From positions 1 through 46,368 of the forward strand of contig JADYXS010000679.1 of assembly GCA_021772155.1 (NCBI GenBank): a stretch of 46,368 bases of DNA, given 5' to 3'. The notes under the pieces are model-generated. The model searched no databases, had not been told where the DNA came from, and worked only from the letters and a program-made list of their open reading frames with translations. Below, piece after piece: positions 1-46,368 of the stretch. Each line of letters opens with the position of its first letter. Position 1 is the stretch's first letter. Origin of the DNA: Candidatus Obscuribacter sp. (GTDB lineage: Bacteria; Cyanobacteriota; Vampirovibrionia; Obscuribacterales; Obscuribacteraceae). A program made the position numbers and the translations under genes.

Positions 1-17
1 CATCTATCTATATCTGC

Positions 18-140
18 GGGTCAACCGATAACGGAGGACCGCGTAATCTACTTAGGAGGGTCAACCGATATCGGAGGACCGCGTAATCTACTTAGGAGGG
101 TCAACCGATATCGGAGCAACGTGCAATCTATTTAGGCAAG
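18..140. repeat. 40-bp tandem repeat with palindromic core
   Basis: Three adjacent 40-bp units begin at about 21, 61 and 101. Units 1 and 2 are nearly identical and unit 3 is diverged in its second half. A fourth, badly decayed copy (about half identical) may occupy 141-180, and bases 1-20 look like the end of a preceding unit, so the array probably continues left of the window. Unit 2 carries the perfect palindrome CCGATATCGG at 65-74, flanked by GGTC and GACC, so it could form a hairpin or bind a dimeric protein. There are no spacers, so this is not a CRISPR array. Function unknown. Confidence 0.85.
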
Positions 141-181
141 TCAAACGGCAATCACGGATCGTCGGATACTCTTCGGTCATT

Positions 182-484
182 TTAGTCAGCAAACAAGCCG
201 CTCGCGCGTTCTTGCAAAAATTCGATTAGTGGTCGCACGGCTGGCGGCACGCTGAGCTCATCGAATTTCACTTTTTTTGTTTCTGACTGGCTTTCGATCT
301 CGACTGTGTAATAGCGGATATCGCACGCTCCAGGTATGGAAGCGCTTTCCGCTTGCATGATGCCACTGCTCTCGACAAGCTGTTGTAGCTTAACGGCATC
401 TTCCGTTGAGCTAGTGTCCGTGTCGATAGAACCTGACAACGGCATCGGTGCAAAGCCGCCAGACCGTTTGAATGTAACTTTCAT
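182..484 (-). CDS. Emfourin-like (protealysin inhibitor family) small protein
   Basis: A protein of about 100 residues starting MKVTFKRSGGFA. The pattern of N-terminal basic strand, RSGGFA motif, acidic centre, YYTVEI strand, VKFDE and C-terminal PLIEFL helix matches the emfourin family, whose founding member inhibits the M4 metalloprotease protealysin. This is recognition by motif only. I chose the ATG at 484 because GAGG lies about 8 bases upstream; the longer reading from 499 places that GAGG inside the gene. No signal peptide is visible, which fits a cytoplasmic inhibitor. No M4 peptidase gene lies within the window, so the partner, if any, is elsewhere. The gene is divergent from etfB and its 3' end abuts the 40-bp repeat array. 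Confidence 0.6.
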   Translation of the reverse strand: MKVTFKRSGGFAPMPLSGSIDTDTSSTEDAVKLQQLVESSGIMQAESASIPGACDIRYYTVEIESQSETKKVKFDELSVPPAVRPLIEFLQERASGLFAD

Positions 485-570
485 CAGAACTATCCTCACT
501 TTGCAACTGAGTTGTAACTGCGGTAATTAAAGAATGTGGTAAAAACTGCCGTTCCTGGGCGGACCATCAA

Positions 571-576
571 TATAAT
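571..576 (+). promoter_or_regulatory. -10 box for etfBA
   Basis: An exact TATAAT lies 44 bases before the TTG start of etfB. No good -35 hexamer is seen at 16-18 bases upstream. The position implies transcription from about 583, which would exclude the longer etfB reading that begins at 536. Confidence 0.45.
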
Positions 577-619
577 CGGATTTCGAGAATTCATGAATAG
601 AATCATTAGGAGTAGTCCC

Positions 620-1402
620 TTGAAAATCGCGGTTTGTATCAAGGCGGTGCCTGACACCGAATCCAAAATTCAGGTCGGTGCGGATAAAACGAACATCGAC
701 TTCAGTGGCATTCGGTTCATCACGAGTCCTTACGATGAATTCGCCATTGAAGAAGCATTGAAGCTAAAGGAAAAACACGGCGGTGAAACCGTGGTTTTCT
801 CGGTCGGTGGCGCAGAGGCAACAGAAGTGCTTCGCGATTCACTTGCACGCGGAATCGATAGTGCTGTGCACTTGCAAGATGCCGAGTTTGCAAATCTGGA
901 CCCGTTGAGCACCGGAAAGGTACTTGTCGCGGCCATTAAAGATGGTGGATTCGACGTGATCGTTTGCGGCCATCAAGGTGTTGGCGGTGACCACAGCCAG
1001 GTGCCGTCGATTGTCGCTGAGCTTCTCGACTGGCCGCAGGTGAACGTGCTAATGAAGTTTGAGATAGAGGGCACCAACTTTAAGGCAGAGCGAGAAATCG
1101 AGGGTGCTCACGAGACGGTTGAAGGACCATTGCCGGTCGTCATCAGCGCACAGAAAGGTCTGAACGAGCCGCGCTACCCGTCCATCAAAGGAGTTATGGC
1201 TGCTCGCAGAAAAGAGATTGTGGTTAAAGATGCTGCCGCGCTTGGCTTGAGTGGAATTGTGGGAGCCGTCCACTCGAAGATGAAAATCAAAACCATGACC
1301 GCACCACCAGATCGTCCAGCAGGTCGCATTCTCGAAGGCGACGTTGATGAAAAGATCAAATTGCTAGTCGATCTGTTGCGCAAAGAAGCGCAAGTCATTT
1401 AG
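620..1402 (+). CDS. etfB: Electron transfer flavoprotein, beta subunit
   Basis: EtfB is the AMP-binding subunit of the EtfAB heterodimer, which passes electrons from acyl-CoA and related dehydrogenases to the quinone pool. The protein starts KIAVCIKAVPDTES, the family's N-terminal signature, and carries the central CGHQ and DHSQVP segment and the EIEGAHETVEGPLPVVIS region. From the TTG at 620 the length is 260 residues, normal for the family. That TTG has AGGAG at 608-612, a 7-base gap, and lies at the family's usual start. The longer reading from 536 adds 28 unsupported residues and overlaps the -10 box at 571. It is followed 30 bp later by etfA, so the two form one operon. Confidence 0.93.
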   Translation: MKIAVCIKAVPDTESKIQVGADKTNIDFSGIRFITSPYDEFAIEEALKLKEKHGGETVVFSVGGAEATEVLRDSLARGIDSAVHLQDAEFANLDPLSTGKVLVAAIKDGGFDVIVCGHQGVGGDHSQVPSIVAELLDWPQVNVLMKFEIEGTNFKAEREIEGAHETVEGPLPVVISAQKGLNEPRYPSIKGVMAARRKEIVVKDAAALGLSGIVGAVHSKMKIKTMTAPPDRPAGRILEGDVDEKIKLLVDLLRKEAQVI

Positions 1403-1432
1403 TTGCGATGAGTTTTTCTGGAGATTTTTGAA

Positions 1433-2410
1433 ATGGCAAATGGAATTTTAGTTTTCGTCGAACTTCGCAATGGACAGGTTCGCAAATCCAGTCTGGAAGC
1501 TTTGTCTGAGGCGCGTCGGTTGGCTCCCAAAGGCGAAAAACCGGTGGTTGCTGTCCTTGTAGGGGACAACGTGAATGCAATGGCTGGCGTTGCCAACAAA
1601 TGCAAGCCGGACAAAATATTGGTCGTTAACGGAGCGGATTTTGCAAATTACTCGACAGAGGGATTTGCTGCTGCTCTGACCGACGCCATCAAAAAAGAAG
1701 ATCCGAAGTACGTTTTTGCTGCCAACACCTCACTTGGCAAAGATCTGCTGCCGCGTGTCGCTGCACGGTTTGATGCACCATGTGCTACTGATGTTGTTGA
1801 GTTTCAAAAGGACGGCGACAATCTTCTTGCTGTGCGTCCAATGTACTCCGGTAAAGTGCGAGCAACAGTAGCGTTCGAATCTCCGATCGCTTTTGCCACC
1901 ACCCGTCCTAACGTGTTCCCAGTTGTCGAATCCGAAAACGGTACGCAAGCCGCCATTGAAGATCTGCCTGTCAAGCCTGAGAAAATCCGCGCTAAAGTTT
2001 CAGCAACACACGCTGCTGAAGGCCAGAAAGTGGAACTCAGCGAAGCTCGCGTGATCGTCTCCGGCGGACGGGGAATCAAAGGTCCGGAAAATTGGGGCGT
2101 CTTGCAAGAGCTGTGCGATGTTCTAGGCGCAGCACTTGGCGCGTCACGGGCCGTCGTTGACGCTGGCTGGATTGATCATCAACACCAAGTTGGTCAAACC
2201 GGTAAAGTGGTCAGCCCGCAGTTGTATTTCGCTTGCGGCATCTCAGGCGCCATCCAACACCTTGCTGGAATGAATTCCTCGAAAGTGATCGTGGCCATCA
2301 ACAAAGATGCTGATGCACCAATCTTCAAGCATGCAACTTACGGACTTGTCGGTGACGTGCTTGAGATTGTTCCGAAACTGACGGCCGAGCTGAAGAAGTT
2401 GAATCAGTAA
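1433..2410 (+). CDS. etfA: Electron transfer flavoprotein, alpha subunit
   Basis: EtfA is the FAD-binding partner of EtfB. The 325-residue length is typical. The N-terminal half is the divergent domain. The C-terminal FAD-binding domain is recognisable from [12 protein letters not shown], the [11 protein letters not shown] strand-loop, [19 protein letters not shown] and the [11 protein letters not shown] segment. The start has TGGAGA about 9 bases upstream. The gene lies 30 bp after etfB and ends just before a strong terminator, so etfBA form a two-gene operon. No dehydrogenase or ETF-quinone oxidoreductase gene is adjacent, so the electron donors cannot be named from context. The carboxylase gene at 27379 suggests acyl-CoA metabolism in the organism but is not linked. 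Confidence 0.95.
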
Positions 2411-2429
2411 TCACTGAACAGAACCAGAC

Positions 2430-2467
2430 AAAACGGTGACCGGCGGCATGTACGGTTACCGTTTTTG
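2430..2467 (+). terminator. Rho-independent terminator of etfBA
   Basis: A 12-bp stem (AAAACGGTGACC at 2430-2441 with GGTTACCGTTTT at 2454-2465, one G-U pair), a 12-base loop, and the T run at 2462-2466. It starts 20 bases after the etfA stop codon. Confidence 0.85.
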
Positions 2468-2499
2468 TTTATGCGGACGCTATCAATCGGTGTGTTGCT

Positions 2500-2730
2500 G
2501 TGAAGAAGGGCTCGTTCCTTCTGGTGATTGCAACAACGTTGCTGGCAACAGACTAGGCGTGGTTATGCCGCTCAGCGGCTGTGGATTCTATGGTATGCGC
2601 CACTACCAAAATGAAATTTGGCAAAACCGTGTATGTGCTGAGACACAGTTACAGCGTGCTCGTTCCTTGCGATCATCTAGCCAGCAAACGTGATGAGGCA
2701 GTGGTCGATGGGACGTCCGGAAGCAATTAA
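2500..2730 (+). other. Possible broken signal-peptide region before the 2708 gene
   Basis: Reading from GTG 2500 gives VKKGSFLLVIATTLLATD followed by a TAG at 2554-2556. This has the shape of a Sec signal peptide (two lysines then a hydrophobic stretch). The same frame stays open from 2557 to a TAA at 2728-2730 with protein-like content (YVLRHSYSVLVPCDH). The next gene continues in the +1 frame. The simplest readings are that one exported protein has been split by a stop and a frameshift, that sequence errors are present, or that the match is chance. The 85-residue open frame from 2436 starts inside the terminator and looks spurious. Confidence 0.3.
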
Positions 2731-3367
2731 AGAGACGGCCGCAGGATTACCCGCTGAGGACTCTTTTGCTGCCCTCGCTTGCGACCTGCAGAGAGGTGCT
2801 CCAGTTCTGGACCAGCTTGTCCAGGTCTTTGACGCGAAGACCGCTGAGAAGGACGAAAAGATCACCATTGATAAGAAGAACTTCGACAAGATCGGGCCTA
2901 AAGCTCAAGGTGTTCTCGATGATGCCGGCGTCAGCGAAATTTCCATTAGAGCAGGTAAGACTGAAGACAAGATCGAAGCCGTCCTGGGAAAACCACATGA
3001 CATAAAGCGAGACCTTTTAAAAGATGGTTGCACCAAGCTAACCATCGACACGAAATTCTCGGCAACAATGGAGAAAGCTGCCGATGGTACTTTGATTTTG
3101 AAAGACGTCAAAGGTCTCACTGCAACCACTCTAATTGGCGTTCTCGATATCACTCGTTTAGAGTTGAAGAAGAATGCTGCCGGTGACACCGAGATTGTCT
3201 CAACGGTCGCCGGGAGTGTAAGACCCCCGCAGATTGTGCCCGGAGCAGACCTTATGAAAAAGGCTGAGACGCTAAGAGATCGTATCAAAGCTCTGAAACC
3301 TGAAGACCTGAAACCGCCCATCATGAAAGTGAGCTACGCAAATATTCCACCCTTGTTCGTAGGTTAG
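2708..3367 (+). CDS. Hypothetical protein, possibly 5'-truncated
   Basis: About 219 residues from ATG 2708 (GAGG 9 bases upstream); the frame also allows GTG 2690 or ATG 2693. I do not recognise a family. The protein is polar and lysine/aspartate-rich, with alternating short strands (EISIRAG, TKLTIDTKFSATMEKA, DGTLILKDVKGLTATT) that suggest a beta-rich fold, and a proline-rich C-terminus. In the present frame it has no signal peptide or membrane segment. However, a signal-peptide-like reading lies just upstream in another frame, and similar lysine/aspartate-rich beta proteins are often exported. It is monocistronic, with the etfBA terminator upstream and its own terminator about 80 bp downstream. 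Confidence 0.6.
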   Translation: MGRPEAIKETAAGLPAEDSFAALACDLQRGAPVLDQLVQVFDAKTAEKDEKITIDKKNFDKIGPKAQGVLDDAGVSEISIRAGKTEDKIEAVLGKPHDIKRDLLKDGCTKLTIDTKFSATMEKAADGTLILKDVKGLTATTLIGVLDITRLELKKNAAGDTEIVSTVAGSVRPPQIVPGADLMKKAETLRDRIKALKPEDLKPPIMKVSYANIPPLFVG

Positions 3368-3446
3368 CTGCGCTACACGCCGCCTTCTAAGTTGCAGAAA
3401 ATTCGCAAGGATATCTCTGTGACGGTGCAGCCCAATCCGAGCAACA

Positions 3447-3480
3447 GAATCACCCGCTGTCCTCGGGTGATTCTTTCGTT
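3447..3480 (+). terminator. Rho-independent terminator
   Basis: A perfect 10-bp stem, GAATCACCCG at 3447-3456 with CGGGTGATTC at 3464-3473, with a 7-base loop and a T-rich tail (TTTCGTTTTG). It ends the gene at 2708-3367. On the other strand the tail is poor, so it probably acts in one direction. Confidence 0.8.
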
Positions 3481-3543
3481 TTGTGTTTCGTTGCAGCCAA
3501 TTGAAATAATCAAATGGCAGCATGAGATGCATCAACGCGGCGA

Positions 3544-4092
3544 CTACTTTTCGCAAAGGTAACCGTACGGGTTGTCGCTGCGACCATGGAGAACCAACTG
3601 CGCAAATTCAATTACTTTTTCGCGAGTGATTCCATCTCTTTGATCGCGTCCCAAGGGGTGTTTGTCCGGAACAAATATCAATGGTCGTTCACCGCTCTGG
3701 CGGGTCTGCACCTTGGTTTGAAGCAGTCGTGTATTGGTATAAGTCGGTATGTCGTTCGAGAGCATGCCTAAGTATGGCGGCTCATTTATGCGTGAAGGGT
3801 CAGTCCACAGTTCCATAGTGGTATCAAAATCGTTTTCATTAAGCGTGCTCCAGATGCCGAGCACGAAAGGCTGTCCGCCTCCAACGACAGGTATTTCCAG
3901 GCAACCGCGAATATAGAACATCGAATCGTCGACAATGTACCAGTCTTCGCTTGATTTGCAGCGGGATTCTTGATCCCATGGGAGCATCTTCGAAATGAAA
4001 TCAGGACTTGCAAATGCCATGCTCATGGGTAATTCCGGATGGTGCTCCTTACACGTGGAGCAATCAAATCCATCGGCGATTGTTTGAGACAT
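3544..4092 (-). CDS. DUF2199 family protein
   Basis: About 182 residues. It begins with FDCSTCKEHHPELPMS, the cysteine pair and (H)xxLP motif of DUF2199, followed by the family's SSEDWYIVDDSMFYIRGCLEIPV and FVLGIWSTLNENDF blocks. The two cysteines may bind a metal. The biochemical role of the family is unknown. I chose the ATG at 4092 (AAGGTAAG just upstream) because it lies 4 bp after the ispG stop codon; the longer open frame would overlap the ispG 3' end. It is probably co-transcribed with ispG, but I see no functional link. Confidence 0.8.
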   Translation of the reverse strand: MSQTIADGFDCSTCKEHHPELPMSMAFASPDFISKMLPWDQESRCKSSEDWYIVDDSMFYIRGCLEIPVVGGGQPFVLGIWSTLNENDFDTTMELWTDPSRINEPPYLGMLSNDIPTYTNTRLLQTKVQTRQSGERPLIFVPDKHPLGRDQRDGITREKVIEFAQLVLHGRSDNPYGYLCEK

Positions 4093-4096
4093 GGAC

Positions 4097-5332
4097 TTAC
4101 CTTCGGGTTTGTAGACCGGAACCGTACCGATTTTGCACGTAGTCATTGAGCAGGCAAATGAAATCGTCTACTAAAGTAGGACCAGATAGTGTCGTGAAGT
4201 GCCTGCCGTCGACATAAACTGGAGCGCGTGGTTCTTCGCCTGTACCTGGCAGCGAAATGCCGATATCGGCGTGCTTTGATTCTCCCGGGCCGTTGACGAT
4301 GCACCCCATCACGGCAACCTTCATCGTTTCGATACCAGGATAGAGTTCTTTCCAAATCGGTCTTTGCTGGCTCAGGTGCCCTTGAATTTGCTGCGCCAAT
4401 TCCTGGAACAGCGAACTTGTCGTCCTTCCGCAACCTGGGCAGGCCGTCACCTGCGGCGCGAATGAACGAATTTTGAGCGACTGCAATATTTGTTGGCAGA
4501 CGTGAACTTCCTGAGTCCTGGAACTGCCCGGCTCCGGGGTCAGGCTCACGCGGATCGTATCGCCGATGCCTTCATTCAGCAACACGGCCAGAGCTGCTGT
4601 GCTGGAGACAATACCTTTGGTTGACATTCCAGCTTCGGTCAATCCCAGGTGCAGCGCATGATCGCTGGCGGCTGCAAGCTTCCTGTAAACCGAAATCAAA
4701 TCCGGCACTTCAGATACTTTAGCGCTCAATACGATTCGATCCCTCTGCATCCCGTAAGACTCAGCCAGAGCAGCAGATTGTACGGCGCTGGCCACTATAG
4801 CGGCAATTAACACGTCCTGAGCTTCCTGCGGACTAGCACTGTGAGCATTTTCGTCCATCATGCGGGCCAGTAGTTCTTGGTCAAGGGAACCCCAATTCAC
4901 CCCAATGCGAACCGGCTTATCATGCTTCAACGCAACATCGATCATGCTCTTGAAATTTTCGTCGTGCTTGTCGCCGTGTCCGACATTTCCCGGATTTATG
5001 CGGTATTTAGCTAGCAGGCGGGCGCATTCTGGATACTCGCGAAGCAAAAGATGCCCGTTGTAGTGGAAATCGCCAACCAGCGGTACATTTGCGCCCTTTT
5101 GCTCAAGCAAAGCGACTATTTCCGGGACTGCCATAGCCGCTTCCCGGGTGTTGACCGTGATGCGCACTATCTCAGAGCCGGCAGTCCAGAGGTCGAAAAC
5201 CTGCTCAGCCGTGGCTCTAGGGTCTTCGGTCGGTGTATTGGTCATGGACTGTACGAGTAGTGGAGCGCTGCCACCGATAAACTTATCGCCGACCCGAACA
5301 GTTGTACTCTTTCTTCGTTGAATTACAGACAT
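4097..5332 (-). CDS. ispG: 4-hydroxy-3-methylbut-2-enyl diphosphate synthase (flavodoxin/ferredoxin)
   Basis: IspG (GcpE) reduces MEcPP to HMBPP, the penultimate step of the MEP route to isoprenoids, using a [4Fe-4S] cluster. Family landmarks are all present: [13 protein letters not shown] near the start, [14 protein letters not shown], the NPGNVG motif, [19 protein letters not shown], and the cluster cysteines in TACPGCGRT and [11 protein letters not shown]. The start at 5332 gives 411 residues beginning MSVIQRRKS. The 39 extra codons upstream (to 5449) have no family counterpart and would run into the DUF488 gene. The length is nearer that of cyanobacterial IspG than the shorter enterobacterial enzyme. 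It is divergent from the DUF488 gene across a 90-bp gap. Confidence 0.95.
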
Positions 5333-5422
5333 CTCAGCATTTAGAATCAAAGCGCTCCAAGCACGGCCAAGATAACATAGGTTGGTTCTGGGGAGTGGGC
5401 GGCTGTAGTAGTTGTAACCAAG

Positions 5423-5950
5423 ATGCGGATTATTTATACAGTAGGTCATTCAAATGGCTCTTTCGAGTCGTTCGTGGAGCTGCTCGAAATGCACAAGATT
5501 GACGTAGTTGCCGATGTTCGATCATCGCCTTACACGCGCTATGCCGTACATTTCAACATGGAACCAATCAAGGTCAGCTTGCGCTCTGCGGGCCTAAAGT
5601 ATGTCTACCTGGGCAAACAGATAGGCGGAATGCCAAAAGACTCCTCCCTTTATGATGACGAGGGCAATTTGGACTATCAACTCGTTTCCAGTTCTGAGGT
5701 CTTCAAATATGGTATCAGTCGCCTGGTGACGGGGTTGGAAAAATACTCCATTGCGCTGATGTGCGCAGAAGAAAATCCAGCCGGATGCCATCGAAGACAC
5801 TTGCTGGCACCGGCTTTACAAGAATTTGATATCGACGTCAGGCACATTCGAGCCGACGGTTCCTTGAATACCGAGAGCGATCTGAGTGTGCCAGAGAAGG
5901 GCAAGGGCTCTGCGGATTCACAACAATTGAGCTTATTTGGCGGAGCCTAG
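5423..5950 (+). CDS. DUF488 domain protein
   Basis: A 175-residue protein with the DUF488 hallmarks: [18 protein letters not shown] at the start, [21 protein letters not shown] and the cysteine motif [16 protein letters not shown]. The biochemical function of the family is not established. No clear Shine-Dalgarno sequence precedes the ATG at 5423, but the VGHS motif a few residues in fixes the start. The last 40 residues are polar and likely unstructured. Its TAG stop shares the palindrome CTAG (5947-5950) with the stop of the convergent kinase gene, leaving no room for a terminator between them. Confidence 0.88.
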
Positions 5951-7941
5951 TTAATGCTCGTTGTATCAAGTGGTTCTGCCGGCGTGCTACCAGGGAAGGC
6001 GTAAAACCCAAGGAGCTTGATTAGATCATTGTAGCCGGCCGCCCGTAGTGCCTCGACGCATAATTGACGATCTGAGTTTCTGAAGTGCACCGTAAAGGCG
6101 CTAGAAACTTGCTTAGCGTCCCTAAAGGAGTTGAGGAGTTTCTTGGCTGCCTCATGATCATGTTGTCTGGCCGCCAGGAGAGTCTCCAGCAAGACGATTG
6201 TTTCGCACGGTCCGGGCGGAAACTCCTCCTTGCACATCTGCTCACTGTTCTTGAGGTATAACGCTGCCATGGCATTATCGTTCTTGTAAATTGCAACGCG
6301 AGCCAATGCTGCCCAGTCAGCTGCTCCAAGAGAATGTGGAAGGTCTTTTTCATCTTTATAGATTTTGAGAGCCGCGTCGTAGTTTTTCCGCAGCATGTTG
6401 ATGTCGCCCAACAAGAATCTATAGTGAACTTCAGCTTTTGAAGTCACTATTGACCGCATTTGCTCTTGGAGATTTCTTTCCGCGATATCCAAATGCCCGT
6501 GATATATGAGGATTTCTGCAAGCAAAATCCGCGCACGCTCGAATTCCCATCGGACATTCGGATAGTCGTTTTTATTGCGCTGCAAATCCCGTAACACCGA
6601 CACCGCCAGATCTGGGCGATTTTCTACATTGAGTGTTCTGGCAAACAATAGCTCATCGGCAGGAATTCGCAAGCGCGGGGCTATTGAAGCTCGAATTGTC
6701 AGTGCTTTGTCAATTTGCCCATCAAGCTTCCTTTTGTCGTTGCTATCTAGATAACCGTGCGCTAGCCATTGCGCGACTTTTAGCCGTTGCTGAGGTGTGA
6801 GCTTATGATCCAGTGCATCAGCCTTTTCTATCGCTTCCATGTTTGCAGCCCAAGTAGAAGTATTTGGTGCTTTGGAATCCCATTTGCGAAAAAGCTCTAT
6901 GGCAAGTTCATTAGAGTCGCGACGTAATGAAGACGCACCGCGCCATGAGTTAAATAGTGAGAAGAACCCAAGCAGGGCCACGCCAGTCAGTGCGATCACA
7001 GCAACGCTCCACAAGTTGTGCCGGGAGCTTCGCTTAGTCAATGAAGGCACTTGCGGAGCGGAGAAACGTTTTATTCGTGTTAAATCGCCGCCAATGATGC
7101 GTTCTAGGTCCGCACACACTTCATCTGCTTTCGTGTATCTGTCGTCCGGGTCCTTCGCCATACAATTATCGAGTACATTTTGCAGCGCTTTCAACTTTGG
7201 AGTGTTTTCGATCTGCTGGCTGATTGGAATTGGCTGATCATTGATGTGCCTGAACATAACTGAAACATTGTCATCGGCATCGAAAGGTAGCTTTCCAGTT
7301 AAGCACTGGTAAAAGATACAACCTGCAGAATAGATGTCCGCTCGCTGATCAGTTGTGCCACCGAGACATTGCTCCGGAGCCATGTAGTGACATGTGCCCA
7401 GCGCATAACCTGTCTCAGTAAGCTTCTGAGAGCTAATGCCATATCCGGGCATTAGCTTTGCCAGACCAAAGTCGATTATCTTCACTGATGATGCTCGATC
7501 GCTTGACGGTATCAACATTATATTGGATGGCTTGAGATCCCGATGGACAACACCGCTGGCGTGAGCGCACGCCAGTCCAGCGAATAACTGGGACATTACT
7601 GCCAGAACTACCTCCGGCTCTAGCTTATATTGTACTTCCAGAGTGTCGTCGAGACTCTTCCCTTCTATGAATTCCATCACCATATACGGTGCGTTCTGCC
7701 AGATGCCGTATCCATAAAGAGAGATGATGTTTCTGTGTTTGATGGAGTTGATCGATTTGGCTTCTCGCTCAAAGCGCAGGAGCCCATCAGATTCGTCAAG
7801 TAAGGTCGTTTTAAGAACTTTAATGGCCACGACGCGCCCGAATTGCTTGTGCATTGCTTTATACACATTGCCGAATCCGCCGGCGCCGAGCATGCTGATG
7901 ATTTCGTATTTGTCGTCGATGATCGTTCCGTGGTCGATCAT
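5947..7941 (-). CDS. Membrane Ser/Thr kinase with TPR-like outer domain (kinase F)
   Basis: 664 residues, last gene of the six-kinase operon. A Hanks-type kinase domain occupies roughly residues 12-283, with glycine loop GAGGFG 19-24, ATP lysine K41, HRDLKPSN 133-140 (D135 catalytic), DFG 157-159 and APE 188-190, so it should be active. A basic stretch leads into one transmembrane helix at about 310-330, placing the kinase in the cytoplasm. About 330 outer residues contain helical-repeat motifs (AEILIYHGHLDIAERNL, KNYDAALKIYKDEKDLP) and end in LRAAGYNDLIKLLG. It is the closest relative of kinase E, which it resembles throughout. Its ATG overlaps the kinase E stop (ATGA), implying translational coupling. 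Substrate and signal are unknown. Confidence 0.93.
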   Translation of the reverse strand: MIDHGTIIDDKYEIISMLGAGGFGNVYKAMHKQFGRVVAIKVLKTTLLDESDGLLRFEREAKSINSIKHRNIISLYGYGIWQNAPYMVMEFIEGKSLDDTLEVQYKLEPEVVLAVMSQLFAGLACAHASGVVHRDLKPSNIMLIPSSDRASSVKIIDFGLAKLMPGYGISSQKLTETGYALGTCHYMAPEQCLGGTTDQRADIYSAGCIFYQCLTGKLPFDADDNVSVMFRHINDQPIPISQQIENTPKLKALQNVLDNCMAKDPDDRYTKADEVCADLERIIGGDLTRIKRFSAPQVPSLTKRSSRHNLWSVAVIALTGVALLGFFSLFNSWRGASSLRRDSNELAIELFRKWDSKAPNTSTWAANMEAIEKADALDHKLTPQQRLKVAQWLAHGYLDSNDKRKLDGQIDKALTIRASIAPRLRIPADELLFARTLNVENRPDLAVSVLRDLQRNKNDYPNVRWEFERARILLAEILIYHGHLDIAERNLQEQMRSIVTSKAEVHYRFLLGDINMLRKNYDAALKIYKDEKDLPHSLGAADWAALARVAIYKNDNAMAALYLKNSEQMCKEEFPPGPCETIVLLETLLAARQHDHEAAKKLLNSFRDAKQVSSAFTVHFRNSDRQLCVEALRAAGYNDLIKLLGFYAFPGSTPAEPLDTTSIN

Positions 7942-9950
7942 TTTTGCTCGCTTCGGACCGACTCCGGCTGAATTTCAAGCGGTAGTCGAGGCTTCAAATT
8001 GGGCAGAGCGTAAGGACCAAGTAACTTGATTAGGTCGTCGTAGCCGGCGGCCTTGAGCGCCGATGCGCACAGTTCACGATCCGAATCTTCAAAATAACGA
8101 GTGCCGGCGCAATAGGTATCTTTGGCATTGCGGAACGCGGTGACGAGCTGCTTGGCTTTTTCGTAATCATGTTGTCGTGCTGCCACAATGATTTGCAACA
8201 TGACCACAGTTTCGCACGGTTTGTCAGGAAAATCTTCCAGGCACAGCTGCCGGGTGCGCTCCACATATCGCGCGGCAATGGCATTTTTATTGTTGTAAAG
8301 TGCGCTGCGTGTAAGCGCGGCCGCGGCCACTGATGCGAAAGGATGGGGAGTATCTGATGCTTCTAAATAAATTTTGTAGGCGGCACCGTAGTCCTTCTTC
8401 AGCATGGCGATGTCGCCTAACAAGCATCCGAAGCGCACTGATGCCTCCGCGCCCAGCTCTGAACGCATTCGCACTCTAATTCTCTTTTCCGCCCGGTCTA
8501 TATGCCCGTGAAAAATGAGTATCTCATTGACACTGAGCCGTGAAAGCTCGACTTCCCAGGGTGAGTTAGGATAATCGCCTTCAATTGCATGCAAATCACA
8601 TAGTACCGTCACTGCCTGGTCGGAGCGATTTGCCCGGTCGAGAGTGGTGGCGAAGAGCAGTTCATCGGGGGGATGTCGCAATCGGCGGGGAACTGTTGCT
8701 CGAATGTGCAGTGCTTCGGCAATCTGTCGATCTCTCTTTTTTAAGTCCTTTGCCAGGGCGTAAAAGTGCGCCAGCCATTGAGCCACCTTTAGCCGCCGCT
8801 CCGGTGTGAGGTTATGATCGAATGAGTCGGCCTCAAGGATCGCTTCCATCCTGGGCGTCAGTGACAGCCGATCTGGTGATTTATCGTCCCACTTACGAAA
8901 GAGGTTCGCGGCAAGCTCGCTGGAGTCGTGATGCGAAGAATTTCCTGCACGCCAGGCGCCAAACAGTGAGAAGAGCCCAAACAGCGATACGGCAGTGAGT
9001 GCTATGACGGCAACGCCTCGCAAATCCTGCTTAGAATTTCGCTTGCTCGATGCCGCAACAGTGGGGGTGGAGAAGCGTTTTATTCGGCTTAGATCGCCGC
9101 TAATGATGCGTTCTATATCCGTTTTCACTTCATCGGCCGTAGTGTATCTGTCTTCTGGATCTTTGGCTAGGCAATTGTCGAGGATTATTTGTAGTGCTTG
9201 GAAAATCGGCTTGTTTCCGCAGTGTTGGCTAATTGGAATCGCCTGGTCGTTGATGTGTCTGAACATAACGGCAACGTTGTCGTCTGCATCGAATGGCAAT
9301 TTCCCCGTCAGGCATTGGTAAAAAATGCAACCTGCAGAATAGATGTCTGCTCGTTGATCAATTGTGCCACCGAGGCATTGCTCTGGAGGCATGTAATGAC
9401 ACGTCCCCAATGCATATCCTGTCTCAGTAAGCTTTTGAGAGCTAACGCCATAACCGGGCATTAGCATCGCCAGACCAAAGTCAATTATCTTCACGAGCGA
9501 TTTTCTGTCACTTGATGGTATCAACATTATGTTTGACGGCTTGAGATCGCGATGGACGACACCGCTTACGTGAGCGCATGCCAGTCCTGCAAATAGTTGC
9601 ACCATTATGCTGAGAACTTCTTCCGGCTTTAATTCATCCTTACCTGCTAAGGTGTCGTCGAGGCTCTTGCCTTTTACAAACTCCATCACCATATATGGTG
9701 TGTTTTGCCAAATGCCGTGTCCGTAGAGTGAGACGATGTTCTTGTGTTTGATTGCGTCTATCGATTTTGCTTCTCGCTCAAATCGCAGCAATCCATCGGT
9801 TTCGTCAAGCAAGGTCGTTTTGAGAACTTTAATGGCCACAACGCGCCCGAATTGCCTGTGGAGCGCTTTGTACACATTGCCGAATCCACCAATGCCGAGC
9901 ATGCTGACGATTTCGTATTTGTCGTCAATAATCATGCCTGGTTCGATCAT
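7938..9950 (-). CDS. Membrane Ser/Thr kinase with TPR-like outer domain (kinase E)
   Basis: 670 residues. All catalytic landmarks are present (GIGGFG loop, VAIK lysine, HRDLKPSN, DFG), and PPE replaces the usual APE in the P+1 loop (TCHYMPPEQ). The membrane helix lies at about 311-331 (VAVIALTAVSLFGLFSLF), followed by an outer domain of about 340 residues with TPR-like helix pairs (NEILIFHGHIDRAEKRI, KKDYGAAYKIYLEASDTP) and the terminal LKAAGYDDLIKLLG motif shared with kinase F. I start at ATG 9950, whose A is also the last base of the kinase D TGA. The GTG one codon earlier (9953) is possible, but paralogue alignment supports the ATG. The stop overlaps the kinase F start by 4 bp. Confidence 0.93.
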   Translation of the reverse strand: MIEPGMIIDDKYEIVSMLGIGGFGNVYKALHRQFGRVVAIKVLKTTLLDETDGLLRFEREAKSIDAIKHKNIVSLYGHGIWQNTPYMVMEFVKGKSLDDTLAGKDELKPEEVLSIMVQLFAGLACAHVSGVVHRDLKPSNIMLIPSSDRKSLVKIIDFGLAMLMPGYGVSSQKLTETGYALGTCHYMPPEQCLGGTIDQRADIYSAGCIFYQCLTGKLPFDADDNVAVMFRHINDQAIPISQHCGNKPIFQALQIILDNCLAKDPEDRYTTADEVKTDIERIISGDLSRIKRFSTPTVAASSKRNSKQDLRGVAVIALTAVSLFGLFSLFGAWRAGNSSHHDSSELAANLFRKWDDKSPDRLSLTPRMEAILEADSFDHNLTPERRLKVAQWLAHFYALAKDLKKRDRQIAEALHIRATVPRRLRHPPDELLFATTLDRANRSDQAVTVLCDLHAIEGDYPNSPWEVELSRLSVNEILIFHGHIDRAEKRIRVRMRSELGAEASVRFGCLLGDIAMLKKDYGAAYKIYLEASDTPHPFASVAAAALTRSALYNNKNAIAARYVERTRQLCLEDFPDKPCETVVMLQIIVAARQHDYEKAKQLVTAFRNAKDTYCAGTRYFEDSDRELCASALKAAGYDDLIKLLGPYALPNLKPRLPLEIQPESVRSEQK

Positions 9951-11953
9951 CACCGAATGGTTCCTGGACCGGTGGGGGGCAAAGTGCTGCGGGGCAGCAT
10001 CTGCAATTTGTCTGCAAGGATATCGAAACCGGCGTTGTGTAGCTCCGTTGATGCAATTGAAATGTCCCGGTCGTTCAATTTAGCGGGTCTTGAGAGCGAA
10101 AGGGAAGGCGATTGCTTTTGAACAAGCGCCTCGACAGCAGCAGCAGGCTCTTTTGCTGCCGCTGAAGCTGCCGTAAGAATCAGATACGCACTTGCAATAG
10201 GAAAGGTTGTGTCGTGCGGCTCGCTCTGTCTATTGGACTCGAGAGCGTTCTTGGCATACTTTGCCGCCGAATCAAAATGCCGCTGATAAAGTTCGCTGCG
10301 CGCCAGTCCCAACCAGCCCCAGTCGTCAAATGCCCAGGTATCTTTCAGCGATTGCTGGAAATGCCTTTGGGCCGCAGCGTAATTACCCTTAGCCAGCTCC
10401 AGGTCTCCGAGCGAGACCTGGCAAAGGGATTTGTAAAACTCCGCTTGATCAACGTGGCTCCGGAGCCAAACTGCGACCTGGTCGGCTTTAACTAATTCGT
10501 CTTCTTCAATGTAGGCTGTGATTAACAGCGCACTAAGGTAGCATGCCGCCGCCTGCGAGCCATCACGAGTCAACAGACTTCTTGCTGCGATAGACTTTTC
10601 TAAGGTAACCATTGCAGCCGCGGTCTTCTGCTGAGCTAGTTGGGCAGTGGCAAGACTTACTATCAACCTTCCGTTGATCCAACTTTTGTCCAGTCGGGAG
10701 TTTTCTGCTAGAGCTTGTTTGCTGTACTGTTCCGCCTTTGCAAAATTGCTTCTTTGATAGTGAACATCAGAAAGCACTTCTGCGAAGAAGTAGGCTGCCT
10801 TGGCGCTTAGTGCATGATCTTGCGCGTATAGACGCAAAACGTTTTCTAGCTCTGGTGCCAAACGCTCGCGGGTAGCAAGAGTGTTGTCCAATTGTCGAAC
10901 GAGCGGTGCGAACAGATCGCTGGAGCTTGGGGACTGGGTGGTTTTAAAAGTTGAGCCCTTGGTGCTGAGCAAAAATAAGCACAAGATACCGGCCGATACC
11001 ACCGCTGTAAGAATGAGCGCTGCGGTGGCGTCCTTGGCTGCCCAAGATCTTTGTGATTTTCTGCGGATCTTCGTATTGAGCCTGACAATGGAGTCATAGC
11101 GTTCCTCGGCAATTGAGAGCGCATCGCGTGCAGCTTCCCGACCATCAGAATAGCGATCCTCGGGCTTTTTGGCCAGGCAGTTATCGATAAGTGTCTGCAA
11201 AGCTGAAGTCTGTGTGCTTTCGCCAAGGCTCTGTGTAATTGGTGGTGATTGTTCGTCAAGGTGTTTATACATGATTGCAACGTTATCTGCAGCGTCGAAT
11301 GGCAGCTTAGCCGTTAGGGCCTGTTGAAGGATGCAGCCTGCCGAATAGATGTCGGCCCGTTGATCAACTTGCAGTCCGCGAGCCTGTTCCGGTGCCATGT
11401 AGTGACAAGTACCCAGTGCGTATCCTGTTTCGGTAAGCTTTTGCCCCGGAACGCCATAGCTTGGCATCAGCCTTGCCAGGCCAAAGTCGATTATCTTCAC
11501 GACTTCAAATCCATTGCTATCAGTGACAATCATGATATTTGAAGGCTTTAAATCACGATGCACTACCCCGTGACGATGCGCGAAATCGAGAGCTTCAAAA
11601 ACCTGAGCGATGATCTTAAGTGCCCGATTGGGTTCGAGTTTACCGTCTATGATCATTTGTTCTAAACTCTTCCCTTCAATGAATTCCATCACCATATATG
11701 GTGCGTTGAGCCAGACCCCGTATCCATAGAATCCGACTATGTTCTTGTGTTTCAGCGCGTTGATAGCCTTAGCTTCTCGCTCAAATCGAGGCAATCCTTC
11801 CGGATCTTCCAACATCGTCGTCTTGAGAAGCTTGACTGCCACAAATCTGTCAAATTGGATCTGGCGGGCCTTCACAACGGTTCCGAAGCCACCGACGCCG
11901 AGCGTGCTGACAATTTCATATCGGTCGTCAATTGTCGTTCCCGGTTCGTTCAT
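9950..11953 (-). CDS. Membrane Ser/Thr kinase with TPR-like outer domain (kinase D)
   Basis: 667 residues. Kinase domain about 12-285 with GVGGFG, VAVK (K41), HRDLKPSN (D134), DFG (D156) and a canonical APE. An arginine/lysine-rich stretch precedes a membrane helix at about 306-328 (ALILTAVVSAGILCLFLL). The outer part is a run of TPR-like helices, including SDVHYQRSNFAKAEQYSKQAL, a GDLELAKGNYAAAQRHFQQSL unit and SELYQRHFDSAAKYAKNAL. It ends with the ELHNAGFDIL motif that kinases B and C also carry. Both ends overlap neighbours (ATGA with kinase C upstream, TGATG with kinase E downstream), so it is translated as part of one coupled message. Confidence 0.93.
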   Translation of the reverse strand: MNEPGTTIDDRYEIVSTLGVGGFGTVVKARQIQFDRFVAVKLLKTTMLEDPEGLPRFEREAKAINALKHKNIVGFYGYGVWLNAPYMVMEFIEGKSLEQMIIDGKLEPNRALKIIAQVFEALDFAHRHGVVHRDLKPSNIMIVTDSNGFEVVKIIDFGLARLMPSYGVPGQKLTETGYALGTCHYMAPEQARGLQVDQRADIYSAGCILQQALTAKLPFDAADNVAIMYKHLDEQSPPITQSLGESTQTSALQTLIDNCLAKKPEDRYSDGREAARDALSIAEERYDSIVRLNTKIRRKSQRSWAAKDATAALILTAVVSAGILCLFLLSTKGSTFKTTQSPSSSDLFAPLVRQLDNTLATRERLAPELENVLRLYAQDHALSAKAAYFFAEVLSDVHYQRSNFAKAEQYSKQALAENSRLDKSWINGRLIVSLATAQLAQQKTAAAMVTLEKSIAARSLLTRDGSQAAACYLSALLITAYIEEDELVKADQVAVWLRSHVDQAEFYKSLCQVSLGDLELAKGNYAAAQRHFQQSLKDTWAFDDWGWLGLARSELYQRHFDSAAKYAKNALESNRQSEPHDTTFPIASAYLILTAASAAAKEPAAAVEALVQKQSPSLSLSRPAKLNDRDISIASTELHNAGFDILADKLQMLPRSTLPPTGPGTIR

Positions 11954-14010
11954 AGTTTATTGAGCTCGGGGGCGATCTTTTGCGTCAGTAAATTGAATTT
12001 GGCGGCCTTTTCGAAGCGGGGCATGAGAATATCGAATCCGCCGGCGTGAAGCTCAGCTAATGCTATGGAGATGTCGCGCTCGTTAAGTTTCGTAGGCCGG
12101 GGAAGAATAATCATTGGCGAGTCCGTAGAAACTCGTTGGACAAATGCCTCTACGGAAGCGCGTTCTTTCTTCTGCGCGGCTGCTGTAGTCAGAATTAGAA
12201 TGGAACTTGTTATCGGAAAGGAAGGGCGCTCCTTGTTTTTCCTGTTGGATTCAAGAGCGTTGCTTGCATATTTTGCGGCCAACTCAAAATGCCGCTGATA
12301 GAGTTCGCTGCGTGCAAGTCCTAACCAGCCTCGGGCCTCACCTTTCTCGTTGACCTCAATTGCGGATTTGAAATTCTCTTGTGCCGCACCATAGTTGCCC
12401 TTAGCCAGTTCCAGATTCCCTAACGCGATTAGCGAATCGATTTTGTATAACCCTGCCTGAGTAAGCTCTGTCCGGAGCCAATCTGCCAACTGGCTGGCTT
12501 TGCGCAATTCGCCTTCGTCAATGTACACAGTGATCAAAAGCGCACAAAGGTGGCATGACGCAATGCCTCCCGAACCTGAATCAAATTGATTCCTTGCGGC
12601 CATACCCTTTTCCAGGGTAATCATCGCGTCGGCTGATTTTTGCTGACGCATCTGCGCGCGCGCAAGATTTTCAAACAACCTTCCGCTAATCCAGTGTTTG
12701 TTTAGGCGGGAGTTCTGCTCCAGAGCTTGCCTGCTATATTTTTCCGATTTTTCGAAATTGCTTCTTTCATAATAGTAACTAGAAAGCTTTTCGGCCAGGT
12801 CGTAAGCTTCGCGATCCGTGATGTGGTTATCTTGTTCGGGTGCCGTCAGGATCTTTTCGATATCTTGTGGTGTGCGATCGTTGAGCGAGGTGGCAGGCAT
12901 CAGTGGATCTCTGAGATTATAGGTATCGTCATATTTGGACTTGAGTTGTTTGCCAAAATCGCTGGTGTGCTTATCCTGAGCGGTTTTCGAAGACGAACCC
13001 TTTTGGCGAACCCAATCATAATAAATTGCCCCGGACAACCCCGCTGTGAGCACTGCCGTAAGGACAATAGCCTTGATCCAAACTTTGGTTGTGCCTGGTC
13101 TGTCGGATTTTCCAGAGCCGCCGGATTTTGCGTTCAGTCTGACAATGGAATCGTAGCGTCCAGCCGCCAGTAAGTGCGCGTCGCGCGCAGCTCCAGCACC
13201 GTCCGGATAACGATCGTCGGCATTTTTTGCAAGGCAGTTATCGATTAGTACCTGCAGAGCCGAAGTTTGGACGCTGGTGCCAAGTGTCTGTGCAATTCGG
13301 GGTGACGGACTGTTGATGTGCTGAAACATGACGGCAACATTATCTGGCGCATCAAATGGAACGGTGCCCGTGAGAATCTGCTGCAATATGCAGCCTGCCG
13401 AATAGATGTCGGCCCGTTGATCAACGGGTATACCGAGCGCTTGCTCTGGTGGCATGTAGTGACCACTGCCAAGTGCGTACCCGGTTTCCGTGAGTTTTTG
13501 CCCGGGAATGCCATAGCCGGGCATCAGCTTGGCCAGACCAAAGTCGATTATTTTCACGACTTCTGAGCCTGTGATATCAGTGATTATCATGATATTGGAA
13601 GGCTTTAAGTCGCGATGGACCACGCCGTTCAGATGTGCGAAGTCTAGTGCTTCGAAAACCTGAGCAATTACTTTTAGCGCGCGAGTGTGTTCCAGTTTAC
13701 CCTTCTCGATAATTGTATCTAAACTAGTTCCTTCGATGAATTCCATCACAATATATGGTGCGTCTTGCCAGGCACCATATCCGTAAAAACTAACTATATT
13801 TTTGTGTTTTAGTGCATTAATGGTCTTAGCTTCTCGCTCAAATCGGGGCAATCCATCCGGATCGGACAATAACGTAGTTTTGAGAAGCTTGATTGCAACT
13901 AAGCGCTCGAGCTGTAATTGGTGAGCTTCGACAATTGTTCCGAATCCGCCAACACCGATAATGCTGATGACTTCGTACCTGCCGTCAATAATTGTTCCTG
14001 GTGTAATCAT
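11950..14010 (-). CDS. Membrane Ser/Thr kinase with TPR-like outer domain (kinase C)
   Basis: 686 residues, with intact catalytic motifs (GVGGFG, VAIK, HRDLKPSN, DFG). The P+1 loop reads GSGHYMPPEQ where all five paralogues have GTCHYM, so the usual Thr and the family-specific Cys are both replaced. A membrane helix lies at about 312-333 (IKAIVLTAVLTAGLSGAIYY). The outer domain is TPR-like (SSYYYERSNFEKSEKYSRQAL, NLELAKGNYGAAQENFKSAI, SELYQRHFELAAKYASNAL) and ends in ELHAGGFDIL. It is closest to kinase D in the outer domain. ATGA overlaps join it to kinase B (upstream) and kinase D (downstream). Confidence 0.93.
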   Translation of the reverse strand: MITPGTIIDGRYEVISIIGVGGFGTIVEAHQLQLERLVAIKLLKTTLLSDPDGLPRFEREAKTINALKHKNIVSFYGYGAWQDAPYIVMEFIEGTSLDTIIEKGKLEHTRALKVIAQVFEALDFAHLNGVVHRDLKPSNIMIITDITGSEVVKIIDFGLAKLMPGYGIPGQKLTETGYALGSGHYMPPEQALGIPVDQRADIYSAGCILQQILTGTVPFDAPDNVAVMFQHINSPSPRIAQTLGTSVQTSALQVLIDNCLAKNADDRYPDGAGAARDAHLLAAGRYDSIVRLNAKSGGSGKSDRPGTTKVWIKAIVLTAVLTAGLSGAIYYDWVRQKGSSSKTAQDKHTSDFGKQLKSKYDDTYNLRDPLMPATSLNDRTPQDIEKILTAPEQDNHITDREAYDLAEKLSSYYYERSNFEKSEKYSRQALEQNSRLNKHWISGRLFENLARAQMRQQKSADAMITLEKGMAARNQFDSGSGGIASCHLCALLITVYIDEGELRKASQLADWLRTELTQAGLYKIDSLIALGNLELAKGNYGAAQENFKSAIEVNEKGEARGWLGLARSELYQRHFELAAKYASNALESNRKNKERPSFPITSSILILTTAAAQKKERASVEAFVQRVSTDSPMIILPRPTKLNERDISIALAELHAGGFDILMPRFEKAAKFNLLTQKIAPELNKL

Positions 14011-15806
14011 TGTGTAGAGATTGGATTGTAGAGACCCCAGGTTGGGCCAATTGGATTCCGCATTCGCGGCACAAGATCATCGAAGCCGGCCTTGTGAAGC
14101 TCAGTGGATGCTATGGACATGTCGAGGCCGTTCAATAAAGCAGGCGATAGAGGAGCACCATACAGCATCGAGTGTGCGTGTTCTTCAATCAACGCCTCGA
14201 TGGGAGCGCGTTTCTTCTGGCTGGCGGCGGCAGTTGTCAAAATTGGATACAAGTATTCTGGATGAAAAGTTGTGTCGTTATTCTCTATTGTTTTCATGCG
14301 ATTAGCTGCAAGAGCTTTGTTTGCATACTGGGCCGCCAGCCCAAAGTGTTCCTGATAGAGCTCACTGCGTGCAAGCCCTAACCAGCCCCAGGCGCCAATG
14401 CTCCCTCTAGCTTTAAGCGCCCCTCTGAAACACTTTTCGGCAGCGGCGTAATTTTTCTTGGCCAGTTCTAAATTTCCTAACGAGATCAGGCAGGGGAACT
14501 CGTACAATTCTGACTGACCAAGTTCGCTTTTCAGCCAGTCTCCCACCTTGCTGGCTTCTCCCAGCTTGTTTTGGTTAATGTACATTTCCATCAATTCCGA
14601 TCCTCGGGACCATGTTGTGGCCGCTCGCACCTCTGGGTCAGACTCAGTTTTTGCCGCCAAGATGGCCGCTTCCATCGTAATGTTGGCGTTGGCTGTTTGT
14701 TGCTGAACCATTCGTGCTGTGGCAAGATTTAACTTCTCATTTAGCTGCTCAGCCAGATGGCTAGAGCTCGCTCTCTTGGTGGGTTTTAGATACGAACTCC
14801 GGGCTCCGAGCCATGAATAATAGGCTAAGAAGAATCCCGCTGTAACTAGTGCTGTGAAAATGAGTGCGTCAGTGATGCCTTTGGTTGTGCCTGCCTTTAG
14901 TGATTTTCCGAAAATACCGGTTTTGCTGCTGAGTCTGGAAATTGAATCATAGCTTCCGTTGGCTACTAAGAGCGCCTCGCGCGCGGCCTCAGTACCGTCC
15001 ATATAACGATCAGCGGGATCTTTTGCCATGCAGTTATCGATCAGCACCTGCAGTGCAGAAGTCTGCTTGCTAATGCCAAGTTTCTCGTTGAGTGGTGGCG
15101 ATTGATGGTTGAGGTGTTGAAACATAATTTCCACGTTATCCGGGGAGTCAAATGGAAGCTCGCCGGTTAGCGCCTGTTGCAAGATGCAGCCGGCCGAATA
15201 AATGTCCGCGCGTTGATCAACTGGTATTCCCAGAGCTTGTTCCGGGGGCATGTAGTGACAGGTACCGACGGCGTATCCGGTTTCAGTGAGCTTTTGCCCG
15301 GCAACACCATAGCTGGGCATCAGCTTTGCCAGACCGAAGTCGATTATCTTCACGACTTCTGAACCGTTGCCATCATTCACAACCATGATATTCGAGGGCT
15401 TTAAATCGCGGTGGACGACTCCATGCAGGTGTGCGAAATTGAGACCTTCGAAAACCTGAGAGATGATCTCCAATGCGCGATTTGGCTCAAGTTTACCGGC
15501 GGCAATAATCTGTTCTAAACTTTCTCCGTCGATCAGTTCCATCACCATATATGGTGCTTGGTGCCAAACGCCATATCCGTACAAGCTGACAATGTTTTTG
15601 TGTTTTAGTGCATTGATAGCTTTGGCTTCTCTTTCAAATCGAGATCGACCATCCGGATCGACTTCGAAAGTGGTTTTGAGAAGTTTGACTGCAACCAACC
15701 GGTCGAATTGGATCTGCCGAGCCTTCACAACTGTGCCGAATCCGCCGACACCAATGGTGTCGAGGACCTCGAATCGATTGTCGATAAGCGTGCCGTTTTC
15801 AAACAT
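14007..15806 (-). CDS. Membrane Ser/Thr kinase with shortened TPR-like outer domain (kinase B)
   Basis: 599 residues, first of the five stop/start-overlapping genes. Its N-terminus (MFENGTLIDNRFEVLDTIGVGGFGTV in two nearly identical stretches with kinase A) and 5' flank closely match kinase A. Catalytic motifs are intact (K41, D134, D156), with PPE in place of APE. A membrane helix lies at about 308-331 (ALIFTALVTAGFFLAYYSWL). Compared with kinases C and D, the outer domain lacks about 70-90 residues right after the juxtamembrane segment, removing one predicted TPR-like unit in frame. The rest (NLELAKKNYAAAEKCF, SELYQEHFGLAAQYANKAL, ELHKAGFDDL) is conserved. It is separated from kinase A by 363 bp holding a duplicated leader, so it may start its own transcript. 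Confidence 0.93.
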   Translation of the reverse strand: MFENGTLIDNRFEVLDTIGVGGFGTVVKARQIQFDRLVAVKLLKTTFEVDPDGRSRFEREAKAINALKHKNIVSLYGYGVWHQAPYMVMELIDGESLEQIIAAGKLEPNRALEIISQVFEGLNFAHLHGVVHRDLKPSNIMVVNDGNGSEVVKIIDFGLAKLMPSYGVAGQKLTETGYAVGTCHYMPPEQALGIPVDQRADIYSAGCILQQALTGELPFDSPDNVEIMFQHLNHQSPPLNEKLGISKQTSALQVLIDNCMAKDPADRYMDGTEAAREALLVANGSYDSISRLSSKTGIFGKSLKAGTTKGITDALIFTALVTAGFFLAYYSWLGARSSYLKPTKRASSSHLAEQLNEKLNLATARMVQQQTANANITMEAAILAAKTESDPEVRAATTWSRGSELMEMYINQNKLGEASKVGDWLKSELGQSELYEFPCLISLGNLELAKKNYAAAEKCFRGALKARGSIGAWGWLGLARSELYQEHFGLAAQYANKALAANRMKTIENNDTTFHPEYLYPILTTAAASQKKRAPIEALIEEHAHSMLYGAPLSPALLNGLDMSIASTELHKAGFDDLVPRMRNPIGPTWGLYNPISTQ

Positions 15807-15892
15807 GTCCAGTAAGCGCCTGTGTCGTCTTCCGAGGTCAAAGTGCCGGCCATACCATTATTCCCCGGACAGACCGCCGAGCATCTGTTTTT
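15807..15892 (-). promoter_or_regulatory. Duplicated upstream leader of kinase B
   Basis: Bases upstream of kinase B match those upstream of kinase A (19995-20094) in two blocks. One, next to the start, covers about 29 bases. The other, farther out, includes GTCCGGGGAATAATGGT and AAAACAGATGCTC. Between them the sequences differ in both content and length. AATAAT is a plausible -10 box on the minus strand, but no good -35 box is evident. No normal Shine-Dalgarno sequence precedes either ATG. Conservation in noncoding DNA suggests a shared promoter/operator or an untranslated control element. Confidence 0.55.
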
Positions 15893-16169
15893 CGCTAGCG
15901 TGCAGGTAGCCAGTAGCCATCGAACTGGCCCCTGAAAGTGCCAGGGAGCCAAGAGAAAGTTAGGAGTTGGATTCCTGTGAGCCAAGCCAGTTGAGCTTTT
16001 TGCCCAAGCGCCTGAGCCAATGAGCTGACATCCCACGGCCGAAATTGCAACATGGAGAGAAGACGCTAGAGAGGCATGACAATTGCCTGCCTGTCAATAT
16101 CGACTCAATAATCAAGATTGCGGCAGTGTCAGTCATCCCGATAAGCGTACCGAGATAATCGTGGTCGGA
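15893..16169. other. Intergenic region between kinases A and B
   Basis: No convincing gene. It holds a TGACA/TGTCA inverted repeat (16077-16096) that includes a minus-strand TTGACA, without a matching -10 box. I see no terminator with a U tract after kinase A, so read-through from kinase A into kinase B is possible. Confidence 0.4.
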
Positions 16170-19100
16170 TCAATTCCGCCGCTTTGCCTGGCGTCCAGCC
16201 AGAGGAAAATCGGCAAACCAGATCGGCCAAGATCTAGCTTCAGGTTCAAGGGCCAATGCTCTGTTATACAATTTCCGGCCCTCTTCGTTGCGTTGTGTCA
16301 TTCGACAAACATCAGCCAGTGCGATCATGACCATATAATCAGCTGGATACTCGCTACTCATGTTGTGCAATAGGTTGTACGCGGCAGTTAGATTGCCTCT
16401 ATCGATGTACACGCGCGCCAGGGTGTGTTGATCGCAAAGGCGCGAATAGCCGTGCGGTGCAGTCGAAATTCGCGCCTGCAATGGTCTTTCGATTTCGGCG
16501 TCCGGCTCAAGTTTCTCCAGTAATTGACTGTTGATTAGACCGTAGTAGTAGCAAATGTGCCATGCCGATGCACCGGGCGCATCTGCCAGCTTCTTGAGTT
16601 TATCCAGTTGAATTCTACATTGCCGGGGAGCGCCAGCATCAAGAAATAGGATTGCTGCTTCTATGCGGAATACTTCCTTATCGTACGATTCCATTTTGCC
16701 GAAGCCTGGTTCGGAATCAGCCTTGCGGAATGCTTCTAGGGCAGATGCCCGCTGTGACATTCGGAGGCGAACCTTTGCCAGTTCCAGATACTCGAATGAG
16801 CGATGACTGTTGGGTGGAATTACAGCCAAAGCATCCTCTAGAATTCTAGATGCTGCAGTTAGATCGCCCTGCCACGCGTAATCATGCGCCAATGACGCAG
16901 TATGCAATCTACCGTTTCTTAAGGAATCGGGACTTCGGGTTTTGATGTTAGAAAAAAGCGTTCTCAGTTCGTCTAGTTGTATTCTTGCGAAACCGGGCTC
17001 GTTTCTTGCAAGGGATTCCCTTGTATCAAACAGCAACAGCCAGGCGCAAGTATTGAAATCACTTGCGTTGTACTTACCGAATGTCGGGTCTGCTTGTGCG
17101 CGACGTATTGCAAGTACAGCACCGCTCACGTCGGAAAGACGTAAGCGCATCGTGGATAGGGTCAACCAGATTATCGGTCGCTGGGGAGCTTTCGGGTAAC
17201 GCTCCAAAGCCTGTTCAAGAAGAAGCGAAGCCGTTCGTGGATCGTCTATCCTCTTGTAGTAAAAATAGGACAATGAACGATAGCACTCTGCGTCGGAATC
17301 AGTCCTTTCCTCAGGTTTTTGACTGTCCAGTAGCTTTGAGATCGATTGTAGTTGCAGTTTGCATTCTTCTATTTTACTTTCGGCCAAAAAGTCGATTGCC
17401 GAGTCTGTGTCAATCGCGATGCGTTCATTCAGAGGCATGATTAAAACGTCTGCCGTTGCTAGAGCTGCCTTTCGCAAGTTGATTGCCGTTTGAAAATTCC
17501 TCATCCTGCTCATCAGTCGCGCCTTCTGTATCAGCTCACGACCATGCCAACCGGATTTCGGGTGAGAATTTAAACCTCGGTCGATCCATCTGAGCGCAGC
17601 GGTCTTATCTTGCAGCCGCCATTGCAGATCAGAGAAAGAAATGTACAAAGGGGAATCTTGCTGTAATGTCCCGTTGTGGCAGTTTTCCAACTTTTCTATT
17701 AGATTAGCTAAAAAAAGCACGCTCTCACGTGCAGATTCTGTTTTGCCAATTTCCGAAAGATGATTGCTAATTACGGCACAGACCTCCGCCAGTCGGACGC
17801 ATTGGGGCGATTTGATGTCAAACTTTGCAATCGATTGCTCGATCAGCTTCAACGCATGTTCATGTTTGTCCGTCAATCGATATTCATTCACGAGTCTGGA
17901 AACAATCTCTGTGCGCGTTTCCGCAGGAAGTCTTCCGCGATCACAAGATAGAAAGATCTCCAATAGCGCTATTTGCTGATCGTGCTTTGTTGCGTCCATT
18001 CGAGGAAATGCAAGCAATTCGGGAGCTTTAAGTCCCGATGATGGTAGCAAGCTGCAAATCCTATTGATCGCTGTTCGAGCCCCTGAAAGGTCATGGCAGC
18101 GTATGTAAATGCAGGCTTGGTCGCGGTAACAGAGAACTGCCTCTTTGCGTGTTTTCATTCTGGTAGCAGCAAATTTGATCAGACGATCGGCAGCCTCAGG
18201 ATCCTCATGATCGAGAAAGCAGCCGCACAATGCCTGGATGTTGCCGTAAAGTGAAAGTTCCGGATTTGAATGAAGTTCCATTTCCTTGATGTATTTCTCC
18301 AGATCGGCGTTGGCGTTCACCTCATGCAAAGTCGCAAGGCCATAATTCATGGTCAGCGCCATGTAAGCCGGACTGGAAGGATCTGCGATTTTCAGGCCGC
18401 GCAAGGATACTTCTGCAGCGTGTGCGATGTCGCCCGAGTCTGTGTAATAAGTGGCGAGCCACTGGTAAATTTGCAGCAACCGGGCCTTGGCAAATTGTTG
18501 TTGTGGAACAGGATTAATTTGTTGCTCCAACGCCCGGGCGCTGGTTAGCGCAACTGGCAGGGCCTGAGCACTCTGTCCCATTGCCTGGGCGCGCGATAGA
18601 TAGCTCACCGTCAATAAACCAAATGCAGTGTCGGTCGGTGCCAACAGGCTTATTGCTTGCTTACTAACTTCCATTGCCTTCTTGTTGTTTTTTTGATCGG
18701 TGTACAAGTTAACGAGCAGAAGCAGTATCGTGGTTCTATCGGCGACCTTCATGGTCGCGCTCGCCAGTTGGGGCCGCAGCTGCTCCAGGAGCCTGGTTGC
18801 CTCTCTTGGATTGCTTGTCACGAATCTTTTTGCAATAGATAATGTGCGCTCAATGTCGTCTAGGTTGGCGCCGCTGTCCCTTTCTTTTCCGCCTTTGCTA
18901 AGGGCAGTGAGTTTCAAACTTTTCAGTGCTTGATAGAATTGTGTTTCGAGGCCACCAGAGTGCAGATCTTCGGTGATTGTGGAAGATGAAAGGTTTGCAT
19001 AAAACCAGGTGAACCCAAATAGCCCCAATGTAGCAATTGCTGTAAAAGCAAGTGTCTTACTAGTGTCCTTGGTTGCCTGCGACTTTTGCGATTTGCCAGG

Positions 19101-19994
19101 CCGGAAGAATGCTGAATTGAATCTGAGAACGGAGTCGTAACGTCCATCGGCAAGTAAGTGCGCGTTGCGCGCAGCTTCAGCACCGTTCGGATATCTATCG
19201 TCAGCGTTTTTGGCGATGCAGTTATCGACGAATATTTGCAAAGCGGAAGTTTGCTTGCTACTGCCAAGCTGTTTCGAAAGTGGTGGCGCTGAATCGTGGA
19301 CGTGTTGAAACATCACCGCAACGTTATCCTGCGCGTCAAATGGAAGGTCGCCAGTTAGCGCGTGTTGCAAGATGCAGCCTGCAGAATAGATGTCGGCTCG
19401 TTGATCTACTGGTAATCCCAATGCTTGCTCTGGTGGCATGTAGTGACAAGTGCCCAGCGCATATCCGGTTTCGGTAAGCTTTTGCCCAACAATGCCATAG
19501 CTTGGCATGAGCTTGGCCAGACCAAAATCGATTATCTTGACGACTTCAGAACCATTGGCATCAGTGACAATCATGATATTCGAGGGTTTTAAATCGCGAT
19601 GCACCACGCCGTGTCGATGAGCGAAATCGAGGGCCTGGCAAACCTGAGCCATAATTTTCAATGCCCGATTTGGTTCCAGTTTACCTGCGGCGATAATTTT
19701 ATCTAAACCTATTCCTTCGATGAGTTCCATCACCATATATGGTGCGTTGATCCAGGAACCGTACCCATAGAAGCCAACTATGTTTTTGTGCTTCAGTGCG
19801 TTGATAGCTTTGGCTTCCCGCTCAAATCGAAGTAGACCATCCGGTTCGTTCAATAATGTAGTTTTGAGCAGCTTGATGGCAACCAACCGGTCGAATTGGA
19901 CCTGGCGAGCCTTCACAACTGTGCCGAACCCGCCGACACCAATGGTGTCGAGGACCTCGAATCGATTGTCGATAAGCGTACCGTTTACAAACAT
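16170..19994 (-). CDS. Giant membrane Ser/Thr kinase with about 930-residue helical-repeat outer domain (kinase A)
   Basis: 1274 residues, first gene of the kinase array and about twice the size of the others. Kinase domain about 12-285 with GVGGFG 19-24, K41, HRD 132-134, DFG 156-158 and PPE 187-189; it should be active. A single membrane helix lies at about 313-332 (KTLAFTAIATLGLFGFTWFY). The remaining 940 residues are almost all helical and TPR-like (DLTAASRILEDAL, NLTAAYNLLHNMSSEYP, NEEGRKLYNRALALEP). Residues about 943-1068 and 1069-1140 begin with matching modules (RLRLS/RLRMS, then FGK, then RIQLDELRTL/RIQLDKLKKL), so part of the outer domain arose by internal duplication. It lacks the C-terminal AGFD motif of kinases B-D. 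A ligand-binding or scaffold role for the outer domain is inference. Confidence 0.93.
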   Translation of the reverse strand: MFVNGTLIDNRFEVLDTIGVGGFGTVVKARQVQFDRLVAIKLLKTTLLNEPDGLLRFEREAKAINALKHKNIVGFYGYGSWINAPYMVMELIEGIGLDKIIAAGKLEPNRALKIMAQVCQALDFAHRHGVVHRDLKPSNIMIVTDANGSEVVKIIDFGLAKLMPSYGIVGQKLTETGYALGTCHYMPPEQALGLPVDQRADIYSAGCILQHALTGDLPFDAQDNVAVMFQHVHDSAPPLSKQLGSSKQTSALQIFVDNCIAKNADDRYPNGAEAARNAHLLADGRYDSVLRFNSAFFRPGKSQKSQATKDTSKTLAFTAIATLGLFGFTWFYANLSSSTITEDLHSGGLETQFYQALKSLKLTALSKGGKERDSGANLDDIERTLSIAKRFVTSNPREATRLLEQLRPQLASATMKVADRTTILLLLVNLYTDQKNNKKAMEVSKQAISLLAPTDTAFGLLTVSYLSRAQAMGQSAQALPVALTSARALEQQINPVPQQQFAKARLLQIYQWLATYYTDSGDIAHAAEVSLRGLKIADPSSPAYMALTMNYGLATLHEVNANADLEKYIKEMELHSNPELSLYGNIQALCGCFLDHEDPEAADRLIKFAATRMKTRKEAVLCYRDQACIYIRCHDLSGARTAINRICSLLPSSGLKAPELLAFPRMDATKHDQQIALLEIFLSCDRGRLPAETRTEIVSRLVNEYRLTDKHEHALKLIEQSIAKFDIKSPQCVRLAEVCAVISNHLSEIGKTESARESVLFLANLIEKLENCHNGTLQQDSPLYISFSDLQWRLQDKTAALRWIDRGLNSHPKSGWHGRELIQKARLMSRMRNFQTAINLRKAALATADVLIMPLNERIAIDTDSAIDFLAESKIEECKLQLQSISKLLDSQKPEERTDSDAECYRSLSYFYYKRIDDPRTASLLLEQALERYPKAPQRPIIWLTLSTMRLRLSDVSGAVLAIRRAQADPTFGKYNASDFNTCAWLLLFDTRESLARNEPGFARIQLDELRTLFSNIKTRSPDSLRNGRLHTASLAHDYAWQGDLTAASRILEDALAVIPPNSHRSFEYLELAKVRLRMSQRASALEAFRKADSEPGFGKMESYDKEVFRIEAAILFLDAGAPRQCRIQLDKLKKLADAPGASAWHICYYYGLINSQLLEKLEPDAEIERPLQARISTAPHGYSRLCDQHTLARVYIDRGNLTAAYNLLHNMSSEYPADYMVMIALADVCRMTQRNEEGRKLYNRALALEPEARSWPIWFADFPLAGRQAKRRN

Positions 19995-20094
19995 GCCCAG
20001 TAAGCGCCTGTATCGTTTTCCGAGGTTTTACTGATGAAGCCGGTGACGACTACGACCATTATTCCCCGGACAGGCAGTGGAGCATCTGTTTTTG
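19995..20094 (-). promoter_or_regulatory. Duplicated upstream leader of kinase A
   Basis: Counterpart of the kinase B leader: the same start-proximal block (CAGTAAGCGCCTGT and TTCCGAGGT on the + strand), then a variable segment, then ACCATTATTCCCCGGACAG and GAGCATCTGTTTTT. The shared noncoding blocks point to a common control element or a recent recombination between the two loci. Confidence 0.55.
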
Positions 20095-20319
20095 GGTGAT
20101 GCTTGAGTTGACAACCGGCTCAACGGTTGGCCGCTGCCTTAACAGCGGAAAAACCATCACATTAAGTCAGTTTCGTCTTCGCCAGCGGATGCAGGCAACC
20201 GTGAATGGCATCTCCAGCGCCGGCATTCTCAGGCTTCATGTGAATTGCCCAGCGCTTGCTTCGTCCGCTCGAGGGAGATAAAATCGGCAATTCGTACCCG
20301 ATTCGGAGAGAACTCACCA
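20095..20319. other. Intergenic region between kinase A and the HD gene
   Basis: No gene is supported. A 6-bp hairpin, CCGCTG (20131-20136) with CAGCGG (20143-20148), lies here. Its T run is on the wrong side for a minus-strand terminator. The region must hold divergent promoters for the kinase array and the HD gene, but I cannot place them. Confidence 0.4.
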
Positions 20320-20982
20320 ATGCAGACTGCGACAAAGGCATCCATTATCGAAAATGCGCGCAAGTATGTGCAAGAAGAGATGTCCAAAGATAGCAGTGGA
20401 CACGATTGGTGGCACATTCATCGTGTTTCTACCTGCGCCAAGAAGCTAGCTGAAAAATGCGGCGCTGATATCTTTACGGTTGAGTTGGCCGCTTTGTTGC
20501 ATGACGTGGGCGACTATAAGCTGCGCGGCCCGTCTGGCGAAAAGGAGTCAGAGATTGCGCGCCGCTGGCTCGTAAACGAGAGGGTCGATATTCAGGTTAT
20601 CGAACATATCTGCGACATCATCGATTGCATGTCGTTTAAAGGCGCGGGAGTGACGAGCTCTATGAAGACGCTGGAAGGCAAAGTTGTGCAGGATGCTGAC
20701 CGCTTGGACGCAATAGGCGCCATAGGGATCGCGCGCACTTTTGCTTATGGCGGAAACAAGGGACAATCAATGCACGACCCGGAGCTGGCGCCGCAGTTTC
20801 ACCAAACGATGGAGCAGTATCGCACCAGCCGGACAAGCTCAATTAATCACTTTCATGAAAAACTGCTGTTGCTGAAAGACTTGCTTAATACAGAACCGGC
20901 AAAGGTCATGGCGCAAGGACGACATGATTACATGGTCCAATTCATTGAGCAGTTCGAACAAGAATGGCAGGGTGAGCGCTAA
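20320..20982 (+). CDS. HD-domain phosphohydrolase
   Basis: 220 residues from ATG 20320. The open frame reaches back to 20245, but the extra 25 residues are not typical and GGAGAG lies about 10 bases before this ATG. HD-superfamily metal ligands are visible: H28 in GHDWWHIHRV, H61-D62 in LLHDVGD and the D125/D127 pair in QDADRLD. The overall layout, including GAIGIARTFAYGG, matches the YedJ/YpgQ group of small HD hydrolases, which act on nucleotides or related phosphate compounds; the actual substrate is unknown. It converges with the RadC-type gene with only 9 bp between stops. Confidence 0.9.
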   Translation: MQTATKASIIENARKYVQEEMSKDSSGHDWWHIHRVSTCAKKLAEKCGADIFTVELAALLHDVGDYKLRGPSGEKESEIARRWLVNERVDIQVIEHICDIIDCMSFKGAGVTSSMKTLEGKVVQDADRLDAIGAIGIARTFAYGGNKGQSMHDPELAPQFHQTMEQYRTSRTSSINHFHEKLLLLKDLLNTEPAKVMAQGRHDYMVQFIEQFEQEWQGER

Positions 20983-20991
20983 CTGGTTACC

Positions 20992-21480
20992 TTACTCGTC
21001 CCAGATGTCCGGATGGTTTTCTCTCAAGCTGTACATATCGTGAACGGGGCTGACAATAACGTGATCCAGAACCCCAATTCCGAGCAATTTTCCTGAACGC
21101 AACAGTTGATGCGTGGTATCGATGTCTTCCGGACTGGGGGATATGCTGGAACCACTCGGATGGTTATGGCACACAAGAATCGCATGACTGTTGGCGAGCA
21201 GAGCGGCCTTAAACACTTCACGCGGATGAACGAGACTGGCAGACAGAGTGCCATGAGACACTTCATGTAATCCAATGATTTCGTGGCGCGAGTTTAGATG
21301 AAGCGTGACGAAATGCTCTTCGGCTAGAGTCCGTATTGGCTCAAGAAAGTTTGCTACGTCTTCAGGCGATCTGATGGCGTGCATTTCCGCTTTATCATCG
21401 CTTTCATTCACCAAACAGAGTCGAATGCGCGGCAATCGATATTTTGTTTGCCTATCCAATGCAGTAGTTTCCGCAGCCAT
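20992..21480 (-). CDS. Short RadC/JAB-domain protein
   Basis: 162 residues from ATG 21480, which has AGGAGGA about 8 bases upstream; the longer frame to 21543 would bury that site. It carries the RadC JAMM metalloprotease-like motif: E55 in AEEHF, H105 and H107 in CHNHPSG, and D119 in PSPEDID. There is one more residue between the second His and the Asp than in typical RadC. The N-terminal helix-hairpin-helix part of full RadC proteins is missing, as in many mobile-element and anti-restriction RadC relatives. Despite the old name, the family's activity in DNA repair is unproven. A palindromic operator-like site lies 80 bp upstream. Confidence 0.88.
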   Translation of the reverse strand: MAAETTALDRQTKYRLPRIRLCLVNESDDKAEMHAIRSPEDVANFLEPIRTLAEEHFVTLHLNSRHEIIGLHEVSHGTLSASLVHPREVFKAALLANSHAILVCHNHPSGSSISPSPEDIDTTHQLLRSGKLLGIGVLDHVIVSPVHDMYSLRENHPDIWDE

Positions 21481-21562
21481 AGGGGGGTCCTCCTGGAATT
21501 GTGCGCTAGTTATGAATACGTTTTGGACGAAAAAATAGTTCAACTACAACGCAGCAAAAATT

Positions 21563-21578
21563 GGACAAACATTTGTCC
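21563..21578. promoter_or_regulatory. Palindromic operator-like site upstream of the RadC-type gene
   Basis: GGACAAA and TTTGTCC are perfect inverted 7-mers separated by CA. The site lies in the leader between the MATE terminator and the RadC-type gene, in a good position for a dimeric regulator. It resembles dyad boxes of the SOS type in outline but does not match any LexA consensus I know exactly. Confidence 0.5.
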
Positions 21579-21635
21579 TTGCAAAAACATGCTTACTGTT
21601 CAAAGGAAGGTATTGGTTCGAAAGTCCTGAAAAGG

Positions 21636-21665
21636 AAAAGAGGGGCAGTGATCTGCCCCTCTTTT
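21636..21665 (-). terminator. Rho-independent terminator of the MATE gene
   Basis: A 13-bp perfect stem, AAAAGAGGGGCAG (21636-21648) with CTGCCCCTCTTTT (21653-21665), and a four-base loop. It begins directly after the MATE stop codon and has T runs on both strands, so it can work in both directions. Confidence 0.88.
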
Positions 21666-21666
21666 G

Positions 21667-23154
21667 TTAGACCTTCTGGAATTTCCATACGCCGGTCTTG
21701 AATCGCCAGATGAACAAAATTCCGACAATGATCGATGAAAGAGAAATGGCTATCCATGTTCCCATCGGTCCCATTGACTGGTTGACAGTTAAGTACCAGG
21801 CAAGAGGTAAGCGGAAAAATGTCAAACAGGCAACCGTTGCATACATCGGCCAGCGCGTGTAACCGGCACCATTCATGCCTCCCATGAGAATCAGCCAAAT
21901 TGCAACCAGTGGCTGCGATAGACCGACGATCTTGAGATATTGCACGGAGTACTCGATCACCTGGGGATCGCTGCTCATCATATGTCCGATTGGATCGGCA
22001 CCAAAGAACAGGATGAGCGCAATTACAGTATTCAGTCCCGCACCAATGGCGGTGACTTGCCAACCGGCCCTTTCTGCCCGTTCAGGCTGATTGGCCCCGA
22101 GGTTCTGACCAATGATAGTGGCCAGTGCCATAGCTAACGCATAGATGGGAAATCCACCGATCATCTCTTCGATGCGCATCCCGACCGCCCATGATGCTTG
22201 CGCACCAGTAGGATTAGCCGTGTGTGCCAGGACAAAGAAGAGCACGAAGTTACCGCCGACCCATGACAGATCCTGAATACATGCTGGCATGCCGATGTTC
22301 ATCAGTCGAGAAAACCATTCCCAGGACGTCTCTTTTAGCATTATGCGAACGTTGAGGCATTCTGATATTTCCGATCGTTTCAGCAGATAGAACGAAAGCG
22401 TAACGCCGAGGATGCTTGCAATGCCCCAGGACATTCCGATGCCTGCTATTCCACAGTGAAACGGCCAGATGCACAGACCGATGTCTAGCACGATCACTTG
22501 TGCGGTAATCAACGCCATGATTGCCATTGGAACCTTGACGCTGCCTTTAGCCCGGAAGATTGAGTTTGTTACCCAAAGGACCGTGAAGGGCATCTGGGCA
22601 AGCAGATCGAATTTCAAATAGTCCCAGCCCAGTTGCTCTACCTCAGGTGTCGCGCCGAGCAAGTGCATCAGTGGACGACAAGCGACCAGACCGATAGCGG
22701 CCGAGACGACGCCGAAGCCAACTGCAAAGAGAATGGACTGGCGGGCTGCCTGGATAGTTTTTTCGAGACTGCCTTCGCCCCAGAAGCGACTGACCAGAGC
22801 GTTGGTTCCTGCGGACAATGCCACTGCCAGCAACACCATGAAGAACCAGATTTGTCCGCCCATGCCGATAGCAGCCTGGGTATTCGAGCCAAGCTTGCCA
22901 GCGACCCAGAGGTCGCAGAAGCTAGCCAGAGCAATTGTGACCATATTCAGAAATAGCGGCCACGCCATGTGCCATATGGCAGCCCACGTTGACCCCTTGA
23001 GGATAACGTCGTTCTGAAGTGGACGCTGGACGGTTGCGGCTCCAATTGCACTGTCAGCAATTGTTCCGGGTGCCGACGCCATGCACTGAGTCACGACTTC
23101 TTCGATGGTGCCTATGTCTTTATCGATATTTTTTTCTGTGTTTGTGGAATTCAT
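21667..23154 (-). CDS. MATE family multidrug/Na+ efflux transporter
   Basis: 495 residues. After a polar 55-residue cytoplasmic N-terminus there are about 12 hydrophobic helices in two similar halves, as in MATE antiporters. Family features include the AWPLFLNMVTIALASFCDLWVAGKLG segment in helix 1, the ALSAGTNALVSRFWGEG loop and, in the second half, MRIEEMIGGFPIYALAMALATIIGQNLGA. Such proteins export cationic drugs, organic acids or signalling lipids in exchange for Na+ or H+; the substrate is unknown. The start has AAGGAG 8 bases upstream. It is probably monocistronic, with its own terminator, and is divergent from the TOPRIM gene. Confidence 0.93.
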   Translation of the reverse strand: MNSTNTEKNIDKDIGTIEEVVTQCMASAPGTIADSAIGAATVQRPLQNDVILKGSTWAAIWHMAWPLFLNMVTIALASFCDLWVAGKLGSNTQAAIGMGGQIWFFMVLLAVALSAGTNALVSRFWGEGSLEKTIQAARQSILFAVGFGVVSAAIGLVACRPLMHLLGATPEVEQLGWDYLKFDLLAQMPFTVLWVTNSIFRAKGSVKVPMAIMALITAQVIVLDIGLCIWPFHCGIAGIGMSWGIASILGVTLSFYLLKRSEISECLNVRIMLKETSWEWFSRLMNIGMPACIQDLSWVGGNFVLFFVLAHTANPTGAQASWAVGMRIEEMIGGFPIYALAMALATIIGQNLGANQPERAERAGWQVTAIGAGLNTVIALILFFGADPIGHMMSSDPQVIEYSVQYLKIVGLSQPLVAIWLILMGGMNGAGYTRWPMYATVACLTFFRLPLAWYLTVNQSMGPMGTWIAISLSSIIVGILFIWRFKTGVWKFQKV

Positions 23155-23250
23155 AATCCACGCTCCTTGTAGAGCGGCTCAAGTCTTGCAATGCTGACCA
23201 GGCCGCAAAAGAAACGACTTTGACCCAACTGGATAGTTAGGGACAAAAAA

Positions 23251-23301
23251 ACCAACGGCTTTCGCAGACCCCGGAAAATGGAGTTAGGAGAGTTCGTTGG
23301 T
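23251..23301. repeat. Inverted repeat in the MATE/TOPRIM divergent region
   Basis: ACCAACG at 23251-23257 and CGTTGGT at 23295-23301 are inverted copies 37 bases apart, between two divergent genes. They may be operator half-sites or a long-loop hairpin. Confidence 0.35.
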
Positions 23302-23367
23302 GTAACGCTATATACGCATATTTCTACTCTACTGTTTTTTTCAAAGAAGGCAAGTGGTTTTTAACTC

Positions 23368-24654
23368 ATGGTACGATTGTTTGCGCCCCATTCAGGTATA
23401 GATTTACATCGGTTGGCTGAGAAACCTTTTAACATAACGCAACCAAGCGGTGAACAGGTCTGGGCTTGCTTTCAACGCTGCCTCGCATTTGAGGATCCGC
23501 AAGCTCGCTGGGAACGACTTCAAAATCTGGTCGCAAAACAACTGCACGATGACGCGCTAAAAGTTCGTGATATGCCGACTTTGGCGTTGGAATATCAAGA
23601 CCATTTGTTCGTTTCCCTATACGGCAGCAATGGAACAAACGCCGCTGAAGCTGAGTACAGCAACGCCTCGATCCTTCTGAATGTCGCGCTGGCACTGGAA
23701 GACTTCGACAACTTCACCCAAATTTCCTTTGATTCTTGGAAGATTTCGCTATCGGATAGCAGACCGAAGGAAATCGCCAAATTGTTTCCCAAGTTGCTGG
23801 ACGATAGCGCGGTGACCGAACTATCCCTTGCGCTGGGTTTGACAGAAGCACAGCACTTGTGGCTACAGCATGCCAGACGAGCCGTGCCGAACTGGGCTGC
23901 GCTCTTCAGTCATGGACTGTGGTCCGCGGATGTGCGGATGCCGTTCGTTTGTAAGCTGCTCAGCGAGTTTCGAGATCTTCCGCTAAGTGCCCAAAGTTAT
24001 CTGGCTGCAAGAACTTCCTTGCGATCTTTGTTGGCTGAAAATCGAGCGCAGTTGCCGGGAAACTTCCTGCCGCAGCTTATCTTGGTCGTTGAAGGAGAGA
24101 CCGAGTCGATTTTGTTACCACATTTTGCCAATCTTCTTGGTCAGAATTTTTCGCGCATGGGCGTGATGCTTCTTGCAGCTGGAGGCGCCAAACAAGTCGC
24201 TCGCCGTTATTTTGAATTGCGTGATGTGGTGACACTACCGATGGTGCTATGTGTCGATGCTGACGCGGGCGAAGAGATTGAAGTTGCTTCTGAGGCGTTG
24301 CGTGATTCGGATCGTCTGCATGTCTGGAAAGACGGTGAAATCGAGGACACACTCGAGACTCCGGTTCTGGTACAGCAACTCAATGCCTTCTTGCAGACTT
24401 CCGGTGGACCTGGTTCTGTCTCACTCAACGATTTTCCAGATGGGCAAAAGCGCACCGTTCTCTTGAACAAACTATGGCGAGCGAGGGGCCTGGGCAATTT
24501 TGATAAAATTGGATTTGCCGAAGTGATTGCTGCCAACCTTAAAGACAGAGCGGAAGTACCACCAGATGTGGTGCGGGCGCTCAAGGTTTTGCAAGATGTT
24601 CATTCTCGCAGCGCGCGTAAAACCGTCGGAAGCGTATCTTCGAACGGTACATAG
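23368..24654 (+). CDS. Stand-alone OLD-type TOPRIM protein
   Basis: 428 residues. The C-terminal half (about 235-400) is a TOPRIM fold of the OLD-nuclease type, with the glutamate motif LILVVEGETES (E242), a GVMLLAAGGAKQ strand-turn, the DxD motif LCVDADAGEEIE (D297, D299) and a later KDGEIEDTLE acidic motif. OLD proteins usually carry an N-terminal ABC ATPase. Here the first 230 residues show no Walker motifs and I do not recognise the domain; it is tryptophan-containing and helical. A DNA nuclease or nicking activity is therefore likely but unproven. No clear Shine-Dalgarno sequence is close to the ATG. The next gene starts one base after the stop. Confidence 0.75.
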   Translation: MVRLFAPHSGIDLHRLAEKPFNITQPSGEQVWACFQRCLAFEDPQARWERLQNLVAKQLHDDALKVRDMPTLALEYQDHLFVSLYGSNGTNAAEAEYSNASILLNVALALEDFDNFTQISFDSWKISLSDSRPKEIAKLFPKLLDDSAVTELSLALGLTEAQHLWLQHARRAVPNWAALFSHGLWSADVRMPFVCKLLSEFRDLPLSAQSYLAARTSLRSLLAENRAQLPGNFLPQLILVVEGETESILLPHFANLLGQNFSRMGVMLLAAGGAKQVARRYFELRDVVTLPMVLCVDADAGEEIEVASEALRDSDRLHVWKDGEIEDTLETPVLVQQLNAFLQTSGGPGSVSLNDFPDGQKRTVLLNKLWRARGLGNFDKIGFAEVIAANLKDRAEVPPDVVRALKVLQDVHSRSARKTVGSVSSNGT

Positions 24655-24655
24655 A

Positions 24656-25273
24656 ATGACGGAGCAGGATAAAGCCCCGAATAAGGTCGCCTTGATCGGA
24701 TTTGCCGTACCGACTGTGTTGTTGGCTACAGTTGGCGCTGTTCTCTGGTTTAAGCATTCCAGCAAGCCGATGGTTGCTTATCCGGAAATGCTTTTCTTGC
24801 TTGCCCTAATGCCGGTGTTGTTTTATCTGATCGGCAGCATGCCACGAAGCTCTGCCCGCCAGTTTGTTGGCATGACCTCCTGCGTCATTTGGATCCTTGG
24901 AATCGGTCTGGCTTTCGTCATTCCACCCGAATCCAATTTCATTTACGTGCCGGATGCGCTTTTAATGCTTGGATTCTTTCCACTTTTGTATCTTTGGAAG
25001 TACAGCTGGCCCTGGCTGGTATTCGGACTGTTGAACCTGGGGATAGGCATACTTCTTATGGTTATTGAGTACAGCCCGGATAATTTGTTTCCTGCAGATT
25101 TACTCAAGCCCAAGCATCATTTGGCCGACTATCATCCGGCTGTAGTCTGGTACACAACAGGCGTTTTCGCCACCATGTTCGGAGTTGGGCGGATGATCAA
25201 GAACATATATAAGATGATCGCCCGGCGTGGACAACCCAAAAGCAGTCAGCCGCCTACGGAACCGTCACCGTAG
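24656..25273 (+). CDS. Multi-pass membrane protein, unknown function
   Basis: 205 residues from ATG 24656, immediately after the TOPRIM stop. The frame is open back to 24527, but that part overlaps the TOPRIM gene. Five to six hydrophobic segments are visible (VALIGFAVPTVLLATVGAVLWF, LFLLALMPVLFYLIG, SCVIWILGIGLAFVI, LLMLGFFPLLYLW, WLVFGLLNLGIGILLMVI, TTGVFATMFGVG), and the tail is basic and cytoplasmic. No family recognised. The adjacent start suggests co-expression with the TOPRIM protein. Its 3' end overlaps the convergent oxidoreductase gene by 20 bp. Confidence 0.75.
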   Translation: MTEQDKAPNKVALIGFAVPTVLLATVGAVLWFKHSSKPMVAYPEMLFLLALMPVLFYLIGSMPRSSARQFVGMTSCVIWILGIGLAFVIPPESNFIYVPDALLMLGFFPLLYLWKYSWPWLVFGLLNLGIGILLMVIEYSPDNLFPADLLKPKHHLADYHPAVVWYTTGVFATMFGVGRMIKNIYKMIARRGQPKSSQPPTEPSP

Positions 25274-26846
25274 TTTTTGCCATGTCTGCTTGGGCCCGAT
25301 TGGCTGCAAACCGGGCCGCTCGTATGGCAGACTCGGCGCTCGGTAAGCCTTGAGTGCTGTTATGGGCAAGGGTGTAATGTCCCTGCTGCAAGCTGATGAT
25401 TTTTTCCAGGCGGGCGAAGTAACCTGGTCCTGGCACAACCATCGCATGCCCCCATCTCGATAACACTATTTCTTCCAGATGTGCGTCCAGCTGTGAGATG
25501 ACCTTTTTAAGTTGATCGTGAACCGAGCTGGATAGCTTTTGCCGATCTCCTTCCAAAAGCAGTGTTCGCCCAGCTGAGCCAGGTTCCCAGGGCTGATAGG
25601 CTGTTAGAACTGAGCCCATGCCGGCGATATATTTCCCACTACGCAGATACGGTGTTTCTGCTACCGTGACGTCCGCTATGCTGAAAGGCGCGCTAAACCA
25701 ATTGTCGTATGCGCCGTTGAAGATTTTTTTGTTGAGCAAACAGTTCGCCACTAAATAAGAGCCGTACTTTAGCGGCATCAATGCGGCTCGCATCCGGTCA
25801 TCCAGATTCTTGATCTGGCGCCAGGCCACCATAGGAGGAACCGTGACGATTACATGCTTACAAGCGACTGTGTGCGGCTGACCGTCCCTATCAGTGTACA
25901 TTACAATCGCGCCGCTCTCATTCAATACAACTTTCCAGACGAAAGCTCCAGTGGTTAGTCTCTCAGCCCCTGATTCTTGCACTGTTTTCACCAGAGCTTT
26001 TGCAATTGCGCTGTTGCCGCCTTTGAAGACGAAGTTTGAACTTGTGAGATCTTCAATGAGATAGAGACCGCTCAAAGCTGATAACTGAGCTGTGGTGCCG
26101 CAGCACCCGGACTTACAGATGTTGTCGAGCAACGATGTGAATTGTTGCGAGTAGCCTTTGAGCATTGAGGAAAATGGTATTGAGTCAAGCTTGGCTAATT
26201 GCGAGGTATTCATCGATTCAGGACAATCTTCCGCTGGCAATACTTTGAACGCTCCGGCAGATTCTGAAATCAGTCGTTTGAAGTCACGATAAATCGAAGT
26301 TGGCGCCGCACCACTTGTGCCTTGATGCCAGCGATTTTCAAAGTAGAACGAATTGTCGCCGGCAGTAAGTTTGACAGGAGCGATTCCCAAATCTTGATAC
26401 AACTGACCATAAATTCCCTGGTCCGTATCAACAAAGGCGGCGCCGTAAGAATAGTCGATTCCCTTGTACGTGCTTCCGCGAGACTGCCCACCCAAGTCAT
26501 CGTATTGTTCAAGTAGCAGAAAGTCATGCTGACGTAAGTAATATGCGCTGGTTAAACCAGCAATGCCACCGCCAATGATGATGACATCGATAGTCTTTTC
26601 CGGATGTTCCGAAAATCCCGTCGGTAAATCACCGGTTCGAAATTGATGCCCGCGGATGAAATCGTCTCCGGTCCAATTCGAAACGCGGTACTTGGCTGCC
26701 GCTGGTTTGCCCTTACCTACACCTTCAGTTTTGGCCAAAGCTGCCGTGGAGTTCATCAGCAACCCCTGCAGTGAGGCTGAAGTTCCTGAAACCAGCAACG
26801 CCCCCAGTCCTTGGATGAATTGCCGGCGAGATTGCTCTTCGTTCAC
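25254..26846 (-). CDS. Tat-exported FAD-dependent amine oxidase-like protein
   Basis: 530 residues. The N-terminus has a twin-arginine export signal (SRRQFIQGLGALLVSG, R7-R8) followed by a hydrophobic stretch, so the protein should leave the cytoplasm folded with its cofactor. A Rossmann FAD-binding motif follows (DVIIIGGGIAGL, glycines 92-97), then the LLEQYDDLGGQSRG loop typical of the flavin amine oxidase/protoporphyrinogen oxidase superfamily. Near the C-terminus is a second FAD contact region (GHYTLAHNSTQGLPSAESAIRAARFAA). The substrate is unknown; amines, carotenoids and phytoene-like compounds are handled by relatives. It is divergent from the DUF4259 gene. Confidence 0.88.
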   Translation of the reverse strand: MNEEQSRRQFIQGLGALLVSGTSASLQGLLMNSTAALAKTEGVGKGKPAAAKYRVSNWTGDDFIRGHQFRTGDLPTGFSEHPEKTIDVIIIGGGIAGLTSAYYLRQHDFLLLEQYDDLGGQSRGSTYKGIDYSYGAAFVDTDQGIYGQLYQDLGIAPVKLTAGDNSFYFENRWHQGTSGAAPTSIYRDFKRLISESAGAFKVLPAEDCPESMNTSQLAKLDSIPFSSMLKGYSQQFTSLLDNICKSGCCGTTAQLSALSGLYLIEDLTSSNFVFKGGNSAIAKALVKTVQESGAERLTTGAFVWKVVLNESGAIVMYTDRDGQPHTVACKHVIVTVPPMVAWRQIKNLDDRMRAALMPLKYGSYLVANCLLNKKIFNGAYDNWFSAPFSIADVTVAETPYLRSGKYIAGMGSVLTAYQPWEPGSAGRTLLLEGDRQKLSSSVHDQLKKVISQLDAHLEEIVLSRWGHAMVVPGPGYFARLEKIISLQQGHYTLAHNSTQGLPSAESAIRAARFAANRAQADMAKTTVTVP

Positions 26847-26868
26847 TGAAATACCTCGACGCGAAAAT

Positions 26869-26874
26869 TATAAT
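26869..26874 (+). promoter_or_regulatory. -10 box upstream of the DUF4259 gene
   Basis: Exact TATAAT, 23 bases before the ATG at 26897, implying a very short untranslated leader that contains GAGGA at 26886-26890. The same AT-rich block reads TATTAT on the other strand and could also serve the divergent oxidoreductase gene. Confidence 0.4.
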
Positions 26875-26896
26875 AGAGGCGTTTCGAGGAATGCGC

Positions 26897-27301
26897 ATGG
26901 GTTCTTTGGCCACCCACAGCTTTGGCAACGATGGAGCACTTGACTGGCTCAACGATCTGTTCGATGAGCAGGACCCTTATTTCATTCGCAACACGCTTGA
27001 AATCATCGTCGATTTTCCGCCGCACGAGAAGCCTGAGTCTTGGGATTGTTGCTGTGCTTTGGCTGCTGCCGAAATTGTTGCGGCGGCAAGCGGTCAGCCC
27101 TCCTGCGACCTTCCTCCTCAAGTCAAAGAATGGCTTGATGCATACGACTTCAAGGCCGATGAAGAGGCCCTTACTCTGGCAAGAAAAGCTGTGCAGCGGA
27201 TACAATCAGACTCCGAGCTCAAGGATGAATGGCTGGAATCAAGCTCCAGTCAGGGCTGGTACCACTGTTTGACTGACCTTGGTAGGCGATTGGGAATCTA
27301 G
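26897..27301 (+). CDS. DUF4259 family protein
   Basis: 134 residues, starting MGSLATHSFGNDGALDWLNDL, the conserved opening of DUF4259 proteins (usually MGAWGxGxFxNDxALDW). An internal CALAAAEIVAAASG helix follows, and the C-terminus shows the expected helical pattern. The function of the family is unknown. I chose ATG 26897 over the in-frame ATG two codons earlier because GAGGA is 6 bases upstream of it. It is a single gene between the oxidoreductase and the carboxylase. Confidence 0.83.
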   Translation: MGSLATHSFGNDGALDWLNDLFDEQDPYFIRNTLEIIVDFPPHEKPESWDCCCALAAAEIVAAASGQPSCDLPPQVKEWLDAYDFKADEEALTLARKAVQRIQSDSELKDEWLESSSSQGWYHCLTDLGRRLGI

Positions 27302-27378
27302 TATTACCAGCCTCCAATCAACCTCAGCGCGCCGGCTAGTACAATGTCGGCGCCACTAGTTCAAGGAAAAAAAACGGG

Positions 27379-28932
27379 ATGGTAACTGAATTGAAGTCAA
27401 TGGATGACAAGACCCGCGACCTCGTCGAAAGAACCGAAACCATCAAAAAGGGCGGTGCGCCGAAGTATCACGAAAAGTTGAAGGAAGAAAGAAAGCTTTT
27501 CGTTCGAGAACGTTTGCGCTTGCTGCTCGATCCCGGCTTTGAACTTGAAGATGCACTTTTTGCTAATTGCGCGGAAAAGGATCTACCTGCTGACGGTGTG
27601 GTCACTGGCATCGGACAAATCGAAGGGCGCACCGTCTGTTTCATGGCAAACGATTCCACTGTGAAAGCTGGTTCATGGGGATGGCGTACAGTTGAAAAAA
27701 TTCTCCGCATCCAAGAAACGGCTGAGAAAATGCGCGTGCCAATGTTGTACCTCGTTGACTCAGCCGGCGCTCGGATAACTGATCAACTTGAGATGTTTCC
27801 CGGACGACGCGGCGCCGGGCGAATCTTCCACAACCAGGTAAGACTTTCCGGTTATATTCCACAGGTTTGCTTGCTGTTTGGACCATCGGCTGCCGGCGGC
27901 GCCTATATCCCGGCGTTCTGCGACATCGTAATCATGCACGAAGGCCCGGCCTCAATGTATCTTGGCTCTCCGCGAATGGCCGAGATGGTCATTGGAGAAA
28001 AGGTTACGCTGGAAGAGATGGGCGGTGCCCGGATGCATTGCACCGTAAGTGGTTGCGGCGACGTGCTCGTGCAATCTGAAGAACGGGCAATTGAACTTTG
28101 CAAAGACTATTTACGCTTCATGCCGACAAACTGCGAGCAACAGCCACCGGCCTTACCTTCGATCGACGCGGCCGCCTTTGAAAAATCTATCGAAGAGGTC
28201 ATTCCGAAACAGGAGAATGTGCCCTTCGACATGTTCCAAATAGTTGATCGCCTGGTCGACAAAGATAGTTTCTTTGAAATAAAGAAGCTGTTTGCTGCGG
28301 AAATGATTACTGGCTTCGCTCGCATCGGCGGACGAGCTGTAGGTATTCTGGCTAACCAACCCAAAGTGAAAGGCGGAGTACTCTTCGTTGACTCAGCGGA
28401 CAAATCCTCTCGATTCATTTGGTTGTGCGATGCCTTCAATATTCCATTGCTGTTCCTTGTGGACGTTCCGGGTTTCATGATCGGAACTAAGGTTGAGCGC
28501 GCAGGAATCATTCGCGCTGGCGCGAAAATGGTGTCAGCCATGTCCTCGGCCGACGTTCCGAAAATATCGGTAGTTATTCGGAAAGCATACGGAGCGGGCC
28601 TCTATGCCATGTGTGGACCGGCGTTCGAGCCCGATGCTTGTCTTGCGCTACCCACCGCCATGATTGCTGTGATGGGCCCAGAGGCGGCAGTCAATGCTGT
28701 GTTTTACAACAAGATCATGGAGCTGCCCGAAGCGGAACGTCCGGCGTTCGTGGAGAAGAAACGCGCAGAGTATCGAGAAGACGTTGATATCTATCGCCTG
28801 GCATCGGAGCTGGTTATCGATGGAGTAATTCCAGGCAGCCGGATGCGTGAAGAATTGATCAACCGTTTCAACGCCTATTCGAATAAACGAGTCACTCCGC
28901 TAAAGAAGAAGCGCAGCGTCCTGCCCGTTTAA
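27379..28932 (+). CDS. Acyl-CoA (propionyl-CoA type) carboxylase, beta/carboxyltransferase subunit
   Basis: 517 residues, the usual length of PccB/AccD-type biotin-dependent carboxyltransferases. These move CO2 from carboxybiotin to propionyl-CoA or acetyl-CoA. Both crotonase-like halves are present. The N-terminal half has the acyl-CoA oxyanion region (FGPSAAGGAYIPAFCD) and LYLVDSAGARITDQLE. The C-terminal half has VDVPGFMIGTKVERAGIIRAGAKM, a KAYGAGLYAMCGP segment and an AVMGPEAAVNAVF segment. No biotin carboxylase or biotin carrier gene is next to it, so the other subunits must be encoded elsewhere. AAGGA lies 11 bases before the ATG; the in-frame ATG at codon 8 is an alternative. Acyl chain specificity cannot be judged here. 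Confidence 0.92.
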   Translation: MVTELKSMDDKTRDLVERTETIKKGGAPKYHEKLKEERKLFVRERLRLLLDPGFELEDALFANCAEKDLPADGVVTGIGQIEGRTVCFMANDSTVKAGSWGWRTVEKILRIQETAEKMRVPMLYLVDSAGARITDQLEMFPGRRGAGRIFHNQVRLSGYIPQVCLLFGPSAAGGAYIPAFCDIVIMHEGPASMYLGSPRMAEMVIGEKVTLEEMGGARMHCTVSGCGDVLVQSEERAIELCKDYLRFMPTNCEQQPPALPSIDAAAFEKSIEEVIPKQENVPFDMFQIVDRLVDKDSFFEIKKLFAAEMITGFARIGGRAVGILANQPKVKGGVLFVDSADKSSRFIWLCDAFNIPLLFLVDVPGFMIGTKVERAGIIRAGAKMVSAMSSADVPKISVVIRKAYGAGLYAMCGPAFEPDACLALPTAMIAVMGPEAAVNAVFYNKIMELPEAERPAFVEKKRAEYREDVDIYRLASELVIDGVIPGSRMREELINRFNAYSNKRVTPLKKKRSVLPV

Positions 28933-29141
28933 TGAAAAATCCTTAAGATCCTTCATCTTGGCAACCAAAGCTCGATGGTGTTAAATGGGCTTAATGGCGC
29001 ATTTGAGCTTGGGAAGACACCGGTCAGTGTTTCCGTGACAGGCATGGGGTGGAACTAAATACGCGTTGTGTTGTGGATAGAATTCCCATTGCTTTGCATT
29101 GCAATGGAATCTGTCTGTGGCGTAACTTCGGCGGCGGAAGG

Positions 29142-29405
29142 ATGACAATTAAACAACCGGCTTACGATCCGCTTCTCCGAGCGGTCGGTTTGGCTGTGCA
29201 AAAACAGCGAACTGCTCTGGGCATTTCGCAGGAGGAATTGGCGCGTCGTGCGAGCTTGCACCGCACGTACGTCAGTGATGTCGAACGCGGTTCGCGCAGC
29301 GTCTCGCTGATAACGCTTCGCAAAATTGCCGAAGCTTTGGGAACGCACGCGTTCCTACTGGTGCAAGAGCCTGAACTGACGTTCGGTAAGATGAACGATA
29401 GGTAA
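29142..29405 (+). CDS. XRE-family helix-turn-helix regulator
   Basis: 87 residues from ATG 29142; the open frame reaches 29049 but those residues are atypical. The core is a Cro/C1-type HTH: LAVQKQRTALGISQEELARRASLHRTYVSDVERGSRSVSLITLRKIAEAL in consecutive segments, with the typical recognition helix HRTYVSDVERG. It is small and has no effector domain, so it may be a simple repressor or a control protein of the kind seen near restriction or toxin genes. None is adjacent. The purine-rich GGCGGAAG just before the ATG is closer than an ideal ribosome site. Confidence 0.85.
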   Translation: MTIKQPAYDPLLRAVGLAVQKQRTALGISQEELARRASLHRTYVSDVERGSRSVSLITLRKIAEALGTHAFLLVQEPELTFGKMNDR

Positions 29406-29529
29406 TAAATTCGTCTCGTCACAATGAGTAAGAACGGCAGACAGCAGGAGTTTTGGCTGACGGTTATCAAGCATTAAGGTTCGCCTGCAAAGTGATCTAG
29501 TATGATCATCGGGCCTATCTATTCAGCTG

Positions 29530-30345
29530 TTGGCGAAACTGGATGTTCACTTGGATTCCGTAACCGCACATGTAATCATGCACGACCGATCACGCTTTGA
29601 TCCGATGATGAAGCGGTTGAAAAAAATGCGTGCCTCTCGCCTGACTCGTTCGCGGGAAGAGTGCGAGGCGCTCTTCCATAAAGTGAAGGCTTTTGCCCGG
29701 AACGCCAGATTGGACTGGATTAAAGGCAAAGTTCGCTGGTTCACTGAAACTGAAGAATTCGAAAAAATTCGTGCCAACTTAGAGGTCGAGAAGACCATGG
29801 GCCGCCCAGAGCCACAACTTTGGCGAGGGTCGACCGATCAAGCTCATAAGTATCGCAGCGAATTGAGCAAGGAAGGCAAGGCGCCGGCTAAGTACATCAA
29901 TGCAGCGGATGAACAGTGGCAGCACCAGATCAATCCGATGATGTTGGAAGACTTGGACCTATACCAAGGGCAAGGAATCCCTGTTCCCAAACAGCTTAAT
30001 CAGGATCAAAGCGCGCAAGAATTGCCTGAAGGTAAAGAGAAAGAAGATAAGAAGCGAGTTCGACGCGCTCGCAAACCGCGAGCGCCGCGCGGTCGCATGC
30101 AGGGATCATTGCCCGGGGAAGATATTGTGCACAATGCAGAAAGTTTGGTCGAGGAGATCAGGCTACTGTGCCAAGACGATTACGCTTCAAGCCAAGGTCC
30201 TGATCAATTTGAAGCGGAAACTTCGACTTCAGAATTGAAAATGATATGCCAGGACGACTACGCTGAACCTATAGATGTGGCACCGTCCCACAACGATATA
30301 GTTGTGGCGGAATTGCCTACTCTTGCGGAGCTGCGAATTAGCTAA
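29530..30345 (+). CDS. Hypothetical protein with basic linker and twin CQDDYA motifs
   Basis: 271 residues from TTG 29530 (ATG 29578 is an alternative). A TATGAT box lies at 29501-29506. No family recognised. The first 110 residues are helical and rich in Lys/Arg (MKRLKKMRASRLTRSREE, KAFARNARLDWIKG). A proline- and arginine-rich linker follows (KKRVRRARKPRAPRGR, about residues 177-192), suited to nucleic-acid binding. The acidic C-terminus carries CQDDYA twice, at 214-219 and 240-245, each after a leucine- or methionine-rich turn, a pattern like repeated short binding motifs. Its TAA stop overlaps the stop of a possible short minus-strand frame. Confidence 0.72.
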   Translation: MAKLDVHLDSVTAHVIMHDRSRFDPMMKRLKKMRASRLTRSREECEALFHKVKAFARNARLDWIKGKVRWFTETEEFEKIRANLEVEKTMGRPEPQLWRGSTDQAHKYRSELSKEGKAPAKYINAADEQWQHQINPMMLEDLDLYQGQGIPVPKQLNQDQSAQELPEGKEKEDKKRVRRARKPRAPRGRMQGSLPGEDIVHNAESLVEEIRLLCQDDYASSQGPDQFEAETSTSELKMICQDDYAEPIDVAPSHNDIVVAELPTLAELRIS

Positions 30346-30500
30346 GCGAGCGACAAGAGGCGCAGATTGCGCTGCTTGGATCGTTCGAAACTCACCATAC
30401 ATTCACGAATGCTGTTGTATAACTCATCAGCATCCCCATATTTCTGAGAGGAACTAAGCAGGCGCTCGTGCAATGCCGAGGAACCCTTTCGTCGATCCAA
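30342..30500 (-). CDS. Possible short protein or gene remnant
   Basis: A 52-codon frame from TTG 30500 that reads like a real protein end (HERLLSSSQKYGDADELYNS, then IRECMVSFERSKQRNLRLLSLA). The same frame stays open, without an ATG or GTG start, upstream to a TGA near 30595. Its TAG overlaps the TAA of the convergent 29530 gene. With no good start or ribosome site it may be a small gene using TTG, the 3' remnant of a decayed gene, or chance. Confidence 0.25.
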   Translation of the reverse strand: MDRRKGSSALHERLLSSSQKYGDADELYNSIRECMVSFERSKQRNLRLLSLA

Positions 30501-30629
30501 TTGACGGCGTTGGAAATTGCGTTGTGTGCGGCGAAACTTAAGCTGAGAAAGTTGAGGACATTGCGCTGGAACATCGCGATGCAGAGATCAACAAAGGCGG
30601 AATCCCGCAGTTTCTGAATGGAGAATTAT

Positions 30630-31442
30630 ATGCTGACACCTGAACAGATCGACACAGCAGGCCAACAGATCTCTGATGGCATGGACGCTGGTAATGTAGA
30701 TGAGGTCACTGCTCGATTGGGATCTGCTGCCTATCAAATGGAACCGAAAGAGTTCCTCAAACTGATCGCCTCAGTTCAGCGCCTTGAGAAAAAGGGTGAA
30801 GGCGCCGATATAAATATGCGCATAGAGCCTGATGGCAGCATAATCATTGGCGTCACGCACCCAAGAGTGGATGCATTGATAGCCAAGGTCAAAGACAACA
30901 AAGTCGAAGCGCCAATTGCCGCAATACCGGATCGTCTTCGCGGAAAGAATGTCGAGCAGTCGGACATTCCTATTTTGCCAAAGCTTTCCGATGCGCAAGA
31001 AACCGTCCTCAAGTCATTTGTGCAAGCGTTGCGGGAAAATAATCCAGAAAAACTAAAATCGCTTTTGGTCGAGTTCCGCGATAGGAACAAGGATCTCGAA
31101 CCGATCATGGAAAATCTCGCCGCGCAACTAAGTAAACACGGCATTGTTCTGCAATTTACTCACGGCGGCATGATGACCGCCGGGGACGAAGACTCGCATG
31201 ATGTTGGTCACCTGCGTATCTACGACATAAAAAGTGGACCGGTAATCAGTATGTTAGGTCATCCAAAACTTGCGCCATATATTGAAGGTGATCTTGTCAG
31301 CAAATCGGCCCTGGAGCTTATTCCAGAAAATCCAACTGCTCTCAAGTTTGTACCAAGAAACTACAATGTCAATTTCGTCAAAGAAAATCCGCCCGGCACA
31401 ACTCAAAGCGCTTTTGAGTCATTCGCCAAAAAACTTCGCTGA
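30630..31442 (+). CDS. Hypothetical protein
   Basis: 270 residues from ATG 30630, which has GGAGA 5-6 bases upstream; the ATG four codons earlier (30618) overlaps that site. No family recognised. The N-terminal 60 residues are helical (MLTPEQIDTAGQQISDGMDAGNVDEV), then come a beta-hairpin-like DGSIIIGVTHPRVDALI, a helical middle (SDAQETVLKSFVQALRENNPEKLKSLLVEF) and a C-terminal part with glycine turns. It is soluble, with no signal peptide or membrane segment, so probably cytoplasmic. It converges with the 31528 gene; a weak GCACC/GGTGC hairpin lies between them. Confidence 0.78.
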   Translation: MLTPEQIDTAGQQISDGMDAGNVDEVTARLGSAAYQMEPKEFLKLIASVQRLEKKGEGADINMRIEPDGSIIIGVTHPRVDALIAKVKDNKVEAPIAAIPDRLRGKNVEQSDIPILPKLSDAQETVLKSFVQALRENNPEKLKSLLVEFRDRNKDLEPIMENLAAQLSKHGIVLQFTHGGMMTAGDEDSHDVGHLRIYDIKSGPVISMLGHPKLAPYIEGDLVSKSALELIPENPTALKFVPRNYNVNFVKENPPGTTQSAFESFAKKLR

Positions 31443-31527
31443 GCTCATCGATTGGCAGCTAACCGACTGTTTCCGCCAGCACCGCCTATGGTGCCAGATT
31501 TAGAATTAATTGACGCACGTCTTCGCC

Positions 31528-32496
31528 TTACGCCTTGAGGTCACGAAGATATTGCACAAGCCGATTGAACCTGTCATCGGAGCTGTCAAACAAGCTCATC
31601 TCCTGTTGGAAGCCGCTGACGATCTGCTCAAAGTCAGGGTTCTTCGCAAGATGGGCAACGATCACGGCAGACATTGCTCCAGCCGGATGGTGACTGCTGT
31701 CAAATGGAATTCTCCGAACATTTGGCTCCAAATTTGACTCTGCGTTCAGCAATTTATCGAGTGCTAAGCAATCTTGCACTTCATTCAGCAGTGGAATTAT
31801 CTTTTCCGTCACTACTGTAGAAAGCTTTGCTTGGACATTCGATAGCTCTGCTTCGTTTGCTATAGCGTATTCCTTCCGTCGTCCGGAAGTGAAATATTCC
31901 AGCTGTGTGATGGAAGTAACCGTAATCGCGTGATATTTGGGTGGGGAGCCGGAAAACATATTGAAAATGGACTCGACCGTGTCTAAACGAATGCACACAG
32001 GTGTTGCCAAAAGGAATTTGGGACTGTAATCAATTAGCGAAATAGAAATCGTCTGCTTCCCTTCTGGAATCTTCCTGACGAATGCTGATTCGCTCTTCTT
32101 TAGGCGAAACCCGCTAGTTGAAACCACCGAGACCAGACTGTCAAAAATGCGCTGTCTAACCAATGCCTTTCCCCAAGAAGGCTCTGGTTTGGTATGCGTC
32201 TTTCTGTAGTCTTGGATGAACCGCTGAAGTCTGGCAATCGTGTCCGGCTCTGATTTTGCTATGCAGAGTAATTCGCGATCTTCCCAGACGACCGGCACCC
32301 CGACAGCCTCTTCCAGTTGGCGGTCAAAATTGTCAAAACCGCCCAAATTGTTCTTGTCACAAAATGAAGGCGGCATGAAGTTGAATACAACATACAGTGT
32401 TCCGTCATGCAGCAAACGAATTTCAGGCTCTCCGGCGGGATCGAAGCCTTTAAGAGTAATGGTTCTGGCAACATCATCCAAACCCGCGCACTCCAT
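31528..32496 (-). CDS. Hypothetical protein, DUF4304-like C-terminal half
   Basis: 322 residues from ATG 32496 (TTG 32502 is an alternative). No confident family. The central part (FDSLVSVVSTSGFRLKKSESAFVRKIPEGKQTISISL in consecutive segments) resembles the GF(K/R)K...F.R core of DUF4304-type proteins. The N-terminal 100 residues form an apparent separate alpha/beta domain with EIRLLHDGTLYVVFNFMPP. It is soluble. The gene starts 31 bp after the M16 peptidase stop codon and in the same frame as that gene, so it is probably the last gene of the M16 operon. Confidence 0.7.
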   Translation of the reverse strand: MECAGLDDVARTITLKGFDPAGEPEIRLLHDGTLYVVFNFMPPSFCDKNNLGGFDNFDRQLEEAVGVPVVWEDRELLCIAKSEPDTIARLQRFIQDYRKTHTKPEPSWGKALVRQRIFDSLVSVVSTSGFRLKKSESAFVRKIPEGKQTISISLIDYSPKFLLATPVCIRLDTVESIFNMFSGSPPKYHAITVTSITQLEYFTSGRRKEYAIANEAELSNVQAKLSTVVTEKIIPLLNEVQDCLALDKLLNAESNLEPNVRRIPFDSSHHPAGAMSAVIVAHLAKNPDFEQIVSGFQQEMSLFDSSDDRFNRLVQYLRDLKA

Positions 32497-32526
32497 TTGC
32501 AACGCTGCTGGAACTGGAAGGCACCA

Positions 32527-34005
32527 TTATCGGGCTGCGGTTTTCTTGCCTTCAATGCGCACTAACTTGCCGCTTGTGTCATAGACGTCAACAGGAAATA
32601 AGTAGCGAAGTTCCGGTTCAATGGTCTTAGCATCACCGACAACCGTGATGACCAGGTTGTTGTAGTCGATGTGTCGATGCGCCACGCGACGCACGTCTTC
32701 CGGAGATATTGCAAGTACTTTGTCTGTGTAATTTGCCAGATAATCATCCGGAAGGTTGTAGAGTTTTTGGTCCATCAGCCTGGCTGCCACTGATCCCTGG
32801 GATTCAAACCCCAGTTGGAAGTTTCCGACGATGTACTTCTTGGCCGAATCCAGTTCCGCTTTGGTGACCGGAATGGTTCGGATGCGATTGAGCTCGTAGA
32901 GAAATTCCAGTATGGATGGGGCAGTAACAGGGGTGCGTACAGCCGCACCGGCTGTGAATTCACCAGGGTCTTTGCGGGCTGAAAAACCGCTATAGGCACC
33001 ATAAGTGTAACCCTTCGCTTCGCGGATGTTTAAGAACAAACGCGAGTTCGCTGAACCACCAAGGATTTGGTTTGCCACCATGGTCGGAAAATAATCCTTG
33101 TCGTTTTTGCTGATGCCGACGTTTCCGATCTTAACGCTGGACTGAACCGAACCTGGCCTATCAATCAAATAAATGCGCGAACCTTTGACTTCAGGCGGAG
33201 CCGGTTGTGTTGTTACTGACACCTTGCCGGCTTTCCAGTCACCGAATTTAGTGGTAACCAACTGCTTCATTTTTTCAGTATCGAAGTCACCAACGACTAC
33301 GAGGGTAGATACATTGGGCAGAAACTTGGTGGCATGGAATTGAACCAACTGATCTTTTGTAATCTTGTCAACGCTTTCTGGCGTCGGTGCGACGATTGAG
33401 TACGGGTGGGAGCCGAACACCACTTTGTTGAATCGTTCTGATCCGAGAAAATCTGGGTCAGTTCTCTTTACGCTCAAGGATTGAGTGATGTTGGTTTTCT
33501 TGAGTTTTAACTCGTCTGGCGGAAATGAAGGGTTTTGAACGATATCCGAGAGAATGTCGAAGAACTGATCCTTATGCTCGGACAGTCCGCTGCCCGAGAC
33601 GATTGTGAAATCGGCATCGGACGCCCCTTTCATCGCAGCACCAATGCTGTCGACCTGCTCGGCAATCTGTTTGCTGCTCCGAGTTTTTGTTCCCTCAGTC
33701 AGCATGTCGGCAGTAATGGCCGCCAAACCTTCCAAGTTTTTCGGATCGTCAACGTCGCCAACTCTGATACCAAGTTGAAATGTGACGAAAGGCACTTTGT
33801 GATCCTCGAGCATAACTACCGTCAAGCCATTCGGCAGTTTGTAGCTCAGGGGTTTCGGCAACTTGAGCGGGCGTGGTGGCAGAGGCGCAGGCTGTTTCGA
33901 TGCTTCGCTCGGTGTATTAGGGACGCTGGGAGTTTGTGCTTGAGACAATGGCACGCTCAGGCAAAATAACGAAACCAAACTCGAAGCAATAGCTTTCTTA
34001 AACAT
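32527..34005 (-). CDS. M16 peptidase family protein, non-catalytic partner
   Basis: 492 residues with a cleavable signal peptide (MFKKAIASSLVSLFCLSVPLSQA) and a proline-rich linker. The M16 fold is clear from YKLPNGLTVVMLEDHKVPFVTFQL, FHATKFLPNVSTLVVVGDF and REAKGYTYGAYSGFSAR (the conserved RxxxGY element of the family). The zinc-binding HxxEH is absent: where it belongs the sequence reads LAAITADMLTEGT. This is the usual inactive, substrate-gripping partner in two-subunit M16B proteases. It lies 26 bp after the catalytic subunit gene, so a heterodimer acting outside the cytoplasmic membrane is likely. Confidence 0.9.
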   Translation of the reverse strand: MFKKAIASSLVSLFCLSVPLSQAQTPSVPNTPSEASKQPAPLPPRPLKLPKPLSYKLPNGLTVVMLEDHKVPFVTFQLGIRVGDVDDPKNLEGLAAITADMLTEGTKTRSSKQIAEQVDSIGAAMKGASDADFTIVSGSGLSEHKDQFFDILSDIVQNPSFPPDELKLKKTNITQSLSVKRTDPDFLGSERFNKVVFGSHPYSIVAPTPESVDKITKDQLVQFHATKFLPNVSTLVVVGDFDTEKMKQLVTTKFGDWKAGKVSVTTQPAPPEVKGSRIYLIDRPGSVQSSVKIGNVGISKNDKDYFPTMVANQILGGSANSRLFLNIREAKGYTYGAYSGFSARKDPGEFTAGAAVRTPVTAPSILEFLYELNRIRTIPVTKAELDSAKKYIVGNFQLGFESQGSVAARLMDQKLYNLPDDYLANYTDKVLAISPEDVRRVAHRHIDYNNLVITVVGDAKTIEPELRYLFPVDVYDTSGKLVRIEGKKTAAR

Positions 34006-34031
34006 CGTGATCGACTGACCTCTTTTAAAGT

Positions 34032-35429
34032 CTACTGTTTAGTTGTTGTTGGTGTTGAATCAGCCTGCGCGGTCTTCTTGTCCGGGACTACGTCCACAAC
34101 GACGACCGAATCGCGCGTCAGGTACTTTTTAGCAACGGCTTGTATGTCTGCCGGCGTCACTTTCATCACAGCTTCAATGTCTTGGTCGATCAGCTTTGTG
34201 TCGCCATAGAAAGCTGCGTACTCAGCAAGCATGTTGGCACGGGAAAGAGTTTTTTGCAGACTACTTGAGCTGTTGCTAGAGAAGAACCCGCGCAAGATTT
34301 GATTCTTTGCTTTATCCAACTCCGCTTGGGTAACCGGAGTGGTTTTGAGTTTTTCGATTTCATCCCAAAGAACGGCGCGGGATTTTTCTGCAGTAGTATT
34401 CGGCTTGAACATCACGAAAGCGCCGAATGCGCCTGGTCCGCGACGAGAGTCAATTCCAGCGTCGGCACGCAGAGCCGTCTGGTCGCCTTTGACCATCCGC
34501 TGATAAAGCCTCGATGATTCACCGGATGAAAGGATATTCTCCAATACTGAAAATGGGAAGTATTCCGGATCTCGAGATGACGGTATCTTCCACTGCATCC
34601 AATAAGCCGGCATTTCTGCAAGCTTGTCTTTGATCAATTCATAACGCGCTTTGGTGATCGGAGGCTCATCCACATTCGGCTTGGGCGGATCCGGCTGCCG
34701 CGGAATGTTGGAAAAATATTCCTCAACGGACTTATGCACTTCTGCTGGATCTATGTCGCCGACAATGGCCAGAACCGCATTATTTGGTGCGTAGTATGTC
34801 TTGAAAAATTTACGCACATCTTCAATGCTGGATGCTTCCAGATCTTCAAAAGAGCCGATGACCGCGTGCGCATTGGTCCAGTTGTCGAATGTCACTTCGT
34901 CAACGCGAATTGCCGCTAAGCCATAAGGTTGGTTATCAACCCGCAGGCGCTTCTCTTCCTTAACGGTCTCCAACTGATTCTGGAAATTTTCCTCTGTGAT
35001 TTTTAGCGAACGCATGCGGTCGGCTTCCATCCACAAAGCCAACTTCACTTCATTGCTGGGGACACGCTCGTAGTAGTTTGTGAAATCGTGGTGGGTCGAG
35101 GCATTGGTTGAGCCACCAGCGTTGGACACCAATTTGAAGTGTTCTGACTTAGCGATATTTTCTGAACCCTGGAACATCATATGTTCGAACAGGTGCGCGA
35201 AGCCGGAGCGACCCTTTTCTTCGCTGCGCGCGCCGACGTCATAAACCAATGCCACCGATACGACCGGTGCGGAATGGTCCTCCGATAAAATTACGCGCAG
35301 CCCGTTTTTCAAGATGAAGTCTTGAGTTATCGGAATCAGCGGTTTAGGCAGACTGACTGCCAGCGATGGCATCCCAGTGGAAAACAAAAGAGCGCAAGCG
35401 AAGGTTGCACTGACCAGTTTTTTATTCAT
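34032..35429 (-). CDS. M16 zinc peptidase, catalytic subunit
   Basis: 465 residues from ATG 35429 (35432 is equally possible), with a signal peptide (MNKKLVSATFACALLFSTGMPSLA). The inverted zinc motif HxxEH is present as FAHLFEHMMFQGS, and the downstream ligand glutamate fits the LALWMEADRM segment. NNAVLAIVGDIDP and GPGAFGAFVMF belong to the second half. It resembles pitrilysin/processing-protease relatives found in periplasmic pairs. GAGGA sits 5-6 bases before the start and within the 3' end of the small membrane protein gene, so its translation is coupled to that gene. The longer frame to 35477 is not needed. Confidence 0.92.
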   Translation of the reverse strand: MNKKLVSATFACALLFSTGMPSLAVSLPKPLIPITQDFILKNGLRVILSEDHSAPVVSVALVYDVGARSEEKGRSGFAHLFEHMMFQGSENIAKSEHFKLVSNAGGSTNASTHHDFTNYYERVPSNEVKLALWMEADRMRSLKITEENFQNQLETVKEEKRLRVDNQPYGLAAIRVDEVTFDNWTNAHAVIGSFEDLEASSIEDVRKFFKTYYAPNNAVLAIVGDIDPAEVHKSVEEYFSNIPRQPDPPKPNVDEPPITKARYELIKDKLAEMPAYWMQWKIPSSRDPEYFPFSVLENILSSGESSRLYQRMVKGDQTALRADAGIDSRRGPGAFGAFVMFKPNTTAEKSRAVLWDEIEKLKTTPVTQAELDKAKNQILRGFFSSNSSSSLQKTLSRANMLAEYAAFYGDTKLIDQDIEAVMKVTPADIQAVAKKYLTRDSVVVVDVVPDKKTAQADSTPTTTKQ

Positions 35430-35616
35430 CATCCTCATCGTCAGCCCCAAGATTTGTTGCGGACCAAAAAATTGCAACTACCAGGATCGACAGAATAGCA
35501 GAACCCCAAGCAATCTTGCCCGGGACTCCCATACGATTCATCATTTGAAAAACGGCCAGTGCCAGCACAACGGCAAGCACGGCAACGGCATGATGAATTG
35601 TAAGACGAGGCGCCAT
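35422..35616 (-). CDS. Small two-helix membrane protein
   Basis: 64 residues with two hydrophobic helices (AVAVLAVVLALAVFQMM and GSAILSILVVAIFWSA) around a short turn (NRMGVPGKIAW), ending in a strongly acidic tail (ADDEDDE). No family recognised. Its 3' end overlaps the start of the catalytic M16 gene and supplies that gene's ribosome site, which argues that it is real and co-translated. It may help anchor or assemble the M16 pair; this is inference from position. No clear Shine-Dalgarno sequence precedes its ATG. Confidence 0.65.
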   Translation of the reverse strand: MAPRLTIHHAVAVLAVVLALAVFQMMNRMGVPGKIAWGSAILSILVVAIFWSATNLGADDEDDE

Positions 35617-35694
35617 ATGATGGAATCATAGGCGCCCCGGCGCATTCTGGCTAGCCGGTTTTACGCAAGTGCGCGAGTTTTTGTTCTGCCCTAG

Positions 35695-36507
35695 CTAATC
35701 CATTAAGATGCGCGAGCTGGACAGTGTGTCTGCGCATGAGCACTTTTCCCGCTTGTTCGGAATTGTCTTGAGCAGTGCCGCAAGCATGTTTTGGAGCTTT
35801 CCGACGTTGTCGTTAAACACCTTAACAACATCGGCGTGCGAGACTGGCTCGACATCACCGTGGAGCCCGGAGTCGAAATCGGTGATCAATGAGACGTTGA
35901 CGACACACATCTCAAGCTCGCGGGCTAGGTGAGCTTCCGGATACTGCGTCATATTGATCACTTCCCAGCCCTGGGCACCGAACCAGCGCGATTCGGCCTT
36001 GGTTGAGAATCTTGGGCCTTGAATGACGACCACCGTGCCGGTAGGGTGAGTTTTTATCCCGCATGAGGTTCCAGCCGCCACAGCCAGCTGGCGCATTTCC
36101 GGGCAATAAGGGTCAGCGGCTGAGACGTGAGTGGCAATTGGACCATCGTAGAAAGTATCTTTGCGTCCTGTGGTGCGGTCAACATACTGATCGCAAACGA
36201 CGAAATCTCCAGGCACGACATTCTTTTGCAAACTGCCTGCGGCGCAGGGGGAGATAATCCGCGTGACGCCCACCTGTTGCATCGCCCAGAGATTGGCGCG
36301 GTAGTTTATTAAACCTGGCGGAATCGTGTGCTTGCGACCGTGGCGCGGAAGAAAGGCCACCCTCTTGCCCTCGAGTTCTCCGATGAACAGAGTGTCGCTC
36401 GGAATACCATAGGGGTTGTCGGGCAGATATATCTCTTTGGCATCTTTCAGCAGGCTGTAGAAGCCGGAACCGCCAAAAATACCGATGTCTGCCAATGCTT
36501 TGGTCAC
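35695..36507 (-). CDS. mtnP: S-methyl-5'-thioadenosine phosphorylase
   Basis: Cleaves methylthioadenosine with phosphate to adenine and methylthioribose-1-phosphate, recycling the by-product of polyamine synthesis. Motifs are IGIFGGSGFY at the start, FLPRHGRKHTIPPGLINYRANLWA, CAAGSLQ, TVVVIQGPRFSTKAES and INMTQYPEAHLARE, whose MT pair is part of the substrate pocket and separates MTAP from purine nucleoside phosphorylase (ME). The start at GTG 36507 has GAGGG 7 bases upstream and gives the normal 270-residue length; the ATG at 36561 would add 18 unusual residues. It is divergent from the processing protease gene. Confidence 0.9.
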   Translation of the reverse strand: MTKALADIGIFGGSGFYSLLKDAKEIYLPDNPYGIPSDTLFIGELEGKRVAFLPRHGRKHTIPPGLINYRANLWAMQQVGVTRIISPCAAGSLQKNVVPGDFVVCDQYVDRTTGRKDTFYDGPIATHVSAADPYCPEMRQLAVAAGTSCGIKTHPTGTVVVIQGPRFSTKAESRWFGAQGWEVINMTQYPEAHLARELEMCVVNVSLITDFDSGLHGDVEPVSHADVVKVFNDNVGKLQNMLAALLKTIPNKREKCSCADTLSSSRILMD

Positions 36508-36782
36508 ACGCCTGCCCTCATAAATGGAATCCAATCGACCGCTGCATTCACCCGAGCACATCAGGGAAAATCCTCTTTGCGCACACTGCGTCAGCGGCTA
36601 GCATAGTAGCACCCTGAAAACGCCAACTAGCTCAGCTATTAAGACTTTGGAACGTCTAATTATTTGAATAACGGGGTAGATACAAAATAGAGGGTGGCAA
36701 GCCGCCCAATTCGGTTATTGCTATGATGGCTACAGAGCCTGCACCTCCTGCGGCTCAGCATTTACTACAAAGGAAGCCTTAG

Positions 36783-38165
36783 ATGCCCAAAATGAGTCTT
36801 TGGAAGGTTCTAGTTGCCTTGCCGTTGGCGCTGTCGTGTAGCCTTGGTGGCACCGGTCGAATACCGGGCGATGCTATGGCAAGTACTAAAGACGTCCGCA
36901 CCAAGTACGTGGCCCAGTTGCCAGTGAAGCACTCAGCCCGGATCGTTGAGCCCGAACGCCTCTATAAACGGGTCTGGGCTCTGATACGCGAAGAATATTA
37001 CGAGCAAAAATTTGGTGGGCAAAATTGGGATCGCTGGCAGCATCACTATGATGGCAAGCTGAAGACCCTCGATGATTCCCACAAGGCGATCGAAACCATG
37101 CTTGCTAGCCTCGGCGACCGCTATACTCGCTTTCTTGACCATGATGCTTTCGACGACGAGCGTGGGCAAATAGAAGCCAGGCTCTATGGCGTCGGCATTC
37201 AAATTGGCATGGACAAAACACACAAAGTGGTTGTCATAGCGCCGATAGACAATACCCCCGCCTCCAGAGCCGGTTTGATGCCAGGCGATGAGATTGCCGA
37301 GATCAACGGTAAGCCAACTAAAGGACTTTCCGTTGAAGATGCCGCTAAGCAAATCAAGGGACCAAAGGGCACGGACGTTTCACTCACTTTGATCAGAGCG
37401 CTTAAGCCAATTAAAGTGAATATGAAGCGTGATGAAATTCACATCGCGGCGGTTGCAACCTCCAAGATGATTACGCCGGACATTGGCTATATAAGGTTGA
37501 CCAGTTTCATCTCCCAGGATGCGAACAAGGAAATGCTCAAAGCTCTGTCCGATCTGGCCGGGGCAAAAGGAATAGTCTTGGACTTGAGAGACAATCCCGG
37601 AGGATTGCTCACCAATGCCATCGAAATCTCGAACATGTTCCTGGACGGACGCCATGACATAGTTTCCACCGTGGACAAGGATGGTTATAAGACTCCTGCC
37701 GTTTCCGACGGACGTCCTGTAACCAAGCAACCACTGGTCGTTTTGATCAACCGCGGAAGCGCAAGTGCATCGGAAATCGCTAGTGGCGCCGTGCACGATA
37801 ACAACCGGGCGCTTTTGGTTGGCGAGACATCATTTGGTAAAGGGCTGGTTCAAGGCATAACCAGGCTTGAAGACGAAACCGGTGTCAATGTCACTATCGC
37901 GCGATATCTAACGCCGAACGACACGGATATCAACAAGAAGGGCATCGTACCGGATGTGGTTGTTGCGCTCAACGAGAAGGATTATAAAGAAGGTCGCGGC
38001 CCGTGGTGGGCAGATCCCGAAGGACCTTCTGTCAAGCGCTCGCCCGATGATCTCAAGGACATGCAGCTGAAGAAAGCTGTCACTGTTCTGCAAGACAAGA
38101 TAAATGGCGTTGCCGTGGTCGTAGGTTCGGCAGAAACAGCCAAGTCAGCCACTGTCAGCAAATAG
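36783..38165 (+). CDS. ctpA: C-terminal processing peptidase (S41, CtpA-type)
   Basis: 460 residues with an N-terminal signal sequence (LWKVLVALPLALSCSLGG), so exported. A PDZ domain lies at about 130-215 (YGVGIQIGMDKTHKVVVIAP, PGDEIAEINGKPT), followed by the S41 protease core. The Ser/Lys dyad is visible as S328 in GSASASEI and K353 in SFGKGLVQ, with the 25-residue spacing of plant D1 processing protease. DLRDNPGGLL is also present. Such enzymes trim exported proteins at their C-termini. AAGGAAG lies just upstream of the ATG, and a TATGAT box at 36722-36727 may be its -10. It is followed by a terminator hairpin. Confidence 0.93.
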   Translation: MPKMSLWKVLVALPLALSCSLGGTGRIPGDAMASTKDVRTKYVAQLPVKHSARIVEPERLYKRVWALIREEYYEQKFGGQNWDRWQHHYDGKLKTLDDSHKAIETMLASLGDRYTRFLDHDAFDDERGQIEARLYGVGIQIGMDKTHKVVVIAPIDNTPASRAGLMPGDEIAEINGKPTKGLSVEDAAKQIKGPKGTDVSLTLIRALKPIKVNMKRDEIHIAAVATSKMITPDIGYIRLTSFISQDANKEMLKALSDLAGAKGIVLDLRDNPGGLLTNAIEISNMFLDGRHDIVSTVDKDGYKTPAVSDGRPVTKQPLVVLINRGSASASEIASGAVHDNNRALLVGETSFGKGLVQGITRLEDETGVNVTIARYLTPNDTDINKKGIVPDVVVALNEKDYKEGRGPWWADPEGPSVKRSPDDLKDMQLKKAVTVLQDKINGVAVVVGSAETAKSATVSK

Positions 38166-38188
38166 TTCGACCAATCAAGACTACTTTT

Positions 38189-38220
38189 AGGGCGGCGCAC
38201 ATGCGTCGCCCTATCTATTT
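38189..38220 (+). terminator. Terminator-like hairpin after ctpA
   Basis: An 11-position stem, AGGGCGGCGCA (38189-38199) with TGCGTCGCCCT (38202-38212), one G-U pair, followed by ATCTATTTAT. The U tract is interrupted, so efficiency is uncertain. Confidence 0.65.
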
Positions 38221-38224
38221 ATAA

Positions 38225-38409
38225 GGAAGTGACATTGAGCCTTCCCCGAACATTGGTCCTTTTGTCAACGAGCAAGGAACTCAATAGGAACAAAAGGGAC
38301 GGTCCGTGAAGAGAAAGTCCCCACAAAGTTGGGCCTATGCCTGGACTGTGGCGGCAACTGCCGAAAGCCTCACCAAATGTGGTATCACACAGTTTGCCGA
38401 TAACTGGCA
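38225..38409 (+). ncRNA. Possible structured noncoding RNA
   Basis: This stretch has no convincing gene and lies in the 340-bp gap between ctpA and the PPDK regulator. It contains a row of closely spaced inverted repeats. GGAAG/CTTCC pairs at 38225-38245. A 10-bp stem with one bulge pairs 38256-38265 with 38290-38300. AGTCC/GGACT pairs at 38316-38347, and CGG/CCG at 38352-38363. CAAATGTG pairs with CACA and TTTG at 38374-38396, and TGCC with GGCA at 38395-38409. It matches no RNA family I can name. Any sequence folds to some extent, so this is a candidate only. Confidence 0.25.
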
Positions 38410-38505
38410 CGGAGACTAGCATTATCTTATCCGCCCGCCTTGTCATTTTCAGATACAATTCGTGCTAAACATAGTGAGCGGAGCCGTTCGTGCGGCAGGC
38501 AAGAG

Positions 38506-39372
38506 ATGAATATGGAAAAGCCAAGTTTGTCAGTGGATAACAAATTACCGGTCGGTGAGCGCGAGCTGATCATTTTCACCCTTTCGGACTCTAGCGGTGA
38601 AACTGCCGCTTCTGTAGCGCAGGCCGCGCTCGTCCAATTTCCGCCCGGTCACGCCAGCATTTATCGCTTGCCTCAGGCGCGTAGTTGTCAGCAAATTGCT
38701 GGGCTTGTCCGAGAAATCGCCAGTGGGCGGTCTCTCATTGCTTATACGCTAGTGTTGCCGGAGTACCGGGAGATGCTTGAGGAGGAGGCGAAACGCTACA
38801 ACGTTCCGACCCTTGATTTGCTCGGGCCGTTAATTGCCCGGGTGGCCTCTTTGACGGAAGCTCAGCCTTTGGCTCAGCCCGGACGCCTGCACTTACTTGA
38901 TGAAAGTTATTTCCGCCGGATGGAAGCGGTCAATTTCGCTGTTCGCTATGACGATGGTAAAAATCCGGAAGGCATCAGTCAGGCCGACGTGATTCTTGTT
39001 GGGCTGAGCCGGACCAGCAAGACGCCCAACTGCATGTACCTGGCTCAGCACTATGGACTGAAAGCGGCCAATGTGCCTATCGTACCGGGTGTTGATCCGC
39101 CGCTGGCATTGTTTACCATCCCTTCGCGCAAGATCATCGGTTTGACTATCGATCCGCATCTTCTGCATAACCTCAGAAGTACTCGTGCCCAGGTGATAGG
39201 TATGCCTGCCAATAGCGAGTATGCCGATCTTGATGAGATCAAGGCCGAAGTGCAGTACGCCAAACGCATTTTTAGAGAGTTGAAATGCCACAGCATTGAC
39301 GTTTCAGCTCGAGCCATAGAGGAGACTTCTAGCGAAATCTTCCTCTATATGCGCGGAGCCCAACAAAGCTAG
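38506..39372 (+). CDS. Pyruvate, phosphate dikinase regulatory protein (PSRP/DUF299)
   Basis: 288 residues from ATG 38506 (ATG 38512 is also possible); the frame is open to 38440. This bifunctional family uses ADP to phosphorylate, and phosphate to remove phosphate from, a threonine next to the catalytic histidine of PPDK or PEP synthase. Family motifs are IIFTLSDSSGETAASVAQAAL near the start and the P-loop VGLSRTSKTPNCMYLA, followed by NVPIVPGVDPP and the FTIPSRKIIGLTIDP segment. Its position 38 bp before ppdK makes PPDK the target rather than PEP synthase. A TACAAT box at 38454-38459 could be the -10. It probably switches ppdK flux with energy state. Confidence 0.93.
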   Translation: MNMEKPSLSVDNKLPVGERELIIFTLSDSSGETAASVAQAALVQFPPGHASIYRLPQARSCQQIAGLVREIASGRSLIAYTLVLPEYREMLEEEAKRYNVPTLDLLGPLIARVASLTEAQPLAQPGRLHLLDESYFRRMEAVNFAVRYDDGKNPEGISQADVILVGLSRTSKTPNCMYLAQHYGLKAANVPIVPGVDPPLALFTIPSRKIIGLTIDPHLLHNLRSTRAQVIGMPANSEYADLDEIKAEVQYAKRIFRELKCHSIDVSARAIEETSSEIFLYMRGAQQS

Positions 39373-39410
39373 ATGGCGTAAAGCGCCATCCATCAACAAG
39401 GAGAAAGACC

Positions 39411-42167
39411 ATGTTATCCACACAGGGAGCTAGCCCCAAGCAGCAAGCTGTAGGTGAGAAGCGCGTGTTCTTGTTCGAAGACGGCTACAAGTCCTTTGGT
39501 GCTGATCGAAGCGCCATGCGCGAGTTGCTCGGTGGAAAAGGTGCCGGTTTGGCGGAAATGACCGCTGCCGGAGTCAACGTACCTCCTGGGATGACGCTTT
39601 TGACTTGCCTGTGCCGCGAGTACTACGAAAATAAAGGGAAGATGCCCGAAGGTCTCTTTGAGGAAATCAAAGAAAATTTGACGGTGATCGAAACGAAGCT
39701 CGATCGCCGACTCGGTGACGTTGAAAAGCCTCTTCTACTCTCGATTCGCTCCGGCGCGAAATTCTCCATGCCCGGAATGATGGATACCATTCTCAATCTT
39801 GGTTTGAATGACAAGACAGTGGAAGGTTTGTCCAAACTGACTAACAATCCGCGTTTTGCCTGGGACAGCTACCGGCGCTTCGTTCAGATGTATAGCAATG
39901 TGGTTCTCGAACTGAACAAAGATAAGTTTGAAGATCTGCTTGAAGCAAAGAAAGAGAAGCTGCGCTTCAAATTCGACACAGATCTGACCGTGGAGAATTT
40001 AAAGGAGCTTGTCGGCGAATATAAAGCTCTGGTGAAATCGGAGCGCAAGATCGACTTCCCTCAAGACACTGAATTGCAGCTGTCCGGGGCTGTTGAGGCA
40101 GTGTTTAGGTCCTGGAACAATTCGCGGGCGGTCTATTACCGTAACTTGAACAAAATCGATCATAACCTGGGCACTGCGGTGAATATTCAGGCAATGGTTT
40201 TTGGTAATTTCGACAACACTTCGGCAACTGGAGTTTGCTTTACTCGCAACCCAAGTACCGGTGAGAAACTGCTTTACGGCGAGTATTTGGTTAATGCTCA
40301 AGGTGAAGACGTAGTTGCCGGCACGCGTACGCCGAACAAAATTTCGGAAATGGCAAAAGACATGCCGGAAGTGTACAAAGAGCTGGAAGCGACTGCTTTG
40401 CGTCTGGAACAGCATTACAAAGACATGCAAGACATCGAGTTCACCATAGAACAAGGCAAGTTATTTTTGCTGCAAACGCGCAATGGCAAAAGAACTGCTG
40501 CCGCTGCCGTCAAGGTGGCAGTCGATATGGCATGCGATAAGATCATCTCTGAAAATGAGGCGCTGTCCCGGGTAGAGCCTGTTCAGCTGAATCAATTGCT
40601 TTTGCCAAGTTTCGATCCCGAAGATAAGAAGAAAGCAAAATCTGCCGGTCGACTTCTTGCCACCGGGCTGAATGCTTCACCTGGTGCGGCAATCGGTGAG
40701 CTGGTCTTTACTCCGGACGAGTCGGAAAAACTGGCCGAGCAAGGGCGCAAAGTGATTCTTGTTCGGGTTGAGACCTGTCCTGATGATATTCATGGGATTG
40801 TAACTGCTCAAGGCGTTGTCACCAGCCGTGGTGGCATGACCAGCCATGCGGCAGTGGTGGCACGCGGGATGGGTAAACCTTGCGTAGCCGGTTGTGAGGC
40901 ATTCAAAGTCAATCTGGAGAAGGAAACTGTTGCTGTTGCTGGTAAGAATTTCAAAAAGGGCGACGTCATTTCCATTGACGGTTCAACCGGTGAGATCTTC
41001 GAGGGCAGCATTCTTAAAATAGAACCAAAGCTGAGCGCAGAGTTTCAAACGTTGTTGAGCTGGGCGGATAAAACCCGCAAATTGCGCATTCGCACAAATG
41101 CAGACACCCCGGAAGATGCTAAACGTGCCCGGGAATTCGGTGCCGAAGGTATCGGTCTGTGTCGCACGGAACACATGTTCATGAGCCAGCAGCGGCTGCC
41201 GGCGGTACAGGAAATGATTCTTGCTCACACAGCAGAAGAGCGGCAGAAAGCTTTGCAAAGGCTCTTGCCAATGCAACGAGAAGATTTTATCGGCATCTTC
41301 AAAGAGATGAAGGGCCTGCCGGTGACGATCCGCCTGCTGGACCCACCACTGCACGAGTTTTTGCCAAAGCACGACGAGTTAATCGTGGAAGTGGCTTTGC
41401 TTCGCGCCAAAGGTGCCAAGGGCAGCGAGTTGCGTGAAAAAGAATCATTGCTGCATAAAGTCGAAGAGCTTCGCGAGGCAAACCCGATGATGGGTATGCG
41501 CGGCTGCAGGCTGGGACTGGTTTTCCCGGAAATTAATCGCATGCAGGTGCAGGCCATTTTTGAAGCGGCAATTGCCGTCAAGAAAGAAGGCATTGAAGTC
41601 TTGCCTGAGATCATGATCCCACTGGTTGGCCATGTAAATGAGCTTCGTCTGACTCGTTTGATGCTTGAACAAGTGGCGAAAGATGTGATGCAGGCTGCCA
41701 ACACGACCGTTGATTATAAGTTCGGCACGATGATAGAGATACCGCGTGCCTGCGTTACCGCCGATGAAATCGCAGAATACGCGGAATTTTTCAGTTTCGG
41801 CACTAATGATCTAACTCAGATGACATTTGGGTATAGCCGTGATGATGCCGAAGGAAAGTTCCTTCAGCGGTACCTGGAAGGGGTCGAATGGGCAGGAGAG
41901 TCCCACAAGATCCTGCAAAACAACCCATTTGAAGTGCTCGATCAAGCCGGGGTTGGTAAACTTATGAAGATAGCAGTAGAGTACGGACTTAAGACCAGAC
42001 CCGACTTGAAACTGGGGATTTGTGGAGAACATGGCGGCGAGCCTTCATCTATCGCTTTTGCTCATCAACTCGGGCTGTCGTATGTCAGTTGCTCGCCGTA
42101 CCGCGTGCCGCTTGCCAGACTTGCCGCTGCTCAAGCGACTTTTACCTCGGAAGAAAAGGATAAATAG
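39411..42167 (+). CDS. ppdK: Pyruvate, phosphate dikinase
   Basis: 918 residues, slightly longer than common bacterial PPDK. It interconverts pyruvate + ATP + Pi and PEP + AMP + PPi. Domains are an N-terminal ATP-grasp region (about 1-370, LLGGKGAGLAEMTAAG near the start), the phosphohistidine domain with GGMTSHAAVVARG (catalytic H479, regulatory T477 two residues before it) and a C-terminal PEP/pyruvate barrel. The barrel has GLCRTEHMF, the FGTNDLTQMTFGYSRDD region and the acid-base cysteine C871 in GICGEHGGEP. AAGGAG lies 7 bases upstream of the start. The preceding regulator gene and the conserved T477 together indicate reversible control by phosphorylation. Confidence 0.96.
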   Translation: MLSTQGASPKQQAVGEKRVFLFEDGYKSFGADRSAMRELLGGKGAGLAEMTAAGVNVPPGMTLLTCLCREYYENKGKMPEGLFEEIKENLTVIETKLDRRLGDVEKPLLLSIRSGAKFSMPGMMDTILNLGLNDKTVEGLSKLTNNPRFAWDSYRRFVQMYSNVVLELNKDKFEDLLEAKKEKLRFKFDTDLTVENLKELVGEYKALVKSERKIDFPQDTELQLSGAVEAVFRSWNNSRAVYYRNLNKIDHNLGTAVNIQAMVFGNFDNTSATGVCFTRNPSTGEKLLYGEYLVNAQGEDVVAGTRTPNKISEMAKDMPEVYKELEATALRLEQHYKDMQDIEFTIEQGKLFLLQTRNGKRTAAAAVKVAVDMACDKIISENEALSRVEPVQLNQLLLPSFDPEDKKKAKSAGRLLATGLNASPGAAIGELVFTPDESEKLAEQGRKVILVRVETCPDDIHGIVTAQGVVTSRGGMTSHAAVVARGMGKPCVAGCEAFKVNLEKETVAVAGKNFKKGDVISIDGSTGEIFEGSILKIEPKLSAEFQTLLSWADKTRKLRIRTNADTPEDAKRAREFGAEGIGLCRTEHMFMSQQRLPAVQEMILAHTAEERQKALQRLLPMQREDFIGIFKEMKGLPVTIRLLDPPLHEFLPKHDELIVEVALLRAKGAKGSELREKESLLHKVEELREANPMMGMRGCRLGLVFPEINRMQVQAIFEAAIAVKKEGIEVLPEIMIPLVGHVNELRLTRLMLEQVAKDVMQAANTTVDYKFGTMIEIPRACVTADEIAEYAEFFSFGTNDLTQMTFGYSRDDAEGKFLQRYLEGVEWAGESHKILQNNPFEVLDQAGVGKLMKIAVEYGLKTRPDLKLGICGEHGGEPSSIAFAHQLGLSYVSCSPYRVPLARLAAAQATFTSEEKDK

Positions 42168-42216
42168 GGGTCTGGCAAAATTGGACAATAACCAGCTGCC
42201 TGGACCGGTACATTAA

Positions 42217-43374
42217 ATGCCAGCAACGGATGACGCAGTTCCTACGGCGCGAAGAGTCTGCCTTGTATGCCAGGAGCAATTCTTACCTGAGCAAAGACAT
42301 TGTCCTAAAGATGGCACCGTTCTGGTGGCAATTGCAGCTGATCCCTACACTGGAAAAACTATCGCCGAACGATACGAAATCGAAGAGCTGATCGGCTCTG
42401 GTGGCACAAGTGTGGTGTACCGAGCATTGCATTTGCAATTGCGCCGGACAGTTGCTATCAAAATGCTCAAATCCCACCTTGTGACCGATGAAGAAAGCAA
42501 GCTGCGTTTTGAGCAAGAAGCTCGTGCGGTAAGCTCCTTGACTCACCCGAACGTGATAACCGTTTATGACGTGGGCGTCACCAAATACGGTGAACCGTAC
42601 ATCGTCATGGAGCATCTGCAAGGCGGCTCATTGTTTGAAGCAGTGAAGGAATCCGGCCCGATGCCCTGGAGACGCGCCCTGCCGATATTTGTTCAAGCTT
42701 GTAGCGCTCTGGCGCACGCGCATAAGAAGGACATTGTGCACCGCGATGTGAAACCTTCAAACATCATGATTGTGCCAACAGACGACGACCCTGAGTTTGT
42801 GAAAATCGTTGATTTTGGGCTGGCTAAGCTTCGCTCTTTGACAGGAGCAGGGCAGAGGCTCACGAAGACCGGCGAGGTCTTTGGCAGTCCGCAATACATG
42901 AGCCCTGAACAGTGCACCGGTAAAGCCCTGGATCAGCGAACGGACATATACTCGATGGGCGTTGCTATGTTCGAGGCTCTGGCTGCGCGTCCGCCGTTCA
43001 GAGAGAAAACGACGATTGAAACGCTTCGCCGGCAGATAAAAGATCCCGCGCCAAAATTTTCCGAAGTCGATCCCGATTTGGTTGTGCCTCCGCCGCTGGA
43101 GTACATCATTTTGAAGTGCCTGGCAAAGAACCCAGACGATCGCTATCAGAAGATGGAGCAGCTGCGCTCTGAGTTGGAAGCATTTGCCAAACGTTCCATT
43201 GGCACCACCCAGAACAACTTAGTCAAACCAGTGCTGATCTTGCCTAAAGAACAAAACGCGGTCGCCATTGCCGTTTCGCCACCGGCTAAAGAGCCGGGGA
43301 ATCTCAAAATGCCGATAATCATCGTGCTAAGTCTATTGTTGGCGCTGGCGGCATTCAAGTTATTCGTGCACTGA
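42217..43374 (+). CDS. Ser/Thr kinase with N-terminal zinc-ribbon-like motif and C-terminal membrane tail
   Basis: 385 residues. The N-terminus has CLVC (C15, C18) and HCPKDG (C29), like a short zinc ribbon. The kinase domain (about 52-315) is intact, with GSGGTSVVYRA loop, K82 in VAIKMLK, HRDVKPSN (H175-R176-D177) and DFGLA. The P+1 loop is GSPQYMSPEQ, unlike the six-kinase array. A hydrophobic stretch at the extreme C-terminus (MPIIIVLSLLLALAAFKLF, 366-384) makes it a tail-anchored protein with the kinase in the cytoplasm and almost nothing outside. It starts 50 bp after ppdK and is followed 30 bp later by the twin-kinase gene. Confidence 0.92.
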   Translation: MPATDDAVPTARRVCLVCQEQFLPEQRHCPKDGTVLVAIAADPYTGKTIAERYEIEELIGSGGTSVVYRALHLQLRRTVAIKMLKSHLVTDEESKLRFEQEARAVSSLTHPNVITVYDVGVTKYGEPYIVMEHLQGGSLFEAVKESGPMPWRRALPIFVQACSALAHAHKKDIVHRDVKPSNIMIVPTDDDPEFVKIVDFGLAKLRSLTGAGQRLTKTGEVFGSPQYMSPEQCTGKALDQRTDIYSMGVAMFEALAARPPFREKTTIETLRRQIKDPAPKFSEVDPDLVVPPPLEYIILKCLAKNPDDRYQKMEQLRSELEAFAKRSIGTTQNNLVKPVLILPKEQNAVAIAVSPPAKEPGNLKMPIIIVLSLLLALAAFKLFVH

Positions 43375-43417
43375 GGAGGGCAGAATGTTAGAGTCGGTCC
43401 TCCTATGGCTTCCATGA
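43373..43417 (+). promoter_or_regulatory. Leader mini-gene and possible SD-masking hairpin before the twin kinase
   Basis: A strong GAGGAGG (43373-43379) overlaps the upstream stop codon and is correctly spaced for ATG 43385. That ATG opens a 10-codon frame (MLESVLLWLP) whose TGA overlaps an ATG of the twin kinase (43414, fourth codon) as ATGA. AGGAGGGC (43374-43381) can also pair with GGTCCTCCT-side bases 43397-43404 (8 bp, one G-U), which would hide the ribosome site. The kinase ATG at 43405 has no ribosome site of its own. Confidence 0.4.
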
Positions 43418-45831
43418 CTACAGCCACTCAACAATATCTGGGCAATCTCCGGCGTAGCCTGTCGCAGAACGAAAGCCGCCGTCCCGATGGCGGCGGGCTC
43501 GTTGCCTGGCAATACCGTGTTACGGCCGTCAAAGAACCATATATCGACGAGCGTCTGGACAATTGCCTGATCCTGGAGCGGGTCGGTCAAGGCGCTATGA
43601 GCATCGTCTACAAGGCGCAGCAAGATGAAACCGACCGGATTGTGGCAATCAAGATGCTTCGCGCACAGCTTTGTTGTGACCCTGCCAACGTCAAACGGTT
43701 TCAACGTGAAGCCAAGGCCATTGCACGTTTGAGTCATCCGGGTTTGCTTAAAGTCTTTTCTGTCGGGCGAACGGCAGCCGGACAACCATTTATTGTCATG
43801 GAGTTCGTCGAAGGCAGGTCGTTAACGCGGGTTATCGCAGAAGAGAAACAGATTCCCTGGCAAAGACTGGCTGGAATATTTTTGCAGGTCTGCGATGCGA
43901 TGCAACATGCGCATGCTCACCGGATTGTGCACCGTGATTTGAAGCCAGACAACATCATGCTGGTAAGCACTTCTGTCGGTCTCGATTCAGTCAAGGTTGT
44001 AGACTTCGGGATTGTGAAAATTACCGATGAATCACAGGCCCTTTCTCAAAAGTTGACGAAACATGGGGAAGTTTGGGGCAGCCCCATTTACATGAGTCCC
44101 GAGCAGTGTATGGGGCACGAGATAGACCATCGATCCGACATTTACTCACTTGGCACTGTGATGTATGAGTGCTTGATTGGGCAGCCGTTATTTTCAGGCA
44201 AGCGCATTACGGACATTGTGATGAAGCAGTTGAATGAAAAGCCTGCGCCATTTTCCACTGTTCGCCCGGATTTAGATGTTCCTCAATGGTTCGAGCAGGT
44301 TGTGATGACTGCGTTGGAAAAGAATTCACAGAATCGCTTCGCCAGCATGGAGGAGATGAAGCGTCGGATAGAGCAGGGTTTGCTTTCGAACAAAGATACG
44401 GCCGACTCGGTGTTGAAGCCGACGGCTCCTGCGGCTAAGGCTGTCAGTGCACCTGTGCCTTCACGGGATCCATTCATTGGCAAAATGATCGGCGGAAAGT
44501 TTTCCATTGAGTCTTTGATTGGCGATGGGGGCATGAGCATTGTTTATAAGGCTATCCAGCAAGGAATCAATCGCCCGATTGCCATCAAGATTCTACGTGA
44601 TGAGCTCTGTGACGACCAAGCTAATGTAAAAAGGTTTCAGCGCGAGGCGAAGGCCGTAAGCCAACTGATGCATCCGAATTTGGTGTCGATTCACGACATC
44701 GGCGTAGCAAGTACTGGTCAGCCATACATGGTGATGGAGTATCTACAAGGCAAATCGTTAGCCGAGATTTTGGAAGAAGAAGGCAAGATGTCCATCGAAC
44801 GCGCGCTGCCTATATTTATTCAAATTTGCGATGTTATGCAGTACGCGCATGCCCAGGGATTTGTTCACCGTGATTTGAAACCACATAACGTGATGCTAAT
44901 CAAAGTGGCTGACCGCCTCGATTTTGTAAAAATCGTGGATTTTGGCATTGTTAAATTGGACGGTGACAAGCAAAGCATATCGCAAAAGCTTACGGCGGCC
45001 GGCGAAATCTGCGGCAGTCCGATCTATATGAGTCCCGAACAGGTGCTCGATGAACCTGTGGACGCCCGCAGTGATATTTATTCATTCGGCATTGTTATGT
45101 ACGAATGCCTGGCCGGGCGCCCGGTATTTGGTGGCAAGAAGATTACAGATGTGCTCACCAAGCATGTAAACGAGCTTCCGACTCCGTTCTGCCAGTCTTG
45201 TCCGGAGTTGGATGTGCCGCCGGCGCTCGAAGGTATCATTTTCAAAACTCTGGAGAAGCGACCGAACAATCGCTTCCAATCAATGCAGGATTTGAAAGAC
45301 TCCTTGTCCAACATCGCTAAGCGCCTGCCGCTCGATTCCAGCGGCAGTCTGCGAACAATCATGGATTCGGAGCGGACAGGTGTTGTGCGCGAATCAGTTC
45401 CGCGCCTGCCGGTGGATCGTCTGCAAATGGTGGAGGCGCGTGCTTTAGACAAGACCTTTATCGCAAAACTAGCTTTTGCCGTAGTGCTTGTCTTTGTGCT
45501 TTTTCTGGCCGGCGTGTACTACTTTGCAAGCAGATCGGCTCCTTCACCGCCTGCTGCAAAACAGTTGCACGGTTCTCCAGCGGCAATAGTGGTGCCGGAC
45601 AAACCCGTCATTGAAGACAAGCAGCCTGTAGTTGCGCCAACAATTCAGACTCAACCAAAATCGCACATAAAAGCTTCGTTGCCTGTTGCAGCTAAGAAGA
45701 AATTGCCCGTGAAAAAGCGCCTCCGTCAGCCTCGAGAAACTTTGATGGACGAGTTCCATGCTTACGAGGGCGCCTATCTTCACCAGCACAAGCGTCCGGC
45801 TGATAAATACAGCGGAATGCCGGACGATTAG
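43405..45831 (+). CDS. Twin-domain membrane Ser/Thr kinase
   Basis: 808 residues with two complete Hanks kinase domains. Domain 1 (about 54-325) has GQGAMSIVYKA, K83, HRD 176-178 and DFG 200-202. Domain 2 (about 365-635) has GDGGMSIVYKA, K395, HRD 488-490 and DFG 512-514. Both have the GSPIYMSPEQ P+1 loop. The two halves are closely similar, so the gene arose by internal duplication. A membrane helix lies at about 686-708 (LAFAVVLVFVLFLAGVYYF), followed by a roughly 100-residue outer tail rich in Pro, Ala and Lys (AAKKKLPVKKRLRQPRE). The start is uncertain between ATG 43405 and 43414. The stop codon abuts the stop of the convergent last gene. Confidence 0.93.
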   Translation: MASMTTATQQYLGNLRRSLSQNESRRPDGGGLVAWQYRVTAVKEPYIDERLDNCLILERVGQGAMSIVYKAQQDETDRIVAIKMLRAQLCCDPANVKRFQREAKAIARLSHPGLLKVFSVGRTAAGQPFIVMEFVEGRSLTRVIAEEKQIPWQRLAGIFLQVCDAMQHAHAHRIVHRDLKPDNIMLVSTSVGLDSVKVVDFGIVKITDESQALSQKLTKHGEVWGSPIYMSPEQCMGHEIDHRSDIYSLGTVMYECLIGQPLFSGKRITDIVMKQLNEKPAPFSTVRPDLDVPQWFEQVVMTALEKNSQNRFASMEEMKRRIEQGLLSNKDTADSVLKPTAPAAKAVSAPVPSRDPFIGKMIGGKFSIESLIGDGGMSIVYKAIQQGINRPIAIKILRDELCDDQANVKRFQREAKAVSQLMHPNLVSIHDIGVASTGQPYMVMEYLQGKSLAEILEEEGKMSIERALPIFIQICDVMQYAHAQGFVHRDLKPHNVMLIKVADRLDFVKIVDFGIVKLDGDKQSISQKLTAAGEICGSPIYMSPEQVLDEPVDARSDIYSFGIVMYECLAGRPVFGGKKITDVLTKHVNELPTPFCQSCPELDVPPALEGIIFKTLEKRPNNRFQSMQDLKDSLSNIAKRLPLDSSGSLRTIMDSERTGVVRESVPRLPVDRLQMVEARALDKTFIAKLAFAVVLVFVLFLAGVYYFASRSAPSPPAAKQLHGSPAAIVVPDKPVIEDKQPVVAPTIQTQPKSHIKASLPVAAKKKLPVKKRLRQPRETLMDEFHAYEGAYLHQHKRPADKYSGMPDD

Positions 45832-46362
45832 TTATTCCAACGCTTCTTTTAGCTTTGCTTTCCAGCCGTCGGCCTGTTCTTTAACTTCATCACGCAACGC
45901 TTTGATCTTGTTTGTGCGTTTGATTGTCTGCTCAACTGCCGCCATATCCTGGCTGGCAAATGCTGCTTGACCTGCGGCCGACTGCCTTTCCAGCTCTTCT
46001 GCAAAGGCGCTGGGCAGAGTGTCGATAAATTCCGTAATTGGGCAGCGGTTCTTGACCGGTATCACTTTAGCTGATACTGCATTCGGTGCTGCCGACCGCA
46101 TAGTTGCCTTTGGCTGGGCTCCGCTGGATGGTTCGTAACTTAGCGCGTCGAATGCCGGATTGTGTTCATCAAATGAATACAAGGCAGGTTCCACCACACC
46201 GGAGCCGGATTTTGCGTTTCCGGCGCTCTTGGATTTTGAGGTGAATACTAGCCCTTCCGGTTCGCTGGTTTTGACCACATGCACCAGTGTTGAAAAAATT
46301 TGTTTGGCGAACGCTCGGATTTTATCCCATGTCACCTGGACGTCGTCGACGCTCCAGACCAT
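45832..46362 (-). CDS. Hypothetical protein, possibly incomplete at the window edge
   Basis: 176 residues from ATG 46362, only 6 bases from the window edge, so the true start may lie outside. No family recognised. The N-terminal part (VDDVQVTWDKIRAFAKQIFSTLVHVV) looks folded, the middle is serine/alanine-rich and probably disordered, and the last 60 residues form a long charged helix or coiled coil (EELERQSAAGQAAFASQDMA, TNKIKALRDEVKEQADGWKAKLKEAL). No signal peptide is visible. It converges with the twin kinase without any gap. Confidence 0.65.
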   Translation of the reverse strand: MVWSVDDVQVTWDKIRAFAKQIFSTLVHVVKTSEPEGLVFTSKSKSAGNAKSGSGVVEPALYSFDEHNPAFDALSYEPSSGAQPKATMRSAAPNAVSAKVIPVKNRCPITEFIDTLPSAFAEELERQSAAGQAAFASQDMAAVEQTIKRTNKIKALRDEVKEQADGWKAKLKEALE

Positions 46363-46368
46363 ATCGCC

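Follow-up and report, generated by a model that had tools for sequence, protein, structure and literature searches.

A probably young, lineage-specific tandem array of six predicted receptor-like Ser/Thr kinases within the kinome expansion of Obscuribacteraceae

Membrane Ser/Thr kinases (STKs) with a cytoplasmic kinase domain and periplasmic TPR or WD40 repeats, multiplied by lineage expansions, were described in 'Ca. Uabimicrobium amorphum' and other Planctomycetota (Odelgard et al. 2024, PMC11032199). The excerpts of this article and of PMC2887360 on which the comparisons below draw give 525 STKs for 'Ca. Uabimicrobium amorphum' (PMC11032199) and 317 ELKs, 26% of them with C-terminal TPR, for Sorangium cellulosum (cited in PMC11032199 and PMC2887360), and report tandem duplications of neighbouring kinases in myxobacteria (Perez et al. 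2008, cited in the same two articles). PknG also combines a kinase with TPR and is, according to the excerpt of PMC11032199, cytoplasmic and devoid of a transmembrane segment (TM).

The window analysed here, a stretch of 46,368 nucleotides from Candidatus Obscuribacter sp., carries six kinase reading frames that are all open and located on the minus strand (Table 1). The genome measures 7.0 Mb in 730 contigs and is 88% complete and 7% contaminated. Kinases are numbered by transcription order, which runs from right to left across the window, and gene starts were assigned by simple rules. A first-pass annotation of this DNA had described six same-strand paralogues, each with an intact kinase domain, one membrane helix and an outer helical domain, a description borne out by the reading frames, profile matches to PF00069, motifs and hydropathy. 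The ATGA or TGATG overlaps that it had seen between the last five genes are likewise present, at four of the five array junctions. Kinase 1, the first in transcription order, is not overlapped; the non-coding gap of 363 nt that separates it from kinase 2 had been omitted from that annotation. No Rfam elements were found in the window, and scans for promoters and terminators gave results at or near chance.

Table 1. Features of the kinase array and its surroundings (positions in the window).
Feature	Position	Strand	Description
Kinase 1 (g6), 1274 aa	16170..19994	-	PknB-type kinase, TM 315-333, outer TPR domain of 941 aa
Kinase 2 (g5), 599 aa	14007..15806	-	outer domain of 271 aa, shortest of the six
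Kinase 3 (g4), 686 aa	11950..14010	-	outer domain with sub-threshold TPR matches
Kinase 4 (g3), 667 aa	9950..11953	-	AF2 model: kinase, TM, helical-hairpin outer domain
Kinase 5 (g2), 670 aa	7938..9950 (to 9953 if GTG start)	-	
Kinase 6 (g1), 664 aa	5947..7941	-	sister of kinase 5
ATGA overlap, kinase 2 stop / kinase 3 start	14007..14010	-	
ATGA overlap, kinase 3 / kinase 4	11950..11953	-	
TGATG overlap, kinase 4 / kinase 5	9948..9952	-	ATG start at 9950; alternative GTG at 9953
ATGA overlap, kinase 5 / kinase 6	7938..7941	-	
5' leader of kinase 1	19995..20130	-	part-copied 5' of kinase 2; 18-mer CTGTCCGGGGAATAATGG at 20056-20073
5' leader of kinase 2	15807..15940	-	copy of kinase 1 leader; 18-mer at 15855-15872; inside the 363-nt gap
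DUF488 gene	5423..5950	+	4-bp tail-to-tail overlap with array end
ispG (GcpE)	4097..5449	-	conserved left flank of array
HD-domain gene	20245..20982	+	divergent from array
MATE transporter	21667..23154	-	conserved right flank of array

A profile search gave a Pkinase (PF00069) match of 162-187 bits in each of the six proteins. Their Hanks-type core is complete in every case, with the G-loop, the VAIK lysine (VA[IV]K), HRD (HRDLKPSN), DFG and an APE-like motif, and the activation loop LTETGYA..PEQ is intact. The six genes code for Hanks-type (PknB-like) Ser/Thr kinases that are predicted to be active and, since the catalytic motifs are preserved in all of them, the members are not decaying copies. 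One membrane segment is predicted per protein, at about residues 311-333, with a hydropathy of 1.54-2.67 that is weak in three; lysines and arginines are more numerous before than after it in all six, but the difference is just 1 in three. The outer parts, of 271-941 residues, are predicted to be all-helical. Structure prediction of these domains, proposed as a check by the first-pass annotation, yielded for kinase 4 (AF2, 12 relatives aligned) a model with the kinase, a membrane helix and helical hairpins stacked from about residue 348 to 651; the outer-part pLDDT for one array protein is mostly 56-96. Single-sequence AF2 of the 941-residue outer domain is poor (pLDDT 47) and gives a mere hint of all-helical content. 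TPR models score above threshold in kinase 1 and below it in most other members, while the fold search returned kinases only and left the outer fold without an independent match. Hydropathy, AF2 and TPR matches together delineate an N-terminal kinase, a single TM and C-terminal helical repeats, the organization of receptor STKs with an outer TPR domain. The topology and fold predicted are those of a cytoplasmic N-terminal PknB-like RD kinase followed by one TM and a C-terminal TPR-type domain outside.

Amino-acid identity among array members is 58-83% in the kinase domains versus 20-52% in the outer domains, in line with the near-uniform kinase cores and variable outer domains perceived at first reading. 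The pattern fits a diversification of outer inputs that would converge on one catalytic output in the cytoplasm, as had been suggested.

The closest solved relatives of the kinase domains are PknB, PknA and StkP, with 36% identity to PknB and StkP. The array proteins share with the PASTA receptor kinases PknB/StkP this best solved match, the T-x-T loop and, by prediction, the N-in topology, but they have no PASTA domains and their outer part is made of helical repeats. They score 277-304 bits with the PASTA kinase equivalog NF033483 (PknB/StkP/Stk1), through the kinase part only and below the NCBIfam cut-off of 450. Like PknG they combine kinase and TPR, and a PknG_TPR match is present in one of the aligned relatives; identity with PknG was rejected because the array proteins have a TM that separates the two domains. 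With the Uabimicrobium STKs, as these appear in the excerpt of PMC11032199, they share the Pkinase domain, predicted to be cytoplasmic, mostly a single TM, C-terminal TPR in a predicted outer position and lineage-specific expansion. The differences are the phylum and the smaller number of kinases in the array genome (192 candidates in 7.0 Mb); no mention of overlap-joined arrays was found for the Uabimicrobium STKs in that excerpt. The combination of a cytoplasmic kinase with outer TPR is already known from Uabimicrobium and Sorangium, and the array probably adds another example.

The gene order ETF-ispG-MATE-OLD is conserved in relatives. In the array genome the interval between ispG and MATE holds the DUF488 gene, the six kinases and the HD-domain gene. 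Eighteen relatives from other genera have ispG next to MATE, and in all 18 the interval is free of kinases; nor were the DUF488 and HD-domain genes detected there in relatives. In two genomes other kinase genes flank the opposite side of ispG (three in G022, two in G023), a placement suggestive of separate insertion events in a single neighbourhood. A multi-kinase operon conserved across genera was rejected on these grounds, although within its own genus the array may be conserved and under selection, the relatives compared being from other genera.

A tree of 242 kinase domains groups the six array kinases as a monophyletic clade (support 0.915), whose next relatives are a three-gene ATGA-joined array on contig C178 of the same genome and the kinases of two partial contigs. 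In a second tree, with 186 candidates, neighbouring kinases are nearest neighbours, mutually or one-way, in 31 of 57 pairs and rank within the first five in 43. Adjacent kinases being usually close in the tree, local duplication is the general route in Obscuribacteraceae. Monophyly of the members and their absence from the orthologous site characterize a lineage-specific tandem array, and it is quite probable that the array is young, built through successive local duplications accompanied by patchy gene conversion, and part of the kinome expansion of Obscuribacteraceae. Its insertion between conserved flanks, and matches to PADLOC kinase models, might instead indicate a mobile or defence island carrying kinases. 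This origin is very improbable: the PADLOC matches are confined to about residues 1-345, nearly all of them in the kinase domain, and would suit any PknB-like kinase; there is no integrase, transposase or tRNA gene among the window ORFs examined; and the nearest paralogues are found within this genome, on contigs other than that of the array. A defence system was rejected since the PADLOC matches are kinase-generic. A plasmid origin was discarded too, the plasmid matches being partial, with less than 60% identity and none covering 80% of the query.

The overlapping junctions had led the first-pass annotation to propose a stoichiometric multi-kinase complex, that is, five coupled genes for a hetero-oligomeric receptor kinase whose assembly would be ensured by translational coupling. 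Four consecutive overlaps of 1-4 nt, maintained while third positions diverged to about 40-60% identity, and intact kinases in every member speak for such a complex. Across the fetched contigs of the array genome, with crude gene calls, overlaps of 1-4 nt join 7 of 36 adjacent kinase pairs versus 36 of 434 other same-strand pairs (p = 0.036). Six of these seven kinase pairs belong to the array clade, four in the window and two on C178, and without this clade the kinase overlaps fall to 1 of 30 versus 36 of 434 (p = 0.50), which argues against the complex and against overlap as a general rule of the kinome. The tandem arrays of relatives arose independently and most of their membrane-kinase junctions have no overlap. 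Conserved synteny, which had been put forward as a check of the complex, was not found, the site being empty of the array in 18 of 18 relatives; this is the half concerned with synteny of what the annotation had named as contrary to its proposal. The hetero-oligomer is accordingly held to be unlikely. Still more doubtful is its elaborate version, in which genes 2-6 would code a translationally coupled, fixed-ratio assembly with distinct TPR ectodomains that would feed combined signals into a kinase core common to all.

The simplest reading of the overlaps is their inheritance upon tandem duplication, compatible with later selection to keep them. Duplication endpoints in homologous places copy the junction automatically, so that one original overlap is enough. 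The start context is ATG-A in the overlapped genes and ATG-TTT in the uncoupled kinases 1 and 2. Since the four junctions outlasted considerable divergence at third positions, there are hints of some selection for co-expression.

Recombination between members has probably left local traces. In kinases 1 and 2 the leader (about 110 nt) and the first 75 nt or so of coding sequence are far more alike than the remainder, with third-position identity of 92% in the N-terminal patch versus 52-68% elsewhere. A run of 50 identical nucleotides in this pair (permutation p 0.001) and one of 38 in kinases 3 and 4 (p 0.002) would also be expected of an ectodomain-shuffling reservoir, a dosage or recombination cassette in which gene conversion homogenises kinase and leader while the outer domains, whose spread of length and identity is in keeping with this, diversify. 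The logic of such a reservoir was likened to that of antigenic or recognition repertoires. It is an improbable account of the array: kinase third positions are just 37-63% identical overall, so gene conversion is not pervasive, and neither recombinase genes nor silent partial copies occur in the array. The shared leader and N-terminal patch of kinases 1 and 2 also speak for the preferred explanation, duplication with patchy conversion.

The leader 18-mer occurs in exactly two genome copies, 5' of kinases 1 and 2. With one further match at two mismatches, a role as genome-wide regulatory element was rejected. The copied leader suggests that the run of five genes is served by a start signal belonging to kinase 2 itself, and this leader is the probable start of a five-gene transcript. 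The 363-nt gap favours two transcription units over one, which are the more likely organization of the array, genes 2-6 being likely co-transcribed as one unit.

PknB, PknA and StkP are receptor kinases activated by dimerisation and loop phosphorylation. These being the nearest solved relatives, a similar activation can be envisaged for the array kinases. The outer TPR domains may bind different partners or peptides, and ligand binding would dimerise the receptors, whose kinase domains would then trans-phosphorylate the T-x-T activation loop. Activated kinases would phosphorylate overlapping cytoplasmic targets, and a few general PP2C phosphatases might reverse the modification. Genes 2-6 would probably be expressed as one transcript from the copied leader of gene 2, with start codons reused through termination-reinitiation at the overlaps. 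The ATGA junctions would have been copied with the genes, and selection for stoichiometry would not be required.

The array itself is ordinary and led to a kinome expansion across the family. The array genome has at least 151 kinase matches, from 192 first-look candidates; where all candidates of a relative were scored, about 97% were true kinases (95 of 97 and 118 of 122). Thirty-six genomes of Obscuribacteraceae (Melainabacteria) have 16-329 kinase candidates each, a count that rises with genome size (Spearman 0.87) to reach 200-330 in genomes of 8-9 Mb, with a density of up to about 38 per Mb. A sister family of the same order has 23-26 candidates (3 genomes) and other families of the class, outside the order, 0-8 per genome. 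The family resembles the myxobacterial kinomes of the PMC11032199 and PMC2887360 excerpts in large size, tandem duplications, a large excess of kinases over phosphatases and poor synteny; myxobacterial genomes have 13-14.8 Mb there, while the expansion in Obscuribacteraceae occurs at 2.3-9.2 Mb. Obscuribacteraceae are non-photosynthetic relatives of Cyanobacteria, and their kinase density is comparable with or above the cited myxobacterial figures. No report of kinase expansion in Obscuribacterales was found in the open literature, most subscription journals being outside the scope of the search, and it is the expansion across Obscuribacteraceae, not the array, that is possibly unreported. The group, sampled across two dozen genera, offers a natural test of how a receptor-kinase repertoire grows by tandem duplication, leader copying and ectodomain divergence.

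The absence of phosphatase and FHA genes stated in the first-pass annotation stands for the surroundings of the array, which none adjoins, but not for the genome, where 6 PP2C_2 and 13 FHA matches are found elsewhere versus the at least 151 of kinases, an excess over phosphatases likewise reported for myxobacteria (PMC2887360). A trio of kinase, FHA and PP2C genes is present on contig C75, and similar trios are found in relatives.

The neighbourhood of ispG and the MATE gene appears to have been struck by independent kinase insertions in two other genera. The genomes G022 and G023 carry kinase genes on the side of ispG opposite to that of the window array, and these genes differ from those of the array. 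The OLD-like TOPRIM gene and its small neighbour are kept next to ispG-MATE throughout the Obscuribacteraceae (28-54% identity).

The source genome (G000) features other kinase arrays besides the six-gene one. The array on contig C192 is larger than the six-gene one and its junctions are mainly without overlap. The C178 array is one of those most closely related to the six-gene array. The PP2C_2 gene on contig C458 is the sole hint of a phosphatase close to the window-array clade.

Kinase-related features and the OLD neighbourhood
Feature	Position	Locus
Three kinase genes left of ispG	G022	L226
Two kinase genes left of ispG	G023	L237
Array, at least 9 kinase domains listed in 23 kb, one strand	G000:C192	L001/L002
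Second array, three kinases joined by ATGA overlaps	G000:C178:1906-7933	L003
Partial kinase of window-array clade at contig edge; PP2C_2 gene ~9 kb off	G000:C458	L187
OLD-like TOPRIM gene	window 23368-24654 (+)	
Small neighbour of OLD-like gene	window 24527-25273 (+)	
PPDK and PPDK regulatory kinase/pyrophosphorylase pair, before double-kinase ORF	window 38440-42167	
Single-kinase ORF directly before double-kinase ORF	window 42217-43374	
808-aa ORF, two complete kinase domains in tandem	window 43405-45831 (+)	
Giant open frames with FHA-domain matches	G011:C1 ~124889-141619 (-); G005:C1:884293; G001:C3:43147	

Among named genomes the best match to the window array is found in an 'uncultured proteobacterium' (G062, locus L021, CATLTV010000020.1), which has 120 kinase hits. 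Its 'proteobacterium' label may be wrong, or the genome may belong to another kinase-expanded lineage.

The family with the kinome expansion also has very large open frames with FHA-domain matches (18,420, 9,897 and 6,397 aa), the largest having more than 10 such matches.
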